From assembly GCA_036898135.1 (NCBI GenBank), contig CM072515.1, forward strand, positions 49,208,534 through 49,272,533: a stretch of 64,000 bases of DNA, given 5' to 3'. A program made the translations under genes and the position numbers. The stretch is from Oncomelania hupensis. Its lineage: Eukaryota; Mollusca; Gastropoda; Littorinimorpha; Pomatiopsidae. Below the pieces are notes generated by a model. The model was not told the DNA's origin, did no database searches, and saw only the letters and a program-made list of their open reading frames with translations. Positions 1-64,000 of the stretch are shown here, piece after piece. Within the stretch, counting starts at the first letter, position 1, and each line of letters opens with the position of its first letter.

Positions 1-422
1 TTTTCAGGCCTGCAATAGATTATTTTTTTAATATTTAATTCATTCTCGATTTTACAGCTGATTATTTTGTTATTTCTTTCTTTGTTTCAATCCCTAATTT
101 GGGAAAACAATGTATTGATTTTAAAGTTTGTCCACAAAAGTTCTTATGAATTACTATTTGGTGAACATATTATTTGGTAGGCACAAATTCTGATACAGAG
201 ACAACTTGCTATTTGAGGGGTTTTGAAGTACACATTCTTTCTTTATTGTTTTGTTTTTTTGTGAACTCATTGGTTGCACCAAAACATTTGGGCTTTAGTG
301 AAGCAGGTTCGATCTTGACTTTAGCAATTTATTTATACATTTTGATTACAGTAGGCAGCACTTTCAGAAAGGCAATATATAGCAACTATCTGTTAATTTT
401 ATCATGCCTTGTTGTGTTTTAG
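1..422 (+). other. Intron or upstream flank of the zinc-finger gene
   Basis: AT-rich sequence ending in a pyrimidine-rich stretch and AG at 421-422, which is the acceptor of the first zinc-finger exon seen here. A short open frame (174-422) runs into the acceptor but has no recognisable domain; I take it as intronic. No other signal is seen. Confidence 0.5.
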
Positions 423-568
423 GATGCTATTAGAATGAACAAGAACCTGCCTCATAACAACAAGAATTGTAGTGATGCCAGAAAATTCTCTATGAGAGCT
501 CCCGAACAACAAAAGCAGACCAAGGGAGACAAACGGAATCGGTACCAGTGTACCATTTGTCATATCAG
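423..568 (+). CDS. C2H2 zinc-finger protein, first exon visible
   Basis: The exon lies between AG at 421-422 and the donor GTTAGC at 569. It opens in phase 0 and ends in phase 2. It encodes a basic, Asn/Gln/Lys-rich linker of about 40 residues and then the first half of finger 1, with the pair CTIC just before the junction. The matching His pair is in the next exon, and joining the two gives exactly 12 residues between Cys and His. The true start of the gene may lie left of the window, because the exon begins at a splice acceptor. The product should be a nuclear DNA-binding protein. Confidence 0.8.
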
Positions 569-1165
569 GTTAGCAGTCTTCTTGTTTGATTGATTGATCT
601 TTTGCGGTTTAGTTTTGTTTTTTCTTAACGCTTTGTTAGCATGCCCAGTTTGATATTCAACTTTCCCTGTGCAGTTTATATCATTATGTGAAATTAACCC
701 CTTTTGCTACAGTCTGATGCATGGTGGGAGCCACATGAGGAGTTTGACTTGAAAGTACCAGAGTGGTCACCGTTTCATTCATCAGCATAAACGTCAATCT
801 CCCATAAATTTTAAAAAAAAAAAATTAAAAAAATGAAGCTATAATTTGATAGGGCTTGTCAAGATGCGCTGTATTTTTTTTTTTAAAAGTGTTATATTAG
901 TTACATTTATTAATTGCATGCTCAAAATCTGATTTTATTTACAACTTTAAATATGATTGTTGTGTTTTTATTTTTTTAAATAGTTTATTTAAATTTATAA
1001 ACTAATTGATTGTACACAATAAATTCAAATTAGTTTTATAATTTTAAATTTTGAATGTTTTTATTTATTAAGCAAACTATAAAGAAAAAAAGAGTTAAGT
1101 TTTTACAATTAAATATTGACTGGTTGATCAATTATTTTGATTTCTTTGTTTTGTATTTGTCACAG
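569..1165 (+). other. Zinc-finger gene intron
   Basis: GT...AG intron of 597 bases, phase 2, AT-rich with poly-A/poly-T runs. I see no gene or repeat of note in it. Confidence 0.75.
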
Positions 1166-1312
1166 GTATTCGCGGTCAGACAGTTTGAAGGTGCATATGC
1201 GCAGGCATTCAGGCGACAGGCCTTTTATCTGCGAAACATGTGGGTCGTCCTTCAGTCGATCATACTGCCTTGCTGCCCATAAAATGACTCACTCTGGTGA
1301 CAAGCCCTTCAG
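1166..1312 (+). CDS. C2H2 zinc-finger protein, exon with fingers 1 (end) and 2
   Basis: The exon is 147 bases long, a multiple of three, with acceptor CACAG at 1161-1165 and donor GTGAGA at 1313; both junctions are phase 2. It supplies the His half of finger 1 (VHMRRH) and all of finger 2 (CETC ... HKMTH), joined by linkers of the HSGDRPF and HSGDKPF type typical of tandem C2H2 fingers. An open frame starting at 1055 reads through the acceptor, but only the part after 1165 is coding. Confidence 0.88.
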
Positions 1313-1862
1313 GTGAGAAGTAGAGAGAGAGAGAGGGAGAGGCATTTGTTATTTTTCTCAGGACAAGCATCATGATCATAGTCCGTCATAAAGTTTGGCT
1401 GTTTGTATAAACGGACATCATATTATCGAGGGTACTGAAAGCCAGGTGTTCACTTTGCTAGCCAGACCCAGATGGAAGTATAGCAACAATGGACAGTGGC
1501 CAGAGCAAACATTTTGCATGGACCCAATAATAGTGTGTTGACCATGAATGCTGCTGCACATCTTCATTTATGTGTGCCTGTTTGCAAAACTGAAAGTGGA
1601 AGTGATGGTTGCACCCAGTACCAAAATCTTTTTCTTTCTCTTTTGCTCTCATTCTGTTTCATTGGGATAATTTGTTTTTAAAGTTGGAAGAAAAAGTACC
1701 TTAGTGGCCATTGCATTGGTTGCTAAAATCTCTTTAGTTTTCTTTTCCTCACATTCTTCATGTCTCTGTAATAATTTGTTTTCTTTCAATTTACAGTAAC
1801 TGTAAAATTCTTTTGATCATTTTGCGGTATGCTTTTCTAATTTTTCTTAATGGTATTTGCAG
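1313..1862 (+). other. Zinc-finger gene intron
   Basis: GT...AG intron of 550 bases, phase 2, with a short GA run at about 1321-1341. No other feature is recognised. Confidence 0.75.
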
Positions 1863-2069
1863 GTGCTGTGAATGCAATGCGACATTTGCACAGTCCGGTA
1901 AGCTGACGATCCACATGAGAAAACATTCTGGTGATAGGCCGTTTCTTTGCAACCTGTGTGGAGTATCATTTGCCCAGAGCGACCGCCTGAAAACACACAT
2001 GCGGAGCCATAGTGGGGTCAAGCCTTACAAATGCTCTGACTGTGGTAAAGGATTCTCACATCCACACAG
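1863..2069 (+). CDS. C2H2 zinc-finger protein, exon with fingers 3, 4 and half of 5
   Basis: The exon is 207 bases, acceptor TTGCAG at 1857-1862, donor GTGAGT at 2070, both phase 2. It encodes finger 3 (CCEC ... HMRKH), finger 4 (CNLC ... HMRSH) and the Cys half of finger 5 (CSDCGKGFSHPH). Finger 5 is completed only by the exon at 12963, nearly 11 kb away: the phase-2 join gives exactly 12 residues between the second Cys and first His. That spacing is strong internal proof of the long intron. Confidence 0.9.
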
Positions 2070-2264
2070 GTGAGTTATGTAGAATTTCTTGTTGCAGCTA
2101 AACTTTTTTGATGGCAATATTTTAGAAGACACCTCATTCGTCAGTGCTAATGAAGTTTTCCTTTCAGGATTTGCACTTATGGTACAATGTGTAATAGATA
2201 TATAATTATATTGTTATGTCTGTGAACGCAAATGTTCACCACAATGGATGCAATAATTTTGGAT

Positions 2265-2560
2265 GCTTGTGCCTTTTTAAATGCTGCCCCATTCAACTGG
2301 AGCAATCTCCCCCTTTCTTCGAGAGTGAGACTTTCAAGAGAGCATTGGAGACATATCTGTTTCCCAAAGCCAGCATTAAACTCTAGCCTCTGTGAAACTG
2401 TAAATATTAAGTACGTATGATTCGTTGTTTAAAACACCGGGTGACTGCTTTCATTTCTCTGTAAGTGCATCGAGCATGTTCTCATAGAATATTTGCTCTT
2501 TACAAGACTGAAGTCATCATCATCAACATTCTCATCATATCATCATTATCATGCAGGAAT
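2265..2560 (+). mobile_element. LINE 3' end fragment (L2/CR1-like)
   Basis: One frame resembles the extreme C-terminus of L2/CR1-type reverse transcriptases (a FNWSNLPLS block and a FPKPALNSS block, separated by a frameshift). It is followed by a tail whose end, with a tract TTTACAAGACTGAAGTCATC and ATC repeats, is the usual 3' tail of such LINEs. The element is 5'-truncated and non-functional. It lies just left of the large DNA transposon. Confidence 0.55.
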
Positions 2561-2732
2561 GCAAAACTGAAAGTATTAGTTCAACCCCTTTTGTTTATGG
2601 TTTTGCGCTTACAGGGTAGACTGAGGAAGTGTGATTGTTTAGATTTAGACCAGGCTGACTTTTAATGGACGCATAATAAGGGTTAGTCTTAAATAACGAC
2701 AACTCTTGCAAAACGTTTGAAATCGATTTAAG

Positions 2733-2752
2733 TCCCTTGATACTACAGACAA
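2733..2752 (+). repeat. Left inverted repeat of the YqaJ/THAP element
   Basis: The 20-base core reads TCCCTTGATACTACAGACAA here. The reverse complement of the right end differs only at two adjacent bases. It lies immediately upstream of the SAP-domain coding region, mirroring its partner upstream of the THAP start. Confidence 0.6.
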
Positions 2753-2754
2753 AG

Positions 2755-3142
2755 TTCCGGTCTTTCGTAATTGCGTTTACGTGGAAAACAACGACTGAAC
2801 TGCAAACATATTTGAAAGAAAGAGGAGTGCGCTTCTCCAATCAGCGCAAGACAGAGCTTCAGGATTTATGTAACAATGCAGAAGAGATCGGACTACAAGT
2901 TGATCGAGAAGGAGTGGTCGAAGACCGAGGAGAAGTAATAGAAAAGAAGCTTACCGACGGGAAGACCAAGCTCACGAACCCTAGCCTCCTGAGTGAAAAT
3001 GCTGATATTGGGAGTTTACCGGTTTTTTCAAGCTTTGACATCTGCACATATCTCCTGAGCAACAATGTGCCATTTACCTCGATTCGGGAGTACAAGCAAT
3101 CGGAAGCTTTTACAATGATGGAAGATGGCCACGTCCACTCAG
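2755..3142 (+). CDS. YqaJ-family transposon protein, exon 1 (SAP-like domain)
   Basis: The frame encodes a SAP-like DNA-binding helix pair near its start (TTELQTYLKERGVRFSNQRK, then ELQDLCNNA), followed by a charged linker and a block FDICTYLLSNNVPF. Donor GTACAG is at 3143, phase 1. No in-frame ATG precedes the SAP segment. By alignment with the opposite end of the element, an ATT at about 2769 sits where the THAP gene has its ATG, so the start codon may be lost. This is the N-terminal part of the accessory protein, expected to bind DNA in the nucleus. Confidence 0.65.
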
Positions 3143-3338
3143 GTACAGTTTTCATCTAACTCAGTTCAGAATATCATTAATCATTTGAATGATATGACAT
3201 GTAAATGTAATGAATAAGATTTTGTGTCATGCCACACATTGATGATTGAATAGAAATGATTTGAATGTTTAAATTTAAAAAAACTAACTAATAATTTACA
3301 TTGGGGGAAAAACTCAATACACACTTTTTGCTGTGCAG

Positions 3339-3525
3339 TTGAGGTTATAACACTTGATGAAGTTGGCTACTTTGCCCTGAAGGCAAACGTCAAGCAAAGG
3401 ACATCGACAAGGGATAAAGATCCTGTGAGTGGGAGGTCTGCCTATTCCTGTTGGGCTATTATCACAAATGTGAACACTGACAGCAGAAGCCGAATCTTGT
3501 CAGCTTTTTGCAACTGCAAAGGAGG
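3339..3525 (+). CDS. YqaJ-family transposon protein, exon 2 (SWIM first half)
   Basis: Acceptor GTGCAG ends at 3338 and donor GTAAGT starts at 3526. It joins exon 1 in phase 1 and exon 3 in phase 2 without a break. It encodes a beta-rich segment (DEVGYFALKANVKQ, SCWAIITNV) ending in FCNCKGG, which is the CxC half of a SWIM zinc finger. The open frame across both junctions supports this exon. Confidence 0.7.
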
Positions 3526-3532
3526 GTAAGTA

Positions 3533-3594
<62 letters not shown>

Positions 3595-4037
3595 TTTCCA
3601 CAAGTCTTACATTTTTAAAAAATAAAGTTATGATCAGATTAGAATTTAGATCTGTAGTACTTTAGTAGTTTAGGTAGTCAACTGTATTACTTTTCTTGCC
3701 CTTTGCAGTTGGCTGTAGTTAATTTATCTGCTTTAATTGTATTAAAGTACAGTTTATTCTGTGTTTGTTGAAATGATGCATTAACTAACAATAAATTAAC
3801 GAACAATATTCATGGTGTCCAACGCACACACACACATGGTCTGAATAGTAACTGCATGTGCATACATGTACACATAATCATAAGTACTGTACTCTTTTAC
3901 AGATAGTAATTACAATTTAGGTTTTTAAAATCAACAATAATCTTAATTTTGTGACTGTGAGATTCACAAAGAAGATAATTAAGATGAGTTTCTATTTCAT
4001 CTGTTTTAATTATTTATTTTTGTGATTGGTTCAACAG
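3526..4037 (+). other. Intron in the YqaJ gene with an (ATT)n tract
   Basis: GT...AG intron that splits the SWIM finger. It contains an (ATT)n microsatellite at about 3538-3590 and otherwise AT-rich DNA. Confidence 0.65.
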
Positions 4038-4208
4038 AATGGATGGTTGCTGTCGCCATGTTCTAGCAGCCCTATATGAGGTTGACTTTCTGGAAGACAG
4101 AAGGAAGAGTGTGACAGAAGAAGCCTGTATCTGGCTTCGACGCTGTAAGACCGATACCGCAGCAGTGCTGTTAACTGAAGTGAATACTGGTGATAAATAC
4201 GGTCACAG
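4038..4208 (+). CDS. YqaJ-family transposon protein, exon 3 (SWIM second half)
   Basis: Acceptor AACAG ends at 4037 and donor GTGAGA starts at 4209. The exon begins with the second half of the SWIM finger (CCRHVLAALYEV, giving C-x-H after the earlier C-x-C), followed by a helical segment with EEACIWLRRCKTD. In related transposon proteins a SWIM finger of this kind precedes the YqaJ nuclease. It ends in phase 2 and fits the exon at 5601. Confidence 0.72.
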
Positions 4209-4264
4209 GTGAGAAGGGCAATTTCTTGAGTAAATAGTTATTATATTTACATGTATGTATATAC

Positions 4265-4790
4265 CATAATTTGATGATGATGATGTCTTGTATAGCGCCT
4301 TTTCCATTTCAGTAGATATACTCAATGCATATGCGGAGGGAGGGGAGGAAGTAGGAAGTGTGTGGGGGGGGATCCCCCCCAAAAAGTTGGGGGTAGCCAT
4401 GAGTACACATATATATTTTACAGTTCTGGGGCAAACTTGGTCAAAATGAATTGTTCAAAAGATGCGTTTTCATTGCCTTTTTGATTAAGGACAAACTATT
4501 CCTTTGCTTCAGTGGAAGAGGCAGTGAATTTCAGAGATTCAGAGCAGAATATTTAAAAGCTCTGTAGCCCATAATTTTCTTGTTTGTGTTGCCATCACAG
4601 TTGCTTGATGTTCAAGATCAGGTATAATAATATAGATTACAGGTCTATATGAATCCCATCTGCAATTTGTAGTCAAAGCAAGTGGCACACTAAATCTAAA
4701 ACTGACTCCAGTTTTGCGGAGATAGCAAACCAGAGGACCCAGAGCTTGGACTGAACTTGCACCCATCAGATACTATTGATTAAAAAGCTA
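4265..4790 (-). mobile_element. LINE 3' fragment in a YqaJ-gene intron
   Basis: Read on the minus strand, the sequence ends in GGCGCTATACAAGACATCAT and further ATC repeats, the characteristic 3' tail of L2/CR1-like LINEs. Upstream peptide fragments resemble a decayed C-terminus of reverse transcriptase. It is 5'-truncated and inserted in the intron between the SWIM exon and the YqaJ exon. Confidence 0.5.
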
Positions 4791-5224
4791 GAAGCTAGAG
4801 CCTCTTAGAGTAAAAATGTAAAAGCAAAAAACAAATAAATAAATCACAGCATTTTTTTAATACTATAACTATTCTGTTAAACTTATTATAATCTATTGTG
4901 TGCTTTTTTTATTTTTAAAAATATATAATGTATTGTATGTTGTTTTTTTCTATTTAATACTTTAAAAAATAATAAATCATGAAATGATTTCCAACATATA
5001 TAATACATGCTAGAGCTTTTTAAAAATTGAGCATAATCAATGTATGTGCCCAAAATCAAAAGAGAAAAAATATATTCTGTATTAGAGTTTACTTCCAGCA
5101 TGAATTATAAGCAAGCTAGAGCATTGTTGGAAAACTGAGTATGATGAATAGGTTAAACAAAACACAAACACCAAGAAAAATTAGAAAATTCTGATAAATA
5201 GGACTAGGAGTACTTCCTAAATAG

Positions 5225-5350
5225 CTGTCAACATGTATTTTGTACCGCTTTTCAGGGGAAGCAACTCTCATTGACCTACTTTCTGTTTATGCTGTCAACA
5301 TGTATTGTGTAACCGCATTTCAGGGGAAGCAACCTACTTTCGGTTTATTT
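5225..5350. repeat. Tandem duplication of about 67 bp
   Basis: Two adjacent copies each carry CTGTCAACATGTATT, then TTTCAGGGGAAGCAAC and a TACTTTCKGTTTAT end. The copies are intronic in the YqaJ gene. No function is suggested. Confidence 0.7.
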
Positions 5351-5600
5351 AGGGATAATGCCTATTCTATGATGTATTTTTTCTATTAAATTTTATTTTA
5401 GTCTATTATTTTTTATTTATCATTTCCAGCATTTATTTATAAGAAGCCAGAGCCTTCATTGATGTTCATACTGATTGTGTTGTGTGGATACGCGACAAAA
5501 TGAATCCAAATTTTTATTTTTTTTATTTTATTGTATTTATATTTAGTTTTTAAAATTATTTCTATACATGTATGTATTTAATAATGTATTTTGTTTGCAG

Positions 5601-6292
5601 GGGGCTATGTGCACAAAGACTCAAGCCCACTGAAGATCTCTACAAGCCAGTGCCCATGACAGAGGCGTTGCCGCAGGTGGAGGCGTTCTTTCAAGGTGTC
5701 AAGGAACATCTGCCTAGCAGTTGCATTATGGATATATGGGAACAACGCACAGAGTTGTCTTTAGCACCTCATCTCAGAACAGATAGCCCTTCTATTCTAT
5801 TCGTCTGGCATCTTTCTGCAACAATCACAAATGTTCTGCATCAGACTGTGTATGTGGTAAGCTGTTTTTGCAGAAATTGCAGTACACTTCACTGGAAAGG
5901 GACCTCATTGAAGAAGATACAAGAGGCCAGCACAAGAACACAGTAAGGAGAAGGGGTCTTTTGACAGCTTCTAATATTAAGCGTATTCTGAGTTCGAGGG
6001 ATGAAGCCAGGACTGCTGAGACACTTGCACGTGCAGAAACACATGAGCTCAGTGTTCCAGCAGTTAAATTTGGAAAGAAAAATGAGTCAACAGCACTTCG
6101 GCTTTTTGTCCGCACCCTCAGATACAGGCACAGAAAATGTTCTGTTGAGGTTCCTGGTTTAATTGTGTCACAGGTTAACAGTTTCCTCGCTGGCAGTCCA
6201 GATGCAATTGCCACATGCTCACATTGTGGGAAGTTCGTTGTAGAAATTAAGTGCCTCTACGCAAAGCAAAACTCACACCAGTACCAGGAACA
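5601..6292 (+). pseudogene. YqaJ-like nuclease exon, frameshifted
   Basis: Acceptor TTTGCAG ends at 5600, in phase with exon 3. The first part reads through GLCAQRLKPTEDLYKPVP to about 5800. The frame then shifts by one base, because a Cys/His-rich stretch (CNNHKCSASDCVCGKLF) and the YqaJ domain continue in the other frame. The YqaJ motifs are clear: RRGLLTASNIKRI, an acidic residue in FGKKNEST, the aspartate of GSPDAI (codon 6201-6203), and the VVEIKC pair with Glu at 6243-6245 and Lys at 6249-6251. These match the metal-binding D-(ExK) core of lambda-exonuclease/YqaJ nucleases. The C-terminal part of the fold is short or missing: only a QNSHQYQEQV remnant precedes the repeats. Confidence 0.75.
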
Positions 6293-6299
6293 GGTTGCT

Positions 6300-6830
6300 G
6301 CTGCAACAGCCCCAGCGCCCCAAGACAGCCACTCTCTGCAGCTGCTTGCTGCTGCCGCCCTAACACCTCCCACCAGCCACCTGCTGCCACCGCCCCAACG
6401 CCTAAATACAGCCACTCTCTGCAGCCGCCTGCTGTCACAGTCCCAAAGCCCCAAGACAGCCACTCTCTGCAGCCGCTTGCTGCTGCAGGCCCAACGTCTC
6501 AAGGCAGCCACTCTCTACAGCCGCCTGCTGCCACCGTCTCAACGCCCCAAGACAGCCACTCTCTGCAGCCACTTGCTGCCACAGTCCCAAAGCCCCACAA
6601 AGGCCACTCTCTGCAGATGCCTGTTACTACAACCCCAATGCTCCAAGACAGCAGCTCTCTGCAACCGCCTGTTGCCACGGTTCCAACGCCCCAAGATGGC
6701 CCTTCTCTGCAGCCGCCTACTGCCATAGCCCCTACACCCCAAGGCAGCCATTCTCCGCAGCCACCTGCTGCCAAAGCCCCAGCGCCCCAAGATGGCCCCT
6801 CTCTGCAGCTGCCCGTTGCCACAGCCGCAT
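6300..6830 (+). repeat. 48-bp coding minisatellite between YqaJ and OTU regions
   Basis: About eleven units with a period of exactly 48 bases (16 codons). In the OTU frame they encode variants of PTPQDSHSLQPLAATV. Because the period is a multiple of three and stop codons are absent, several frames on both strands stay open across the array. It forms a Pro/Gln/Ser-rich linker between the nuclease and the OTU region, unless it is spliced out (a possible donor lies near 6292). Confidence 0.85.
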
Positions 6831-6835
6831 CATCC

Positions 6836-7377
6836 ACCATCATTCGCACCAATCCAGATGGAAGATGTTTTTTTCGATGCTTAGCAATAGCTCTTCATGA
6901 TGACCTGAAAGTATGTAAACGAGACCAGAATCATCTACCTGTAACAGAATCTGCCAAAATAAAAGAAGAAGTAGAAGCAGATCGTTTACGTATTCAGACC
7001 GTTGCCTCAGTAAAGGACAATGCGGCTGAACTCGCCATGGACTCATTTGTGCAGCTGAATGCAGACATGCCAAATGCTCCCTTCAAAACTCTTGAAGACA
7101 GGATGAAAATGATGTCTGATCCTAAAACATGTGTTGGAGAGCTTGAAATTGCTTTTGCAAGCAGGTCGTTACAGACACCAATTTTAATTTATGTTGGTGG
7201 TAGCACAAGCATATATGCAAAACAACGCATCCACAGATATGCTTTGGTCAAGAATACTCTGCTGAACCCATTAGTTTGTTGTATCAAACATTTGAAGCCC
7301 AGGAGTCAGGCCACTATGACTTGATTCAAGCTTTTGAGGGGAAAAAACTGACCCGTAAGCGAAAATTGCACTATTAG
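6836..7377 (+). pseudogene. OTU-like cysteine protease domain, frameshifted at the end
   Basis: The frame continues from the repeat array into IIRTNPDGRCFFRCLAIALH, an OTU catalytic-Cys motif (D-G-x-C, Cys codon 6866-6868). Next come helical segments and GELEIAFASRSLQTPILIYV, matching the OTU core. The final OTU block, with PISLLYQTFEAQESGHYDLI and the catalytic His at 7312-7314, is in another frame, so a one-base frameshift lies near 7230-7243. In that frame a stop follows at 7375-7377. OTU domains cleave ubiquitin-like chains. Their use in transposons is known mainly from Helitron-type elements, so the link to a YqaJ protein is unusual. Confidence 0.72.
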
Positions 7378-8898
7378 TGTTAGATAATGTTTACATTTTG
7401 TGTGTGTGTGTGTGTGTTGACACATTCAGTACGAATTGTATTGTAGCTGTGTTTGCTACTTAGTACTATCTTAGTTTCTAGGAGTAAGAAAACAAAATTT
7501 GCTAAAGAAAAATATATAATGGCACTTGGTAGTCCCATTAACAGTAATCAGTCTGGAACAAATAAAATTATAGACAGCCAACGTTTTTTGTACATATATC
7601 TTTTAGTTCTCAAGGTTATGATTTTTATAAACATTTCATGTGGTAATATAGCCAGAATAGACTAGCTATTATTATTATTCTAATCTACAGCTACCGAGTT
7701 GCTGTGTGCTATGGGGAACAACTTGTGTTGGTTCAAAATAACGGTGTCAGACTACTGTATAATGGCTTGACAGCCTACGAAATCTGTATACTATATTATA
7801 AAGCGGCAATTTTTTTTAATTTTTTTATTTTAGGCATTCAGTTAAGTTAAACTGTTTCAATCACTTGCAATTGGATTTTATTTACACTTGCTGGTCTCTG
7901 TGTCACAAAGTTTGATTTGGCTAGGTTGTGTCCATAGATCTTACCGCAAGTGTTGTAGGATTTTTAAGTATGGAGGTGTGCGTGTGCTGGACTGTGATGG
8001 AGAGAACTGGACCGGCGTCATTTTTCCAAAAACTGACGCATTTCCTTTTTTATTTGGCATGGGGGTGTTTGTTATGTACGTGCTTGAGTGTGATACTGAT
8101 AGACAACAGACTGTCGTTTCTCCGATAATTATAGTGAATTTGAAACAGTTATTATTTTGCAATGTATTAATTTTATTTGGCCTAAACGTTGTGTTTTATT
8201 CAAACTTTGAAATTGGCTACTATCTGCGGAGGTGTATATTTGAAATTAATGTCAATGAATTAATCATGTGCAAGGCCAAATGAAAATATTAATGTTTTTA
8301 AGGCAGTTATCACCAATACAAAATGCTGTCAACTGTTTCTGCTTTTTATTTGTTGACAGTGTGATTGTGACTATTACATTGCACATCACAAGTTTGTTTG
8401 TTTTCTTACACACAACACGCACACATAGTCACACATTTGTAAATTATGTTGTGTAAAACGTTCCATCTCCAACAAACAAACCAAGCATAAAACAAAACAC
8501 TGTTCAAGACTGCAATATTTCTTTCTTTTACTGTCAGTATGAACAGATGTGGGTAACTATGTTTGCATCCAATACAAAAAGCAGTTGGGGGAGGGGGGGG
8601 GGGGGGGGGAACCCACTCTTATTGATCCAAATGCTTTACAGGCACAGGCAAATTACATGTTGAGCTTATGAACAATTGATCATGTTTTTAAATTATTATT
8701 AAATTAAAAATACATCCGCGAAGAGAAAAAAAACCGCACACACAATTTTTGAAACTTAGCAAGCTTAGTTGACGTAATGGTACAATGAACAACGTCAACC
8801 AACACATTATTCTAAATCTTTTTAATTTAGCACAATAAATGTAAAGCAATTGCAATTAATACATTGTTTGCAATCCGGTATTTAATATACAGTATTGT
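7378..8898. other. Non-coding interior of the element between its convergent genes
   Basis: AT-rich sequence with a short (GT)n at about 7401-7415, a G-run near 8586-8609 and no convincing coding region. An open frame at 7888-8283 has no recognisable domain. It probably holds the 3' untranslated regions of both genes. Confidence 0.5.
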
Positions 8899-9023
8899 CT
8901 ATCCTATCCTGTCCCGTAACCCGGAGGTCGTAGGGGCACCACAGATGATCGTTTAACCAGCATACTCCATCTTTCTCTGTCCTCAGCAGCCCTGATGGCT
9001 TCGCTCAGTGTCAAACCAGTATC
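8899..9023 (-). mobile_element. 5'-truncated 3' end of LINE family B
   Basis: The reverse complement matches the last ~125 bases of the LINE at 53.0-53.1 kb (ACACTGAGCGAAGCCATC ... GGGTTACGGGACAGGATAGG). It is flanked by perfect 9-bp direct repeats CAGTATTGT at 8890-8898 and 9024-9032, which are target-site duplications. It inserted into the older DNA transposon. Confidence 0.85.
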
Positions 9024-9227
9024 CAGTATTGTAATTGACATCATTTAAACAAAACAGGTCAGAACTTGCAATCAACAAGTAATTAGTAAGTTATTTGTTT
9101 TTCAACATTCTTTTTCCATCCAAAAGGCAAAATATTCTCATAATTCTTTCTATAGCTTGCATACACAAGCAAGTTATAAAACAGCGTCTTTTGTGATCTT
9201 CACATGGCATTTACTGACATTGATTGT

Positions 9228-9890
9228 TTAGCACAAACGCTGCTGCAGATTACACAATACAGTTATGATTGTCAAAATCTGATTCAAAAGAAATCTAAGT
9301 TTTAGAAATATCACACCATGGAGAATCTTAAAAGTTTTCATGCGGCCAATTGCTCGCTCAACCTGTATTCTGACTGAAGCTATCCTCCTGGATAGTTTCA
9401 CTGACTTAGTTGATAGCTGACCACCTCTACTAAAAGCAGGCATGTTAAGAGTTGCTTTCTTTTTCAAAAGTAGGTCTCTAATGTTAAAGCCACGGTCAGC
9501 CATGATGTCATCTCCTTCTTCTAACGTGTGCAGAAAACCACATTTCTCAACAATAGATCTGTCTGAAACTGAGCCAGCATGCACTTTAGATAAGTATGTA
9601 ATTGCCCCTGATGGCATTATTTCAACAAATAGCTTGCCTGTGTTGTAGTGTTTATAATTGCTAAATGTGATTCTCTAGGTCTTTGGGCGAAAAGATTTCT
9701 CAATTCTGAATTCTGTGCAATCGATGATGCATCTAGTTTTAGGAAAGTTCTGAAAACAATCGGGCAAATTCTGACGACAAAGCTCTTTGCTTGGCCACAA
9801 AAGCAGTGGTTTTAAGCACTGATTTAAAACATTAACTTACGTTATGAAAATTCGACTAACATGAGACTGAGAAATGCCAAACAAAAAAGA
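9228..9890 (-). pseudogene. THAP-type transposase, DDE_Tnp_4 catalytic region
   Basis: Reading down the minus strand: a helix-turn-helix block (GISQSHVSRIF), then TRCIIDCTEF with the first catalytic Asp, NYKHYNTGK, MPSGAITYLS, HAGSVSDRSIV, MADRGF with the second Asp, and VERAIGRMK with the Glu. The protein ends CNLQQRLC at 9228. This is the DDE_Tnp_4 fold found in PIF/Harbinger-related and THAP-bearing transposases. An in-frame TAG at 9677-9675 (probably once CAG) and a TAA just after the HTH (about 9840) interrupt it. Confidence 0.8.
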
Positions 9891-9903
9891 TAAGTGTATT
9901 GTG

Positions 9904-10374
9904 TCAAAGCCTCCTAATTCTAACAAGTGTCAATATCACTGCTTCAAATTGCGAAATATTGTATCCACGACAACCTTTGCTGCCCAACCTCCCAGAAACC
10001 ACACTATTTCTTCCACCCCAGTATTTAATGTTACGTGATGCACTGCCTATCCACTGAAAGAGAAATGTAAGGAATACGACAGTGGGAACACCTGTATACT
10101 GAAAACAGGACTGGTCACTTCTCAAAATCATTCTTACAAATGATTGACCAACTATCATCTTCTCTTCTTGAGAACTCAGCTGAATTTGTTCGCCGCATCC
10201 TTTGCATTTGATAGGATCTTTTCCTAACAAAAAGCCTTGTGCGGTTTCCTGCAAAGACTTAGATTCTTTCCTGGTTGTCTGTTCTTGTGAAGTTAAAGAC
10301 TTTTCACCACCAGCACAAGTATGCGACCTTGAATCTCCAGAAGTAGCTGGCAAACCATGCTCTTTGTGGCTCTG
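9904..10374 (-). pseudogene. THAP-type transposase, central exon with Cys motif
   Basis: The acceptor TTTATCAG ends just above 10374; the exon starts QSHKEHGLPATSG in phase 0. It has a C-x2-C motif (CKGCGE), then FQYTGVP, NIKYWGG and VILTLVRIRR, typical of the segment before the DDE core in THAP transposases. A one-base frameshift near 9920 separates it from the HTH/DDE part. Its first residues resemble the two exons at 10880 and 11437, so it is the third member of a multiplied exon set. Confidence 0.72.
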
Positions 10375-10749
10375 CTGATAAACAAGCAAAACAAATATAA
10401 AAATTACCATCTCTGTAAAAATACAAATACAGAATATTGAATCTGCATTTTCTTCAACAAAACAGAAAAAGAAATGAGCCAAATCATAACAACAAAATAT
10501 AAGGTGTGCTTTTGGGTTCTTGGATATTCTATAAATCTATTGTTATAAAATAATACTTTATCTCTCAATGGTCTCTGCTTTTAATTTTATTAACATCCCA
10601 TCCCTTAAAAAAAATCAATGGTCTAACATGAAAACCTTTCTGTTCAAGTTCAAACAATATTCCTTTTTTTCCCAAGCATCCTCAGTATTCCTCCCCATAC
10701 TCTGTGGTTGGTCAAATTGTTTATTCACCTTGTTTAGATAATAATGGTG

Positions 10750-10769
10750 TGAGTGTGTGTGTGTTATGG

Positions 10770-10804
<35 letters not shown>

Positions 10805-10808
10805 AATA

Positions 10809-10868
<60 letters not shown>
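10750..10868 (+). repeat. (GT)n, (GAT)n and (ATT)n microsatellites
   Basis: Adjacent simple repeats: GTGT at about 10750-10764, GAT triplets at about 10768-10803 and ATT triplets at about 10805-10868. They lie in a transposase-gene intron right beside a duplicated exon, and long open frames here are artefacts of the repeats. Confidence 0.9.
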
Positions 10869-10869
<1 letters not shown>

Positions 10870-10879
10870 CTACTTCTAC

Positions 10880-11020
10880 CTGATTGTTGGCAATATTCCA
10901 ATCTTCAACATTTGTAGCAGTAAAAGCAGGCACTGCAAACATAGCATCACCATGCAACTTTGAATCAATGCCTCCAGAGGAAGAAGTCACTGGCAAATCA
11001 CCAAGCCCTTTGTGACCCTG
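10880..11020 (-). CDS. THAP-type transposase, duplicated exon copy 2
   Basis: A 141-base exon between TTTATCAG and GTAGAA encodes QGHKGLGDLPVTSSSGG ... DAMFAVPAFTATNVEDWN. It is nearly the same as the exon at 11437-11580, and the flanking intron sequence is also shared. Both are phase 0 and multiples of three, so either or both copies could be spliced in without frameshift. The function of this segment is unknown. Confidence 0.65.
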
Positions 11021-11436
11021 CTGATAAACAAACAAAACAAAGAGAACTATTACCATCTCCGTAAAAATTACAAATATACAATAGTGACTCTGCATTTCTT
11101 CAACAAGAAAGAAAAGGAAGCTAGCCAAATTGTAACAAAAACAAAAGAACAAAGGTGTGCTTTTGGTAGCTTGGAGTTGGATAATCTATTGTTAATATAT
11201 TTCTCAATGGCCTCTTGTACTTTTATCCCTCCACCTCCCTCCCTCCCCTCCCACCCTCCACCCAATCTATGGTCTAGCAGGAAAACCTTCCTGTCAATTT
11301 TCAAACAAAATACCTTTTCTTCCCTATCACCCTCAGCATCCCTACCCTGTGGTTGGTAAAATTGTTTATTCACTTTGTTTAGATAATTCAGGTGTGTGTA
11401 TGTGTTTATGAGTTTTATTAATGCTCCTGCTATTAC

Positions 11437-11580
11437 CTGATGGTTGGCAGTATTCCAATCTTCATTAACATTTGTAGCTGTAAAAGCAGGCACTGCAAAC
11501 ATAACATCTCCATGCAACCTGGAATCAGTTCCTCCAGAGGAAGATGTAGCAGGCAAATCCCCATACGTTTTGTGGCCCTG
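11437..11580 (-). CDS. THAP-type transposase, duplicated exon copy 1
   Basis: A 144-base exon, acceptor TTTATCAG above 11580, donor GTAATA at 11436. It encodes QGHKTYGDLPATSSSGG ... FTATNVNEDWNTANHQ and differs from the neighbouring copy by one extra codon and a few substitutions. It joins the preceding exon (11770-11910) in phase 0. Confidence 0.68.
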
Positions 11581-11769
11581 CTGATAAACAAGCAAAACAA
11601 AGAAACATTATCATCTCCGTAAAAATTACAAATATAACATACTGAATCTGCATTTCTTGAAGTAGATATAATGAGAAATTAAAAAAAGCTGGAGAAAGAT
11701 TTGTCTATACAACCACTTTTGTACCTACCAAGCCCCTTAAAAAAAAATATCTAAAATCTTATGTCATAC

Positions 11770-11910
11770 CTGATATAGTTTTCGTTTTTTTAATGCTTCT
11801 TTAACTGGGACTTGGAAACGTGAGGCTGGGTCTTTTCTTTTTCTTGTGGGTTGTCCAATAGCTGGGAGAGGGTCTGGGTTCTGCTCTGTAGGCTTCCCAT
11901 CAATAAAATG
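11770..11910 (-). CDS. THAP-type transposase, exon 2
   Basis: A 141-base exon between ATTTCAG and GTATGA on the minus strand, phase 0 at both ends. It begins HFIDGKPT, which supplies the His of the THAP C2CH zinc site after CSK in exon 1. It continues with a basic stretch (RKRKDPASRF, KKRKLYQ) that could act as a nuclear signal. Confidence 0.75.
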
Positions 11911-12365
11911 CTGAAATGATATAAAAGCAAATTATTTCTCTTTGAAGAGCCCTAGGCTGGATGGAATGGGAAAAATTTAAATAAGATTCGCTGGAGACAG
12001 ACACGCGCACATTATTATAATATAAGCCTATCACAAGAACGAAACCATGAAAGTGATAGGCCTACTAGTTTAGTTACATAGTGACTGCCAAAGTCGGTAG
12101 CATTTATTTAGCTAACGGCCCACTTACTTCGTTTGATATGCATTCAATGATAGCTATGGATTGAAAGTTATATTCTAAACAGCGGCACCGATCAAGATGA
12201 TTATTATTTAGATTTAAAATATTAAGATTGGTGCTCGGTGGCCGTCGAAATCATACTGGTAACATGATGCAAAATCTGTTTTAAAAAAAACTTTGTTAGA
12301 AGACAGCAAACCTTCATAATGCCATGATAGAAAACATTTTTTTTAAAAGAAGTACTTTTACTTAC

Positions 12366-12630
12366 TTTACTGCATACACATGTGTAGCCCCTCAGAGTAT
12401 TAACGTTCAAGTGCTCATGTGCCATGATGTGGACGACCGCATGCTTTTATCCAATTCAGGGACCGTTCGAGATGATAATTATATTTTCCAGGTTTTACAA
12501 AGGGAATAAATTCTACTCCTAAACATCTCTCCGGGTAACGACTGTCAGAATTACAGGTTCCCCAGGCACAGCGTTTTATCGTTCCTCTTTTTTTGAATTT
12601 TGCCGCACTCAAACTTACATTAGTTGCCAT
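12366..12630 (-). pseudogene. THAP-type transposase, exon 1 (THAP domain)
   Basis: The ATG at 12630-12628 follows the right inverted repeat. The frame starts MATNVSLSAAKFKKRG and shows the THAP Cys pair (KRCAWGTC), FIPFVKPGK, LNWIKACGRPH. A small insertion near 12425-12435 shifts the frame, after which EHLNVNTLRGYTCVCSK completes the domain before donor GTAAGT at 12365. THAP is a C2CH zinc DNA-binding domain that recognises transposon ends. With the frameshift, this copy cannot make an intact transposase. Confidence 0.78.
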
Positions 12631-12647
12631 TACCGTGATTACGATTC

Positions 12648-12667
12648 TTGTCTGGGGTATCAAGGGA
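12648..12667 (-). repeat. Right inverted repeat of the YqaJ/THAP element
   Basis: The reverse complement is TCCCTTGATACCCCAGACAA and matches 2733-2752 at 18 of 20 positions. Similarity continues more loosely outward (AAATAAC blocks about 30-45 bases further out on both sides). Confidence 0.6.
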
Positions 12668-12962
12668 AGTCACTCTCTTCAACTCTATGCAGAGTTATTT
12701 CGGGATATGCCTAATTGTGTAAGTTAAAGCGACAGATATTTTCATGCATAAATCCATGCAAAAGAAAAAAAAATCATGCAAGTGAAAGTGTACAGAAAAT
12801 ATAAATATTTAAGATATATTACATTCAAACATATAATGCTATCTGCTAATGAAATTTAACCGTGCTAGGAAAAGCTTCTTCTCTGCATTTTCAGGACAAA
12901 TGTAATTTGCTGCTCTTAAGTGCTACTAAACACACTGATAGAAATTTGCTTTATGTCTCCAG

Positions 12963-13938
12963 TCTGAAAGTTCACAGCAGATCTCACACAGGACAACGAC
13001 CTTACAGATGTGACCTCTGCTCTCTGACCTTTGCTGACCCGAGCTATTTCCGGCGCCACAAGGCCAAGCATACTGCAGCGGCTCTTGGGTCAGCAGCAGC
13101 AGGGTCATCTGCTACACCAGCTGAATGGAGAAAGAATGCTTTGCTACAATCCAGTAATACTGAAGGTGATAACCCGGGTGAAGATTTCTCTGGCTCCTCA
13201 TCTGCAGACATCTCCGCCTTAAAAGATACCATCGCTGCGTTGTCTCAAAAAGATGTAGATTATGAAAATATTTTGAACAATAGATTGTTTACAGAAAGTA
13301 CTGCAGACAGCTCTCGCACTAAAAGAGACTTTGGATACCCAGGTGCATTAAACAGGTCTGCCCTTCCTGACAAAAAATGCGCTTACCAGAACCACCAGAA
13401 TATCTCAAGATCTGCCATCGTACAAAAAGATACTTCTGCCACAGTCGTTGTTTCACAGTCTGTCCCATCTTCGTCAGTTGCAGAAATCACTGCAGGGTAC
13501 TCTGCACAGATTCCTGCTGTAGCAGAACTGTCTGATTCAAGTGCCTCTGCCATTCTGCCTGATGCTTATGACATTTTGAACAGCTCTGCTTTCCACATTG
13601 ATAGCTTTTCTGCAGCTTCTAGTATGTTTGGTGTGAGCGTTTCATCAGCTCATGCATCTACATTGTCAGATGTAATGTTAACTGTACCTAGCATTTCAAG
13701 AGTGAGATTTCAGCAACCGCCTGTATCCACGACAGAGTCACTTAATTTGCCTGCGCTCAGTGGAATGGGTTTGACAGTGCCTTCTGTGTCGCGGCTGGGA
13801 CTTCATCATGTGCCTATATCTTCATCTTTTTCTGTGCCCGAGAATTCAGCCAGCAGTGTTGAAGATGCAAATGCTGCAATGGCGGCCGAGTCCTTTGCCT
13901 TTTTGAATTCTGCTTTTCAAGGCAATTTTGCCACATAG
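12963..13938 (+). CDS. C2H2 zinc-finger protein, terminal exon
   Basis: Acceptor CTCCAG ends at 12962. The exon completes finger 5 (SLKVHSRSH), carries finger 6 (CDLCSLTFADPSYFRRHKAKH, 21 residues) and then a tail of roughly 280 residues, rich in Ser, Ala, Thr and Pro, to the TAG at 13936-13938. The tail has repeated LTVPS-type motifs (VMLTVPSISRVRF, GMGLTVPSVSRLGL), suggesting a low-complexity regulatory region. Six C2H2 fingers with HSGD/HTGQ-RPY linkers point to a sequence-specific nuclear DNA-binding protein. The ATG-initiated frame from 12862 includes intron. No ortholog is assigned. Confidence 0.9.
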
Positions 13939-14420
<482 letters not shown>

Positions 14421-15001
14421 TTATATATGCTCAGACCCTTGTGACTTATCCTCCAGAATGACGTATTTATATGCTTTTTCCCCAAGTTTTCCTACTCTAG
14501 TATCTAATCGACGATAGTACTGTGTGCCTTCTATATGCTTTTAAGTGTTATCTTGGTTTTTGTTTGTGTGAGGAAGTGGAGGTGTTAGCGGGGATAGAGG
14601 TGGAGGAAGAGATGCCACTTATATTCCAATTTTTATTCTAGACCTGGAAGTACATCATTTTTGTTTCATAGCAAAATGTTTTAGATTTTATTGGCCTTTC
14701 CCCTTTGAGCAGTTACTTGTTATGCATTGCAGTTGTATAGTTTAAATCAAATGCCTAGTCTTTATCTTGTTGTTCCTGCGTTGGTTTGTTTGTGTGTTTG
14801 TCATAATACATTTACAGTATTGCTAGTATTTTTTAGAATTCACTCTGAGTGAATATGCTGGGTGCTGAAAACACTCACCCAGCCACAAGTAAATTCCTTC
14901 CAGGCGACCTAACTAATAATAATAATGAATAAACATTAAATAAGTTATATTGAGCAAATAATACAAGGACTCATTGCCCATAAACCTTGTAGCTCTCTCC
15001 C

Positions 15002-15054
<53 letters not shown>

Positions 15055-15060
15055 ATTGGC
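14421..15060. other. Non-coding, ending in a (CT)n tract
   Basis: Intergenic or distal 3'UTR sequence with no coding signal. A (CT)n microsatellite occupies about 14996-15052. Confidence 0.6.
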
Positions 15061-15073
15061 AATCCTCTCTTTT

Positions 15074-15657
15074 CCCCTCTGGGGGTGCAGGGGGTTTCTG
15101 TATAAATAGTATCCCAACTTTGAGGAAATTTAGTGCTTTAAATTACCACTATTTCTGTTATTCTCATTTATTCTTGTTATTAATCTGTTCTATCAGTCTA
15201 CTATCTTTTTCGCAAGACTAGTCACCTACCTTTTTTCTTGAAAACTCTCCCAAAATTCCTCATTAGTTTATCACTTTATGGAGTCTATTGGGTCAGCTTG
15301 GGGCTATTGGTCTCTTTCTGCCAAATGGTCATTAGTACTTTCTATGGTATTATTTAGCAATATAGCCTATAGGCATTTTCTATGTACGTGTTTTGTTAAT
15401 ATTTTATAATGATGTTTATATTCTATTTTGTTTTTGTAAGCGGAGGTTCGATAAATTAGAGTAAAGCCTCTGCATCCCCTGCATGGTATGCCTTTATTGT
15501 AAAGAAGGCGGCTGGTGGAGTGCCTTCAGTGTTACAGTTAGATTTGTTTTAGCAGTTCTTTTATACGGATCAGGGGTGAGTCCTCTTTCAGCTAAGTTGT
15601 GGTCCCGATTCGGCTCTTTGCAGTCAGCTGGGCCCTATAAACAATGACTAACTAACT
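15074..15657 (+). mobile_element. ~585-bp retroposon family R585, copy 1
   Basis: Related to the units at 22056-22644, 38380-38890 and 58802-59369. The sense strand begins in a GGGGTGC-like segment, has TATAAATAGTATCC about 25-30 bases in, and ends in (ACTA)n. Flanking repeats AATCCTYTCTTTT (15061-15073 and 15658-15670, one mismatch) look like a target-site duplication, so the copy was made by retroposition. No pol III boxes are evident and no class is assigned. Confidence 0.75.
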
Positions 15658-15670
15658 AATCCTTTCTTTT

Positions 15671-17460
15671 GGTGCTGTCCATTTTCTCTTTCTCTCCCCG
15701 CAACCCCACCCAACCCAGTTCTATTTTGAATGGTTCTATTAAGTTTCATCAAATAAAAAATTGTTTTAATTTTTTTTGTCGTTGTTGTCCTTTTAGTAAA
15801 AATTATTTACAGACTAGTGAGAAATGGTGCAGGTGACTTGAGTAACTTTGCCCAAGAGAAAAGACCAGTGGACATTTGTGGTTTTCAGCACCGCTGCAAT
15901 GCCACTTATATGTGTAGTTACATCTTAGGAAATTTTCTAGAATCTGAGAGATCTTAATGCATTTGTTGCAATAGATATATTATTATTATTAATGTCACTT
16001 TTACAGAGTTAAGGTAAAAAATAATAAAAATGATGAATTGTGATTGACACCTGTTATGGTGGTTTGGTGTTTGATTTTCAGTTGAAGCTGTATTGTTTTT
16101 GTGTAACCATCATCATACTTCTAGTCAATTTGAATTTGACTCCAGACTGAAAATATAAAAATATCACACACGCACACAAGCACACGCACACACACACATG
16201 CCTCTTTCTCCCAACTATCCTCTCCCCCCCCCCCTCACACCCCCCCACACACCCCTCTCCCCCTCCCCCAACAACAAAAAAAAGCAAAATAATGCACACA
16301 AAAACTTTGATTATTTTAAAACTCAGTTTATTCCTCCAAATTAGTATGAGCTTTACATATTTTATATGTTACAGAATTTAAAAGCCAATGTTGATTCGTT
16401 ATGCAGTTGTAGAATATTTACATTTTTTTTATATACAGTTTACTTTTTCAGATGAGAGTATAAACCGAGGTCTAGTCTGTTCACTTGTGCATTCCGTCAC
16501 ATGGACTTTAAAGATCCTGTTTTATTTGTGTAGCAATGTAAGTCTATGAACTTGTTTTTTTTGTTTTTTTAAAAATTGTTTTCGAGATTTGTGCAAATCT
16601 GGGTGAGATGAGACCTAAATAGTCCAAAAATGATATCGTAAAAATGTTGTGTCTCTCCTTCCATCCATGCGTCCATCCGTCCTCAATGATTGACTTTAAA
16701 AAAAATAAAACGTAAGTCGACTTGAAAAATGGAATACGCAGAAAACATGTGTAAACACGATCCCGGTAGATTTTGTACATTAGAATCGTTTTCCAAGTTA
16801 TTTTAGAGAGAGATTCTGAGATCTGCATTTCAGCAATTCTTTGACCATTATTTACCAGATTTACAGTAATTTTCTTTGAACTGAGTGTGGGCATGTATGT
16901 GTGAGAGAGAGAGAGAGAGAGAGTGAGAAATGTGAACAGTTTTTATCTTTACACTTTCAAGATTTGATATTTCATGATGGACGGCATGTGTGTGGTAAAC
17001 CAGGCATTAATTGTCTTTCTAGTTAATATTAAATCATCGTTTCCATAATAATTAACATATTTTGCAGAACATGTGCACGTACACCAGTAATTACTTACAG
17101 CAGAGATACAATCTCTGCTTACAGTACAGTATTCTGCTTGCATTTGCATCTGAGTGAGTGAATGCACAATTAAAAGACTGCATTATTTTATTTTTGTCTG
17201 TTAGGATGGTTAACAAATTCCAGAAAATGTTTTGTCACATTTCTTGGTTTACAATTTTTTTATAAAACGTTTTGTTTTAGGTTATTGAAACTGTAGTAAT
17301 GCAATAGTTGGGTTTATTGCTTTGATATATAGCCTTTAACACAGAAACAATACAATTTTTAAATTGTTGGCGTTATTTAAAAATACACAGCTTCAGGAAG
17401 TTGTTTTTATTGCATATTCCTTGATTTGAATTACGGTAGTGTTCCATTTTATTAATTTCC
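15671..17460. other. Non-coding with AC-rich microsatellites
   Basis: AT-rich sequence with AC/CCCC-rich low complexity at 16164-16270 and (GA)n at 16902-16923. Open frames here lack homology that I can recognise. Confidence 0.5.
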
Positions 17461-17464
17461 CCTT

Positions 17465-17590
17465 AGTGAATGGTTGTTTCAGCAGATCTTTTATATTGAT
17501 CATGGATGAGCCCTCTTTCAACCGAGTTGAGGTCTTGTTTCAGCTCTTTGCAGTCTACTGGACATATAAACAATGACTAAGTAAGTAAAT
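17465..17590 (+). mobile_element. 3' end fragment of retroposon family R585
   Basis: It matches the last ~120 bases of the 15-kb copy (GAGCCCTCTTTCA, GCTCTTTGCAGTC, ATAAACAATGACTAA) and ends in a similar short tail. It is 5'-truncated. Confidence 0.7.
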
Positions 17591-17639
17591 CTTAGTGAAT
17601 TTTTCTCCAGAAGGAATTATTATATCTAGGATTATGCAT

Positions 17640-18480
17640 TACTTAAATCTGCAGTCTTGTAGACTATTCTATTTGGGACATATTCAACCATTTATTGATT
17701 ACTTTTAAACTATTTGGGATTCTGCTAGTAGCAATGCCATGAAACCTTTATTTAGGATTCACAAATGTGCAATTAAAATGGTTATTCTTAAAAACAAAAT
17801 CTCTCTGAATGATTACAAACAGATCAACATACTTCCTCTTGCCAACAGACTAAAATTCATTAAAGGAATTTTCATGCAAAAAATCATTTCTGGTAATACA
17901 CCCTCCTATCTTTCTTCTCTTTTTTCTAGGAAAACTGCCAGATTTTCTACCAAACTAAATATCCCATTTCTTAGAATTGATCTGTTTAAAACCAGTCTGT
18001 CATATTCAGGTTCCATTTTATGGAATAACTTCCCAGAAGTTCTCCACAATGCAGTCACTAAATATACATCCTTTAGAAACCATCTTTTACAGCAAATTAA
18101 AATTAGTTAATTAGCTACTTACCAAGATTTCTACATTCACATCTTTAGAATGTTTTACATAAGTTGTGTATGTGTGTGTGTGTGGCTAGGTAAAAACACC
18201 GTTATTCTGACATTTTAAAAGATGGAAAAATTTGTAAAAATGTCAAAGTAACGTATGTAGAGTTTTATGAAAGTCATCACAACGGCGTTTCTATATGGTT
18301 GTGTGTGTGTGTGTGTGTGTGTGCTCACTCACGCAGATCTTGATTATATTGTTAAATTATGATGTTATTGTTATTTTATTATACTAATTGTTACATGCCC
18401 CAAGTGCAAGATGTAAAAAAGCACACCCAGTGCTTAATCTTTTACCTTTGTTAAATAAAATTGTTATGTTATCTTATCTT
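17640..18480 (+). mobile_element. LINE 3' end (L2/CR1-like RT C-terminus and 3'UTR)
   Basis: The open frame 17739-18110 encodes the C-terminal end of an L2/CR1-type polyprotein: LFRIHKCAIKMVIL, INILPLANRLKFIKG, ISGNTPSYLSSLF, SYSGSILWNNFPE. Upstream, an interrupted frame has an FIDYF/TIWDSASS block. The 3'UTR has two (GT)n tracts and ends in AAATAAAATTGTTATGTTAT followed by TCTTATCTT. It is 5'-truncated. Confidence 0.78.
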
Positions 18481-18534
18481 TAATTAATTGTTGCTTGTAA
18501 TGTGTGGGTGTGCGCATCCGCACAAACAAACAAA

Positions 18535-19170
18535 TGTAAAAAATTAGAAGCACAGAATAAATTTACAAAACAAGAAACACAGAACAAATTTAGGATACAA
18601 GAAACAGTTGATTTACAAACCCAAATGCACAGAATATATTAAAAATAAGAAACAGAATAGATTAACAAAACAAGAAACACATAATAAATTTACCAAAAAA
18701 TATGAAATTGCAAGACAATTTTTTTTTTAACAAAACAGCGGTTTTCAAAATAAGAAACGCAAAATGCATTTACAACACACACACACACACACATACACAC
18801 ACACACAAACCACAAAATAAATTTACAAACATAATATATTTACAAAGCAAGGAACACATAATAGATTTACAAAATAAGAAACAATAAATTTTCAAAGCAA
18901 GAAAAAGAATAAATCTACAAAACAAGAAACAGAAAAGATTTACAAAACAAGAAACACAGAACATACATGTATACAAGATTATTAACAGAATAGATTTTAC
19001 CAAACCAAAAACAGAATGGAATTACAAAACGAGAAACAAAATAGATTTACAAAACAAGAAATGTAATAGATATTACAAGAAACACAAATTATAGTTACAA
19101 AACAAGAAACTCTGGATTTATTTACAATACCAGAACACTGGATTGATTTACTAAATAAGAAACACAGAAC
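18535..19170. repeat. Degenerate minisatellite
   Basis: A long run of imperfect units built on AATAGATTTACAAAACAAGA plus AACAC, interrupted by (AC)n near 18776-18808. Units vary from about 20 to 40 bases. The coding-like frames are by-products of the repeat. Confidence 0.75.
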
Positions 19171-22044
19171 GATGTTTGTTTTTTTGTAAAGCATTTTATT
19201 GTACAGCAAAACAAACAAAAGTATATAACACCATTTAATATAGAGTACATCAACCACTTTATTAACATTATGCTATTATAAACTGGATTCTTATTTCTCT
19301 AATTTTGACTTCTGACTATCCAGAACACTGGGAAAGACCTAATACTAATAAAGACAGTTGCTGCATTTCATGACCTTTGGCAATGCAGTGAGGTTTACCA
19401 AGTGTACAAGTGTTTAGTTACAAGTGCACAATATGGTAATATATGTTGTTCTCATCACCGAAGTGGAATATTGAAATGTTCAAAACCCATATCCACAATG
19501 TCACAGCGAGCACCACTGCTCGGGGGTACATTTCACATTGATAGGGTGTACATTTCACATTGATAGGGGGTACATTTCACATTGATAGGGCGAGAATTTA
19601 CACATTTCAATAGTCCATGTCCAAGAAGTTGTAAACTTAATGTATGCATCGATTTCCTCAAATTACAAAATAAACTGGCACAAACTGAAGCTAATATCAT
19701 AGATCATTTTACACATTGCTGTCAAATGGAAAAAAGAAAACACTATTTAAGCAATCCTGACTTGATTCAGTAGAGGGCTGTTCTGCTTCTTGGAGTCCAA
19801 ACATTGTCGTTGCCGTTTTTACAGCGGCAGGTAGGTTCTAAGATGCCTAATTTGGAATTAGAAGTGGATCTCTTCATTTCTTTCTGCAACATAGCCTTAC
19901 AGATAACACCTTTTTTGTGTTCTTATGACTTTACTGTTCCACAATATTTTAAAAACATTATCTCTACTTAGCCAAATATAGTACTTAATGAATTTTAGTC
20001 AGATAAAACCTAAACAAAAGAGACAACCTGGAACCCTGGAAATCGATACATGAAATGTTTGGTACTTATTGTAGAGTGCATCACGGTGTAATTTGTTTAC
20101 AAACTGCATTGTATTGTTAGGTCTGCGTTTTCTCCGTAACCTTGGTGTTGACTGACCCAGAGACAAAAAGAAGTACAAATTCCATCATCATCATGAGTTA
20201 TTGATGAACAAGCTGTTTACTTATGCTGTTTAGGAAAACGTTTGCAATAATTATATTTGAATTCGTCCCTCCCGGTATACATGCGGCATTCACAATTATT
20301 TATTTATTTCATGAGTATTTATTTATTTTTATATTGAAATACCACACAATTATAAATAACTCTTTTAACAGCTCCACGTGCTTAAAATTGCTTAAATGGA
20401 AATGCCCATTACATGCAAAGGTTTTGGGAGGTTCTGAGAACTATCAAACCTATTATCAGTCGTTTATCATCCTCTAGCCAGTTAGCGCACAACACATTTT
20501 AGCCGTGCTCTAAACTGTACTTCTACCATTTGTTGAAAAATGATCTTTTATAATCGCTTTGTTAAATTGTATGTAGTTTGTTTGTGTGGCCCAAAACGAA
20601 TATGCTTGATGTTTCTTGGACAATATCAATTTTGAATCGGACTCAGAATCATTTTGAATGTAACAGTTATAAGTTTAGTTTAATAAAATGTTGTACTATC
20701 ACACTATGGTTGATGTACAACATTAATTATTAACCTCCATTGAAAGAGGTGGGTTTTAGTTGTTGCAGCTTTGTTGGAGGATGTTGATCATCTCATAAAT
20801 GTCAAACACAGGTTGAGGTACTTGTTCTCTTCTTTTATTTTAAAAATTTGCAAAAATAAAGTAAATAAATTAATAGTGAAAAAGCACGTAATAGTTATAT
20901 GAATTTAAGCAGTATATTGAGATTTCTATCATTATCATTGTTATAATTATAATAATTATACGATTCCTTTTAATTCGTTTCCTTGGCAACTGGTCATACT
21001 CCAATCCAAATCTAAATTCAAACATAGGTAAACCAACTTGTTCATTATTATAACTACTAGTACTAATTAATAATAGCTGTGCAGTACAAGCAAAACAGGA
21101 AAATTGGTGCACACTCAGTATAAGCTTAAACAAACAAAATCTGAATAATGAAGGAAACTTGATACACTTAGGGTAATAATGCAAATAATAATAATGTTGT
21201 GATTATATATAAATTTATTCATTTGCTTAACCAATTTGTTTCTTATTATTGCTAAATCTGAATGCTAGCAGTTTTCTGTTATATTCCATTCCAATGTTTA
21301 ATAGAAAATAAAACTCCTGTATTAAAAATCTACATTGGCGCGTACTACGTTTTAGGTGCAATATTAAAAAGACACAATGATTACATGAAAAAAGTGTGTT
21401 TTAATAATGATTGAACGATTTTTTTAAAATTCATTGTTTACAGAATGAACAGAATAAGAAAAAAATAAAATTACATTTTTTTTGTGTGTGTGAAACATGT
21501 ACATATTAAAAATAAAAATCACAGTGTGTAAGTATCACAGGTTACATAACCTTGCAATCTTATGGGACAACATGGGGGTAAAAAAAAAATAATGAAAAGA
21601 AATAGTACATTTGAAAACAAGTCGAGCATCGAAAGTTTTATAGATTAAAAAACAAACAAATACAAACACATACAAATAAGGTCCCAATTAACGTTTCCAA
21701 TCGAAATGGACAGTGTCACACTGCTGCGCGCAGGGTCACTCTTTTGATATGGTTTTAATTATAGTCACACGACGTCCACCGGAGAGTATAGGTGACGGTC
21801 ACATTATTCTGACACCAGCAAACCATTTGATGGCAAAGGGAAAATATGGTCACACGTTGACCAATCTGAGGTTCAAACCCAGTTACACTGAGCTACCCGA
21901 CCCCACTAATGTGGTGTAAAGTTTAGAGTCCAATATCAAACATTCTATAGAAACAAGTGGGTATAGGAAATCTGCATACAGAGAATCAGCTCTAAATCTT
22001 CGTTCCGGTTAAAAGGAAAGAAAAGTTCAATTACAAAACGAGGC
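19171..22044. other. Non-coding stretch
   Basis: No gene is recognised. A short tandem repeat of TACATTTCACATTGATAGGG (about 22 bases, three to four copies) lies at 19525-19590. A tRNA-like segment lies at about 21840-21905 (listed separately). Confidence 0.5.
21690..21915 (-). mobile_element. Possible tRNA-derived SINE remnant
   Basis: On the minus strand, GGTAGCTCAGTG (A-box-like) is followed at short distance by GGGTTTGAACC (B-box-like). The spacing is too short for a real tRNA, which suggests a deleted SINE head. Weak evidence. Confidence 0.3.
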
Positions 22045-22055
22045 AAGCTCAAGAC

Positions 22056-22644
22056 ATTACATTACATTACATTACATTACATGATTATTGCTTTAGGTCC
22101 AGCGGACTCTTCCGAGCCAAATCAGGACCGGACAACCCCTAATCCGCATAAAAGATCTGCTGAAACAACCCTAGTGGTAAAACTGAAAGCTCTCCACCAG
22201 CCAGTCACTTTACAATAAAGACATCCCACGCAGGGGACGCTGAGGCTGTACTCGAATTTATCGAACTCCCGTTTACAAAAACAAAATAGAATACAAACAT
22301 CTTTATAAAATATCAACAAAACACATACATATAACATGCCTACATTGCTAAATAATAACATCATAGGAAGCCATAGTGACCGCCTGGCAGAAAGCGTCCA
22401 ATATTCCCAAGCTGATCTAACAGACCTCATACACAAATAAGGAATCTTGTCCCGGAAGAGTTTTCAAGAAAAAAGGTAGGTGACTGGTCTAGCGAAGAAG
22501 AAGATAGTATAGCAGATTGATAGAGCAGAGCAGGAATGAGAAAGAGCAAATGAGAAAGACAGCGACAGTGGGAATTTCAAGCACTAAATTTCCAGAAAGT
22601 GGGGATACTATTTATACTGAAACCTCAGGCATCCCAACGGGGGT
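22056..22644 (-). mobile_element. Retroposon family R585, copy 2
   Basis: A 589-base unit on the minus strand, flanked by perfect 11-bp repeats AAGCTCAAGAC at 22045-22055 and 22645-22655. The 3' tail is (TAATG)n in sense orientation and the 5' end has the TATAAATAGTATCC segment. A 104-codon open frame (22122-22436, sense) contains LFCFCKREFDKFEYSL and VGCLYCKVTGWW. Related frames exist in the copies at 38 and 59 kb but are frameshifted elsewhere. Confidence 0.82.
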
Positions 22645-22655
22645 AAGCTCAAGAC

Positions 22656-25600
22656 GAGTCGCCTCAAATTGTGTAGTCTGCATATCTGAAGATAGGAAGG
22701 GAAGCTGCTGAATGGACTGAATTGAGAACACAGTTATATTTCATTTTTCTACATTATCATACATAGTACGGTCAACGAACATTATCCGACGTCGAATGTT
22801 GATATTTTAAATACTATTATTAGTAGTAGTATTTATTTTAGTTTTTTTTAGAGGGAGGGATAATGCATGGCCTGACGTTTTAGAATACTAGTAAAGTCAC
22901 ATCAGACACCAATCTTGACTTACAATTTCGTTTTCGTTTTTAAAAAAAATGGAAGTCACCGGTTTCAGAACCTTATTCACTCATGGCACAGTATGATAGA
23001 CATGGGTTTGGATGATATAAAATAAATAATACATTAACAACAGTTTTTTTTTGTTTCATACATATTCTGACTGTTGTGCCAAATTTCTATTCAGTCATAA
23101 GACACCAGTTTGACGTTAGGTCACCGTTACATAAACCTTGCCATGAGACGGGCAGACTGGGAAAGGGATGAAATAAAAATGATACATTTGAAAAAAAAAA
23201 CGGGCACACATTCAAGTTTTATTTTTTCTGTCCATTGTCTGAAGTTTAACCTTCACCATGGATTAGGGGGTTACATTTTTAACATTCATAAACTAAAGAA
23301 CCAACGTTGACACTTCAATGTTCTTTGAAGAAAACGAACTTATTTTGTTAAACAATACACGGAGTTTTATGACAATGGAAGCCAATTCCATTTGTTAAAG
23401 CTTAGACAAATAATATTTTCGTTGTTAAGAAAACAATAACACGATGTAAGGCGAAGGCCATTACGAGTGCTATCCTAGAGCTCACCAGGACACAGCACTT
23501 TCTTTTTTTAATAATAAGCTTTGCTCGTGATTTAGCACTGGGACTCAATTTGAAATCTGAGCGCGGATGTCTTACATATGGGATTTAAAAAAAAAAACAT
23601 TGGCCATAGGAAATTCGAAAGGAAAAGAAAAAAATTGTTCGTGATGCTTGGCCATTATAAAACACTACCAGTGGATGGCAATATTACAAATATAATCTGA
23701 CATATTTGTAAAACGTTAATAATATTTATCAGTCAAAAATAAAACAACATGCAAGGCCAAGACAAACACACTGAAATACGAAAAATTCACAAACATATTT
23801 TACAATCATTATAATACAAAACTTTGTTATCTGTCTATATACATGAATTTATTAACACTCACCCATCCCCTCACCCACCCACCATCCCAAAAAAAAATCT
23901 GTGTGATTTTGTTGTAATTGTGGTGAATTATTATACAACCGATAAGTGTTGTTCGTTTTTTAAAAAAAAATAAAACAAACGATTCTTGATACTAGTTGAT
24001 ACAAAAGTAGTTTTTACAGTATTTAAGATATTTATGCAATCTCCTTTAGACACAAAGCATTTATGTTACAAAATAATCCTGGCAATCTATAAGGTAACAT
24101 GCATAATGTAAAAAAAAAGGAGCATCAAAATTATACTCAACTCTCTAAATAGACTACATTACAAGTAAAAATTACATGTCGCTAAATACAAATACATGTT
24201 TACAGTTATTTTATTATTTATTAGCAATGCAGTGCATACAAACTGCTTGGCATTTATTTCTAACCTCTGCCATACATCCCTTATATGGTGTTACAATTTC
24301 ATTACTTTGTAACAAGACAACACTAACACTTATATTTTAGAGTTTCAAAAGCAATCAAACTAAATTTGAATTTTGTGTGTATTTTTTTTCTCTCTCCAGA
24401 ATTTGCGCCAAAACGGAGGTTAAACGTTCACTTTTAAACATGTTTAAACATGGTTGTAGTTAATAACATCATCATATCTACTATCGTGTCCTCCACCACC
24501 ATCAGCAATACCGTTGATATAAAGTGTTCTTTTTTTTAAATTTTTTTATTTGTTATTATTTGTTTAATCAATCACATGGAAAAGCAAATGCACATATTTA
24601 CAGCATTACAGTAACAACGTTTAGATAAATTTAGTACCGTACAAATGGATTATATGAAACGTTATTATTTGATTTGGCTGGAGAAAAAAATCTTGACAAT
24701 TGCTTATTGTCTATACAATCCATATATGTACAAAGTGTAAAAACAAGTTTATTCACTCCATAAAAAAATATAATAATTCAGTAAATCTACATATAGAGGC
24801 AAAAAGACATTCTCCTTTGTTTAGTGTCTTTGTAATGTATACAAATCGTTAAAAAAACCACATTTACTCAATACATACATTCAAAAACTAAGTAAATATA
24901 AATGTATATATATACACCTATAAGGAAAAGTGCACCGAAATTAGCTACAACAAAATGCACCTCACAATATTAACAACAATTTGCTTTTATCTACTGTCAT
25001 TAGTTATTTGCACACACATTCATTTCACATTCACCATTCTCATACATAGGAAAGATACTTAAAGCAAACGATTACATAAAAGTCGGATCGATTCCAATTC
25101 AGTGTTCATTTCTTTTAAAGGGCGTAGCACAGTGCTAAAAAGGGTAACCAGGTATAAAAATGCACTCCATACAAAGCAAGACTTTTACACAGATATATAC
25201 ATACATACATATACATACATACACACACATTCACTGTACAAAACAAATGTAACCAATAAAGTTATTTAATATTACCCACATTGTTTTCTAATTATGCTTA
25301 TTGATATGTAGTAAATATTTGTAATCGTATCATTAACATGTATCATATAACGAATTTCACTCCATATATAATCCATAATACAAATGCAAAAAATATACAT
25401 CACTAACTTCACACTACTTACCTAAGGCCTTATCTTCACATCAATTATGCCTGCATAACTGTAGATTATGTTCCCATTAAGTTTATAATTGAGATGAACT
25501 GACCGTGTAAAAAAGTTTTCATTTAAAGAAATGATTTTACAGGTTCAGAGACATGGATTTTTTTTCTCAAACTCACAGTGTTGCTCCACTGGAAAAGAAA

Positions 25601-26940
25601 AAAGATTAAACCAATAAATAACCTCTTTGAAAATTACGGTTGTCATATAAAAATCGAGAAATCGTCCGTTTATGTGCCTATTAAAGCATCAGGGATGCCA
25701 CAGTTGTTTCTTTTTGTAACAAGAAAGGCAATCCGAAAATGCCAAGTTTTGCAGTAGGTTTGAACAACAGGTGTTCTTTATGTTATCACTTAATGTGACA
25801 GCGCGAATTTCCAGGTAAACCCATTGTCTCCAAAAATAAATAAATACCCCTCAGAACCAGACTCTTTTAACTTCTGCGTAGATGTAAAACAGGAACTCAT
25901 GACAACTCGTAACTCGAAATGAAGTCTTCCCATCGCAATGTTTTCCTACAACATGTTTTAACCACAAAAGTTTCAAAATTTATTTATTTATTGTTCCTTT
26001 TTATTTTAGTTTTTGTTTTGTTTTGGGGTAAACTAGCCATTGAGTTATATTAATCATAGACTCGTTAGTCATTTTACTGGTAGTTTAAAATGTCCCGAAA
26101 AATTAATAATTTATATAATAATATAATGCATTAAAAAAATATCGCAGTGAAGCTTCAAGCGCATTACATGAAACAAAAAAGTTAGCCCAGACCAGGACGC
26201 ACACACATGCACGTATATACAGTACATCTGGCAAAACATGATAAAATTCATACTATCAAAATTCAAGAAGACGGTGGCTTGTACAGAAATGCTTTTACAA
26301 ATAAACATGCTAAAAACAAACAAACAAGTAAGTAGTCTACATTACTAAGTATCGATTTCATTGAAAACAAAGAAAGAAAACAAGCAATGTTTTTGGCTTA
26401 AACATAAATTTGTTAAACAAACCAGATAATAATGCAGGCAAAACATCAGGGCGCACAGAAGCACACGTATTTTTGTTTTTGAAGAACAAAATATGTAAAT
26501 ATCACAATATATCAGTAAAACAACCAGATAAATAACTAAGACCATTACAAATCAATAAAAGCAATGGTAGAGGTCTAAGTAATAGAAGAATTACATACTA
26601 AAACCAATGGAAGAGTAGTGGGTGGGAATTATTGTAAAAGTTCCAACACACCAGTTTGTTGATTTTCGATGTTATTGACAGTACAAATTATCTCGAAACA
26701 TCATAGACACAAAACATATTTTTTAAACGCAAACTAAACTGTACAAACTGTTACATGCACATCATTACCTTTTACCTGTCATCCTTGGATGTACAAATAT
26801 ATTATGAACAGATCTATATAGCTATACACAAACATAAAAGCAGGGTGCAACCAGCCTGATAAAAAAAAATAATAAAAAAAAAATAAATATGTAAGTAGTT
26901 CCGAACCAACCAGCACTATTTAACCAATCTAAAATGTCCC
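22656..26940. other. Long non-coding AT-rich stretch
   Basis: No convincing coding region on either strand. There are many TTTATT/AATAAA words and short (ACAT)n at 25195-25240. It could be an extended 3'UTR of a minus-strand transcript or plain intergenic DNA; the sequence alone does not decide. Confidence 0.45.
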
Positions 26941-26949
26941 TTCAGTTTG

Positions 26950-27154
26950 TACAAAATGTACAATAATGATTGGAACAGTGTTCATATTCGCTTCATGAAA
27001 TTACATGAGTTAGTCCAATCCTACCTCACCCAGAACATTAACTTCTTCAAGCCATCTATAAATCTTCTTTCTTCCTCTGACACCCTCATGCTACAAATAC
27101 TCCGCTACAACGTCTCCTCTGCAGGCTGTCGATCCTTCTCAGTGCTTGGTCCTT

Positions 27155-27233
<79 letters not shown>

Positions 27234-27660
27234 TCTCTGAGCGAACATAGTCACTTTCAAGGCCAAATTAAAAACTATTATTTTCCTTAACAATTTCTGA
27301 CCTCTCTCCCATCACTATCATCATGCCTTCTTTTCTGATTCAGACCACTGCCGTCACGCCAAAAGAACTGCTGATGACTGAAAAAGATGGAGTACGCTGG
27401 TTAAACGATCACATGTGGTGCCCTTGCGACTTTCGAGTTACGGGATGGGATAGAATAGGGTAGGCACACCTCACGCCCCAGCCCCCTCACTCCTTAGCTG
27501 CTCTCCCTCTCCCTCGTCTTTTATATTTTACTTGTACATTTTTTTCATGTTTGTATTATGTTTTTGTATAATTTATTAGTGTCTTGTTTTTATCACTTCT
27601 TTTCGTTTGTATTTCGATATTAACGTTAAGTCAAGGAGTACTGAAATGCGTGTGAAAAGC
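26950..27660 (+). mobile_element. LINE 3' fragment with internal (CT)n expansion
   Basis: The frame has SSDTLMLQILRYNVSSAGCR followed by SFSVLGPS, the C-terminus of an L2-like LINE. The normal continuation is replaced by a (CT)n tract at about 27160-27229, and the sequence resumes downstream (KLKT-like end, then a 3'UTR ending GTGTGAAAAGCGCTTAGA). A LINE-B tail has inserted inside it at 27361-27470. Confidence 0.65.
27361..27470 (+). mobile_element. 5'-truncated 3' end of LINE family B
   Basis: It matches the end of the LINE at 53.1 kb (AAAGATGGAGTACGCTGG ... GAGTTACGGGATGGGATAG). It is flanked by TCACGCC direct repeats at 27354-27360 and 27471-27477, a 7-bp target-site duplication. Confidence 0.75.
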
Positions 27661-27701
27661 GCTTAGAATTTATGTCATTAGGAAAAAGAGTGATATATAT
27701 T

Positions 27702-27822
<121 letters not shown>

Positions 27823-27879
27823 ACCTTATTATTACTATTATTATTCATAGAAATATCAAAATCGGTATTGTTTTGCATT

Positions 27880-27970
27880 TAAATGAAATCGTTTCATTTG
27901 TTCTTTTCTGGACACTCATTTTCATGGTAAATAGAGCATGCGAGTCATATAGACTTTGCCCTTCTTATTC
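27880..27970. repeat. Dispersed repeat sharing GAGTCATATRGRCTTTGCC
   Basis: This segment resembles 58165-58310 and 59605-59740 (TTTTCTGG, a CATTTTTATG-like stretch, GCGAGTCATAT, CTTTGCC). No class is assigned. It lies just downstream of the first coiled-coil ORF. Confidence 0.5.
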
Positions 27971-28006
27971 TACTATAGACAAGAAACAACCAAGGGATTT
28001 ACACCA

Positions 28007-29290
28007 TTATGTTTCTTTAGTGTCATCATCGCTGTCTACCTCTTGAATAAAAGGCCCAGAACTTCCTTGGGTTTCTTCTTTCTGATAGGTTTGGTACGCG
28101 GAGTTCAAGAGCTCTGTTGTGCGAGCGAGTGCCGCTTTCATGGTTTCTCTTTCAATTTGGCGCTTTTCGTGAAGCAGCTGAAAGAACATGAACATATCAG
28201 TCTTCACCCTCTCCTCCATTTTAGCTCTTGCATCCCGTTGTTCTTTTAGATCACCCTTGTGTTCTTTCTTCAACTCGTCAATTTCTTCTCTGTGAATCTT
28301 TTCCATTTTCCGTTCTTTGCTGTCGAACGATTTCTGCATGCTTGCTATCTTGTCTTTCAGGTCCTGCACCTCCTTTCCGTGCATTTTGTTCAATGCTTCA
28401 ATAGTCGTCATGTCACCTCTAACTTTTTTCAGTTCTGTTTTGCTGTTCTCGCTTTCACTTTTTATTTTAGAACTCTTCTCTTTCTCCAGTTTCAGTTCCT
28501 GCTCTAAGGCAGCAGCAGTACTGTCAGCTGACGCTTTCTGTGATTTCAATTGGCTTACTTCCTTGGACAGCACGGTTTTGTCCTTGCTGAATTCTGCTAC
28601 TTTTTTGCGCAGCTGTTCCAACTCAATTTCCTTTTTGGAGACCTGGCGATGGATGGCATCTTTCTCTGCAAGTATTTTATCTCTTTCTTCTTTCAGCTGT
28701 GAGATTTCTCGTACTTTTTTTTCCATCTCGGATTCTAAAGTTGTAACCTTTTTGTTCAAGATGCTCATGTTCTCGGCATGGTGGTGGAGTTTTGCTTCAT
28801 GCTGTATTTTAAGATCTTCAAGATCCCTGATCTTTCTGCTTTTCTCCTCAATTTCATTCTTTAAAAACCTTACAGCTTCTGAAGCAACTTCAAACTTTGA
28901 TCTGTAGTCTTGAAGTTCTGACCGAATCCGAGCACCGTTTTCTTTTTCACGTTTAACTTCTTCTTCAAAATCTCTGTTTTGTTCTTGTAATGTTTGCAAC
29001 TCAGACGTAAAGTTCTTTTGTTTTTCTATCAACGATCTGTTTTTGGACTTTGTATCACTCAGTTCGAGTTCTAAATTCGCCAGCTGGGTTAACATGTTCC
29101 GCTTTTCTTCACCTTTTCCTGAATTTCCTAGCTTCTCCCACAAATATTTTTTCAGTGCCGAAGCCCCTCCAGAACCAGAATTGTAAACGTGTGATCCTGC
29201 ACCAGATTGGTGTGATAGCCTAGAGTCGTCTGACTCTCGATTTTCTTCACCATCCCAGTTGGGTTTATAGTAGTCGTCACTACCGGACAT
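28007..29290 (-). CDS. Long coiled-coil protein 1, 427 aa, intronless
   Basis: Uninterrupted ATG-to-stop frame. Residues 1-60 are a Ser/Gly/Asp-rich head (MSGSDDYYKPNWDGEEN, SGSGGASALKKYLWEKLG). Residues about 65-375 are almost continuous heptad coiled coil rich in Glu, Lys and Leu. A segment with MFMFFQLLHEKRQIERE follows, and the end is an acidic tail (QEVDSDDDTKET). No enzymatic domain, signal peptide or membrane segment is seen. TTCGTTTCAG about 30 bases upstream of the ATG could be a splice acceptor of a 5'UTR intron. A similar kind of ORF lies 11 kb away on the same strand. The coiled coil suggests a filament, scaffold or oligomerisation role; function unknown. Confidence 0.78.
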   Translation of the reverse strand: MSGSDDYYKPNWDGEENRESDDSRLSHQSGAGSHVYNSGSGGASALKKYLWEKLGNSGKGEEKRNMLTQLANLELELSDTKSKNRSLIEKQKNFTSELQTLQEQNRDFEEEVKREKENGARIRSELQDYRSKFEVASEAVRFLKNEIEEKSRKIRDLEDLKIQHEAKLHHHAENMSILNKKVTTLESEMEKKVREISQLKEERDKILAEKDAIHRQVSKKEIELEQLRKKVAEFSKDKTVLSKEVSQLKSQKASADSTAAALEQELKLEKEKSSKIKSESENSKTELKKVRGDMTTIEALNKMHGKEVQDLKDKIASMQKSFDSKERKMEKIHREEIDELKKEHKGDLKEQRDARAKMEERVKTDMFMFFQLLHEKRQIERETMKAALARTTELLNSAYQTYQKEETQGSSGPFIQEVDSDDDTKET

Positions 29291-29372
29291 CGTTGAATCG
29301 TTGTCTACTCGATAGTTCTGAAACGAATAGATCTAATTTGTATTCAGATAGGATCGCATTATATTTTGTAAA

Positions 29373-29374
<2 letters not shown>

Positions 29375-29470
<96 letters not shown>
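29375..29470. repeat. (GA)n then (GT)n microsatellite
   Basis: Adjacent dinucleotide tracts, GA at about 29377-29419 and GT at about 29420-29469, upstream of coiled-coil gene 1. Confidence 0.95.
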
Positions 29471-29573
29471 CATAAATCGGAGTTTCTGATTTAAAAATAC
29501 AGTAAAACCTCCATTTTACGACCTTTAAATTGCCATTAAAACGAGGTCTTAAATTAAGTAGTTGTTTGTTGTT

Positions 29574-29622
<49 letters not shown>

Positions 29623-29959
29623 AAGCGGTTATTTCTGTTTGTTTGCATTATCCCCCCCTCCCCCCTCCCACGTGCATGTTCTCTTATTGGACTTGGTGTC
29701 GGCAAGATCTGACAGGCCCCTGCTCAGGGCAAATCTGGTCTGCTGCTTAGAGTATGTCAAGCTGCTTTAATGCATCGTCTGCTGGTAAAAGTTGTAAACG
29801 AAACTGTTTTCTTCAGGCGCACAAATATAGTATTGCTTTGGAATCTGAATTTTTTAGATGCTAGCTAATTATTTGAAGGTTGCAAGTCGCGTTTAAGAGG
29901 TGGTCGTTTAAGAGAGGTCGTTTATATAGTACAAAGCATCGGTGAATTTTTTTCCGGTC

Positions 29960-30851
29960 TGTTACGTTGAAACGCACACGATAGTTCGTGTGTGACGCGC
30001 GCGATAGATCCGTTCGTTTTATTTTGCAAGGCATGCAATAATAGAGTACCTTTGATTTGATTTTGCGTTGTTATTAGAAGAAGCTTTGTATAACGTTGAT
30101 AATTTTAGTTGCTCGATATTATTTGAGAATTTTCTCGAGTCAGCTGTTTACTATCGATCGAAGCGTATGGATAGTTCTAGTAGTAACCATGGAAGCTTCC
30201 ATTCCAAATAGGGTTGTATGACGTGAGACAGTGATGATGAAATTACTTTTGATTAATTGTGGTGTTTCATGTACACGATGACCTGCTTACAGTGGTGAAG
30301 AAACGGAAACTCCGATGGTATGGCCATGTCACCAGATCATCAGGCCTTGCAAAGACTATTCTGCAAGGCACAGTGTAAGCAGGTAGAAGAAGAGGGAGAC
30401 CGAAAAAGAGGTGGGAGGACAACATTCGAGAATGGACTGGTTTGACACTGAGCGAAGCCATCAGGGCTGCTGAGGATAGAGAAAGATGGAGTATGCTGGT
30501 TAAACGATCATCTGTGGTGCCCCTACGACCTCCGGGTTACGGGACAGGATAGGATATGATAGGTGTTTCATGTGGGGTATTCTCGCTTGTTCTGGAGTAT
30601 GTAGAGACTATATAAGTGCCGCACTGTTTCAAAAAGAGAGAGAGAGAGTTGAAAGTAAAAAGTTGAGAGTGGAAAAAGCGATTGTTTGCAGTGTTGATGT
30701 ATGCTGAATAAAGTTGGAAAACTACATACGAAGACTTTGCCTTGTTGCTGAGTGAGCAGACTGCGTGGATAAACGAATCTGGGTTACACTTTATCAGGTT
30801 TCAAGCATCGGGGCTGAATCAACTGATAAAAAAACAACATCGAGTGTAACA
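29960..30851 (+). repeat. 5' LTR of Ty3/gypsy copy 1
   Basis: It starts TGTTACGTTGAAACGC and ends CGAGTGTAACA, with a 5-bp target duplication CGGTC at 29955-29959 matched at 35495-35499. It is 892 bases long because a LINE-B tail inserted at 30273-30561; without it, it is about 590. A TATA-like ACTATATAAGTG is at about 30607-30618. Confidence 0.93.
30273..30561 (+). mobile_element. LINE family B 3' end inside the 5' LTR
   Basis: The 289-base 5'-truncated insert matches the LINE C-terminal coding end at 52.85-53.12 kb (GAAACGGAAACTCCGATGGT ... GGGACAGGATAGG). Perfect 12-bp direct repeats GGTGTTTCATGT flank it (30261-30272 and 30562-30573). The 3' LTR lacks the insert, so it arrived after the gypsy element. 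Confidence 0.93.
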
Positions 30852-30854
30852 TTT

Positions 30855-30872
30855 TGGGGGCCAAGCCGGGAT
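30855..30872 (+). other. Primer-binding site candidate
   Basis: TGGGGGCCAAGCCGGGAT lies three bases after the 5' LTR. Its two ends resemble the tRNA-Pro complement used by many retroelements, but the middle differs, so the primer tRNA is not certain. Confidence 0.55.
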
Positions 30873-31354
30873 TCACGCCATAGCCAAGGGTTCAACTGCG
30901 ACAACAAGCGAGTCAACGTTACGAGAGGCAGTCATCGAGGGTAGCCGCCAAGATGTTGCGTCGGGAGGGGCCAACATACTGGGACTACATCCCCGATAGA
31001 TTCGGGTTGACTGCAAGGGCGTGTAGTCGCCGAAGAGTTGCTTCGTGAGCGAACAATAGACCGGGACTACGTGGCTGCCGCAAGACTACGTGGAGGAACA
31101 GTCTCGGAGCTACATCGCCAGTATTACAGAGAGCGACGAGCGGACGTCGCGTCTACTTCAGTACAGGAGCGTATACATCGACATCAGCGTGGTACAGCGT
31201 CGCATACGACGAGGACAGCGGGGCCTGCGTCAGCGAAAGCGACTAGTGACAAGCATCAGCGCTACTGCAGAAAGCGTGCTGTTCTAGAACAGTCTAGAAA
31301 GGTACAGCACAGTCAAGAACTTTCCGGAAAAGAACTTTCCAGAAAAACATCAAG

Positions 31355-32083
31355 ATGGCTGACTTCTGGCAGAAAGGGATTGAACTGAATCTGAAAGGCA
31401 AGCAGCTGACGGAGTACGTCAAGTCTCAGGAGAGAATACAAGAACGAGAATAAGAAGAACGACGGCGTGAAGAAAGAGAATTAGAGGAGCAGCGACGCAG
31501 AGAAGAAAAGGAAGAACAGCGTCACCGGGAAGAAAGAGAAGAACAGCGTCGGCGAGAAGAAAGAGAGTTCGAGCTGAAGCGTCTTGAAGGTGAGCGTCAG
31601 TACCAGCTAGAGTTGGCGCGTATCCAAAACAATCAGCATGCGCCATAAGTCATCAGCGACCACATGGCTCCAAAATTGCCAGCGTTCGTCGACGGGAAGG
31701 ACCAGATCGACAGTTATCTGGCGAGATTCGAGAGGTTCGCCGAAAGCTCCAACTGGCAACCTCGAGACTGGGCGATTCGGCTAAGTGCACTTCTGACGGG
31801 GCAAGCACTCAAAGTTTACACCAGACTGTCGAACGATGATGCCAAAAACTACGACGTCTTGAAAGAGGCCCTATTGCATTGCTACAGTTTTACAGAGAAG
31901 GGCTACCGTAAACGCTTCCGTGAGTGCCGGCCTTTGTCAGACGAGACACCAAAGCAATTTGTGGAGCGCCTGTCGTCATACTTACACAAGTGGGTGGAAC
32001 TTTCAGGCAAAGGGAAGTCTTACGATAGTCTCCATGACCTGATCGTGAAGGAGGCGGTTCTCCAATCAACGGCAAACCAGTAG
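31355..32083 (+). pseudogene. Ty3/gypsy gag, degraded (copy 1)
   Basis: The reading frame opens at ATG 31355 with an N-terminal segment (MADFWQKGIELNLKGKQ) and an Arg/Glu-rich coiled coil. In-frame TAA codons lie at 31451-31453 and 31646-31648. After the second stop, ATG 31664 starts the typical gag core: KLPAFVDGKDQIDSYLARFE, IRLSALLTGQALKVY, GYRKRFRECRPL, HDLIVKE. The frame ends at 32083 before any zinc knuckle, so the nucleocapsid part appears deleted. Confidence 0.85.
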
Positions 32084-32096
32084 ATCTGACCATCAG

Positions 32097-32729
32097 GTGT
32101 GCGGAGGGAGCGTCATTCTTCCGAGTGAGACCGAGCGCACAGCTACTCCTGCGGACGTGCAAGAGTGCATGACCGATGGCCAACTTCTCCTTGCCAACGG
32201 GAAATCCATCCCCGTCGCCGCCAGCGCAGCTGTGACAGTACAGAACATGCCCGTTTCCAAGGGACGCGTCGGAAATCACGAAGTGACTGTCCTAAGAGAC
32301 TCGCGCTGCAGTGGGGTCATCGTCAGAGAAGATCTAATCGCTAAAGAACAGTTTACTGGCGATTCTAAATGGACACTCATGGCCGACAGCAAATGTGTGA
32401 AAGCGCCAGTTGCGAAAGTTCAAGTCAGCACCCCTTTCTACATAGGCGAAGTCGAAGCGGTTTGCCTGAAGAAGCCGCTGTATGATTTGATGATCGGGAA
32501 TATCGACGGCGCGAGACGACCCGACGACCCCAATTCAGAATGGAGTCCTGCCTCAACCCAACGTGTCGAAGTTGTGGAGGAGGATCCATTGCCATTTCCC
32601 GATGGAGACCTTACAGAGCTGCTACGGGACAATGTGGCTACTCCGGCTCAGCCCTGCCGATCAGAGATCGTCGGTGCTGTCACTACCAGGGGGCCCAGGC
32701 CAAGAGAGACAAGACGTCTACGCCACTGA
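32097..32729 (+). pseudogene. Ty3/gypsy protease region (copy 1)
   Basis: The frame contains VTVLRDSRCSGVIVREDL at the position of the aspartic protease active site. The usual D-S/T-G reads D-S-R here, so activity is doubtful. Downstream, KVQVSTPFYIGEVEAVCLKK and YDLMIGNIDGARRP match the flap and end of such proteases. The segment is also present in copy 2 from about 42882. Confidence 0.75.
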
Positions 32730-32789
32730 AGGTCGCCGACAACTCCAAAGCTGCCATCGTGGACAGCAGCTCCATGAAGCTGATAGCAC

Positions 32790-33950
32790 TTTAAACAAGT
32801 ACAGGAACCGCCAAGACCACGTGACCAAGGGCAGTGGTACGGTCTATTTCGAGGTGAAGGCCAAGATCCTGTACCGAATCTTCCAGCACCCGAGGGTCAA
32901 CGGAGGGAAACCACTACGTCAAGTCTTGGTACCGTTACCCTTAAGGCGCCAGGTGATGGAAGTAGCGCATGACTCAATCATGGGAGGTCACCTGGGTATC
33001 AAGAAGACGTCGGATAGAATCCAGGCGGTGTTCTACTGGCCAGGACTTTATGCGGACGTCAGCCGTTTCTGCCGATCATGTGACATTTGCCAGAAGACCA
33101 TACCTCAAGGAAGTGTCCCGAAAGTACCTATGCAGAGGATGCCTTTGATCGACCGACCTTTCAAGAGGGTGGCCTTTGACTTAATCGGCGAAGTAGGACC
33201 TCCGAGTGAAGAACGTCATCGATGGGTACTGACTTTAGTGGACTATGCGACTCGGTACCCAGAAGCAGTGCCACTGAAGAAGATTGACACTGAAACTGTA
33301 GCAGAGGCACTGGTGGACATGTTCAGTAGACTTGGAGAGCCTGAAGAAATTCTGACAGACCTCGGGACGCAGTTCGTCTCTGACTGCATGAAGGAGGTCA
33401 ACAGACTGCTGAGCATCCGGCATTTAACTACGACGCCTTACCATCCGATGTGCAACGGGCTTGTCGAAAAGTTCAATGCTACGCTGAAGTCCACCCTGAA
33501 GAAACTGTGCAGCGAGCAGCCCAGACAATGGCATCGCTACATCAACGCCTTACTGTTCGACTACAGAGAAGTGCCGCAGGAGTCCACCGGCTTTTCTCCG
33601 TTCGAGCTGCTATACGGAAGAACCATCAGAGGGCCGATGCACATCCTGAAAGAACTGTGGACGAAAGAAGTAGAGACCCCCAGAGGTGAAGAACAGCTAC
33701 CAGTACGTGTTTGAGCTACGGGAGAAGCTGGAGCAGACTCTCGAGATAGCCAGTGAAAACCTGAAGAAGTCCCAAGACTGTGGAAAGCACTACTACGATC
33801 GTAGGGCTGTGAACAGGAAGTTCAAACCTGGCAACAAAGTGCTGGTGCTGCTACCTACTGATCATAATAAGTTGCTGATGCAGTGGAAAGGCCCGTACGA
33901 AGTGGAGTTGTTGTTGTTGTTGTATCAAATTTTATTCATCAGATTAACAT
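32790..33950 (+). pseudogene. Ty3/gypsy integrase (copy 1), located before RT
   Basis: The frame has an H2C2 zinc site (HDSIMGGHLGIKK ... CRSCDICQK) and the DDE core: Asp in AFDLIGEVG, Asp in ILTDLGTQF, Glu in NGLVEKFN. Then come the ALLFDYREVPQESTGFSPFE block and a GPY/F module (GNKVLVLLPTDHNKLLMQW, KGPYEV), reached after a frame change near 33690. A (TTG)n-rich insertion at about 33905-33965 truncates the end. Its position upstream of RT is unusual for Ty3/gypsy. Confidence 0.88.
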
Positions 33951-33959
33951 AAGTTGTAC

Positions 33960-34731
33960 TGATTTAAAATACGAAGATGAAGTTAAGCTAAGACCATGCT
34001 TGACGGAAGGTCAAAAGTTGGAGCTCAAGGACCTTATGGGCGAGTTTCCCCATAGCTTCAACGATGTCCCAGGCTCTACGACTTTGGTCGAACATGAAGT
34101 CCACCTCACTTCAAATATCCCCGTTCGATCCGAACCCTTCTTGATCCCTTTTATAGCCCGTGAATCCTTGAAGAAAGGCATCGAGATCACCGTCTTCGAC
34201 CCCGAGCCGATGCCTACTGCAGCAGACCTCTTCCGCCAATTATCGGGGAGCAAAATATTCTCGAAGATTGACCTCAGCAAGGGTTACTGGCAAGTCCCCG
34301 TGCGTCAACAGGACATACCAAAGACTGCTTTTATAACTCCTGATGGGGCGTACGAGTGCCTAAGGATGCCCTTTGGCATGGTCAACAGCGGAGCTACCCC
34401 GAAGACAAGGATGAAGAAGATGCTCAAAGGAATGGACAGTGTCGTGTGTTACTGGGACGACCTGCTAGTCAACACCCAGACCTGGAGGGAGCATCTGCAG
34501 ACCTTAAGGAAGCTTTTTCACCATCTTCAAGAGGCCAACCTGACCGTGAGACCCAGCAAGTGCATTCTGGGTGCTGACAACGTCGACTTCATCGAACATT
34601 CCATGGAAGAAGGAGACAACGGAGGATGCACTGACTCCAGGAAAGCCCACGAGATCACTGTCTTTGACCCTGGGCCGATGACAACCGTAACAGACGAGGG
34701 CGTCGTTTCCTTGCGGATGAAAGAACATTGA
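33960..34731 (+). pseudogene. Ty3/gypsy reverse transcriptase (copy 1), internally deleted
   Basis: RT motifs are LTEGQKLELKDLMGEFPHSF, FSKIDLSKGYWQVPVRQQD, TAFITPDGAYECLRMPFGMV and the catalytic box VCYWDDLLV (Y-W-D-D where Y-I-D-D is usual). A block between SLKKGIE and ITVFDPEP, which normally carries the fingers with the VDYR motif, is missing. After KCILGADNVDF the frame degenerates, and RNase H is absent before the 3' LTR. Confidence 0.87.
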
Positions 34732-34850
34732 CTGTGTGGATGAACTGAGAATATTGACAATATCCAGACAGACTGGAGTAAGTTTTAATTCAGGACTTTG
34801 TGTATCGCATTTCAACGTTGTTGAAAGAAATGAAGTAAATTTCTTCTTGA

Positions 34851-34861
34851 GTGGGGGGTTA
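34851..34861 (+). other. Polypurine tract
   Basis: GTGGGGGGTTA lies immediately before the 3' LTR, at the expected plus-strand priming site. Confidence 0.6.
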
Positions 34862-35494
34862 TGTTACGTTGAAACGCACACGATAGTTCTTGTGTGACGC
34901 GCGCGATAGATCTGTTCGTTTTATTTTGCAAGGCATGCAATAATAGAGTGTATTTACCTTTGATTTGATTTTGCGTTGTTATTAGAAGAAGCTTTGTATA
35001 ACGTTGATAATTTTAGTTGCTCGATATTATTTGAGAATTTTCTCGAGTCAGTTGTTTACTATCGATCGAAGCGTATGGATAGTTCTAGTGGTAACCATGG
35101 AAGCTTCCATTCCAAATAGGGTTGTATGACGTGAGACAGTGATGATGAAATTACTTTGATTGGTTGTGGTGTTTATGTGGGGTATTCTCGCTTGTTCTAA
35201 GAGAGAGAGAAACCATCGTCCCCTATATGCTTAATGTGTCCGAGGACGTAAATTTTACTCAAAAAAAAAAAAAGAAAAAAAAAAGAGAGAGTTGAAAGTA
35301 AAAAGTTGAGAGTGGAAAAAGCGATTGTATGCAGTGTTGATGTATGCTGAATAAAGTTGGAAAACTACATACGAAGACTTTGCCTTGTTGCTGAGTGAGC
35401 AGGCTGCGTGGATAAACGAATCTGGGTTACACTTTATCAGGTTTCAAGCATCGGGGCTGAATCAACTGATAAAAAAACAACATCGAGTGTAACA
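34862..35494 (+). repeat. 3' LTR of Ty3/gypsy copy 1
   Basis: It starts TGTTACGTTGAAACGC and ends GAGTGTAACA, followed by the CGGTC target duplication. Most of it matches the 5' LTR closely. However, the TATA-bearing segment of the 5' LTR is replaced by about 85 unrelated bases (about 35199-35284) that end in an A-rich tract. Confidence 0.93.
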
Positions 35495-35559
35495 CGGTCG
35501 TATGTTGGAGAAAGCCGTTTAAGAGAGGGTCTCAAAACGGAGGTTTTACTGTAATAACA

Positions 35560-36024
35560 AATTGTTAATTGGAATTAATTCGGCTTAAAAATGTTGTCAC
35601 ATCGCATATCTTTCTAATTCTGTAAAACGCTACCTTATATGGAATGCAATGCCGAATATGGTTTTGTGCACCATTTTATTGTCTAATATTTATAATGTGT
35701 ATTCAGACCGGGCATAACATGAAATGAATATAAAAGATGTAACATAAGGTAAACATTAATATTCTTTTCCTAACAGATTTGAGCACATTATAAATTGTGG
35801 GATCTTCTGCGGTTGGATACGCTTGACACATATTTACGAATTCGGACATATGGTATTATGTGTCTGTTTCTCTTCATAACATCCTCTTGCTGTTTAGTAA
35901 CATTTCTGACCAGATGTGGATCAGTTTACAAAATATCCAATAAAAATCATAATAAGCTAACACATTATATATCTATATATATATATTTACAAAATATCCA
36001 GTAAAAATCATAATAAGCTAACAC

Positions 36025-36086
<62 letters not shown>

Positions 36087-38375
36087 TATATAGATATATA
36101 GATATATATATAGATATATATAGATATAATTTAAAATATCGTGTTTATATGAAAGAAGGGCATTCGATCGATTGATTTATTGTTGCTTTAGGTCCAGCGG
36201 ACTCTCTTAAACGTTCTGAAACTTTCTCCAGATGTTTGGGGAAAATCAGTGCAGGCCCTAACAGCATTAAATATAATTAGTGAATAATTTAAATCGGTCA
36301 AGTCATTTTGAGATCATACTAAAAACATGTTTTGAATAGAAAAGTCAACTTTATACCGATACTAAATGATTGACCATGAGTTGAAGTACCTGCATACTAA
36401 AAATCTTTTAAATCGGTTAAGTCGCTTTTGAGATATGGAGAGAAACGTATTTGGCAAAGATTTTACCCCAGCGACCTTGACCTTTGAGATTGAGCAAATA
36501 CGGTGCAAGAGTAGCTGGTCACCAACCTAGGAAATGTTCCTATGAAAACTGGTCAAAATCTATTCCTGAGATATGGCGCGTGTGGAACCGACCAATTGAC
36601 CGTAAGACCGACATTTGGGCTCGTTCTGATTCCCGATTATTTCAAAGAATTTTCAGATATTATCTTTAAATACAAAAAGTAGTCTATTCTTGTGTGAACA
36701 GTTTTGTTTTCTTGTGTGAACAGTTTTGTTTTCATAACAATTCACAAAAGGTGTCATCCGAAACATTATCTTTCCTTTGCAAGGTAGTTATTTTATTCAT
36801 AGTCTTCATAGTCGCAGAGTATAAAACAGTTGTGGCCAGGATGCATGACTACCATCTACTGTTAAGATACAAAACGATGGCTTGCTTGTACACGAAGAGC
36901 TAAAAAAATAAAGTGCGTTTCCTGTATTTTAATCCCAGGACTTGTAATGGGCAGGAGTTAAAAAAAGATGAAATTGGCCGGGACCCAGGGGTTGCCTAGG
37001 CGCTGGTAGAGAGTGCAGAGAAATCCGTACCCCTCCCTCATCCTCCCTCTTCACCGGCGAATACGAATTGTTGCATTTTAATCGTGCAGTTTTGATGACA
37101 CAAAAAATTACATAGTTTAGGAAAGACTTTCTTGCTTGCACACAGCTGAACTCTTGAAGTAGCCTGTCTTTATCGATGCATAGCTTATAGTTAGACTATT
37201 ATTCGCCAACAAAGTCCAACTACAAGTGTAAGTTTAAACACACATTGGTGCCCATCTGAGAGTCCCTATTCACCAATTACGTCCAAATTTAGTTTAAAAT
37301 TCCTTTCATTATGATGCATAACCAAAATCTTGAAACAATGTTTTCACTGGCAATTGTTTAGTTAGTATGTATGAAGAATTTAGGGAGATTGGTTTATTTG
37401 TAACTGCAGTTTCTTTAAACAGGTTTTTGAGGTGCTTTACCAACACTGACTGAATGCTGGGTGCATCACACTGGCTTTACAGATTGTGTATCAGCAACAC
37501 CGACTGAAGGTTGAAAGATGCACAATGACTTCACAGATTGTGCATCAATAAAACTGGCTGAAGGCAGAGTGCTGCACACTTGCCTTACAGTTGCATGAGA
37601 TTGCTTAGCTTTTTTTTAGCCTCAGACAGCAAGTTCTCCATTGCTCGTATTTGATTTCCGACAGGCACACTGTACAAAATGCTGTTCCATTTCTTGAGAT
37701 CTTCTTTGTGTCCGGGGACGTTAATTTACTTCAACATTGAGATCTTCTTCAAATGTTATCCTAGTCGTTCAACACCCACTTCTTTTTCCATCCACTCCCA
37801 CCTCACGCCTTTATCATCAACTGCCTCGCCACGCGCGAACAATGTGTCGCATCCATTTTACCGGCTACGATTCAAACACGCGCATGCGCAGTTCCGTGTT
37901 TCCGTTTGGCTTGAGGACAGTCACACGAACAAAACACATTTTCATTGGAGGAAAATCGTTTTCAAGCTTTTTTGTTCCACGGAAAGCCATACTGTTCTCT
38001 GAGAAAATATTTTTTACAATAGTGGAAATCCGCTGAACCGCGGAAAATTATAAGCCCTGTAATCTGAAAGTCGCTTTCATATACTGTTATTGCAGTAGTC
38101 AGATTCTATGAAACTGATTTGACAGTTAAAATAAAGAGTGACGAGTATTTTTAGAGCAGCGAAAGGAATCGCTATGTCGTAATGTGCGAATTTTCCACAA
38201 CCTACATTACCTGCGAAAGGTTTACCAAACAGTTATCATACTCTTGACAGCTTCAGTACAAAAACAAGATGGCGAGCCATTCAAATGTATTTCCAAATAC
38301 AGTACTAGAATAAAACTCGTACCCTAAATAGATTCTGATTTGGTAAAACGGTTGGAAGGAATTACATAAAACCTG
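35560..38375. other. Non-coding with (AT)n and small repeats
   Basis: It contains (AT)n/(GATATA)n at about 36027-36125 and a 28-base fragment of family R585 at 36178-36205 (TGCTTTAGGTCCAGCGGACT). A diverged tandem repeat of about 65 bases in three units lies at 37440-37590 (CTGAATGCTGGGTGC / CTGAAGGTTGAAAGATGCAC type). No gene is recognised. Confidence 0.5.
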
Positions 38376-38379
38376 GCCT

Positions 38380-38890
38380 TCGGAGGACTCTCCTTCAGTG
38401 GGCTAAAAGATCTACTGAAGCAACCCTAATGGTAACACTGAAGGCAGTCCACCAGCCGGTCACTTTACAATAAAGGCATCCCATGCAGGGGATGCCGAGT
38501 CTGTACTCTAATTTATCGAACCCCCGTTTACAAAAACAAAATAGAATATAAACATCATTATAAAATATGAACAAAACACATACATATAAAATGCCTACAT
38601 TCCTCAATAATGATACCATAGAGGGCCCTAGTGACCATTTGGCAGAAAGCGTCCAATATGCCAAAGCTGACACAACAGACCCCTACACAGATGAGGAGTT
38701 TTGGGAGACTCTTCAAGAAAAAAGGTAGGTGACTAGTCCAGGCAAGGAGATGGAAGATCGTAGATTGATAGAACAGATTAGGAACGAGAAAGAACAAATG
38801 AGAATGACAAAAACAGTAGTAATTTAAAGCACTAAATTTTCACACATGGGGATACTATTTATATAGAAAACCCCGGCACCCCAGCGTGGG
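38380..38890 (-). mobile_element. Retroposon family R585, copy 3
   Basis: Minus-strand unit related to 22056-22644, with the same 5' segment (CGCTGGGGTGCCGGGGTTTT ... TATAAATAGTATCC) and the shared coding-like block LFCFCKRGFDKLEYRL, GCLYCKVTGWW. The 3' end is altered and I see no clear target duplication. Confidence 0.78.
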
Positions 38891-39318
38891 TAGATATTTC
38901 ATAGTCTAAGAAAAGCTTTTGAATAAAGTACAAAAGAAGTCATATCTTGCTTTTTAAATTACGTCACTTCAGGTACATACAGGTAAACAGTATTGTTTTC
39001 TGAAGGAGCGAGTATCCAATAAAGAAGATCCTTAGTTTTGGCGCCTCAGATGCATGGGTCTAAAACCACATCGTTCTGTGTATGAGGGTCTAGTTGATAA
39101 AAGTGAAATGTTTTTAGTTTATTTCGCCAGATGCTTGGAAACAGAAATTATTCTATAACAGTCGGCCCCTGTGAGAAAATTATCCACCAGATTAGGTGTG
39201 CTTTAGCGCCAGGGTCCATCAATCGGCACATTATGCATGCAACTAACCCTTCCCTCCCACCTCTACACATCCTTCTACTGTGGTCCACCAACCCGTAGCC
39301 ACCGAAACAAAACGGGTT

Positions 39319-39393
<75 letters not shown>

Positions 39394-39796
39394 TTAATTG
39401 GTGCTGGTTTGTAAAAGCGTTATTTTTTTTTATTAGCAGTTACGTAAATGAGTTCGTATTTGTTTGATAACGGTATTAACACACAACAGAAACGACCGTG
39501 AAACTAACATTCTGGTTTTAGTTTGCTTGTTTTCCAATTATTTTGAAGTTGTGTATACTGTTATTGTAGTTGTGTTGGTATAATTCTACGAGTTGTTGGT
39601 GTGGCTGTCTTTCTTTGTCTTTTCCAGTAATATAAATCGATCACCCAGACTACAATTGGTTGAACGATTTAGGAGCTAAGGTTAAGTTTTGGGAATGTCA
39701 AAAACTGAACCGAAACTGGAATAAAATCTTACAGTCAGTTGGAGACTGGCTGAGGGTGTATGAACAAACTCTTGTGGAAAACAAATTCATTTCGCT
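38891..39796. other. Non-coding with a (GT)n tract
   Basis: Intergenic sequence with (GT)n at about 39321-39391 and no gene recognised. Confidence 0.6.
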
Positions 39797-39945
39797 CTAG
39801 TTTTCTTGTTCTTCTTCTGGGTCAGCGTTAGCTTCGAGTTCGCGTTCTTCTTCAACACCACCTTTGTCAGCTCTTTCTTTACCTTTTTCCTATTTCTCTT
39901 CGTCTTCCTCCAACTCATCTTCCTCCTCCACCTCTTCGTCTTCTT
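39797..39945 (-). pseudogene. Severed acidic tail of coiled-coil gene 2
   Basis: Read on the minus strand after the SINE, the sequence continues in Glu/Asp codons (EDEEVEEEDELEEDEEK), reaches TAG at 39892-39890 and stays acidic to another stop at 39799-39797. The frame agrees with that of the ORF at 40361-41557 once the SINE and one copy of the 6-bp AAGAAG duplication are discounted. It is therefore very probably the original C-terminal coding region. Confidence 0.72.
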
Positions 39946-40374
39946 ATAATGTATAATAATGTTCGTTATTTGTAAAGCGCCTTAGCCTAAGGATCAAGGC
40001 GCTGGCCGATACAGGATCTAACTCAAACCGCTCGAGACGCCCACCCGCAGCCTTTGGGCGCATAGTCTGACGCCCGGACAACTGAGCACAATCCTGGGCA
40101 GCCGGGGATGGGGGAGAAGGACCAAGTGCATGCTGGGTGTGTTATTGTTACCGGCACTCATCCGTCTAGGACATGAGCGTCAGGATCTTTAAAGTCCGTT
40201 ATGATGGAATGTATGCGACACACAGACTAGACCTCGGTTTATACTCTCATCCGAAGGAGTAGGAAAACAGGAGTAAAGTGTCTTTCCCAGGGACACAACA
40301 CAATGGCCCGGCCTGGGCTCGAACCCGGGACCTTCAGATCCGCAAGCCGAAGCACTACCATTAGACCACAGTGC
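39946..40374 (-). mobile_element. tRNA-derived SINE
   Basis: The head on the minus strand reads GCACTGTGGTCTAATGGTAG (pol III A box TGGTCTAATGG) and then GGTTCGAGCCC (B box) at tRNA-like spacing. The body of about 430 bases ends in AAGGCGCTTTACAAATAACG and an AT-rich tail, a LINE-like 3' end. AAGAAG direct repeats flank it (40375-40380, 39940-39945). Confidence 0.85.
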
Positions 40375-41557
40375 CTTCTTCATCATTGCCTTTCTTATCT
40401 GCAGAGGAACAAGAAACTGATGATTTGGGGCCTATCGCTTTCCGGCGTGCAGAGCGGCGGTCTTCAATGGCTGATGTGTGTGAGTTTGACTGCGGAAAAG
40501 CGCGTCCTATTGTATGATTTCCCATGTTCTGGACTCCCATAAATTGTAGGAGCATTTGTTGCTGTGCCAACATGGCATTATGATAGACGTCTGCTGATGC
40601 ATGTATATAGTCGTCGGCTGCCGCCTGTTTTTCCTCTCTATCGTATCTGTTTTGTTCCCTCTGGACTGCCTCTTTCTCTTCGAATCTCTTTTCCATTTCC
40701 GCCTTCTCCTTCTTTAAGTCATCAATTTCTTTCTTTTTTTCTTCTCTGTTTTGTTCCCTCAGGGCTGCCTCTTTCTCTTCGAATCTCTTTTCCATTTCCG
40801 CCTTCTCCTTCTTTAAGTTATCAATTTCTTTCTTTGCGGTTTCTATTGAGACATTCAGGAAAGATTTCATATTTTCCAAGCCTTGGACTTCTTGCTGAAA
40901 CTTTGCCTTCTTCTCAACAAGTTCTAATTGTTCCTTTTCCAAGCCAGCCAGTTTGTTTTGTATGTGGTTGTTCTTAGCCTCAAGTTCCGTTTTCCAATCA
41001 CTGAGATGCCTGACATCTGTTTCTGCTGAACTGTCTGCAGCTATTAGCATATTGATTTTACTCTCATATTCGTCAACTTTCTCCTTGAGCTTGTTCATTT
41101 CTTCCATTAGCGCGTCGTTTCTTTTCTTGCTGTTGGACAAATCCGTCTCCAAAGAACTGCACGTACTGTTCGCTTTGTTGTTATTATCTCTTTCTTCATC
41201 TAGCTTCTGTGCCGAAATTTTCAGTTGTTCTTTCAAGTTCGCGTTCTGACGTTTTTCTGCAGTTAAAGCTTCATCAAGGCTACTTGATGATTTTATTAAA
41301 GTTTCGATTTTTCCTCTTAAATGTTCTGCATCACTCTTTAGCTTTGAATTTTCTTCTCTTAGAGTACCAGTGATCTGTAATTCCGTGTTCAGCGTTCCTC
41401 GAATTAAACCATTATTTCTCGCTTCATCCTCAATCTTTTGTCTAAGCCGGATTATTTCGGCAATCAAACGTTGAATTTCTTCTTTTTGTTCAGAGGTTAG
41501 CCCTTGTGCCCTTGCCGCTTTTCTTTTCATGTCCTCAGTCGACTCCGAGTTTCCCAT
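40361..41557 (-). CDS. Long coiled-coil protein 2, 398 aa, SINE-truncated
   Basis: Uninterrupted ATG-to-stop frame. It starts MGNSESTEDMKRK, fitting an N-myristoylation motif (Gly2, Ser6), which would tether it to membrane. Residues about 20-315 are continuous Glu/Lys/Leu-rich coiled coil, including a tandem 33-residue duplication (KKEIDNLKKEKAEMEKRFEE type) with a 99-base period. A region with YHNAMLAQQQMLLQFMG and a basic/Ser stretch follow. The last residues GTVV and the TAA come from the A box of a SINE. No catalytic domain is seen. It may be a distant paralog of the ORF at 28007-29290; function unknown. Confidence 0.78.
   Translation of the reverse strand: MGNSESTEDMKRKAARAQGLTSEQKEEIQRLIAEIIRLRQKIEDEARNNGLIRGTLNTELQITGTLREENSKLKSDAEHLRGKIETLIKSSSSLDEALTAEKRQNANLKEQLKISAQKLDEERDNNNKANSTCSSLETDLSNSKKRNDALMEEMNKLKEKVDEYESKINMLIAADSSAETDVRHLSDWKTELEAKNNHIQNKLAGLEKEQLELVEKKAKFQQEVQGLENMKSFLNVSIETAKKEIDNLKKEKAEMEKRFEEKEAALREQNREEKKKEIDDLKKEKAEMEKRFEEKEAVQREQNRYDREEKQAAADDYIHASADVYHNAMLAQQQMLLQFMGVQNMGNHTIGRAFPQSNSHTSAIEDRRSARRKAIGPKSSVSCSSADKKGNDEEGTVV
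40647..40844 (-). repeat. 99-bp tandem duplication in coiled-coil gene 2
   Basis: Two adjacent, nearly identical 99-base units (40647-40745 and 40746-40844). The period keeps frame (33 codons); it is slightly off the seven-residue heptad register. The near identity suggests a recent event. Confidence 0.85.
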
Positions 41558-41754
41558 TTTGACGATATAGAAGTATTCCTTTCAAGTTGTTCTGGCAATA
41601 AGCAAACGTTGGAATGACGACCAGGCTGACCTTGGAGTTGATCGCTTGAAATATATTTTCTGAAATAGAACAATGCGATCCTACCAGTTTTCATCTTTTA
41701 ATAATCTTACAAAACATTTTTTTCCCTTCAAATATACCATCAAACGTGCTAATA

Positions 41755-41787
41755 GATCTTCTTCTTCTTCTTCTTCTTCTTCTTCTT

Positions 41788-41818
<31 letters not shown>

Positions 41819-41910
41819 TTATTATTATTATTGTGATAGCAATTGTTATTTTTATTTTTATTATTATTTATTTTAAAATTATTATTTATTTATTTATTTA
41901 TTTATTTAAT
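41755..41910. repeat. (CTT)n, (ATT)n and (TTTA)n tracts
   Basis: CTT triplets at about 41757-41817, ATT triplets to about 41832 and TTTA repeats to 41910, upstream of coiled-coil gene 2. Confidence 0.93.
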
Positions 41911-42059
41911 TAATTAAACTTATTTTATGTATTAATGTGCTCCGACAATAATGGCAGAAATGTAACCATACTGGCTGAAACCATGGGGATCACGGGCTAG
42001 ATCACACTCAAAACTGTATTATCATTACTTATACTTATTTGTCACTACTTAAGATCCGA

Positions 42060-42445
42060 CTTAGTCACTGCATGAAGTCAGCAAAGTGGATTGCTGAACT
42101 CTATTTTTCCATATGGTACTGATAAAAACGAAAGCCCTATTATTAGCACAAGACATCGAAATATTAACAAGTACCGTGTCAGAAGCATAACAGATGCAAA
42201 TAGCAGCATGGAGTTCAAGAACACAGAAATGACGTCGACAAACATTTAAATTAACGTCTACAACCACAAATGGCGACGCAGACGGGGATAACTGTCCCAG
42301 GGAAGAGGCGGTAGGGACCTAAATCAACACTGAACCACCAAAGCAATCATGCTGCTATGATGGACAGCCAAAAATGGCCACTTTTATTTTGCCCATCACG
42401 CGATTCGAATGGCAGGCGAACGTCCTATCACTGAGCTACGGCGGT
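42060..42445 (-). mobile_element. Possible tRNA-derived SINE
   Basis: On the minus strand GCCGTAGCTCAGTGATAGGA followed by GTTCGCCTGCC and ATTCGAATC resembles a tRNA-Gly-like head with A and B boxes and a shortened middle. A body of about 350 bases follows. No flanking duplication was established. Confidence 0.45.
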
Positions 42446-42881
42446 GACATATAGGACTGAACGATGTTATTTCAAAAATAACGTATTATCTCGGAGGTTT
42501 AATATAAATAGTTGTCAACTAGAGATTAACATTACGTATTGGTTTCATTAAAATAATCGAACAAAACCAAGGTTATATGACGCACGTCATATTCTCGACT
42601 CTTTTAATGTGCCTTTGTCAGTGGCATATTACGCTAGTGGCTATGTGCATGAAGAAACAATCCACATGCCTTAAACTTATCCCCCAAAACTAATACCAGC
42701 ACAGTACATATATGCAATTTTACAAATTCCAATCAAGTTGCTCAGCTACATCTTGATATGACATTTTAAAAGTACAACTGTCTTTTAGCAACGAATCGAT
42801 TTACCTCGGAAGAACTCTGAAAAGAGATCATTCCAGACCCTTACGCCAATGACATCATTTTGCGTTCTATACACAGTTGCA

Positions 42882-43230
42882 AAGATTCAAGTCAGCACCA
42901 CTTTCAACGTTGGAGAAGTAGAAGCGGTTTGCTTGAAGAAGCCGCTGTACGATTTGATGATCGAGAATATCGACAGCGCGACACGACCCCGACGACCCCG
43001 ATCCAGAGTGGAGTCCTGCCTCAACTCAACACGTCGAGGTTGCGGAAGAGGATCCATTCCTTTTTCCCGATGGAGACATTACAGAGCTGCTACGAGATAA
43101 TGTGCCTACTCAGGCTCAGCCCTGCCGACCAGAGATCGTCGTGCTGTAACTACCAGGACCCAGGCCAAGAGAGACAAGACGACTACGTCATTGAAGGTCG
43201 CCGACAGCTCCAAAGCCACCATCGTGGACA
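42882..43230 (+). pseudogene. Ty3/gypsy protease end (copy 2)
   Basis: The frame begins at the KIQVSTTFNVGEVEAVCLKK block seen in copy 1, continues with LYDLMIENIDSATRP, and then breaks through small indels. The active-site part is missing. Confidence 0.75.
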
Positions 43231-43269
43231 GAGGTAAGCTAATCCAGCTCTAGGAAGCTGATAGTACTT

Positions 43270-44460
43270 TAAACAAGTACAGGAACCGCCAAGACCACTT
43301 GACCAAAGACAGTTGCACGGTCTGTTTCGAGATGAAAGCCAAGATCCTGTACAGAATCTTCCAGCACCAGAGGATCAACGGAGGGAAACCACTACGTCAA
43401 GTCTTGGTACCGTTACCCCTAAGGCGCCAAGTGTTGGAAGTAGCTCATGACTCCATCATGAAAGGTCACCTTGGCGTCAAGAAGACATCGGACAGAATCC
43501 ATGTAGCGTTCTACTGGTCAGGACTTCATGCTGACGTCAGCCGTTTCTGCCGATCATGTGACATTTGCCAGAAGACCACACCTCGAGGAATGGTCTCTAA
43601 GGTGCCTATGCAGAGGATGCACCTGATCGATCGACCTTTCAAGAGGGTGGCCTTAGACTTAATCGGCGAAATAAAACCTCCGAGTGAAGAAGGTCATCGG
43701 TGGGTAATGACCTACCTTAATGGACTATGCGACTCGGTACCCGGAAGCAGTGCTTCTGAAGAAGATTGACACTGAAACTGTGGCAGAGGCGCTGGCGAAT
43801 ATGTTCAGCAGACGTGGAGTACCCGACAAAATCCTGACAGACACAGGGACACAGTTTGTCTCCGATTGCATGAAGGAAGTCAACAGACTGCTGAGATCCG
43901 GCATTTAACTACGACACCCTATCATCCGATGTGCAACGGGCTTGTCGAGAGGTTTAATGCTACGCTAAAGTCCACCCTGAAAAAAAAACTGTGCAGCGAG
44001 CAGTCCTGACAATGGCATCGCTACATCAACGCCTTACTTGTCGCCTACAGAGAAGTACCGCAGGAGTCCACCGGCTTTTCTCCGTTCGAGCTGTTGTACG
44101 GAAGAACCATCCGAGGGCCGATGCACATCCTGAAAGAACTGTGGACGAAAGAAGTAGAAACTCCAGAGGTGAAGAACAGCTACAAGTACGTGTTTGAGCT
44201 ACGGAAGAAGCTGGAGCAGACTCTCGAGATAGCCAAAGAAAACCTGAAGAAGTCCCAGGACTGTGGAAAGCACTACTATGATCGTAGAGCTGTGAACAGG
44301 AAGTTCAAACCTGGCAACAAGGTGCTGGTGCTGCTACCTACCGATTACAATAAGTTGCTGATGCAGTGGAAAGGCGCGTATGAAGTGGAGACCGTGGTAG
44401 GGATCAACAACTACAAGGTGAAGGTCGGGCATCATTCCAAGATATATCACGCCAATCTCC
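43270..44460 (+). pseudogene. Ty3/gypsy integrase (copy 2)
   Basis: It carries the H2C2 zinc site (HDSIMKGHLGVKK, CRSCDICQK) and catalytic core pieces (ALDLIGEIK, ILTDTGTQF). Frames shift near 43715, 43900 and 43990. The GPY/F end is better kept than in copy 1 (NNYKVKVGHHSKIYHANLLK). Confidence 0.83.
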
Positions 44461-44471
44461 TTAAGCTGTAC

Positions 44472-44531
44472 AATACAATACAAGGTTATTGCTTTAGGTC
44501 CAGCGGACTCTTCCGAGCCAAATCAGGACCA
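44472..44531 (-). mobile_element. 60-bp terminal insertion of retroposon family R585
   Basis: The insert holds only the last bases of the family (TTGCTTTAGGTCCAGCGGAC in + orientation) and an (AATAC)n-like tail. Perfect 14-bp repeats TCCTTAAGCTGTAC flank it (44458-44471, 44532-44545). It is an extremely 5'-truncated retroposition event. Confidence 0.9.
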
Positions 44532-44559
44532 TCCTTAAGCTGTACGTGGAAAGACCACC

Positions 44560-45150
44560 AGAGACTGAACACGCAGCAACAGCAGCTGAGATTGACGACG
44601 GCTTTGACAGGGAGTTCATACCGAACTACTCCGCCATCACAGCACCCATGTCGGACCTGGTGCGGAAAGGCTGTCCTAACCAAGTGCAGTGGGGACCGGC
44701 GCAAGAGAAGGCATACCAGACTGCGCGCGACCTCCTTTCGAAGGATCCGGTGCTACAACTGCCTGACACTTCTAAGGAATTCGTCGTGAGAAAAGACGCA
44801 GCGGACGAAGGCATCGGTGCCATACTGATGCAAGAAAACGAAGGGAAACTATTTCCGATCAGTTACGCCAGCAAGAAGCTGTCAAGGGCTGAGAGAATTA
44901 CTCAACTATGGAGAAAGAGTGCCTTGCCATCATCATATGGGCGATCCGGAAATTCGAACTATACCGTCAAGGAGTGAAGTTCGTGTCACAGACTGAGCAC
45001 AAGCCGCTAACCTACTTGAATTCTGCCAAATTTGTGAACAGTCGCATCATGGCATGGGCTATGTACTTGCAAAACTGTGACATGCGAGTAGATCCTATTA
45101 AAGGATCGGACAATGTTGGTGCGGGCTTTCTCAGCAGAGTGTGTGAGTAA
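44560..45150 (+). pseudogene. Ty3/gypsy RNase H (copy 2)
   Basis: Begins FIPNYSAITAPMSDLVRKG, then RKDAADEGIGAILMQENEGK (the first catalytic Asp position), ISYASKKLSRAE, then after a frameshift near 44905 EKECLAIIWAIRKFELY and KPLTYLNSAKFVNSRIMAW, ending GAGFLSRV. The stop is at 45148-45150, about 100 bases before the 3' LTR, with no integrase downstream. Confidence 0.87.
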
Positions 45151-45253
45151 AGAATACCGACAGCACCCAGGCAGACTGAAATATCGGGACTGTGCATTGC
45201 GTCTCAACGTTGCTGACAGAAATGAAGTAAATTTCTTCTTATATAGGTGGTAA

Positions 45254-45815
45254 TGTTACGATTGAAACGCGCACGATAGATCCGATCATTTTGTTTTGCA
45301 ATGCATGCAATAACAAAGTGTATTTACCTTTGATTTGATTTTGCGTTGTTGCTAGAAGAAGTTTTGCATCATTTTGATAATTTTCGTCGGTCGATAGTGT
45401 TGAGAATTTTCTGGAATTACTTATTTACTCTCGACCGAAGCTTCCAGATAGATCTGGTAATAGCTAAGGGATTCTCCTACCATAATGACGTAAGACTGCA
45501 TAGTTCCAGTGACGAGTTTTATTTTGATTGGGTGTTATTGCGTCATGCTGGAATGTTCGAACTTTTTCTCGATTGCAGAGATGTTATATATAAGTAATGC
45601 ACTGTCAGCTTGTAAGGGAGATTTTTGATAATTTTCGATGATCTTTGAAGTGATTTTCGGAAAGCAATCTTGATGTTTGTTGAATAAAGTTGGAAAACTT
45701 TATGCGACGACAACTGCATTGTTGCTAAGTGAACAGGCTGCGCGGATAAATAAATTCCAAATACACATATGAAGGGTCTGGGCTGAATCGGCTATTGATA
45801 AATAACCGTGTAACA
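45254..45815 (+). repeat. 3' LTR of Ty3/gypsy copy 2
   Basis: It starts TGTTACGATTGAAACGC and ends CCGTGTAACA, related to but diverged from the LTRs of copy 1. It shares ATGCATGCAATAA-like and TTTGATTTGATTTTGCGTTG segments. Confidence 0.88.
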
Positions 45816-45829
45816 TTCACAAAGGACAA

Positions 45830-46755
45830 ACACAATTGTCGAACGAGCCAAGCGCTCACAAAAAGGGGATGAAAACATCGACGCGTTCATTCAGGATCTC
45901 CATCAGATCAACGACAGATTTGCATAATTATGGCAATCTTCGTGATGGGCTAATTCGCATCAGAATCATCCTAGGGGTTCGCTACGACGCGTTATCTGAC
46001 CGTCTGCAATCGAAGGGCCAATTTCACTTTAGCAGACGCGATCAGAACTGTCAACACGAAGATAGTGAATCTTCGAAAGCCGTCATTAGAGTCACTTTGT
46101 CGTCTACTATATACTAAGAAGAATGTTAGATCATTCGTATTTGTACTTTCTCAAAGGTCAAGATCATTGTTCTTCACCATTTTCTAAATACGTTTTGCAC
46201 TGTATCTAAAAACTGGCTGAACCGATTTTGATACTTTTTGCTTGCAGATAGTTCAGATAGTGTGGCTATCGTACTATTTTTCTTTTTTCTTCGTTAGGAT
46301 AAAGTCGAGTCACAACACCGTCAAGAAAATTAACACTTTTGACAATGCTTAGTTTTTAGCTATGTGTGAAAGTGTCTGGCATTTGAATGGCTTGCCATCT
46401 TGTCCTTTTCTCCTTATAAAATAAATTTTAATAGTTATATCTACATTTAATTACAGTGCTGAACGAGCTTCGGTTTCCTTTTCCAATACACTTAAATTTG
46501 CCTACACTACCACAACTACTACTATTTTAAATTCAGGATTATGCAAGTTGTTCCTGTTTCTTTGCGCATTGATCTAGATCTAGATCTAATTGAACCATAT
46601 TATGGTACCAAGTTCAATAGGTATAGTCTGATATTAGACAAAATATTTTAGAATTTTAAATGTACGTATTATATCGTATTTATTTGTTGATTTACCTTTT
46701 ATTTAAATTTAATGTATTTATCTATTAAAAACAAACAACTAAAAAAACAAACAAA
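45830..46755. other. Non-coding stretch
   Basis: No convincing gene. A short open frame at 45836-46117 has ACAAAGGAC/AACGACAGATTTGC-like gag-flavoured words but no clear homology. A GATCTAGATCTAGATCTA repeat is at 46570-46588. Confidence 0.4.
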
Positions 46756-47331
46756 CACCGATGTGGGTCGTTTAGGATCCATACTTTTTACATAAGGATT
46801 TTGGTGATTATTCCTATTCCGATTATGTGTGTCGTTTAGGACCCCCGCTTTTTGTACACACTGTGTAACACAGTTTGGCACATCGCCATACCCTGATCTC
46901 CACCTAAAGCTCATGGACATCATCAACGATCATGGTTTCTAGAAGACATGATGCTTCCTACAAGGCTTGACAAACACGTTCGGCTTGTTGTTAACCAACG
47001 CCCCAGAACAGATCCCACGTATCGAGCCAGTACCTTGATTTTCATAGCACCCCATCGTGTACGCAGAATTCAACATCCATGTGCATAAGAAAAAGACAGT
47101 GTGATGTTGATGGATTGATGATTGATTCGATTACTTGATTGTAAGGATGTATATAGACCAACTCGTTAGAACAAAAGATAGAAAGTCCCAAGCTTTGTTG
47201 GGACACAAACTAAAGCTTTTGACATGCAGAGCATAAGCTAAAGGACAACACTCTAACCAATGCAAAAAAAGAGTATGCGTCCCTTGTACTACTCATGTAG
47301 AAACTAATGCTGATCAATTTCAATACATTAG

Positions 47332-48611
47332 ATGCCAGTCCCCCTATACAACAAAGCCGATTGGGAGGGTTTCAGAGTAGCAGTCAGCTGCATCCCTTCT
47401 CACACTGGCGACCTTAGTGCCCAGGGTGAGTCCTCAGTTCAGGTGCTGTGGGATTATTTCCGGACTAAGCTTCTTGAAGCCGTCCAGATCTACATTCTGC
47501 ACAAACAAGACTTCTACCGGCAAAGGTCTGCCCTGATAACATCTACAATCCGCCGACTCATTAAAGGCATGACAGGGCTTACAGGCGATGAAGTAAGACT
47601 GGCTCCCTTGAACACCTTGATGAAATGAAGAAGCGCAGTATAGAAACCCAGCGCCACATCCACCGAGACTACTGGGATTACGTGAACTGCACCTTGATCT
47701 CGGAGGATCCCTCAGAGAAGTCCATAAATTCAAGTGCTCCAAGTCTTTTATCACGAACCAGAGATCGTCAGCCGCCGGATCGCGGAGTAGCCCCTCTGAA
47801 GGTCAACGGCATCCTGCATTCAAATCCCACAGGAAAAGCAGAGGCGCTGAACGGTGTTTGGGGATGGTGGAACGTACACGGAGGAGGTGTTCAATGGCAA
47901 GTGCAAGATGCCGTCCATTTGCGTTCCTCCGCATGACAGCATGACCATCTGTGAAGAGGGCGTCAAGAAGATCTTCCTGAAGCTCTGGCCGAGATGGAAT
48001 AAGCGCTCGCATCCTGAAGGAGCTAGCCCAGGAGATAGCACCAGACTTGACCTGCATTTACCAGCAGTACTTGGGAACTGGTGAGGTGCCAGCAAGCTGG
48101 AGAAGCGCCTTTTTGGCACCAATCTACAAGAAGGGGGAACACTACGACCCCGCGAACTACCGGTCCGTCTCCCTCAATTGTATAGCTTGCAGAGTGATAG
48201 AGCACATCATGGTTTTCTCAACAAAGAGACACTTTGAGAAAAACAACATCCATGATCCTCTGCCCACAGCAGAAAGGTTTCAGAAGACAAAGCTCATGCG
48301 AGACGCAACTGATTAGTGGACGATTTGTCGACAACATGGAAGCGGGCCTTCTAACATACATGCTTGTCATGGACCTGGCCAAAGCCCTTGACCGAGTTAA
48401 GCAAAGTCACCTGCTGCAAAAGCTGCACCGCTATTGGGTCCATGGCAACGTACGCCGCTGGATTGAGTTTTCTGTCTTGAGAGGCGTCCGACAGTCGTGC
48501 CTGAAGGCACCCCGTCGGAATATATCGATGTTAGGTCCGGGGTACCCCAAAGCAAAGTATTAAGCTCTTGCCTTTTCTTGGCTTACATCAACGACCTCCT
48601 AGGCAATCTCA
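47332..48611 (+). mobile_element. LINE A (RTE-X/L2-like), EN-RT linker and RT, degraded
   Basis: Pieces in shifting frames: PVPLYNKADWEGFR, a YILHKQDFY linker, TGEVPASWRSAFLAPIYKKG, YDPANYRSVSLNCIACRVIE, DLAKALDRVKQSHLLQKL and GVPQSKVLSSCLFLAYINDL. These are RT blocks of a non-LTR retrotransposon, truncated before the catalytic YxDD box and with at least four frameshifts. The sequence switches abruptly to a different LINE at about 48612. Confidence 0.8.
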
Positions 48612-50144
48612 TACTGGCAACGAGCTTGGTCTCCACAAAAAATCAAGACTATGGACCTGGCACAGTCCAAGATGGGAGCATCACAACCAGATTGACTACA
48701 TCATGGTCAAGAAACGCTTCAGACCAAGCGTCAATATTGGCAGGACACGCACTTTTCCAGAAGCAGAAATCGGAAGTGACCACGATCTCGTTATGATGTC
48801 TTTTCGGCTCCACTTGAAGAGAGTAAAAACAGTAAAGTGCACCAGACTGAAGTTCGACGTGGACAAACTGCAAGACCCGGAGGTGGCAGAAATATTCCAA
48901 GCCACAAGTGGAGGGAAATTTGCACCACTGCTTACTTTGATAGCCGGTGAAGTATATGGTAACACAATGACCACCACCTTCAATTCATCTGTGACAGGTT
49001 CTGCCACTGAGATCCTTGGCAAGCACTGCCCAAAGAAGAAACTGTGGATCACACCTAAACTTTTGGACCTGTGTGATAAAAGAAGAGAGCTGAAAAAAAA
49101 AGAACACCTCACAGGGAGCTGATGGCCAACCGAAAAATCAACAATGACATCCGAAAAGACATGCGCAAATCAAAGGAGAACTGGATAGAAGATCAATGTC
49201 AGGAAAGTGGTAAACAGCCCAAGGTCACCACGATCCAAAGCAAATCTGGCATATGCCCTACAGAAGAACAAGAAGACTTGAATAGATGGACAGAGTACTG
49301 CTCTGATCTTTACAACCACACACCAAAGGGATACCCATCAGTTACTGGCATATCCCCAGAACAGAGGAGAGGAAGAAATCCTCCCAATTCTCCGAGAAGC
49401 TGAGTCAGCAATGCAATCGCTGAAGAAGGGAAAGTCAGCGGGAATGGACAACGTACCCGCAGAATTGCTTCAAGCAGGAGGAGAAGCTATAACTGATGCC
49501 CTCACCATTATCTGTAACAAGATCTGGCAGAGTGGGGAGTGGCCTACACCATGGACCTAGTCGCTTGTCATCACTCTTCCCAAAAAGAGTAACCTTCAGG
49601 AGTGTGAAAATTACCGCATCGTCAGCCTCATCAGCCATCCCAGCAAGGTCCTCCTGAAAATAATACTCAACAGGTTGAAACCCCAAGCTGAACCAATCAT
49701 AGCTGACGAGCAAGCAGGATTCAGGGCAGAGCGAAGTACCACTGAACAGATTTTCAACCTCAGAATAATCTGTGAGAAATACCTACGCACCAACAAGATC
49801 TATATCATGTGTTTGTAAACTTAAAAGAAAGCGTTTGACTGAGTCTGGCATGCAGCTCTTTGGGCAACCACGAGAGTGTACAACATCAGCCCTAACATTA
49901 TTGAAGTCATCAAAAGCCTGTATGACAAGGTTACCAGAACAGTCCTCCACAACAGCGCTATCGGGAGCTGGTTCAGAACAACAATCAGCGTGCGCCAAGG
50001 ATGCCTACTCTCTCCAACACTCTTCAACTTCTTCCTAGTGTCCGATGCTCTTGCAGATCACGATGGCACAGTCAGCATTGGGGGAAGAGCAATCTCCAAC
50101 CTCCGTTTTGCGGATGACATTGATGGATTGGCTGGAGAGGAACA
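48612..50144 (+). mobile_element. LINE B, 5' portion (endonuclease end and RT)
   Basis: Begins inside an APE-type endonuclease (LGLHKKSRLWTWHSP, NQIDYIMVKKRF, EIGSDHDLVMM), runs through the linker, then RT blocks: SAGMDNVPAELLQAGGEAI, NYRIVSLISHPSKVLLKI, DEQAGFRAERSTTEQIFNL, VRQGCLLSPTLFNFF and the catalytic NLRFADDIDGLAGEEQ. In-frame stops (for example TAG at 49558-49560) and frameshifts are present. It is cut at 50144 and resumes at 52376. Confidence 0.85.
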
Positions 50145-50761
50145 ACTTCAACTTCAACTTCAACTTTTTATTGCCTCCAGATACATAGAGAAATTGCTTA
50201 GCGCACAGAAAGAACATATAAAAACCCGTAACAAATTTAAAAAATACATTCACGCAACATCGACTCGCACACCGTCATTGTATCACAGCAAAAGAATATC
50301 ACACTGCTACTTATTGTATCACATCACCTGTATTATACGGGAATTATACCTGGAATTTACGGTTAGCTCTGAAGGTTCCGACCCAAAGTTGAACATGTGT
50401 AGTGGTGTTGTGGTTGTGCTGCTAAAAGTGTTGCTTATTGCTAAGTTTCCATGAATTAGGGTACGTTCACGCTAAACCCGGCAATGTGACGGCGGCAGCC
50501 GCCAGCAACTGGCTGGAATCTGTGGTCATGCCCTTTTCTTCTTCCCCACCATGAAAGCCGGCGATGCACGTTCACGCTGCCAGCCAGTTGCCGTCGGTTG
50601 CCGTCAGCCGGCAAAATGCTTTGTCGCTTGTCACAAAAAAGACGGCTGGCTGGTCGAAGGGAAGCAATTTCCCACCATACCGACAGAGTGAATGCACTTA
50701 ATTCGCTGCAAAATGTGTGCGTGTGTGTGTATGTTCGTGCATGTGTTGGATTGACATATAA

Positions 50762-50808
<47 letters not shown>

Positions 50809-50810
50809 TT

Positions 50811-50903
<93 letters not shown>

Positions 50904-52375
50904 GCAATGTTCCCAGATCTAAACAGTTTTAGATCTTGTCAGTCTAAAGAGTTTTTGATTTAGTCAGATATCGCATTCATGTAACTGTTATATACTGCAA
51001 GCGCTCCGCTGGCGAAATAGGCATTTGAAAAATTTTAGACTGCTTTGTCAAATCTTCACGGCATTGGTTAAGCAGTTGTACACATTTCTGGGTATCGTTC
51101 ATCACTTGCGGAATCAAATGATGGTATTCTCCATGCACTCTACGATTCCGGTGAATTGGGTGCACACCATATTTGCGAGAATTCCGTTTTAATAATCTGT
51201 TTTGTAAAATACACCACAGGAGTATGCGTCTCTTTCGCCTGGAAAGCGCCATTTTTTTTTATGCAAAGTAGTGTGGCAGCAATTCGCCGGACAGCAACTT
51301 CGGGCTCTACCGTGAACACTGGTGACGGCAATTTCTCGACGGCAACTGGCTGACGGCAACTTGCCGGGTTTAGCATGAACGTAGCCTTACGGATACCGTA
51401 TGTCTGCAGGGGAGAGGGAGGTGCATATTTTATTGTTACGAGGTGTCCGTGTATGTGAAAGTGAAGTTTTGTGTGACGCTTGCCCCTGATCTAGTCTGCT
51501 CGTCTGCACAACGGGTTTCCCAGGGGATACCCATAGGGGAGACAACTTCCCGGATATAAACACCGAACAGCTGAGCAGTCATGTGCAAAACATTCAACCA
51601 CCAAAAAAAAAAAAAAAAAAAAAAAAAAAAGAATGGGGCTAATACTATTGAGTAATAATATTACTAATAAATAGAAAGTCACTGTATTAAAAAGCTAGTT
51701 TAAATCGCAACATATTGGTGTATAAAAGTTCAGTCTCAGAACATATAAACATGTAAACCCCTAAAACAGTTACAGGAAATAATAATAACAATAATAACAA
51801 AACAATAGCAATAATAATAACAACAATAATAAAATACATATATGCACAGTGTATCAACCTGTTCAATGCGCTCTGAGACACTTTACCAATACTCTGAGAC
51901 AATTAAATAGATCTAGCGTAACAGTTTATAAGACTAAAAACAAAAGCAACTACAGGTGTCAACAGTCTCAGTGATCAAATACAGGCATAGACGTAGGTAT
52001 AAAGACACCATGACAATAAATAATAATGATGATAGGGGCACTACTACATTATACACATGGTCACATTACTACAACATGTGGGTTTGGGGGGGTAGGGACA
52101 GCACATTGTCCCAGCTATCTTATACCATTGAGGCCTGAGATGGCGGATGGTATGAAAGACTTCTGCATGCGAGAAGTTCTACACTTGGCAGCACGGTACC
52201 TACGCCCAGATGGCATTAGTGGGGACTGATCATGCAGGGGGTGCGACTCATCTCCAACAATTTTGTGCGCTTTGGTGATGGTTCTGTGGTGCACCAATTC
52301 ATCCAGGCTTGGAAAAACAACCCCCACTACCCTCTCTGCCTGTTTGACTACTCTTTCTATTCTGTGTCTAGAACT
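50145..52375 (-). mobile_element. Inverted LINE 3' end inserted in LINE B
   Basis: On the minus strand the frame at 52115-52327 (GVVFPSLDELVHHRTITKAH, LMPSGRRYRAAKCRTSRMQK, SFIPSAISGLN) is the C-terminus of an L2/CR1/Rex-like LINE. The sense 3' end is a (TTGAAG)n tail at about 50145-50165. It is 5'-truncated at 52375 and contains the Harbinger element at 50459-51386. Confidence 0.78.
50459..51386. mobile_element. PIF/Harbinger-like element with transposase remnant
   Basis: The inverted ends begin GGGTACGTTCACGCTAAACC (left) and GGCTACGTTCATGCTAAACC (right, reverse complement) and agree at 24 of 26 bases. TTA duplications flank them (50456-50458, 51387-51389), matching the PIF/Harbinger TWA target. 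A minus-strand ORF at 50977-51252 has YGVHPIHRNRRVHGEYHHLI followed by a DTQK.. segment, the N-terminal block of Harbinger transposases. The catalytic core is absent, so it is non-autonomous. (CT)n tracts fill about 50767-50900. Confidence 0.85.
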
Positions 52376-53119
52376 TGAACAGCTGGTTCAGAGGCTTGAC
52401 ACCACCTCCAGAGCCTTTGGAATGGAAATAAGTGCAGAGAATACCAAAATGATGGCCAACAATACCAATGGCATCAACATGGACATCAACGTCCAAGGCC
52501 AAACCCTCAACACAGTGCATAGCTTCAAATATTTAGGAGCCGCAGGGGGTCCCAACAGGAAGTCCTTACCAGGATCGCACAAACAACTGCTTCCCTGACA
52601 AGGTTGAAGCCCATTTGGAAAGACAGGACCATCAGTCTACATTTTAAGGTAAGGCTGCTGCGCTCCCTTGTCATCTCCATCTTCCTATACGCTTGCGAAA
52701 CATGGACCATCACAGCAGAGCTACAACGAAGAATGCAAAGCATGGAGATGAGGTGCTACAGAAGACTCCTGCGCATTTCCTATACCCAGCACATCACCAA
52801 CGACGAAGTCCGACAGACCATCACACAAGCCATTGGACGACACGATGACCTGCTCACAGTGGTGAAGAAACGGAAACTCCGATGGTATGGCCACGTCACC
52901 AGAGCATCAGGCCTTGCAAAGACCATTCTGCAAGGCACGGTGCAAGGAGGCAGAAGAAGAGGGAGACAGAAAAAGGGGTGGGAGGGCAGCACTCGAAAAT
53001 GGAATGGCTTGACACTGAGCGAAGCCATGAGGGTTGCTGAGGACAGAGAAAGATGGAGTACGCTGGTTAAACGATCATCTGTGTTGCCCCAACGACTTTC
53101 GAGCTACGGGATAGGATAG
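52376..53119 (+). mobile_element. LINE B, 3' portion (thumb and C-terminus)
   Basis: Resumes with LEQLVQRLDTTSRAFGMEIS, AENTKMMANN and SFKYLGA, then KVRLLRSLVISIFLYACETW, RRMQSMEMRCYRRLLRISY, KKRKLRWYGHVTRASGLAKT, GRRRGRQKKGWE and the end LSEAMRVAEDRERWSTLVKR. The 3' end has GGATAGGATAGG repeats. Short 5'-truncated copies of the same end lie at 8899, 27361 and 30273. Confidence 0.88.
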
Positions 53120-53985
53120 GATAGTTAAAGAACACAGTTACATTAAAATATACCACGGAAAAAATAAGACACAATCATGCATATGAATAAAAGTTACGTC
53201 TCTCTCTCTTTCATTGTTATTTATTTACTTTCTTTATTAAATGTTCTGGTGCAAAGACTTGTGGGCATGGTACAGCATTAGGCTGCGCTGGAGCTGGTAC
53301 TCAGGTGTCCGCGTAGGCCTCTATTATACTGTGCACAATATACCTCCTTTTTCACGCCACCACGGAAAATATCACAACCTCCTAGCAACAACTAATAGCA
53401 GCAAATGATTCAATGTACTGATTGTGGCTGCTCAACCCAGGAAGAAGAACAGTCACCAAAGGACCGGGAATGTAGTACTTGCTCAAGTTGGAGTTGAACT
53501 CCTACCATGTTTCCCTGTTATCGCCAAAACGCAGACATACCAGAAGAACCCTCGTTGAAATGTATGGGTCCTAAACGACCCACATCGTCCTGACAGGAAT
53601 ATTCGCTTTCTTTCTCTATAAAATGTCTGGGTCCTAAAGGATTTACATGGTAGTTTGGGTGTAGTTGAAAATCAGACATTGTTTATTTGTTCACCAATCA
53701 ATACCAAATTTTGAAGAAAATAATGTGCTGTTTTAGGAGTTTGAGGAATACTTAATGTTTGACAGAAAATGCCCAATAGTTCAGGAGATATTTACAGGTA
53801 AACACCCTTCTGGATCCTAAAATAGTTATTAATTGCTTACAGGGTCTAGCGGACCGTAAACAGCCGAATCAGGATTTGGACCCTAAATGACCCACATAGC
53901 CCGATATAAGAGTAATGCGGTTCTGTATTTCTTATTTAATTTCTTATTTTTGAAAATGATAGTAAAGATGATGATGATGATGATA

Positions 53986-54044
<59 letters not shown>

Positions 54045-54113
54045 AAGGAGGAGGAGGACAAAGCAGAAATAGACCATGCTCGGAAATACGAGAGGATACA
54101 ACTTTGGCTGGCT
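53120..54113. other. Non-coding with repeat words and (GAT)n
   Basis: It contains the right-hand GGGTCCTAAACGACCCACAT words (53562-53898), a diverged scrap resembling the R585 end at 53836-53875 and (GAT)n at about 53965-54043. Confidence 0.55.
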
Positions 54114-54491
54114 TGCCAGCATGTTGCGCCAGAGTTGTCTAACGTTGGGGCGGACATTCTTTGCAAAGTTTCTCGCCTACAATTTCTGCTCTGTTCTTCC
54201 ATTACATCTTCCGAATCAACCGAAAGGTTGATTTCAGTTGCAATCCTAGCGAGCTCCGCTAGTTCGCCTTGCACTGCCAGGCAACCACCACCTCTTCTAA
54301 CGGAAGAAAAGCTAGCAGCTCGGGGTAGCTTTCATTGTGTTCCGAGACGAAATGTTCGCCCGGATAACTCTAGGTAACTAAAAAGAAAAACAACAAGAAA
54401 TTTCCGAATAAGGTCTATTGTAGCGAGAAACTGTCTTCGTTGCTAAAGAACGTCCACCCCAACGTTAGACAACTCACGTGCAACATGCAGG
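54114..54491. mobile_element. Foldback MITE
   Basis: Two inverted arms of about 70 bases (54114-54183 and 54421-54491) share GAGTTGTCTAACGTTGGGG, GGACRTTCTTT and TTTCTCGC. The loop has no transposase. The element sits between (GAT)n on the left and (CTA)n on the right. Confidence 0.75.
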
Positions 54492-54503
54492 TATAACAAT
54501 CAT

Positions 54504-55370
<867 letters not shown>

Positions 55371-55373
55371 TTC

Positions 55374-55610
55374 TCACAAATACAAAGAAAGAGATTGTTT
55401 CTGTACAGCCTCCATCTTATTAATATGCTTTTTAAACCTAGGACTCCACACCATATTTCCATACTCTAGTATAGGACGAATAATGGCCATGAACATAAGG
55501 ACCATTGTTTGTTTGCTTTTAAATGTGATTGATCTGATCAACAGAGCTGATATTTTGTTGGCCCTTTGTATGTGATTTATGTGATCTTCAAAGGACATGA
55601 TGATGACGAT
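55374..55610 (-). mobile_element. LINE fragment (RT C-terminal region)
   Basis: The minus-strand frame has SFEDHINHIQRANKISALLI, RSITFKS, IIRPILEYGNMVWSPRFKKH and a VQKQ end, typical of the post-RT region of jockey/CR1-type LINEs. It is bounded by (GAT)n/(ATC)n repeats and lacks the rest of the element. Confidence 0.72.
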
Positions 55611-55637
55611 GATGATGTTGATGAGGATGATGATGAT

Positions 55638-57077
55638 TGTCACGAGAGGCTATTTTAGACCCTGCACTAAGGCTTCACGCCTCAAATTGTTCAGCCTGCT
55701 GTTGCCTTTGTAAATTAAAGTTGCTGCCTAGAGACGACAGAAGTCAGGACTGGGCTAAGCATGTGTAAGCTAACTCTCACTAGGGTAGGCAGTGACCTCA
55801 TCCTGCTGACGTATAACCACCCCCGCTAGGAGGGGAATCACGAGATTTTCGCGGGCTTTAGCTTGACCACTACGTTAGGTAGTCATTCTTGGTCTAAATC
55901 TCAACCGAGAAGGACGCACGCTGAAAGATCTCTCTAGCTGAAGACTAAGCAGGTGACGGGTGAAATTCATTCATCGCAGTATAGCCACAGCCTGACATTG
56001 TCAAAAAGGTAAATGATCAATCTTTTGTTTCATCGCGCTTTATTGATAATATTGTTGGATTATGTTTGTAAAGTCTTGCCATGTTTTATCATTGGGAATG
56101 TTTGTAAAACTTAGCGGGATGACGTGGCTGACCTGCGACCGGTTTTTGAAACCACGAGGTAGTCTCTACTGTCCAACTGTTGTTTCTCTTATGTGAAGTA
56201 TTGCATACCAGTGGCTATACCAGAGAATGTGTATATTGTTAATTACTTCTCCATGTGTTTAGTTTAGCCACGATGTATGTATGTGTATAGGAATTATGTT
56301 GGAGATGCCATTGGACCACGGACTTAGAAGAATGATCGTCCCTTGTTTGTATAAATGGATCGATCACTGAGGGCTGCTTCTACCATCAGTGAGACGCTCT
56401 CCACACCCTTAGTATACAAGGCGTTGCAGAAACTCATCTTATGTTTTGCAGATGAGCAGGCTTGTTGCTCCGATGCAGGAAATAGACCACTAAGAGTCAA
56501 CCCTAACATTCGGCCTGCAGGGGAACATCGAGCACTGAGCTCGGATAGTCCAATAGTCAACAACCAAGGAGGAGATACCATCACCACACCTCAACGAATC
56601 AGCTAAGTGCAAGAAGAAACGCTTTAACACTGATCTAGAAGGACTGTGCAGTAGTCCACCCTCCTGAAAATAAACTTTAGGCCAACCAGAACAAATAGAC
56701 CAATGATAAGACAGTAGCAAATATCAAGAACAGTAGCAGCATAGACCCATCAAGGAACGAACTATTCGAAGTGAACTTGGGCATTTAAGTTAATAGAGTG
56801 ATTAGAGAATGATGTAGAGTAGAGGAAATAAATGTGTGATATTTACTGTTAACAAGTGTCTGGACTATCTATGTTTCATAGCCGTGCGAGAGCTAGTGAA
56901 GCTTGTACCATTTTATCCCTATCTCTATAACCCTATCCGCACACAGACCGAGCTAAACGTATAAATGTATTAAGATTAGTCATAGGGTGATTAAACTAGC
57001 CGATTCCCGCAGACAAAGACGAGTGGGTAATAGCATTCCATTGTGCAGAGCCCAATAACAATAGACCCACCGTAACA
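55638..57077. mobile_element. Probable solo LTR (or non-autonomous LTR unit), 1440 bp
   Basis: It begins TGTCACGAGAGGC and ends CACCGTAACA (TG...CA), inserted in a (GAT)n tract with ATGAT on both sides (55633-55637, 57078-57082) as a 5-bp duplication. The duplication is weak evidence because the target is itself repetitive. AATAAA words occur at 56666 and 56826. No coding domain is seen. Confidence 0.55.
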
Positions 57078-57082
57078 ATGAT

Positions 57083-58800
57083 GATGATGATCTTTCCAAT
57101 AAATAAAGATAATATTAAGAGTCGAGCTAGCAGTATTTCGGTGCTGTACGCAAGCATCGAGTAAAATTGCGTCTTTTTTCACAACAATAATTTACATTCT
57201 TGATGTACAAACTTCGTGTAATTATGCACAAATAGTCCGAAGCTTGGATTTTATTGCGCTTTTATCCAGAATTTCGTTTCGTTAACTGACGTATTTATGT
57301 GGAATTTCAAAGAAAATCAATACCGTTTGTACACAATGACCTTGCCATATGACTATTAGGAAAAACGTAAGCATCGTGTAATAGCTAGAAGAGTACGAAG
57401 AATTTTAACAAAAGAAAATCATCTCTTGAGTACACTGTGCTTAGTGTCACATCCATTGTGTAGGATATTTCTAGTTCCCTTTGACCGTTGTGCGCATTTA
57501 TCGACTTTCTGTGTGTAATTGACTACACACTTGGAGGTGAATACAATCTGATGTAGAGTTTGTAGGTATAGACATAATAATTATATTTGACAGTTTCATA
57601 GCAATGAGATGCAATGCATTTGAGCGTGTACTTGACTGAGAGTGTATCTAAATTGTGCAGATCTTTCACTGTATTTGCTTATGGTTTTGTAAGTTGTCTT
57701 TTTTTCGCGTCCTTTGAATGATTGTAATGATACCATTAATATCTGGGGAAAGTCACAATTTAAATATTGCTCATTACGATGTGTTAACTCGTAATGACCA
57801 TGGTGAAAATAGTTTTCTTCCAAAATGCCAATTACTTTAATTTTACAAGAAATAGTAATAAAGACGGGGTTGATACTCACGGTTGTATTCTTGCTAAAGG
57901 AATTGTTTCAGCTCTCACGCACTCTCTTGAAGATGAAGGTGTTGAACTTTTATACGAACAAGAAGAGAACTCTGTAGAACAGCAGTAAGCTATTAGCTAG
58001 ATGATCCTGAAACAAGATTTGCCATAAATATGAGTGATTTTGTTCCTGTCATAACTTTTCAGATATGAACACTAGTGCGTCTTTTGAATCACTTACTTTC
58101 TTCACACTTACACAGATGTTATCCTATTTGTAGACAGGAGGCTATAGGAAAGCTCGCTTATAATATTATATTGCATTTTAATGCCATTATTTCAATTTTT
58201 TTTTTTGGGGGGGGGGAGGGGGGTCACTCATTTTTATGTTAAATATTGCAAGTTCCAAATGGAGCATGTGTGTCTATCTGAGCTTTGCCTTTCTGCAGTA
58301 GTTTTATTTATAATAATTTTTATTTTTGACTCACAGGTGTGCAGCAACAATGTGAGTCTACGTACTCTCAACAAAATCAAGATTTTTGCAAATCTGTGCA
58401 AGATAAGCCCAAAATTGTCCCAAACTTAAATTTAAAAAAACATTTTTGGTAACATATTTTATCTATCACAACCAAATTTGGTAAGATGGTGTATATCCAT
58501 GAGACCTCAGAAATGATCAACTTCACTCCAAGGTCAAAGTCACAAGGTTGGTTGTTTTGTTTGTTTTTGTTTGTTCCTTTTTTTTTAAAATTTCAAATGT
58601 TAGACAATTTTAGACAATTTCAGTTTTTTGTACGTTATTGATATGGAACTTATAATTTTTTTAAGCATGATATGTATTGATCAATGAAACACATATGATA
58701 TGCCATGGACATTGAGTCAACCTGGCTTCAGAACAAGGTTACTAGAGCTGTTCATCTGGGTACTTTGAAGTGATCTTGACCCTAAACTATGACAGACAAC
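57083..58800. other. Non-coding stretch with a dispersed repeat
   Basis: No gene is recognised. 58165-58310 resembles 27880-27970 and 59605-59740. A T/G homopolymer run is at 58196-58223. Confidence 0.45.
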
Positions 58801-58801
58801 A

Positions 58802-59369
58802 ATTACATTACATGATTATTGCTTTAGGTCCAGCGGACTCTTCCGAACCAAATCAGGACCAGACAACCCCTGATCCGCATAAAAGATCTGCTGAAACAAC
58901 CCTAGTGGTAAAACTGAATACTTTCCACCAGCCAGTCACTTTACAATAAAGACATCCCACGCAGGGGACGCTGAGGCTATACTCTAATTTATCGAATCCC
59001 CGTTTACAAAAACAAAATAGAATACAAACATCATTATAAAATATCAACAAAGCACATACATATAAAATGATTGCTAAATAATAACATCATAGGAAGCCCT
59101 AGTGACCACCTGGCGGAAAGCGTCCAATATTCCCAAGCTGATCCAACAGGCCTCACACACAGATAAGGAGTCTTGTCCCGGAAGAGTTTTCAAGAAAAAA
59201 GGTAGGTGACTGGTCTGGCGAAGAAGAAAATAGTATAGCAGGTTGATAGAACAGAGCAGGAATGAAAAAGAACAAATGAGAAAGACAGCGACAGTGGGAA
59301 TTTAAAGCACAAAATTTCCAGAAAGTGGGGATACTATTTATACTGAAACCCCCGGCACCCCAACGGGGG
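58802..59369 (-). mobile_element. Retroposon family R585, copy 4
   Basis: Minus-strand unit of 568 bases, very similar to 22056-22644 along its whole length, including the TATAAATAGTATCC segment, the LFCFCKRGFDKLEYSL block and the (TAATG)n-type tail. It has a frameshift within the shared open frame. Confidence 0.82.
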
Positions 59370-61198
59370 TGAGGCAACCATTCCAAACGTGTTTGTAGAG
59401 ATAATAGATAGACCTTTCATATATCTTACGTTCAAGGTCACCAGGCAGTACAAAATCATACAATCATAAAATGTGTAAGAATTGCTCTATATTCGACTCA
59501 TAGTATTCATCAACAATGGGCTATTTGATCATTCTTGAGCACCAGAGATCATGTGAAGATCAAGGTCATCTCAAGATCAAGATCATCGCAATATCAAAGT
59601 GAGTGTTACTTTGCATTTTAATGCCACCGTTCGTTTCTGTTTTTCTGGTCCATCATTTTTATGTACAATATTGTAAGTTCCACGATGCGAGTCATATGGG
59701 CTTTGCCTTTCTAATTATTTTGTCTGAAAAGACCCCCATTCGAAAACTTTGCTTACTTTGGGCGGAAACGGGTTTATTATCCTAAAATTCGCATTGTTAT
59801 CACATTACACAATGATAAAGTGGGATTTCGTTGCTCAAACCAACAGCTAAAGTTTGAATTTTCCATTTTGTTCTGACAGGGAGTCATTTCCCCTGTTTTA
59901 ACGATATACCATAGCCGTGTGACCTTTGACTCTGTTTCACGCGGGTCGAAGAATGCGTCTTTGATGTCTGGGGTAGGGAAGGGTCTATTATATGAACCTA
60001 AAGCGAAAAAAGCTTTCGAGCAATATTTTTTACGGGTTCTGTCTCTTACCGGCTTTGGTAACTGCTATTTTTAGGTCCAGAATGTTGACTGGCTAGCCAA
60101 TGGCTGTTCACATTAATATGCATAAAAGCTACCGAATGTATTCACTTAAACAATATCTATACTTTCCAAAGTTATGTTTTGTGGTAAGCTCATTTTTTTA
60201 AAGTGAGGCAACACTCTTTGTAAATGTTAAAAGGCTCTGTCAAGGGGGCGTGGTCAAAGTGGGTTCTTTGAAAGTATTTATTTAATTGTATGGTAACGTT
60301 TTGGAAAGATACTTACCTACTGAAGTTCGACGATAAAGGCAGGTTCCACAATACTGAGAAGGATGGATGATCGTCAGCATAGGGTAGGAGATCAACCTGT
60401 TGTAATGTAGAAAAGTTGTTAAAACCGTGTTTGTTAACTTTCTGCGTAAAACCAAGGATGTTGATGATAATGATTCAGAACGAGCCCAATGTCGGTCCGT
60501 TGGAAGCCATATCTCAAGATACACTGAACGGATTTTGACCAAACCTCATAGGAACATTACCTAGGTTATTAGAGAACTTCAGATCCACCAGCGAAACTGT
60601 GTTCGTAGTGGTCCCTTTCGTTTCCGGTTATGCAATCGGGAAATCCTTACGAACTTTTCTTCGTGCGTGCGGTTCTGAAGCGGAAGCGCCTTGAGTTGCA
60701 GGCGAAATTTTGGTCGTCCTTATCCAGAGGAGATAAATGCCATCGTAGCTCTCTAATTTGCGGAGATTGTTTTCGTCGAAAACGCACGAGTCTTTAGATT
60801 TGGCTCATCACGGGCTAAAGCAGACACTTTTCCCAACGAAAGTTTAGTTGAAGTTTAGGATAGAGCATTGGTAATTTTTTTGTTCTCCTTCTCTATTGTG
60901 TTCATTGCCTTTGCTAGGCTACTAACTAGCCCGTTTAGGTCTACGAACCTAGTAGTATAGGGCTCATCTAAACCAAGGGCTGTTCGTGCAGATTTTGACA
61001 TCTTTACCATGCCCATAGGAGACACTTTAAACCTAGACATAATGCAAAACTTATATTGAAAATCTCAATCGGAACCACAAACTCCTCCGCCATTTTACAT
61101 CTGAAAGCAACAGGAGCCCAAGAACAACACCCTTTTTTCTGAGCAAAGTACACTATATTATAGAATCAACAACAACAACAACAACAAATGATGGCAGT
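59370..61198. other. Mostly non-coding; small minus-strand ORFs near 61 kb
   Basis: 59605-59740 is a copy of a dispersed repeat. On the minus strand near 61095 an AAAATGGCGGAGGAG context starts a short frame of about 30 codons. Overlapping it, a 61-codon frame (60855-61040) reads MSRFKVSPMGMVKMSKSART. Neither has a recognised domain; they may be the 5' end of a gene or a LINE ORF1. Confidence 0.35.
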
Positions 61199-63308
61199 TG
61201 TCACGTCCCCCGAGCGGGTTCAGTGACGTCAGCTCATAAAGCGAGTGAAAAGAATAAACTCAAACAAAATAAACTAACACAAAATGCCAGAGTACAAACA
61301 CACACTCTTTTATTCAACAATCAACAAGCAAACACAGGACAAATGGGAACTAACCTTCCCTCAACCCCTAAACAGACCCCCGTCCCAATACTAACTAACA
61401 ATTACCTCCCCTTGCAACAAACCCCAAATAGAACTAAACAACAACAGTTTCTTTACAAAGTGTATACAGAAAATCAAAATCAACAAATCAATTCAAAATG
61501 CAAGTCTTCAAATAATAAGCGATGGCGTTGAATCATAAACTATTAGCTAGACAAAGCTGTGGCACAGAAGTAATGTCTCAATGTTCTTGTTAAGTAGCTC
61601 AGAGAGCTAACAGTCTCTTTCACAAAGTGGATGATTCTTCTAACTAGATGGATATGTTTTTAGGTGCGTGTAATGTGAGTCTGTGTGTGTGCATGAATTA
61701 GGCATGAAAACCCCCTGGAAGTGTGTTGCCTTGATACATAGGCAAAACCTGCAGCAGTGTAAGAAATCACCACAACACTACTCTGTCGTAGAGGCAAAGG
61801 TACACCCCAGGCTGGTTAGGACCCAGTCAGCGGCAACAACATCAACATCAGTACAGCACAACAGGCAATGTCAAAGGCAACAGTGTGGAAATAATGCGTA
61901 GAAATAAACACGTAGATGTAATAATCATCATCATCACCATCATCATCAGCCCACACCTGTTGACATATACATAGTCTTAACAATATGCCCACCGAACAAT
62001 AAATACTATATAATATAACATAACACGCCGTCCTCCGTCCGCCATCTTGACCTGTATAGTTATGAATATCATAATAATAATACAAGATACTATACACACA
62101 TTTCAATAATATAAACCAACCTTGATGCTTAATAATTCACATCTTCTTTATACACCAATGTTTATATAAATATACATAATTATCGCAACCACACTACAAT
62201 CTCACAGTCCTGATTCATTCCGCCCTCCTTCATCACCACCGTCACCCCCAACAATTATAGCACATCACGATTACCTCCCTTCATCCATACTGTAAACATG
62301 CTTCCTTCATAATCATCACCTCATCTTTCTTCAGTATACTACATTTCATCGCTCTCTCCATACATACACCCTCACTCTCTCTCTCCCTCTCTATATTCCC
62401 CATCGTCGCCTTTGACCCACTTCCATAACAACAACAGCAACGACATTTTCCCCATCACATATACAATAAGAAAATCATAGGAAAATCATATAAAATCAAC
62501 AAAATTCATTACACATCCTAAAATACATCCCCTTCCCCACACTCATTACCACTCATACACGTACGCAGTGCTCGAAGCGCGCCACTAGAGAATTGAACGA
62601 CAGAGTTTGCTTACCTTACAGGCCTCGGCTTGTGACGCCCTTTACCCCAACACCACAACACGACACAACACTGTCACAACATTGGCACAACACAATGGAT
62701 TAGTCTTTTGAGAGTCTCTTTCTCTTGCTCTTGCACGTTATTTCACTGTCCAAATAACATATATTCTGAGGATGAGGATACCTTAGCTCTGCTACAGACA
62801 CTAAGTCTTGGTGGGTGTTCAATCGAGAACCACACGCACCTTAAGTATGGAACTCTACACTCACTGGCGAATGGCAGTTACCATCTTCCTTCGAATTCTA
62901 CACATCCTTATCCCGACGAGGGCATAAGACCTTGGGTGGCTATAAAACAATACACACACCCTTCCAGCAGTACCCTACACTACGATGACCTCTGTCACAG
63001 GGTTGCTGCCTCGTTAGAATTCCTTCCTCACGCAATAGCATCTCAAACCACTCTGCCCTTCAAAATCTGCGCCGGCCACAAGCAAACCAGTCGAGCTCTC
63101 GTCAGTATGCACGTTCTTTATTACGCGTACCCCTATTCGAAATTGGCCGACCCCCTGTCTACTACGAATCGCACGGACTTTACGAAACTGCACTTTCATA
63201 CGCAAAAGTAAATCGGTCACGCTATTCTATGTACAGCAGATATACAGAGAAGTGTAACTTCGTAAAAAGTGTGTCTCTCCCTACCATCTGAAAACTCGTG
63301 TCGTCACA
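61199..63308 (-). repeat. Putative 3' LTR of a Ty3/gypsy element
   Basis: On the minus strand the segment starts TGTGACGACACGAG directly after a G-rich polypurine tract (GAACTGGGGGGGG) and ends CTCGGGGGACGTGACA. It lies 74 bases downstream of an RNase H stop codon, which is where a 3' LTR belongs. Only one copy is in the window, so LTR status is inferred. Confidence 0.5.
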
Positions 63309-63382
63309 CAACCCCCCCCCAGTTCTTAACACCTTGAAGAACCTTAACTACGACGCGAATTTCTCACTACCCCCTATGCTAC

Positions 63383-64000
63383 CTACTGAGCGTTTCTGCT
63401 GAGGAAATCTGCTGGAACGTTGTCCTTCCCAGAAATGTGCTCCACAGACATTGAGAAAGGTTGCAGCTGAAGTGCCCATCTCATCAGTCGGCTGTTGGTG
63501 TTCTTCACTTGCTGTAGGTACTGCAGTGGCATATGGTCAGTCTGCACTACAAAAGTACGTCCGTACAGGTATTGACTGAATTTCTGCACACCCCACACCA
63601 ACGCTAGACACTCCCTCTCAATGGTCGAATAGTTCCTCTCGGGTTTCGACAGTTTCTTGCTTGCACACGCAATAGGCTGTAATCCCTGTCCCCTGTCCTG
63701 GCTCAAAATGGCCCCTACTCCATCCTCCGACGCATCTGTCTGTAGCACAAACGGCAGGGTGAAGTCCGGCAGACAGCACACAGGGTCAGAGCACAGCTTC
63801 TCCTTCAGTGTGCAAAATGCAGCTTCGCATGCTTCGGTCCATTGTACCGCCCCTGGCTTGCCTCCCTTGGTCAGATCGTGTAGTGGTGAAGCAATCGCTG
63901 AAAAGTTGGGTACGAACCGCCTGTAGTACCCGGCTAAACCCAAAAATGAGCGCACTTGCCGCTTGGTCGTTGGTCGTGGTGCATCTCGGATTCTCTCCAT
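63383..64000 (-). CDS. Ty3/gypsy RT end and RNase H, open, runs off window
   Basis: A 205-codon uninterrupted frame continues past the right edge. It has RSFLGLAGYYRRFVPNFSAI (RT connection), WTEACEAAFCTLKEKL, then RNase H: LQTDASEDGVGAILSQ (Asp), ERNYSTIERECLALVWGVQK (Glu), VVQTDHMPLQYL (Asp), and the end ISGKDNVPADFLSRNAQ. All three acidic residues visible here are kept. The family differs from copies 1 and 2. No integrase follows before the putative LTR, so if present it lies upstream, as in Gmr1-like elements. Confidence 0.88.
   Translation of the reverse strand: MERIRDAPRPTTKRQVRSFLGLAGYYRRFVPNFSAIASPLHDLTKGGKPGAVQWTEACEAAFCTLKEKLCSDPVCCLPDFTLPFVLQTDASEDGVGAILSQDRGQGLQPIACASKKLSKPERNYSTIERECLALVWGVQKFSQYLYGRTFVVQTDHMPLQYLQQVKNTNSRLMRWALQLQPFSMSVEHISGKDNVPADFLSRNAQ

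Follow-up and report, generated by a model that had tools for sequence, protein, structure and literature searches.

A degraded, probably ISL2EU-like transposon with a predicted OTU domain on its YqaJ protein in a zinc-finger gene intron of Oncomelania hupensis

Introduction

An intron of a zinc-finger gene in the snail Oncomelania hupensis contains two genes, one for a YqaJ-type protein and one for a THAP-DDE transposase, and the question arises which kind of mobile element, if any, holds them together. To our knowledge, the reason for the presence of a lambda-exonuclease-like YqaJ protein in ISL2EU elements is unexplained so far. As described by Han et al. (2015; PMC4482050), ISL2EU belongs to the PHIS transposons of animal hosts and combines a THAP, HTH and DDE transposase with a YqaJ protein in a mean length of about 4.8 kb. 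The same description gives 5'-AT-3' within A|AT|T as the target duplication and terminal inverted repeats which usually begin with GG. No proof of ISL2EU activity was known to the authors of a 2022 paper (PMC9179366). The coordinates below refer to the window, i.e. the whole stretch of 64,000 nucleotides that was analysed.

Results

Host gene and ends of the element

The intron and the features of the element as a whole are as follows.

2070..12962, + strand: intron of the host C2H2 zinc-finger gene, GT at 2070 and AG at 12961-12962, exons in phase
2680..12711, no strand: whole element with its most likely ends, both beginning with GG and carrying AAATAAC at nucleotides 12-18
2677..2679, no strand: left copy of the candidate target duplication TAA (direct reading)
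12712..12714, no strand: right copy of the candidate target duplication TAA (direct reading)
2733..2752, + strand: left subterminal inverted arm (18/20 match)
12648..12667, - strand: right subterminal inverted arm (18/20 match)
8900..9020, no strand: nested 121-bp repeat between the two genes, 99% identical to about 30436-30556 of the window

Translation of the joined host exons confirmed the splice from 2069 to 12963 proposed in the original prediction, including the acceptor at 12963: the junction is in phase and encodes a C2H2 finger, and the joined exons gave six zf-C2H2 matches in Pfam. A DNA transposon of 10,032 bp (2680-12711) lies inside this intron. An intronic transposon is ordinary and its toleration by the host gene, even at 10 kb, is unsurprising; the locus itself, a single dead intronic insertion, is likewise ordinary.

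The inverted ends had been predicted to match in 18 of 20 bases. This count was exact (2733-2752 against 12648-12667), but the match is subterminal and not terminal, since the similarity of the ends in a global alignment runs outward to GGGTTAGTCTTAAATAAC (2680) and GGCATATCCCGAAATAAC (12711, other strand). The end sequences, GGGTTAG... and GGCATAT..., form imperfect and gapped inverted repeats; the likely ends are GG...CC. When 1981 pairs of 151-bp stretches were drawn at random from the window, 12 equalled the local score of the inverted arms; the match is thus better than chance and by itself not decisive. TAA abuts the GG/CC ends on both sides in this single copy, three bases in A+T-rich DNA being weak evidence, and AT within A|AT|T fits as well, but only with the ends placed 2 nt further out (AAGGG.../...GCCTA). 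With the likely ends, TAA and not AT is read most directly as the target duplication. The whole window gave no Rfam match at gathering scores, and no match to the inner end motif was found in viral contigs.

That the two genes are host genes, or unrelated intronic genes paired by chance, is extremely improbable. A single genomic copy in view would agree with such a pairing, but THAP-DDE and YqaJ are the pair published for ISL2EU (PMC4482050, PMC9179366), both genes are enclosed by similar ends, and these ends are flanked by the candidate target duplication.

Transposase gene

The transposase gene was reconstructed from these exons.

12366..12630, - strand: exon 1, ATG and most of THAP, frame break near 12425
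11770..11910, - strand: exon 2, end of THAP, 141 nt
11437..11577, - strand: linker exon, 141 nt
10880..11017, - strand: duplicate copy of the linker exon, 138 nt
9228..10371, - strand: last exon, coding for HTH and for DDE_Tnp_4 with its D, D and E

The predicted presence of two convergent spliced genes on the + and - strands of the intron was borne out by GT..AG splice sites and by the Pfam scan of the reconstructed exon sets, in which SWIM, THAP and DDE_Tnp_4 exceeded their cut-offs and YqaJ was recovered from a single-frame stretch. In the joined transposase exons, THAP reached E 8e-6 and DDE_Tnp_4 E 6e-38, whereas HTH_Tnp_4 (E 8.3e-4) remained below its cut-off. The join scanned here treated GTAAGT...CAG near 9840-9819 in the last exon as an intron. 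This candidate was later rejected by hand, because it measures about 22 nt and its removal breaks the frame; on a single frame DDE_Tnp_4 was matched with E 1.9e-34. The last exon is interrupted by in-frame stop codons (9837-9839, 9675-9677), and its frame changes near 9910. No Myb/SANT match was found by Pfam in the window pieces scanned.

SWIM-YqaJ gene

The gene on the + strand consists of four exons, which were compared with P0001, a predicted 845-aa protein of Littorina saxatilis with the order SWIM, YqaJ, repetitive linker and OTU.

2680..3142, + strand: exon 1, 54% identity to P0001 over 2794-3135, SAP label weak
3339..3525, + strand: exon 2, first SWIM cysteines (SWIM by Pfam on joined exons)
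4038..4208, + strand: exon 3, SWIM CCRH (comparison with P0001, translation)
5601..7377, + strand: exon 4, linker, YqaJ nuclease, minisatellite and OTU, with frame changes inside
5796..6278, + strand: YqaJ nuclease part, 57% identity to P0001

P0001 matched the window with 53% identity along 56% of the query length, and its SWIM-YqaJ parts with 58% identity over the aligned part. SWIM exceeded the cut-off in the joined exon pieces of the window (E 1.1e-4), and the SWIM score of P0001 was 19.3 against a cut-off of 19.6. YqaJ (PF09588) was matched with E 2.1e-7 in the single-frame stretch 5787-6368, and its conserved D (6201-6203), E (6243-6245) and K (6249-6251) are retained. A profile of the relatives matched the solved exonucleases 3syy (1.4e-4) and 1avq, lambda exonuclease (0.0097). 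A 17-nt intron near 5850 was ruled out, since P0001 matches both sides in two overlapping frames. Among viral contigs, 49 stretches fitted the YqaJ family pattern and none encodes a relative. The SAP domain that had been assigned to this gene was not confirmed: in the window the Pfam match spans 16 residues with E 0.14-0.15, and P0001, P0007, P0009 and P0010 yielded none even at E 10. The N-terminus itself can be aligned with P0001.

The element copy is dead and neither gene can give an intact protein, because of the frame breaks, the stop codons and the lack of an ATG for the gene on the + strand, where the first Met in the exon 1 frame is residue 146. The broken state of both genes, the minisatellite and the OTU domain had not been mentioned in the original prediction.

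Minisatellite and OTU domain

The YqaJ exon continues through a minisatellite into an OTU deubiquitinase domain and ends where the frame of the OTU tail reaches its stop codon.

6298..6826, + strand: 48-bp (16-codon) minisatellite between YqaJ and OTU
6836..7345, + strand, limits approximate: OTU cysteine protease domain (Pfam, Cys and His codons)

OTU was matched above its cut-off in the joined exon pieces (E 3.7e-6). The Cys codon (6866-6868, NPDGRCFFR, DGxC type) falls in the region aligned with five relatives, whereas the His codon (7312-7314, GHYD) is in another frame, lies outside the aligned stretch and was placed by eye. The domain is predicted to be a deubiquitinase in type. The window OTU alone gave weak matches to solved structures (E 0.6-0.75), and the group formed with its relatives matched the C-terminal half of the domain of solved OTU domain-containing protein 2 (5.9e-5). 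In a model of P0002, taken as a stand-in for the window OTU type, mean pLDDT was 75.3, with averages of 83-96 in blocks of ten residues between residues 51 and 210. P0002 and P0005 have no domain other than the OTU/otubain type. The numbers of relatives are lower bounds, as the protein searches, which covered the YqaJ and OTU parts, scored the 7996 (first search) and 7991 (third search) candidates sharing most words.

The OTU segment could be a later insertion, by transposition or recombination, from another OTU-bearing mobile element, which disrupted this one copy by cutting off the YqaJ C-terminus and forms no working part of the family. This is unlikely, although several observations agree with it. 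For the C-terminal QxQ part of YqaJ, P0001, P0008 and P0009 found nothing past 6311 (tblastn on the window, E 1e-3), unlike in P0001, where YqaJ is complete. Among the five relatives of the window OTU, a DDE_1 part occurs in P0003 and a PHD finger in both P0004 and P0006. The differences among nine minisatellite units exhibited no codon-position bias; selection as coding DNA is therefore not indicated for the array. On the other hand, P0008, a partial protein, has the same order of YqaJ, repetitive linker and OTU as P0001. The register of the repeat peptide is identical at the array start in the YqaJ frame, which meets its first stop after YqaJ at 6728 within the array, and at the array end in the OTU frame; this would happen by luck in one case of three. 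Moreover, none of the 25 longest of 96 inverted-repeat pairs brackets 6290-7377.

The OTU of P0001 and P0008 looks like another lineage than the window OTU, to judge from their alignment (hhalign probability 87.5, 16% identity), which also agrees with a late insertion. Alternatively, OTU may be ancestral to the YqaJ lineage, with the window and Littorina domains diverged beyond easy alignment and no separate capture. In P0001, P0008 and the window alike, OTU occupies the same position and the linker is of one kind, and Pfam assigns both groups to OTU. These points fit such an origin, which we nevertheless consider doubtful: the SWIM-YqaJ parts of P0001 and the window are 58% identical, yet the best BLASTP match of P0001 to the array-OTU frame of the window comprised 13 residues (E 0.35), and the best solved match was OTUD3 (4bou, 0.0078) for P0008 and OTU domain-containing protein 2 for the window group, both being weak guides. 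Two further YqaJ relatives have no OTU at their end.

Discussion

The locus is probably best explained as an old, inactive intronic copy of an ISL2EU-like cut-and-paste transposon with an OTU domain at the C-terminus of its YqaJ helper. This explanation is supported by the domains, the fusions in P0001 and P0008, the matches to solved structures, the register of the array and the GG ends; it is weakened by TAA in place of AT, the single copy, the absence of codon bias in the array, YqaJ without QxQ and the weak structure matches of OTU. The two-gene plan, the domains with their key residues, the broken state and the fusion of YqaJ with OTU in two further predicted proteins can be read from the sequences, whereas every step of the mechanism, which concerns the intact ancestor, is inferred. 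Its THAP/HTH transposase would bind the subterminal repeats, and the DDE triad would cut the ends and join them to an A+T-rich target. The SWIM-YqaJ partner, a nuclease that resembles lambda exonuclease and includes a zinc-binding part, may assist by processing or binding the DNA ends. The C-terminal OTU, as a deubiquitinase, would most likely guard against the ubiquitin-dependent loss of the element's own proteins or of repair factors nearby.

The genes of P0001 and P0008 presumably lie within transposons as well. We tentatively suggest, as a possibility somewhat short of an even chance, that ISL2EU-like transposons of molluscs captured OTU on two or more occasions, always in the same place, namely at the C-terminus of the YqaJ helper and after a tandem-repeat linker. 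If so, deubiquitination would have been added to the YqaJ protein repeatedly, in parallel with OTU or Ulp1 in Ginger1 and OTU or VTD in Helitrons. A deubiquitinase fused to a YqaJ protein directs attention to the ubiquitin or repair system of the host as a possible partner and offers a concrete target for assays, for which P0001 provides an unbroken predicted gastropod version. In the open-access literature searched, no paper naming OTU together with ISL2EU or YqaJ was found. The YqaJ-OTU element would be a third kind beside Ginger1 and Helentrons, the two kinds of DNA transposons which we found in print with OTU.

The assignment to the ISL2EU type stood as regards the coding content (THAP, HTH and DDE in the transposase, the exonuclease domain in the YqaJ protein), the GG ends and the animal host. 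The original prediction missed OTU on the YqaJ protein, and compared with published ISL2EU elements the candidate duplication is TAA and not AT and the length is about twofold (10.0 kb against about 4.8 kb). PIF/Harbinger elements have a DDE_Tnp_4-type transposase, a TWA target duplication and two genes, one of which encodes a Myb/SANT partner. The transposase type and the two genes are shared by the window element, and its TAA fits TWA (one copy, weak evidence), but its partner is YqaJ instead of Myb/SANT and its transposase contains THAP. Ginger1 DNA transposons, each with either OTU or Ulp1 as described (PMC2836005), similarly have a C-terminal OTU protease, located on an integrase-like transposase and not on a YqaJ protein. 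Helentrons and VTD-bearing Helitrons are also described as carrying OTU proteases, some of which replace another class of deubiquitinase (PMC4067079, PMC9741609); these are rolling-circle elements with a RepHel protein, whereas the window element has a DDE transposase. The closest counterpart in domain order is P0001 of Littorina saxatilis, which shares SWIM-YqaJ, repeat linker and OTU with the window gene and differs from it in the complete YqaJ and in an OTU apparently of another lineage.

Results

The element lies within an intron of a zinc-finger gene and carries two convergent genes, the parts of which are as follows.

Features of the element and related repeats (window positions)
2680-12711: element, 10,032 bp, surrounded by the intron that spans 2070-12962 in a host C2H2 zinc-finger gene
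2680-3142, plus strand: YqaJ-gene exon 1
3339-3525, plus strand: YqaJ-gene exon 2
4038-4208, plus strand: YqaJ-gene exon 3
from 5601, plus strand: YqaJ-gene long exon
6298-6826, plus strand: 48-bp minisatellite, after YqaJ and before OTU
12630-12366, minus strand: transposase exon 1, ATG and THAP
11910-11770, minus strand: transposase exon 2, 141 nt
11577-11437, minus strand: transposase exon 3, 141 nt
11017-10880, minus strand: transposase exon 4, 138 nt
10371-9228, minus strand: transposase last exon
8900-9020, about 27368-27458, 30436-30556, 53005-53124: family of repeats, each about 120 bp long

The splice coordinates 2069 and 12963 proposed for the host gene were right. The exons flanking the intron join in phase to give a C2H2 finger, and the joined stretch has six zf-C2H2 matches in Pfam. 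The 18/20 inverted match (2733-2752 with 12648-12667) that had been taken for the element ends is real but subterminal. In a global alignment, the similarity extends outward to GGGTTAGTCTTAAATAAC at 2680 and, on the other strand, GGCATATCCCGAAATAAC at 12711, and AAATAAC occupies nucleotides 12-18 from each end, at equal distance on both sides. The inverted match alone is modest evidence because 12 of 1981 random pairs of equal-length window stretches reached an equal local score. The case for an element is made by position, spacing and gene content together. In this one copy, TAA stands directly outside both ends; if the ends are shifted two bases outward, the target duplication AT in A|AT|T, by which the ISL2EU group is defined (PMC4482050), would fit too.

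The joined pieces of the minus-strand gene matched THAP (8e-6), DDE_Tnp_4 (6e-38) and, under its cut-off, HTH_Tnp_4 (8.3e-4) in Pfam. All exon junctions are GT/AG, and inner-exon lengths divisible by three preserve the reading frame. The linker exons 3 and 4, each with adjoining intron sequence, arose by duplication (84% identity over 258 columns), and a further partial copy comprises the start of the last exon and the preceding intron (74-79% identity); the copies lie together within 10339-11661. The gene is broken: the frame is interrupted in THAP, it shifts again near 9910, and in-frame stop codons stand at 9837-9839 and 9675-9677.

The plus-strand gene was matched in five tblastn pieces (33-63% identity) by P0001, an 845-aa protein predicted from Littorina saxatilis, and contains SWIM (1.1e-4) and YqaJ (2.1e-7) according to Pfam. 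The original observation was confirmed apart from the SAP label: SAP appeared in the window at E 0.14-0.15 and was not found in four relatives searched up to E 10. D, E and K, conserved among the YqaJ relatives and presumably catalytic, are all present in the window copy; the QxQ C-terminal part, invariant in four aligned relatives, is missing. In exon 1, the reading frame has no Met before residue 146; further on, the frame shifts near 5800, within the minisatellite, and once more in the interval 7225-7312. With both genes broken in this way, the window copy cannot yield either protein whole.

An OTU cysteine-protease domain, overlooked in the original prediction, follows the minisatellite. 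PF02338 was matched at 0.0017 in one frame, below the cut-off, and at 3.7e-6, above it, once the second frame was appended after an X. Five OTU relatives (P0002-P0006) placed the domain within 6809-7225 in a single frame (tblastn), and both the Cys codon (6866-6868) and the His codon (7312-7314) are present. The window piece alone gave a best E of 0.6 among solved structures; a profile built from the window together with its relatives matched the C-terminal half of the solved OTU domain-containing protein 2, which we take to be yeast Otu2, at 5.9e-5. The first stop in the YqaJ frame downstream of YqaJ is at 6728, within the array. The repeat peptide register is identical at the YqaJ and OTU sides. 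No coding signal emerged when codon positions were tested across nine repeat units.

Searches with the YqaJ part, each scoring just under 8000 candidates, yielded six distinct proteins, all predictions. P0007 and P0010 stop ahead of YqaJ. Among the four predicted relatives containing YqaJ, P0001 and P0008 have an OTU after a repetitive linker; P0009 and P0011 end shortly after YqaJ without one. P0008 is encoded on a 3.5-kb contig, and its best solved match was OTUD3 (0.0078); for the profile of four relatives, exonucleases were listed only at E 0.01. In tblastn, P0001, P0008 and P0009 had no match in the window beyond 6311. The window OTU groups with P0002-P0006, and this group could be aligned with the OTU of P0001 and P0008 at the profile level alone (hhalign probability 87.5, E 3.6e-6, 16% identity). 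Three histories would account for this: replacement of the OTU, two captures at one position, or very extensive divergence. P0003 (Batillaria attramentaria) carries a DDE_1 transposase part besides OTU, and P0004 and P0006 carry a PHD finger; these neighbours of the window's OTU lineage hint at a module common to several transposon types. Littorina and Batillaria are both caenogastropods, and these hits point to a gastropod as the probable source of the window.

The element's own copy of the 120-bp repeat, at 8900-9020, shares 99% identity with the one at 30436-30556, suggesting an arrival late relative to the decay of the element. Elsewhere in the window, frames at 31649-34731 and 42821-44977 resemble by eye what we take to be pieces of Gypsy-type LTR retrotransposons (gag, integrase, reverse transcriptase); at 31649-34731, the integrase-like frame precedes the RT-like frame. 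Frames at 47981-50454 and 52230-53119 resemble, by eye, non-LTR reverse-transcriptase fragments, and two long single-exon minus-strand frames (28007-29332, 441 aa; 40361-41581, 406 aa) appear, again by eye, coiled-coil-like.

Discussion

The element is dead and probably belongs to an apparently new, OTU-bearing variant of ISL2EU-like elements. The original prediction mostly identified its kind correctly, and either left out or misjudged its activity, its ends and its OTU domain. By analogy with the family, the most likely way of working is that an intact transposase would bind the subterminal repeats, cut and join, the YqaJ protein would assist at DNA ends, and the OTU domain would free the element's proteins or repair factors of ubiquitin.

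In one open-access library, no paper was found on ISL2EU together with OTU, or on YqaJ, ovarian tumor and transposon together, and PMC12730594 mentions neither OTU nor YqaJ; Repbase may record the fusion. The ISL2EU plan of THAP-DDE plus YqaJ is already published (PMC4482050; PMC9179366), as are OTU domains of Ginger1 (Hydra, Aplysia, aphid) and Helentrons. The Ginger1 OTU/Ulp1 was proposed to act on DNA-repair factors (PMC2836005), the Helitron VTD domains to shield transposition proteins from the proteasome (PMC9741609), and the Helentron OTU to function in chromatin signalling or to cleave the protein that the element itself encodes (PMC4067079).
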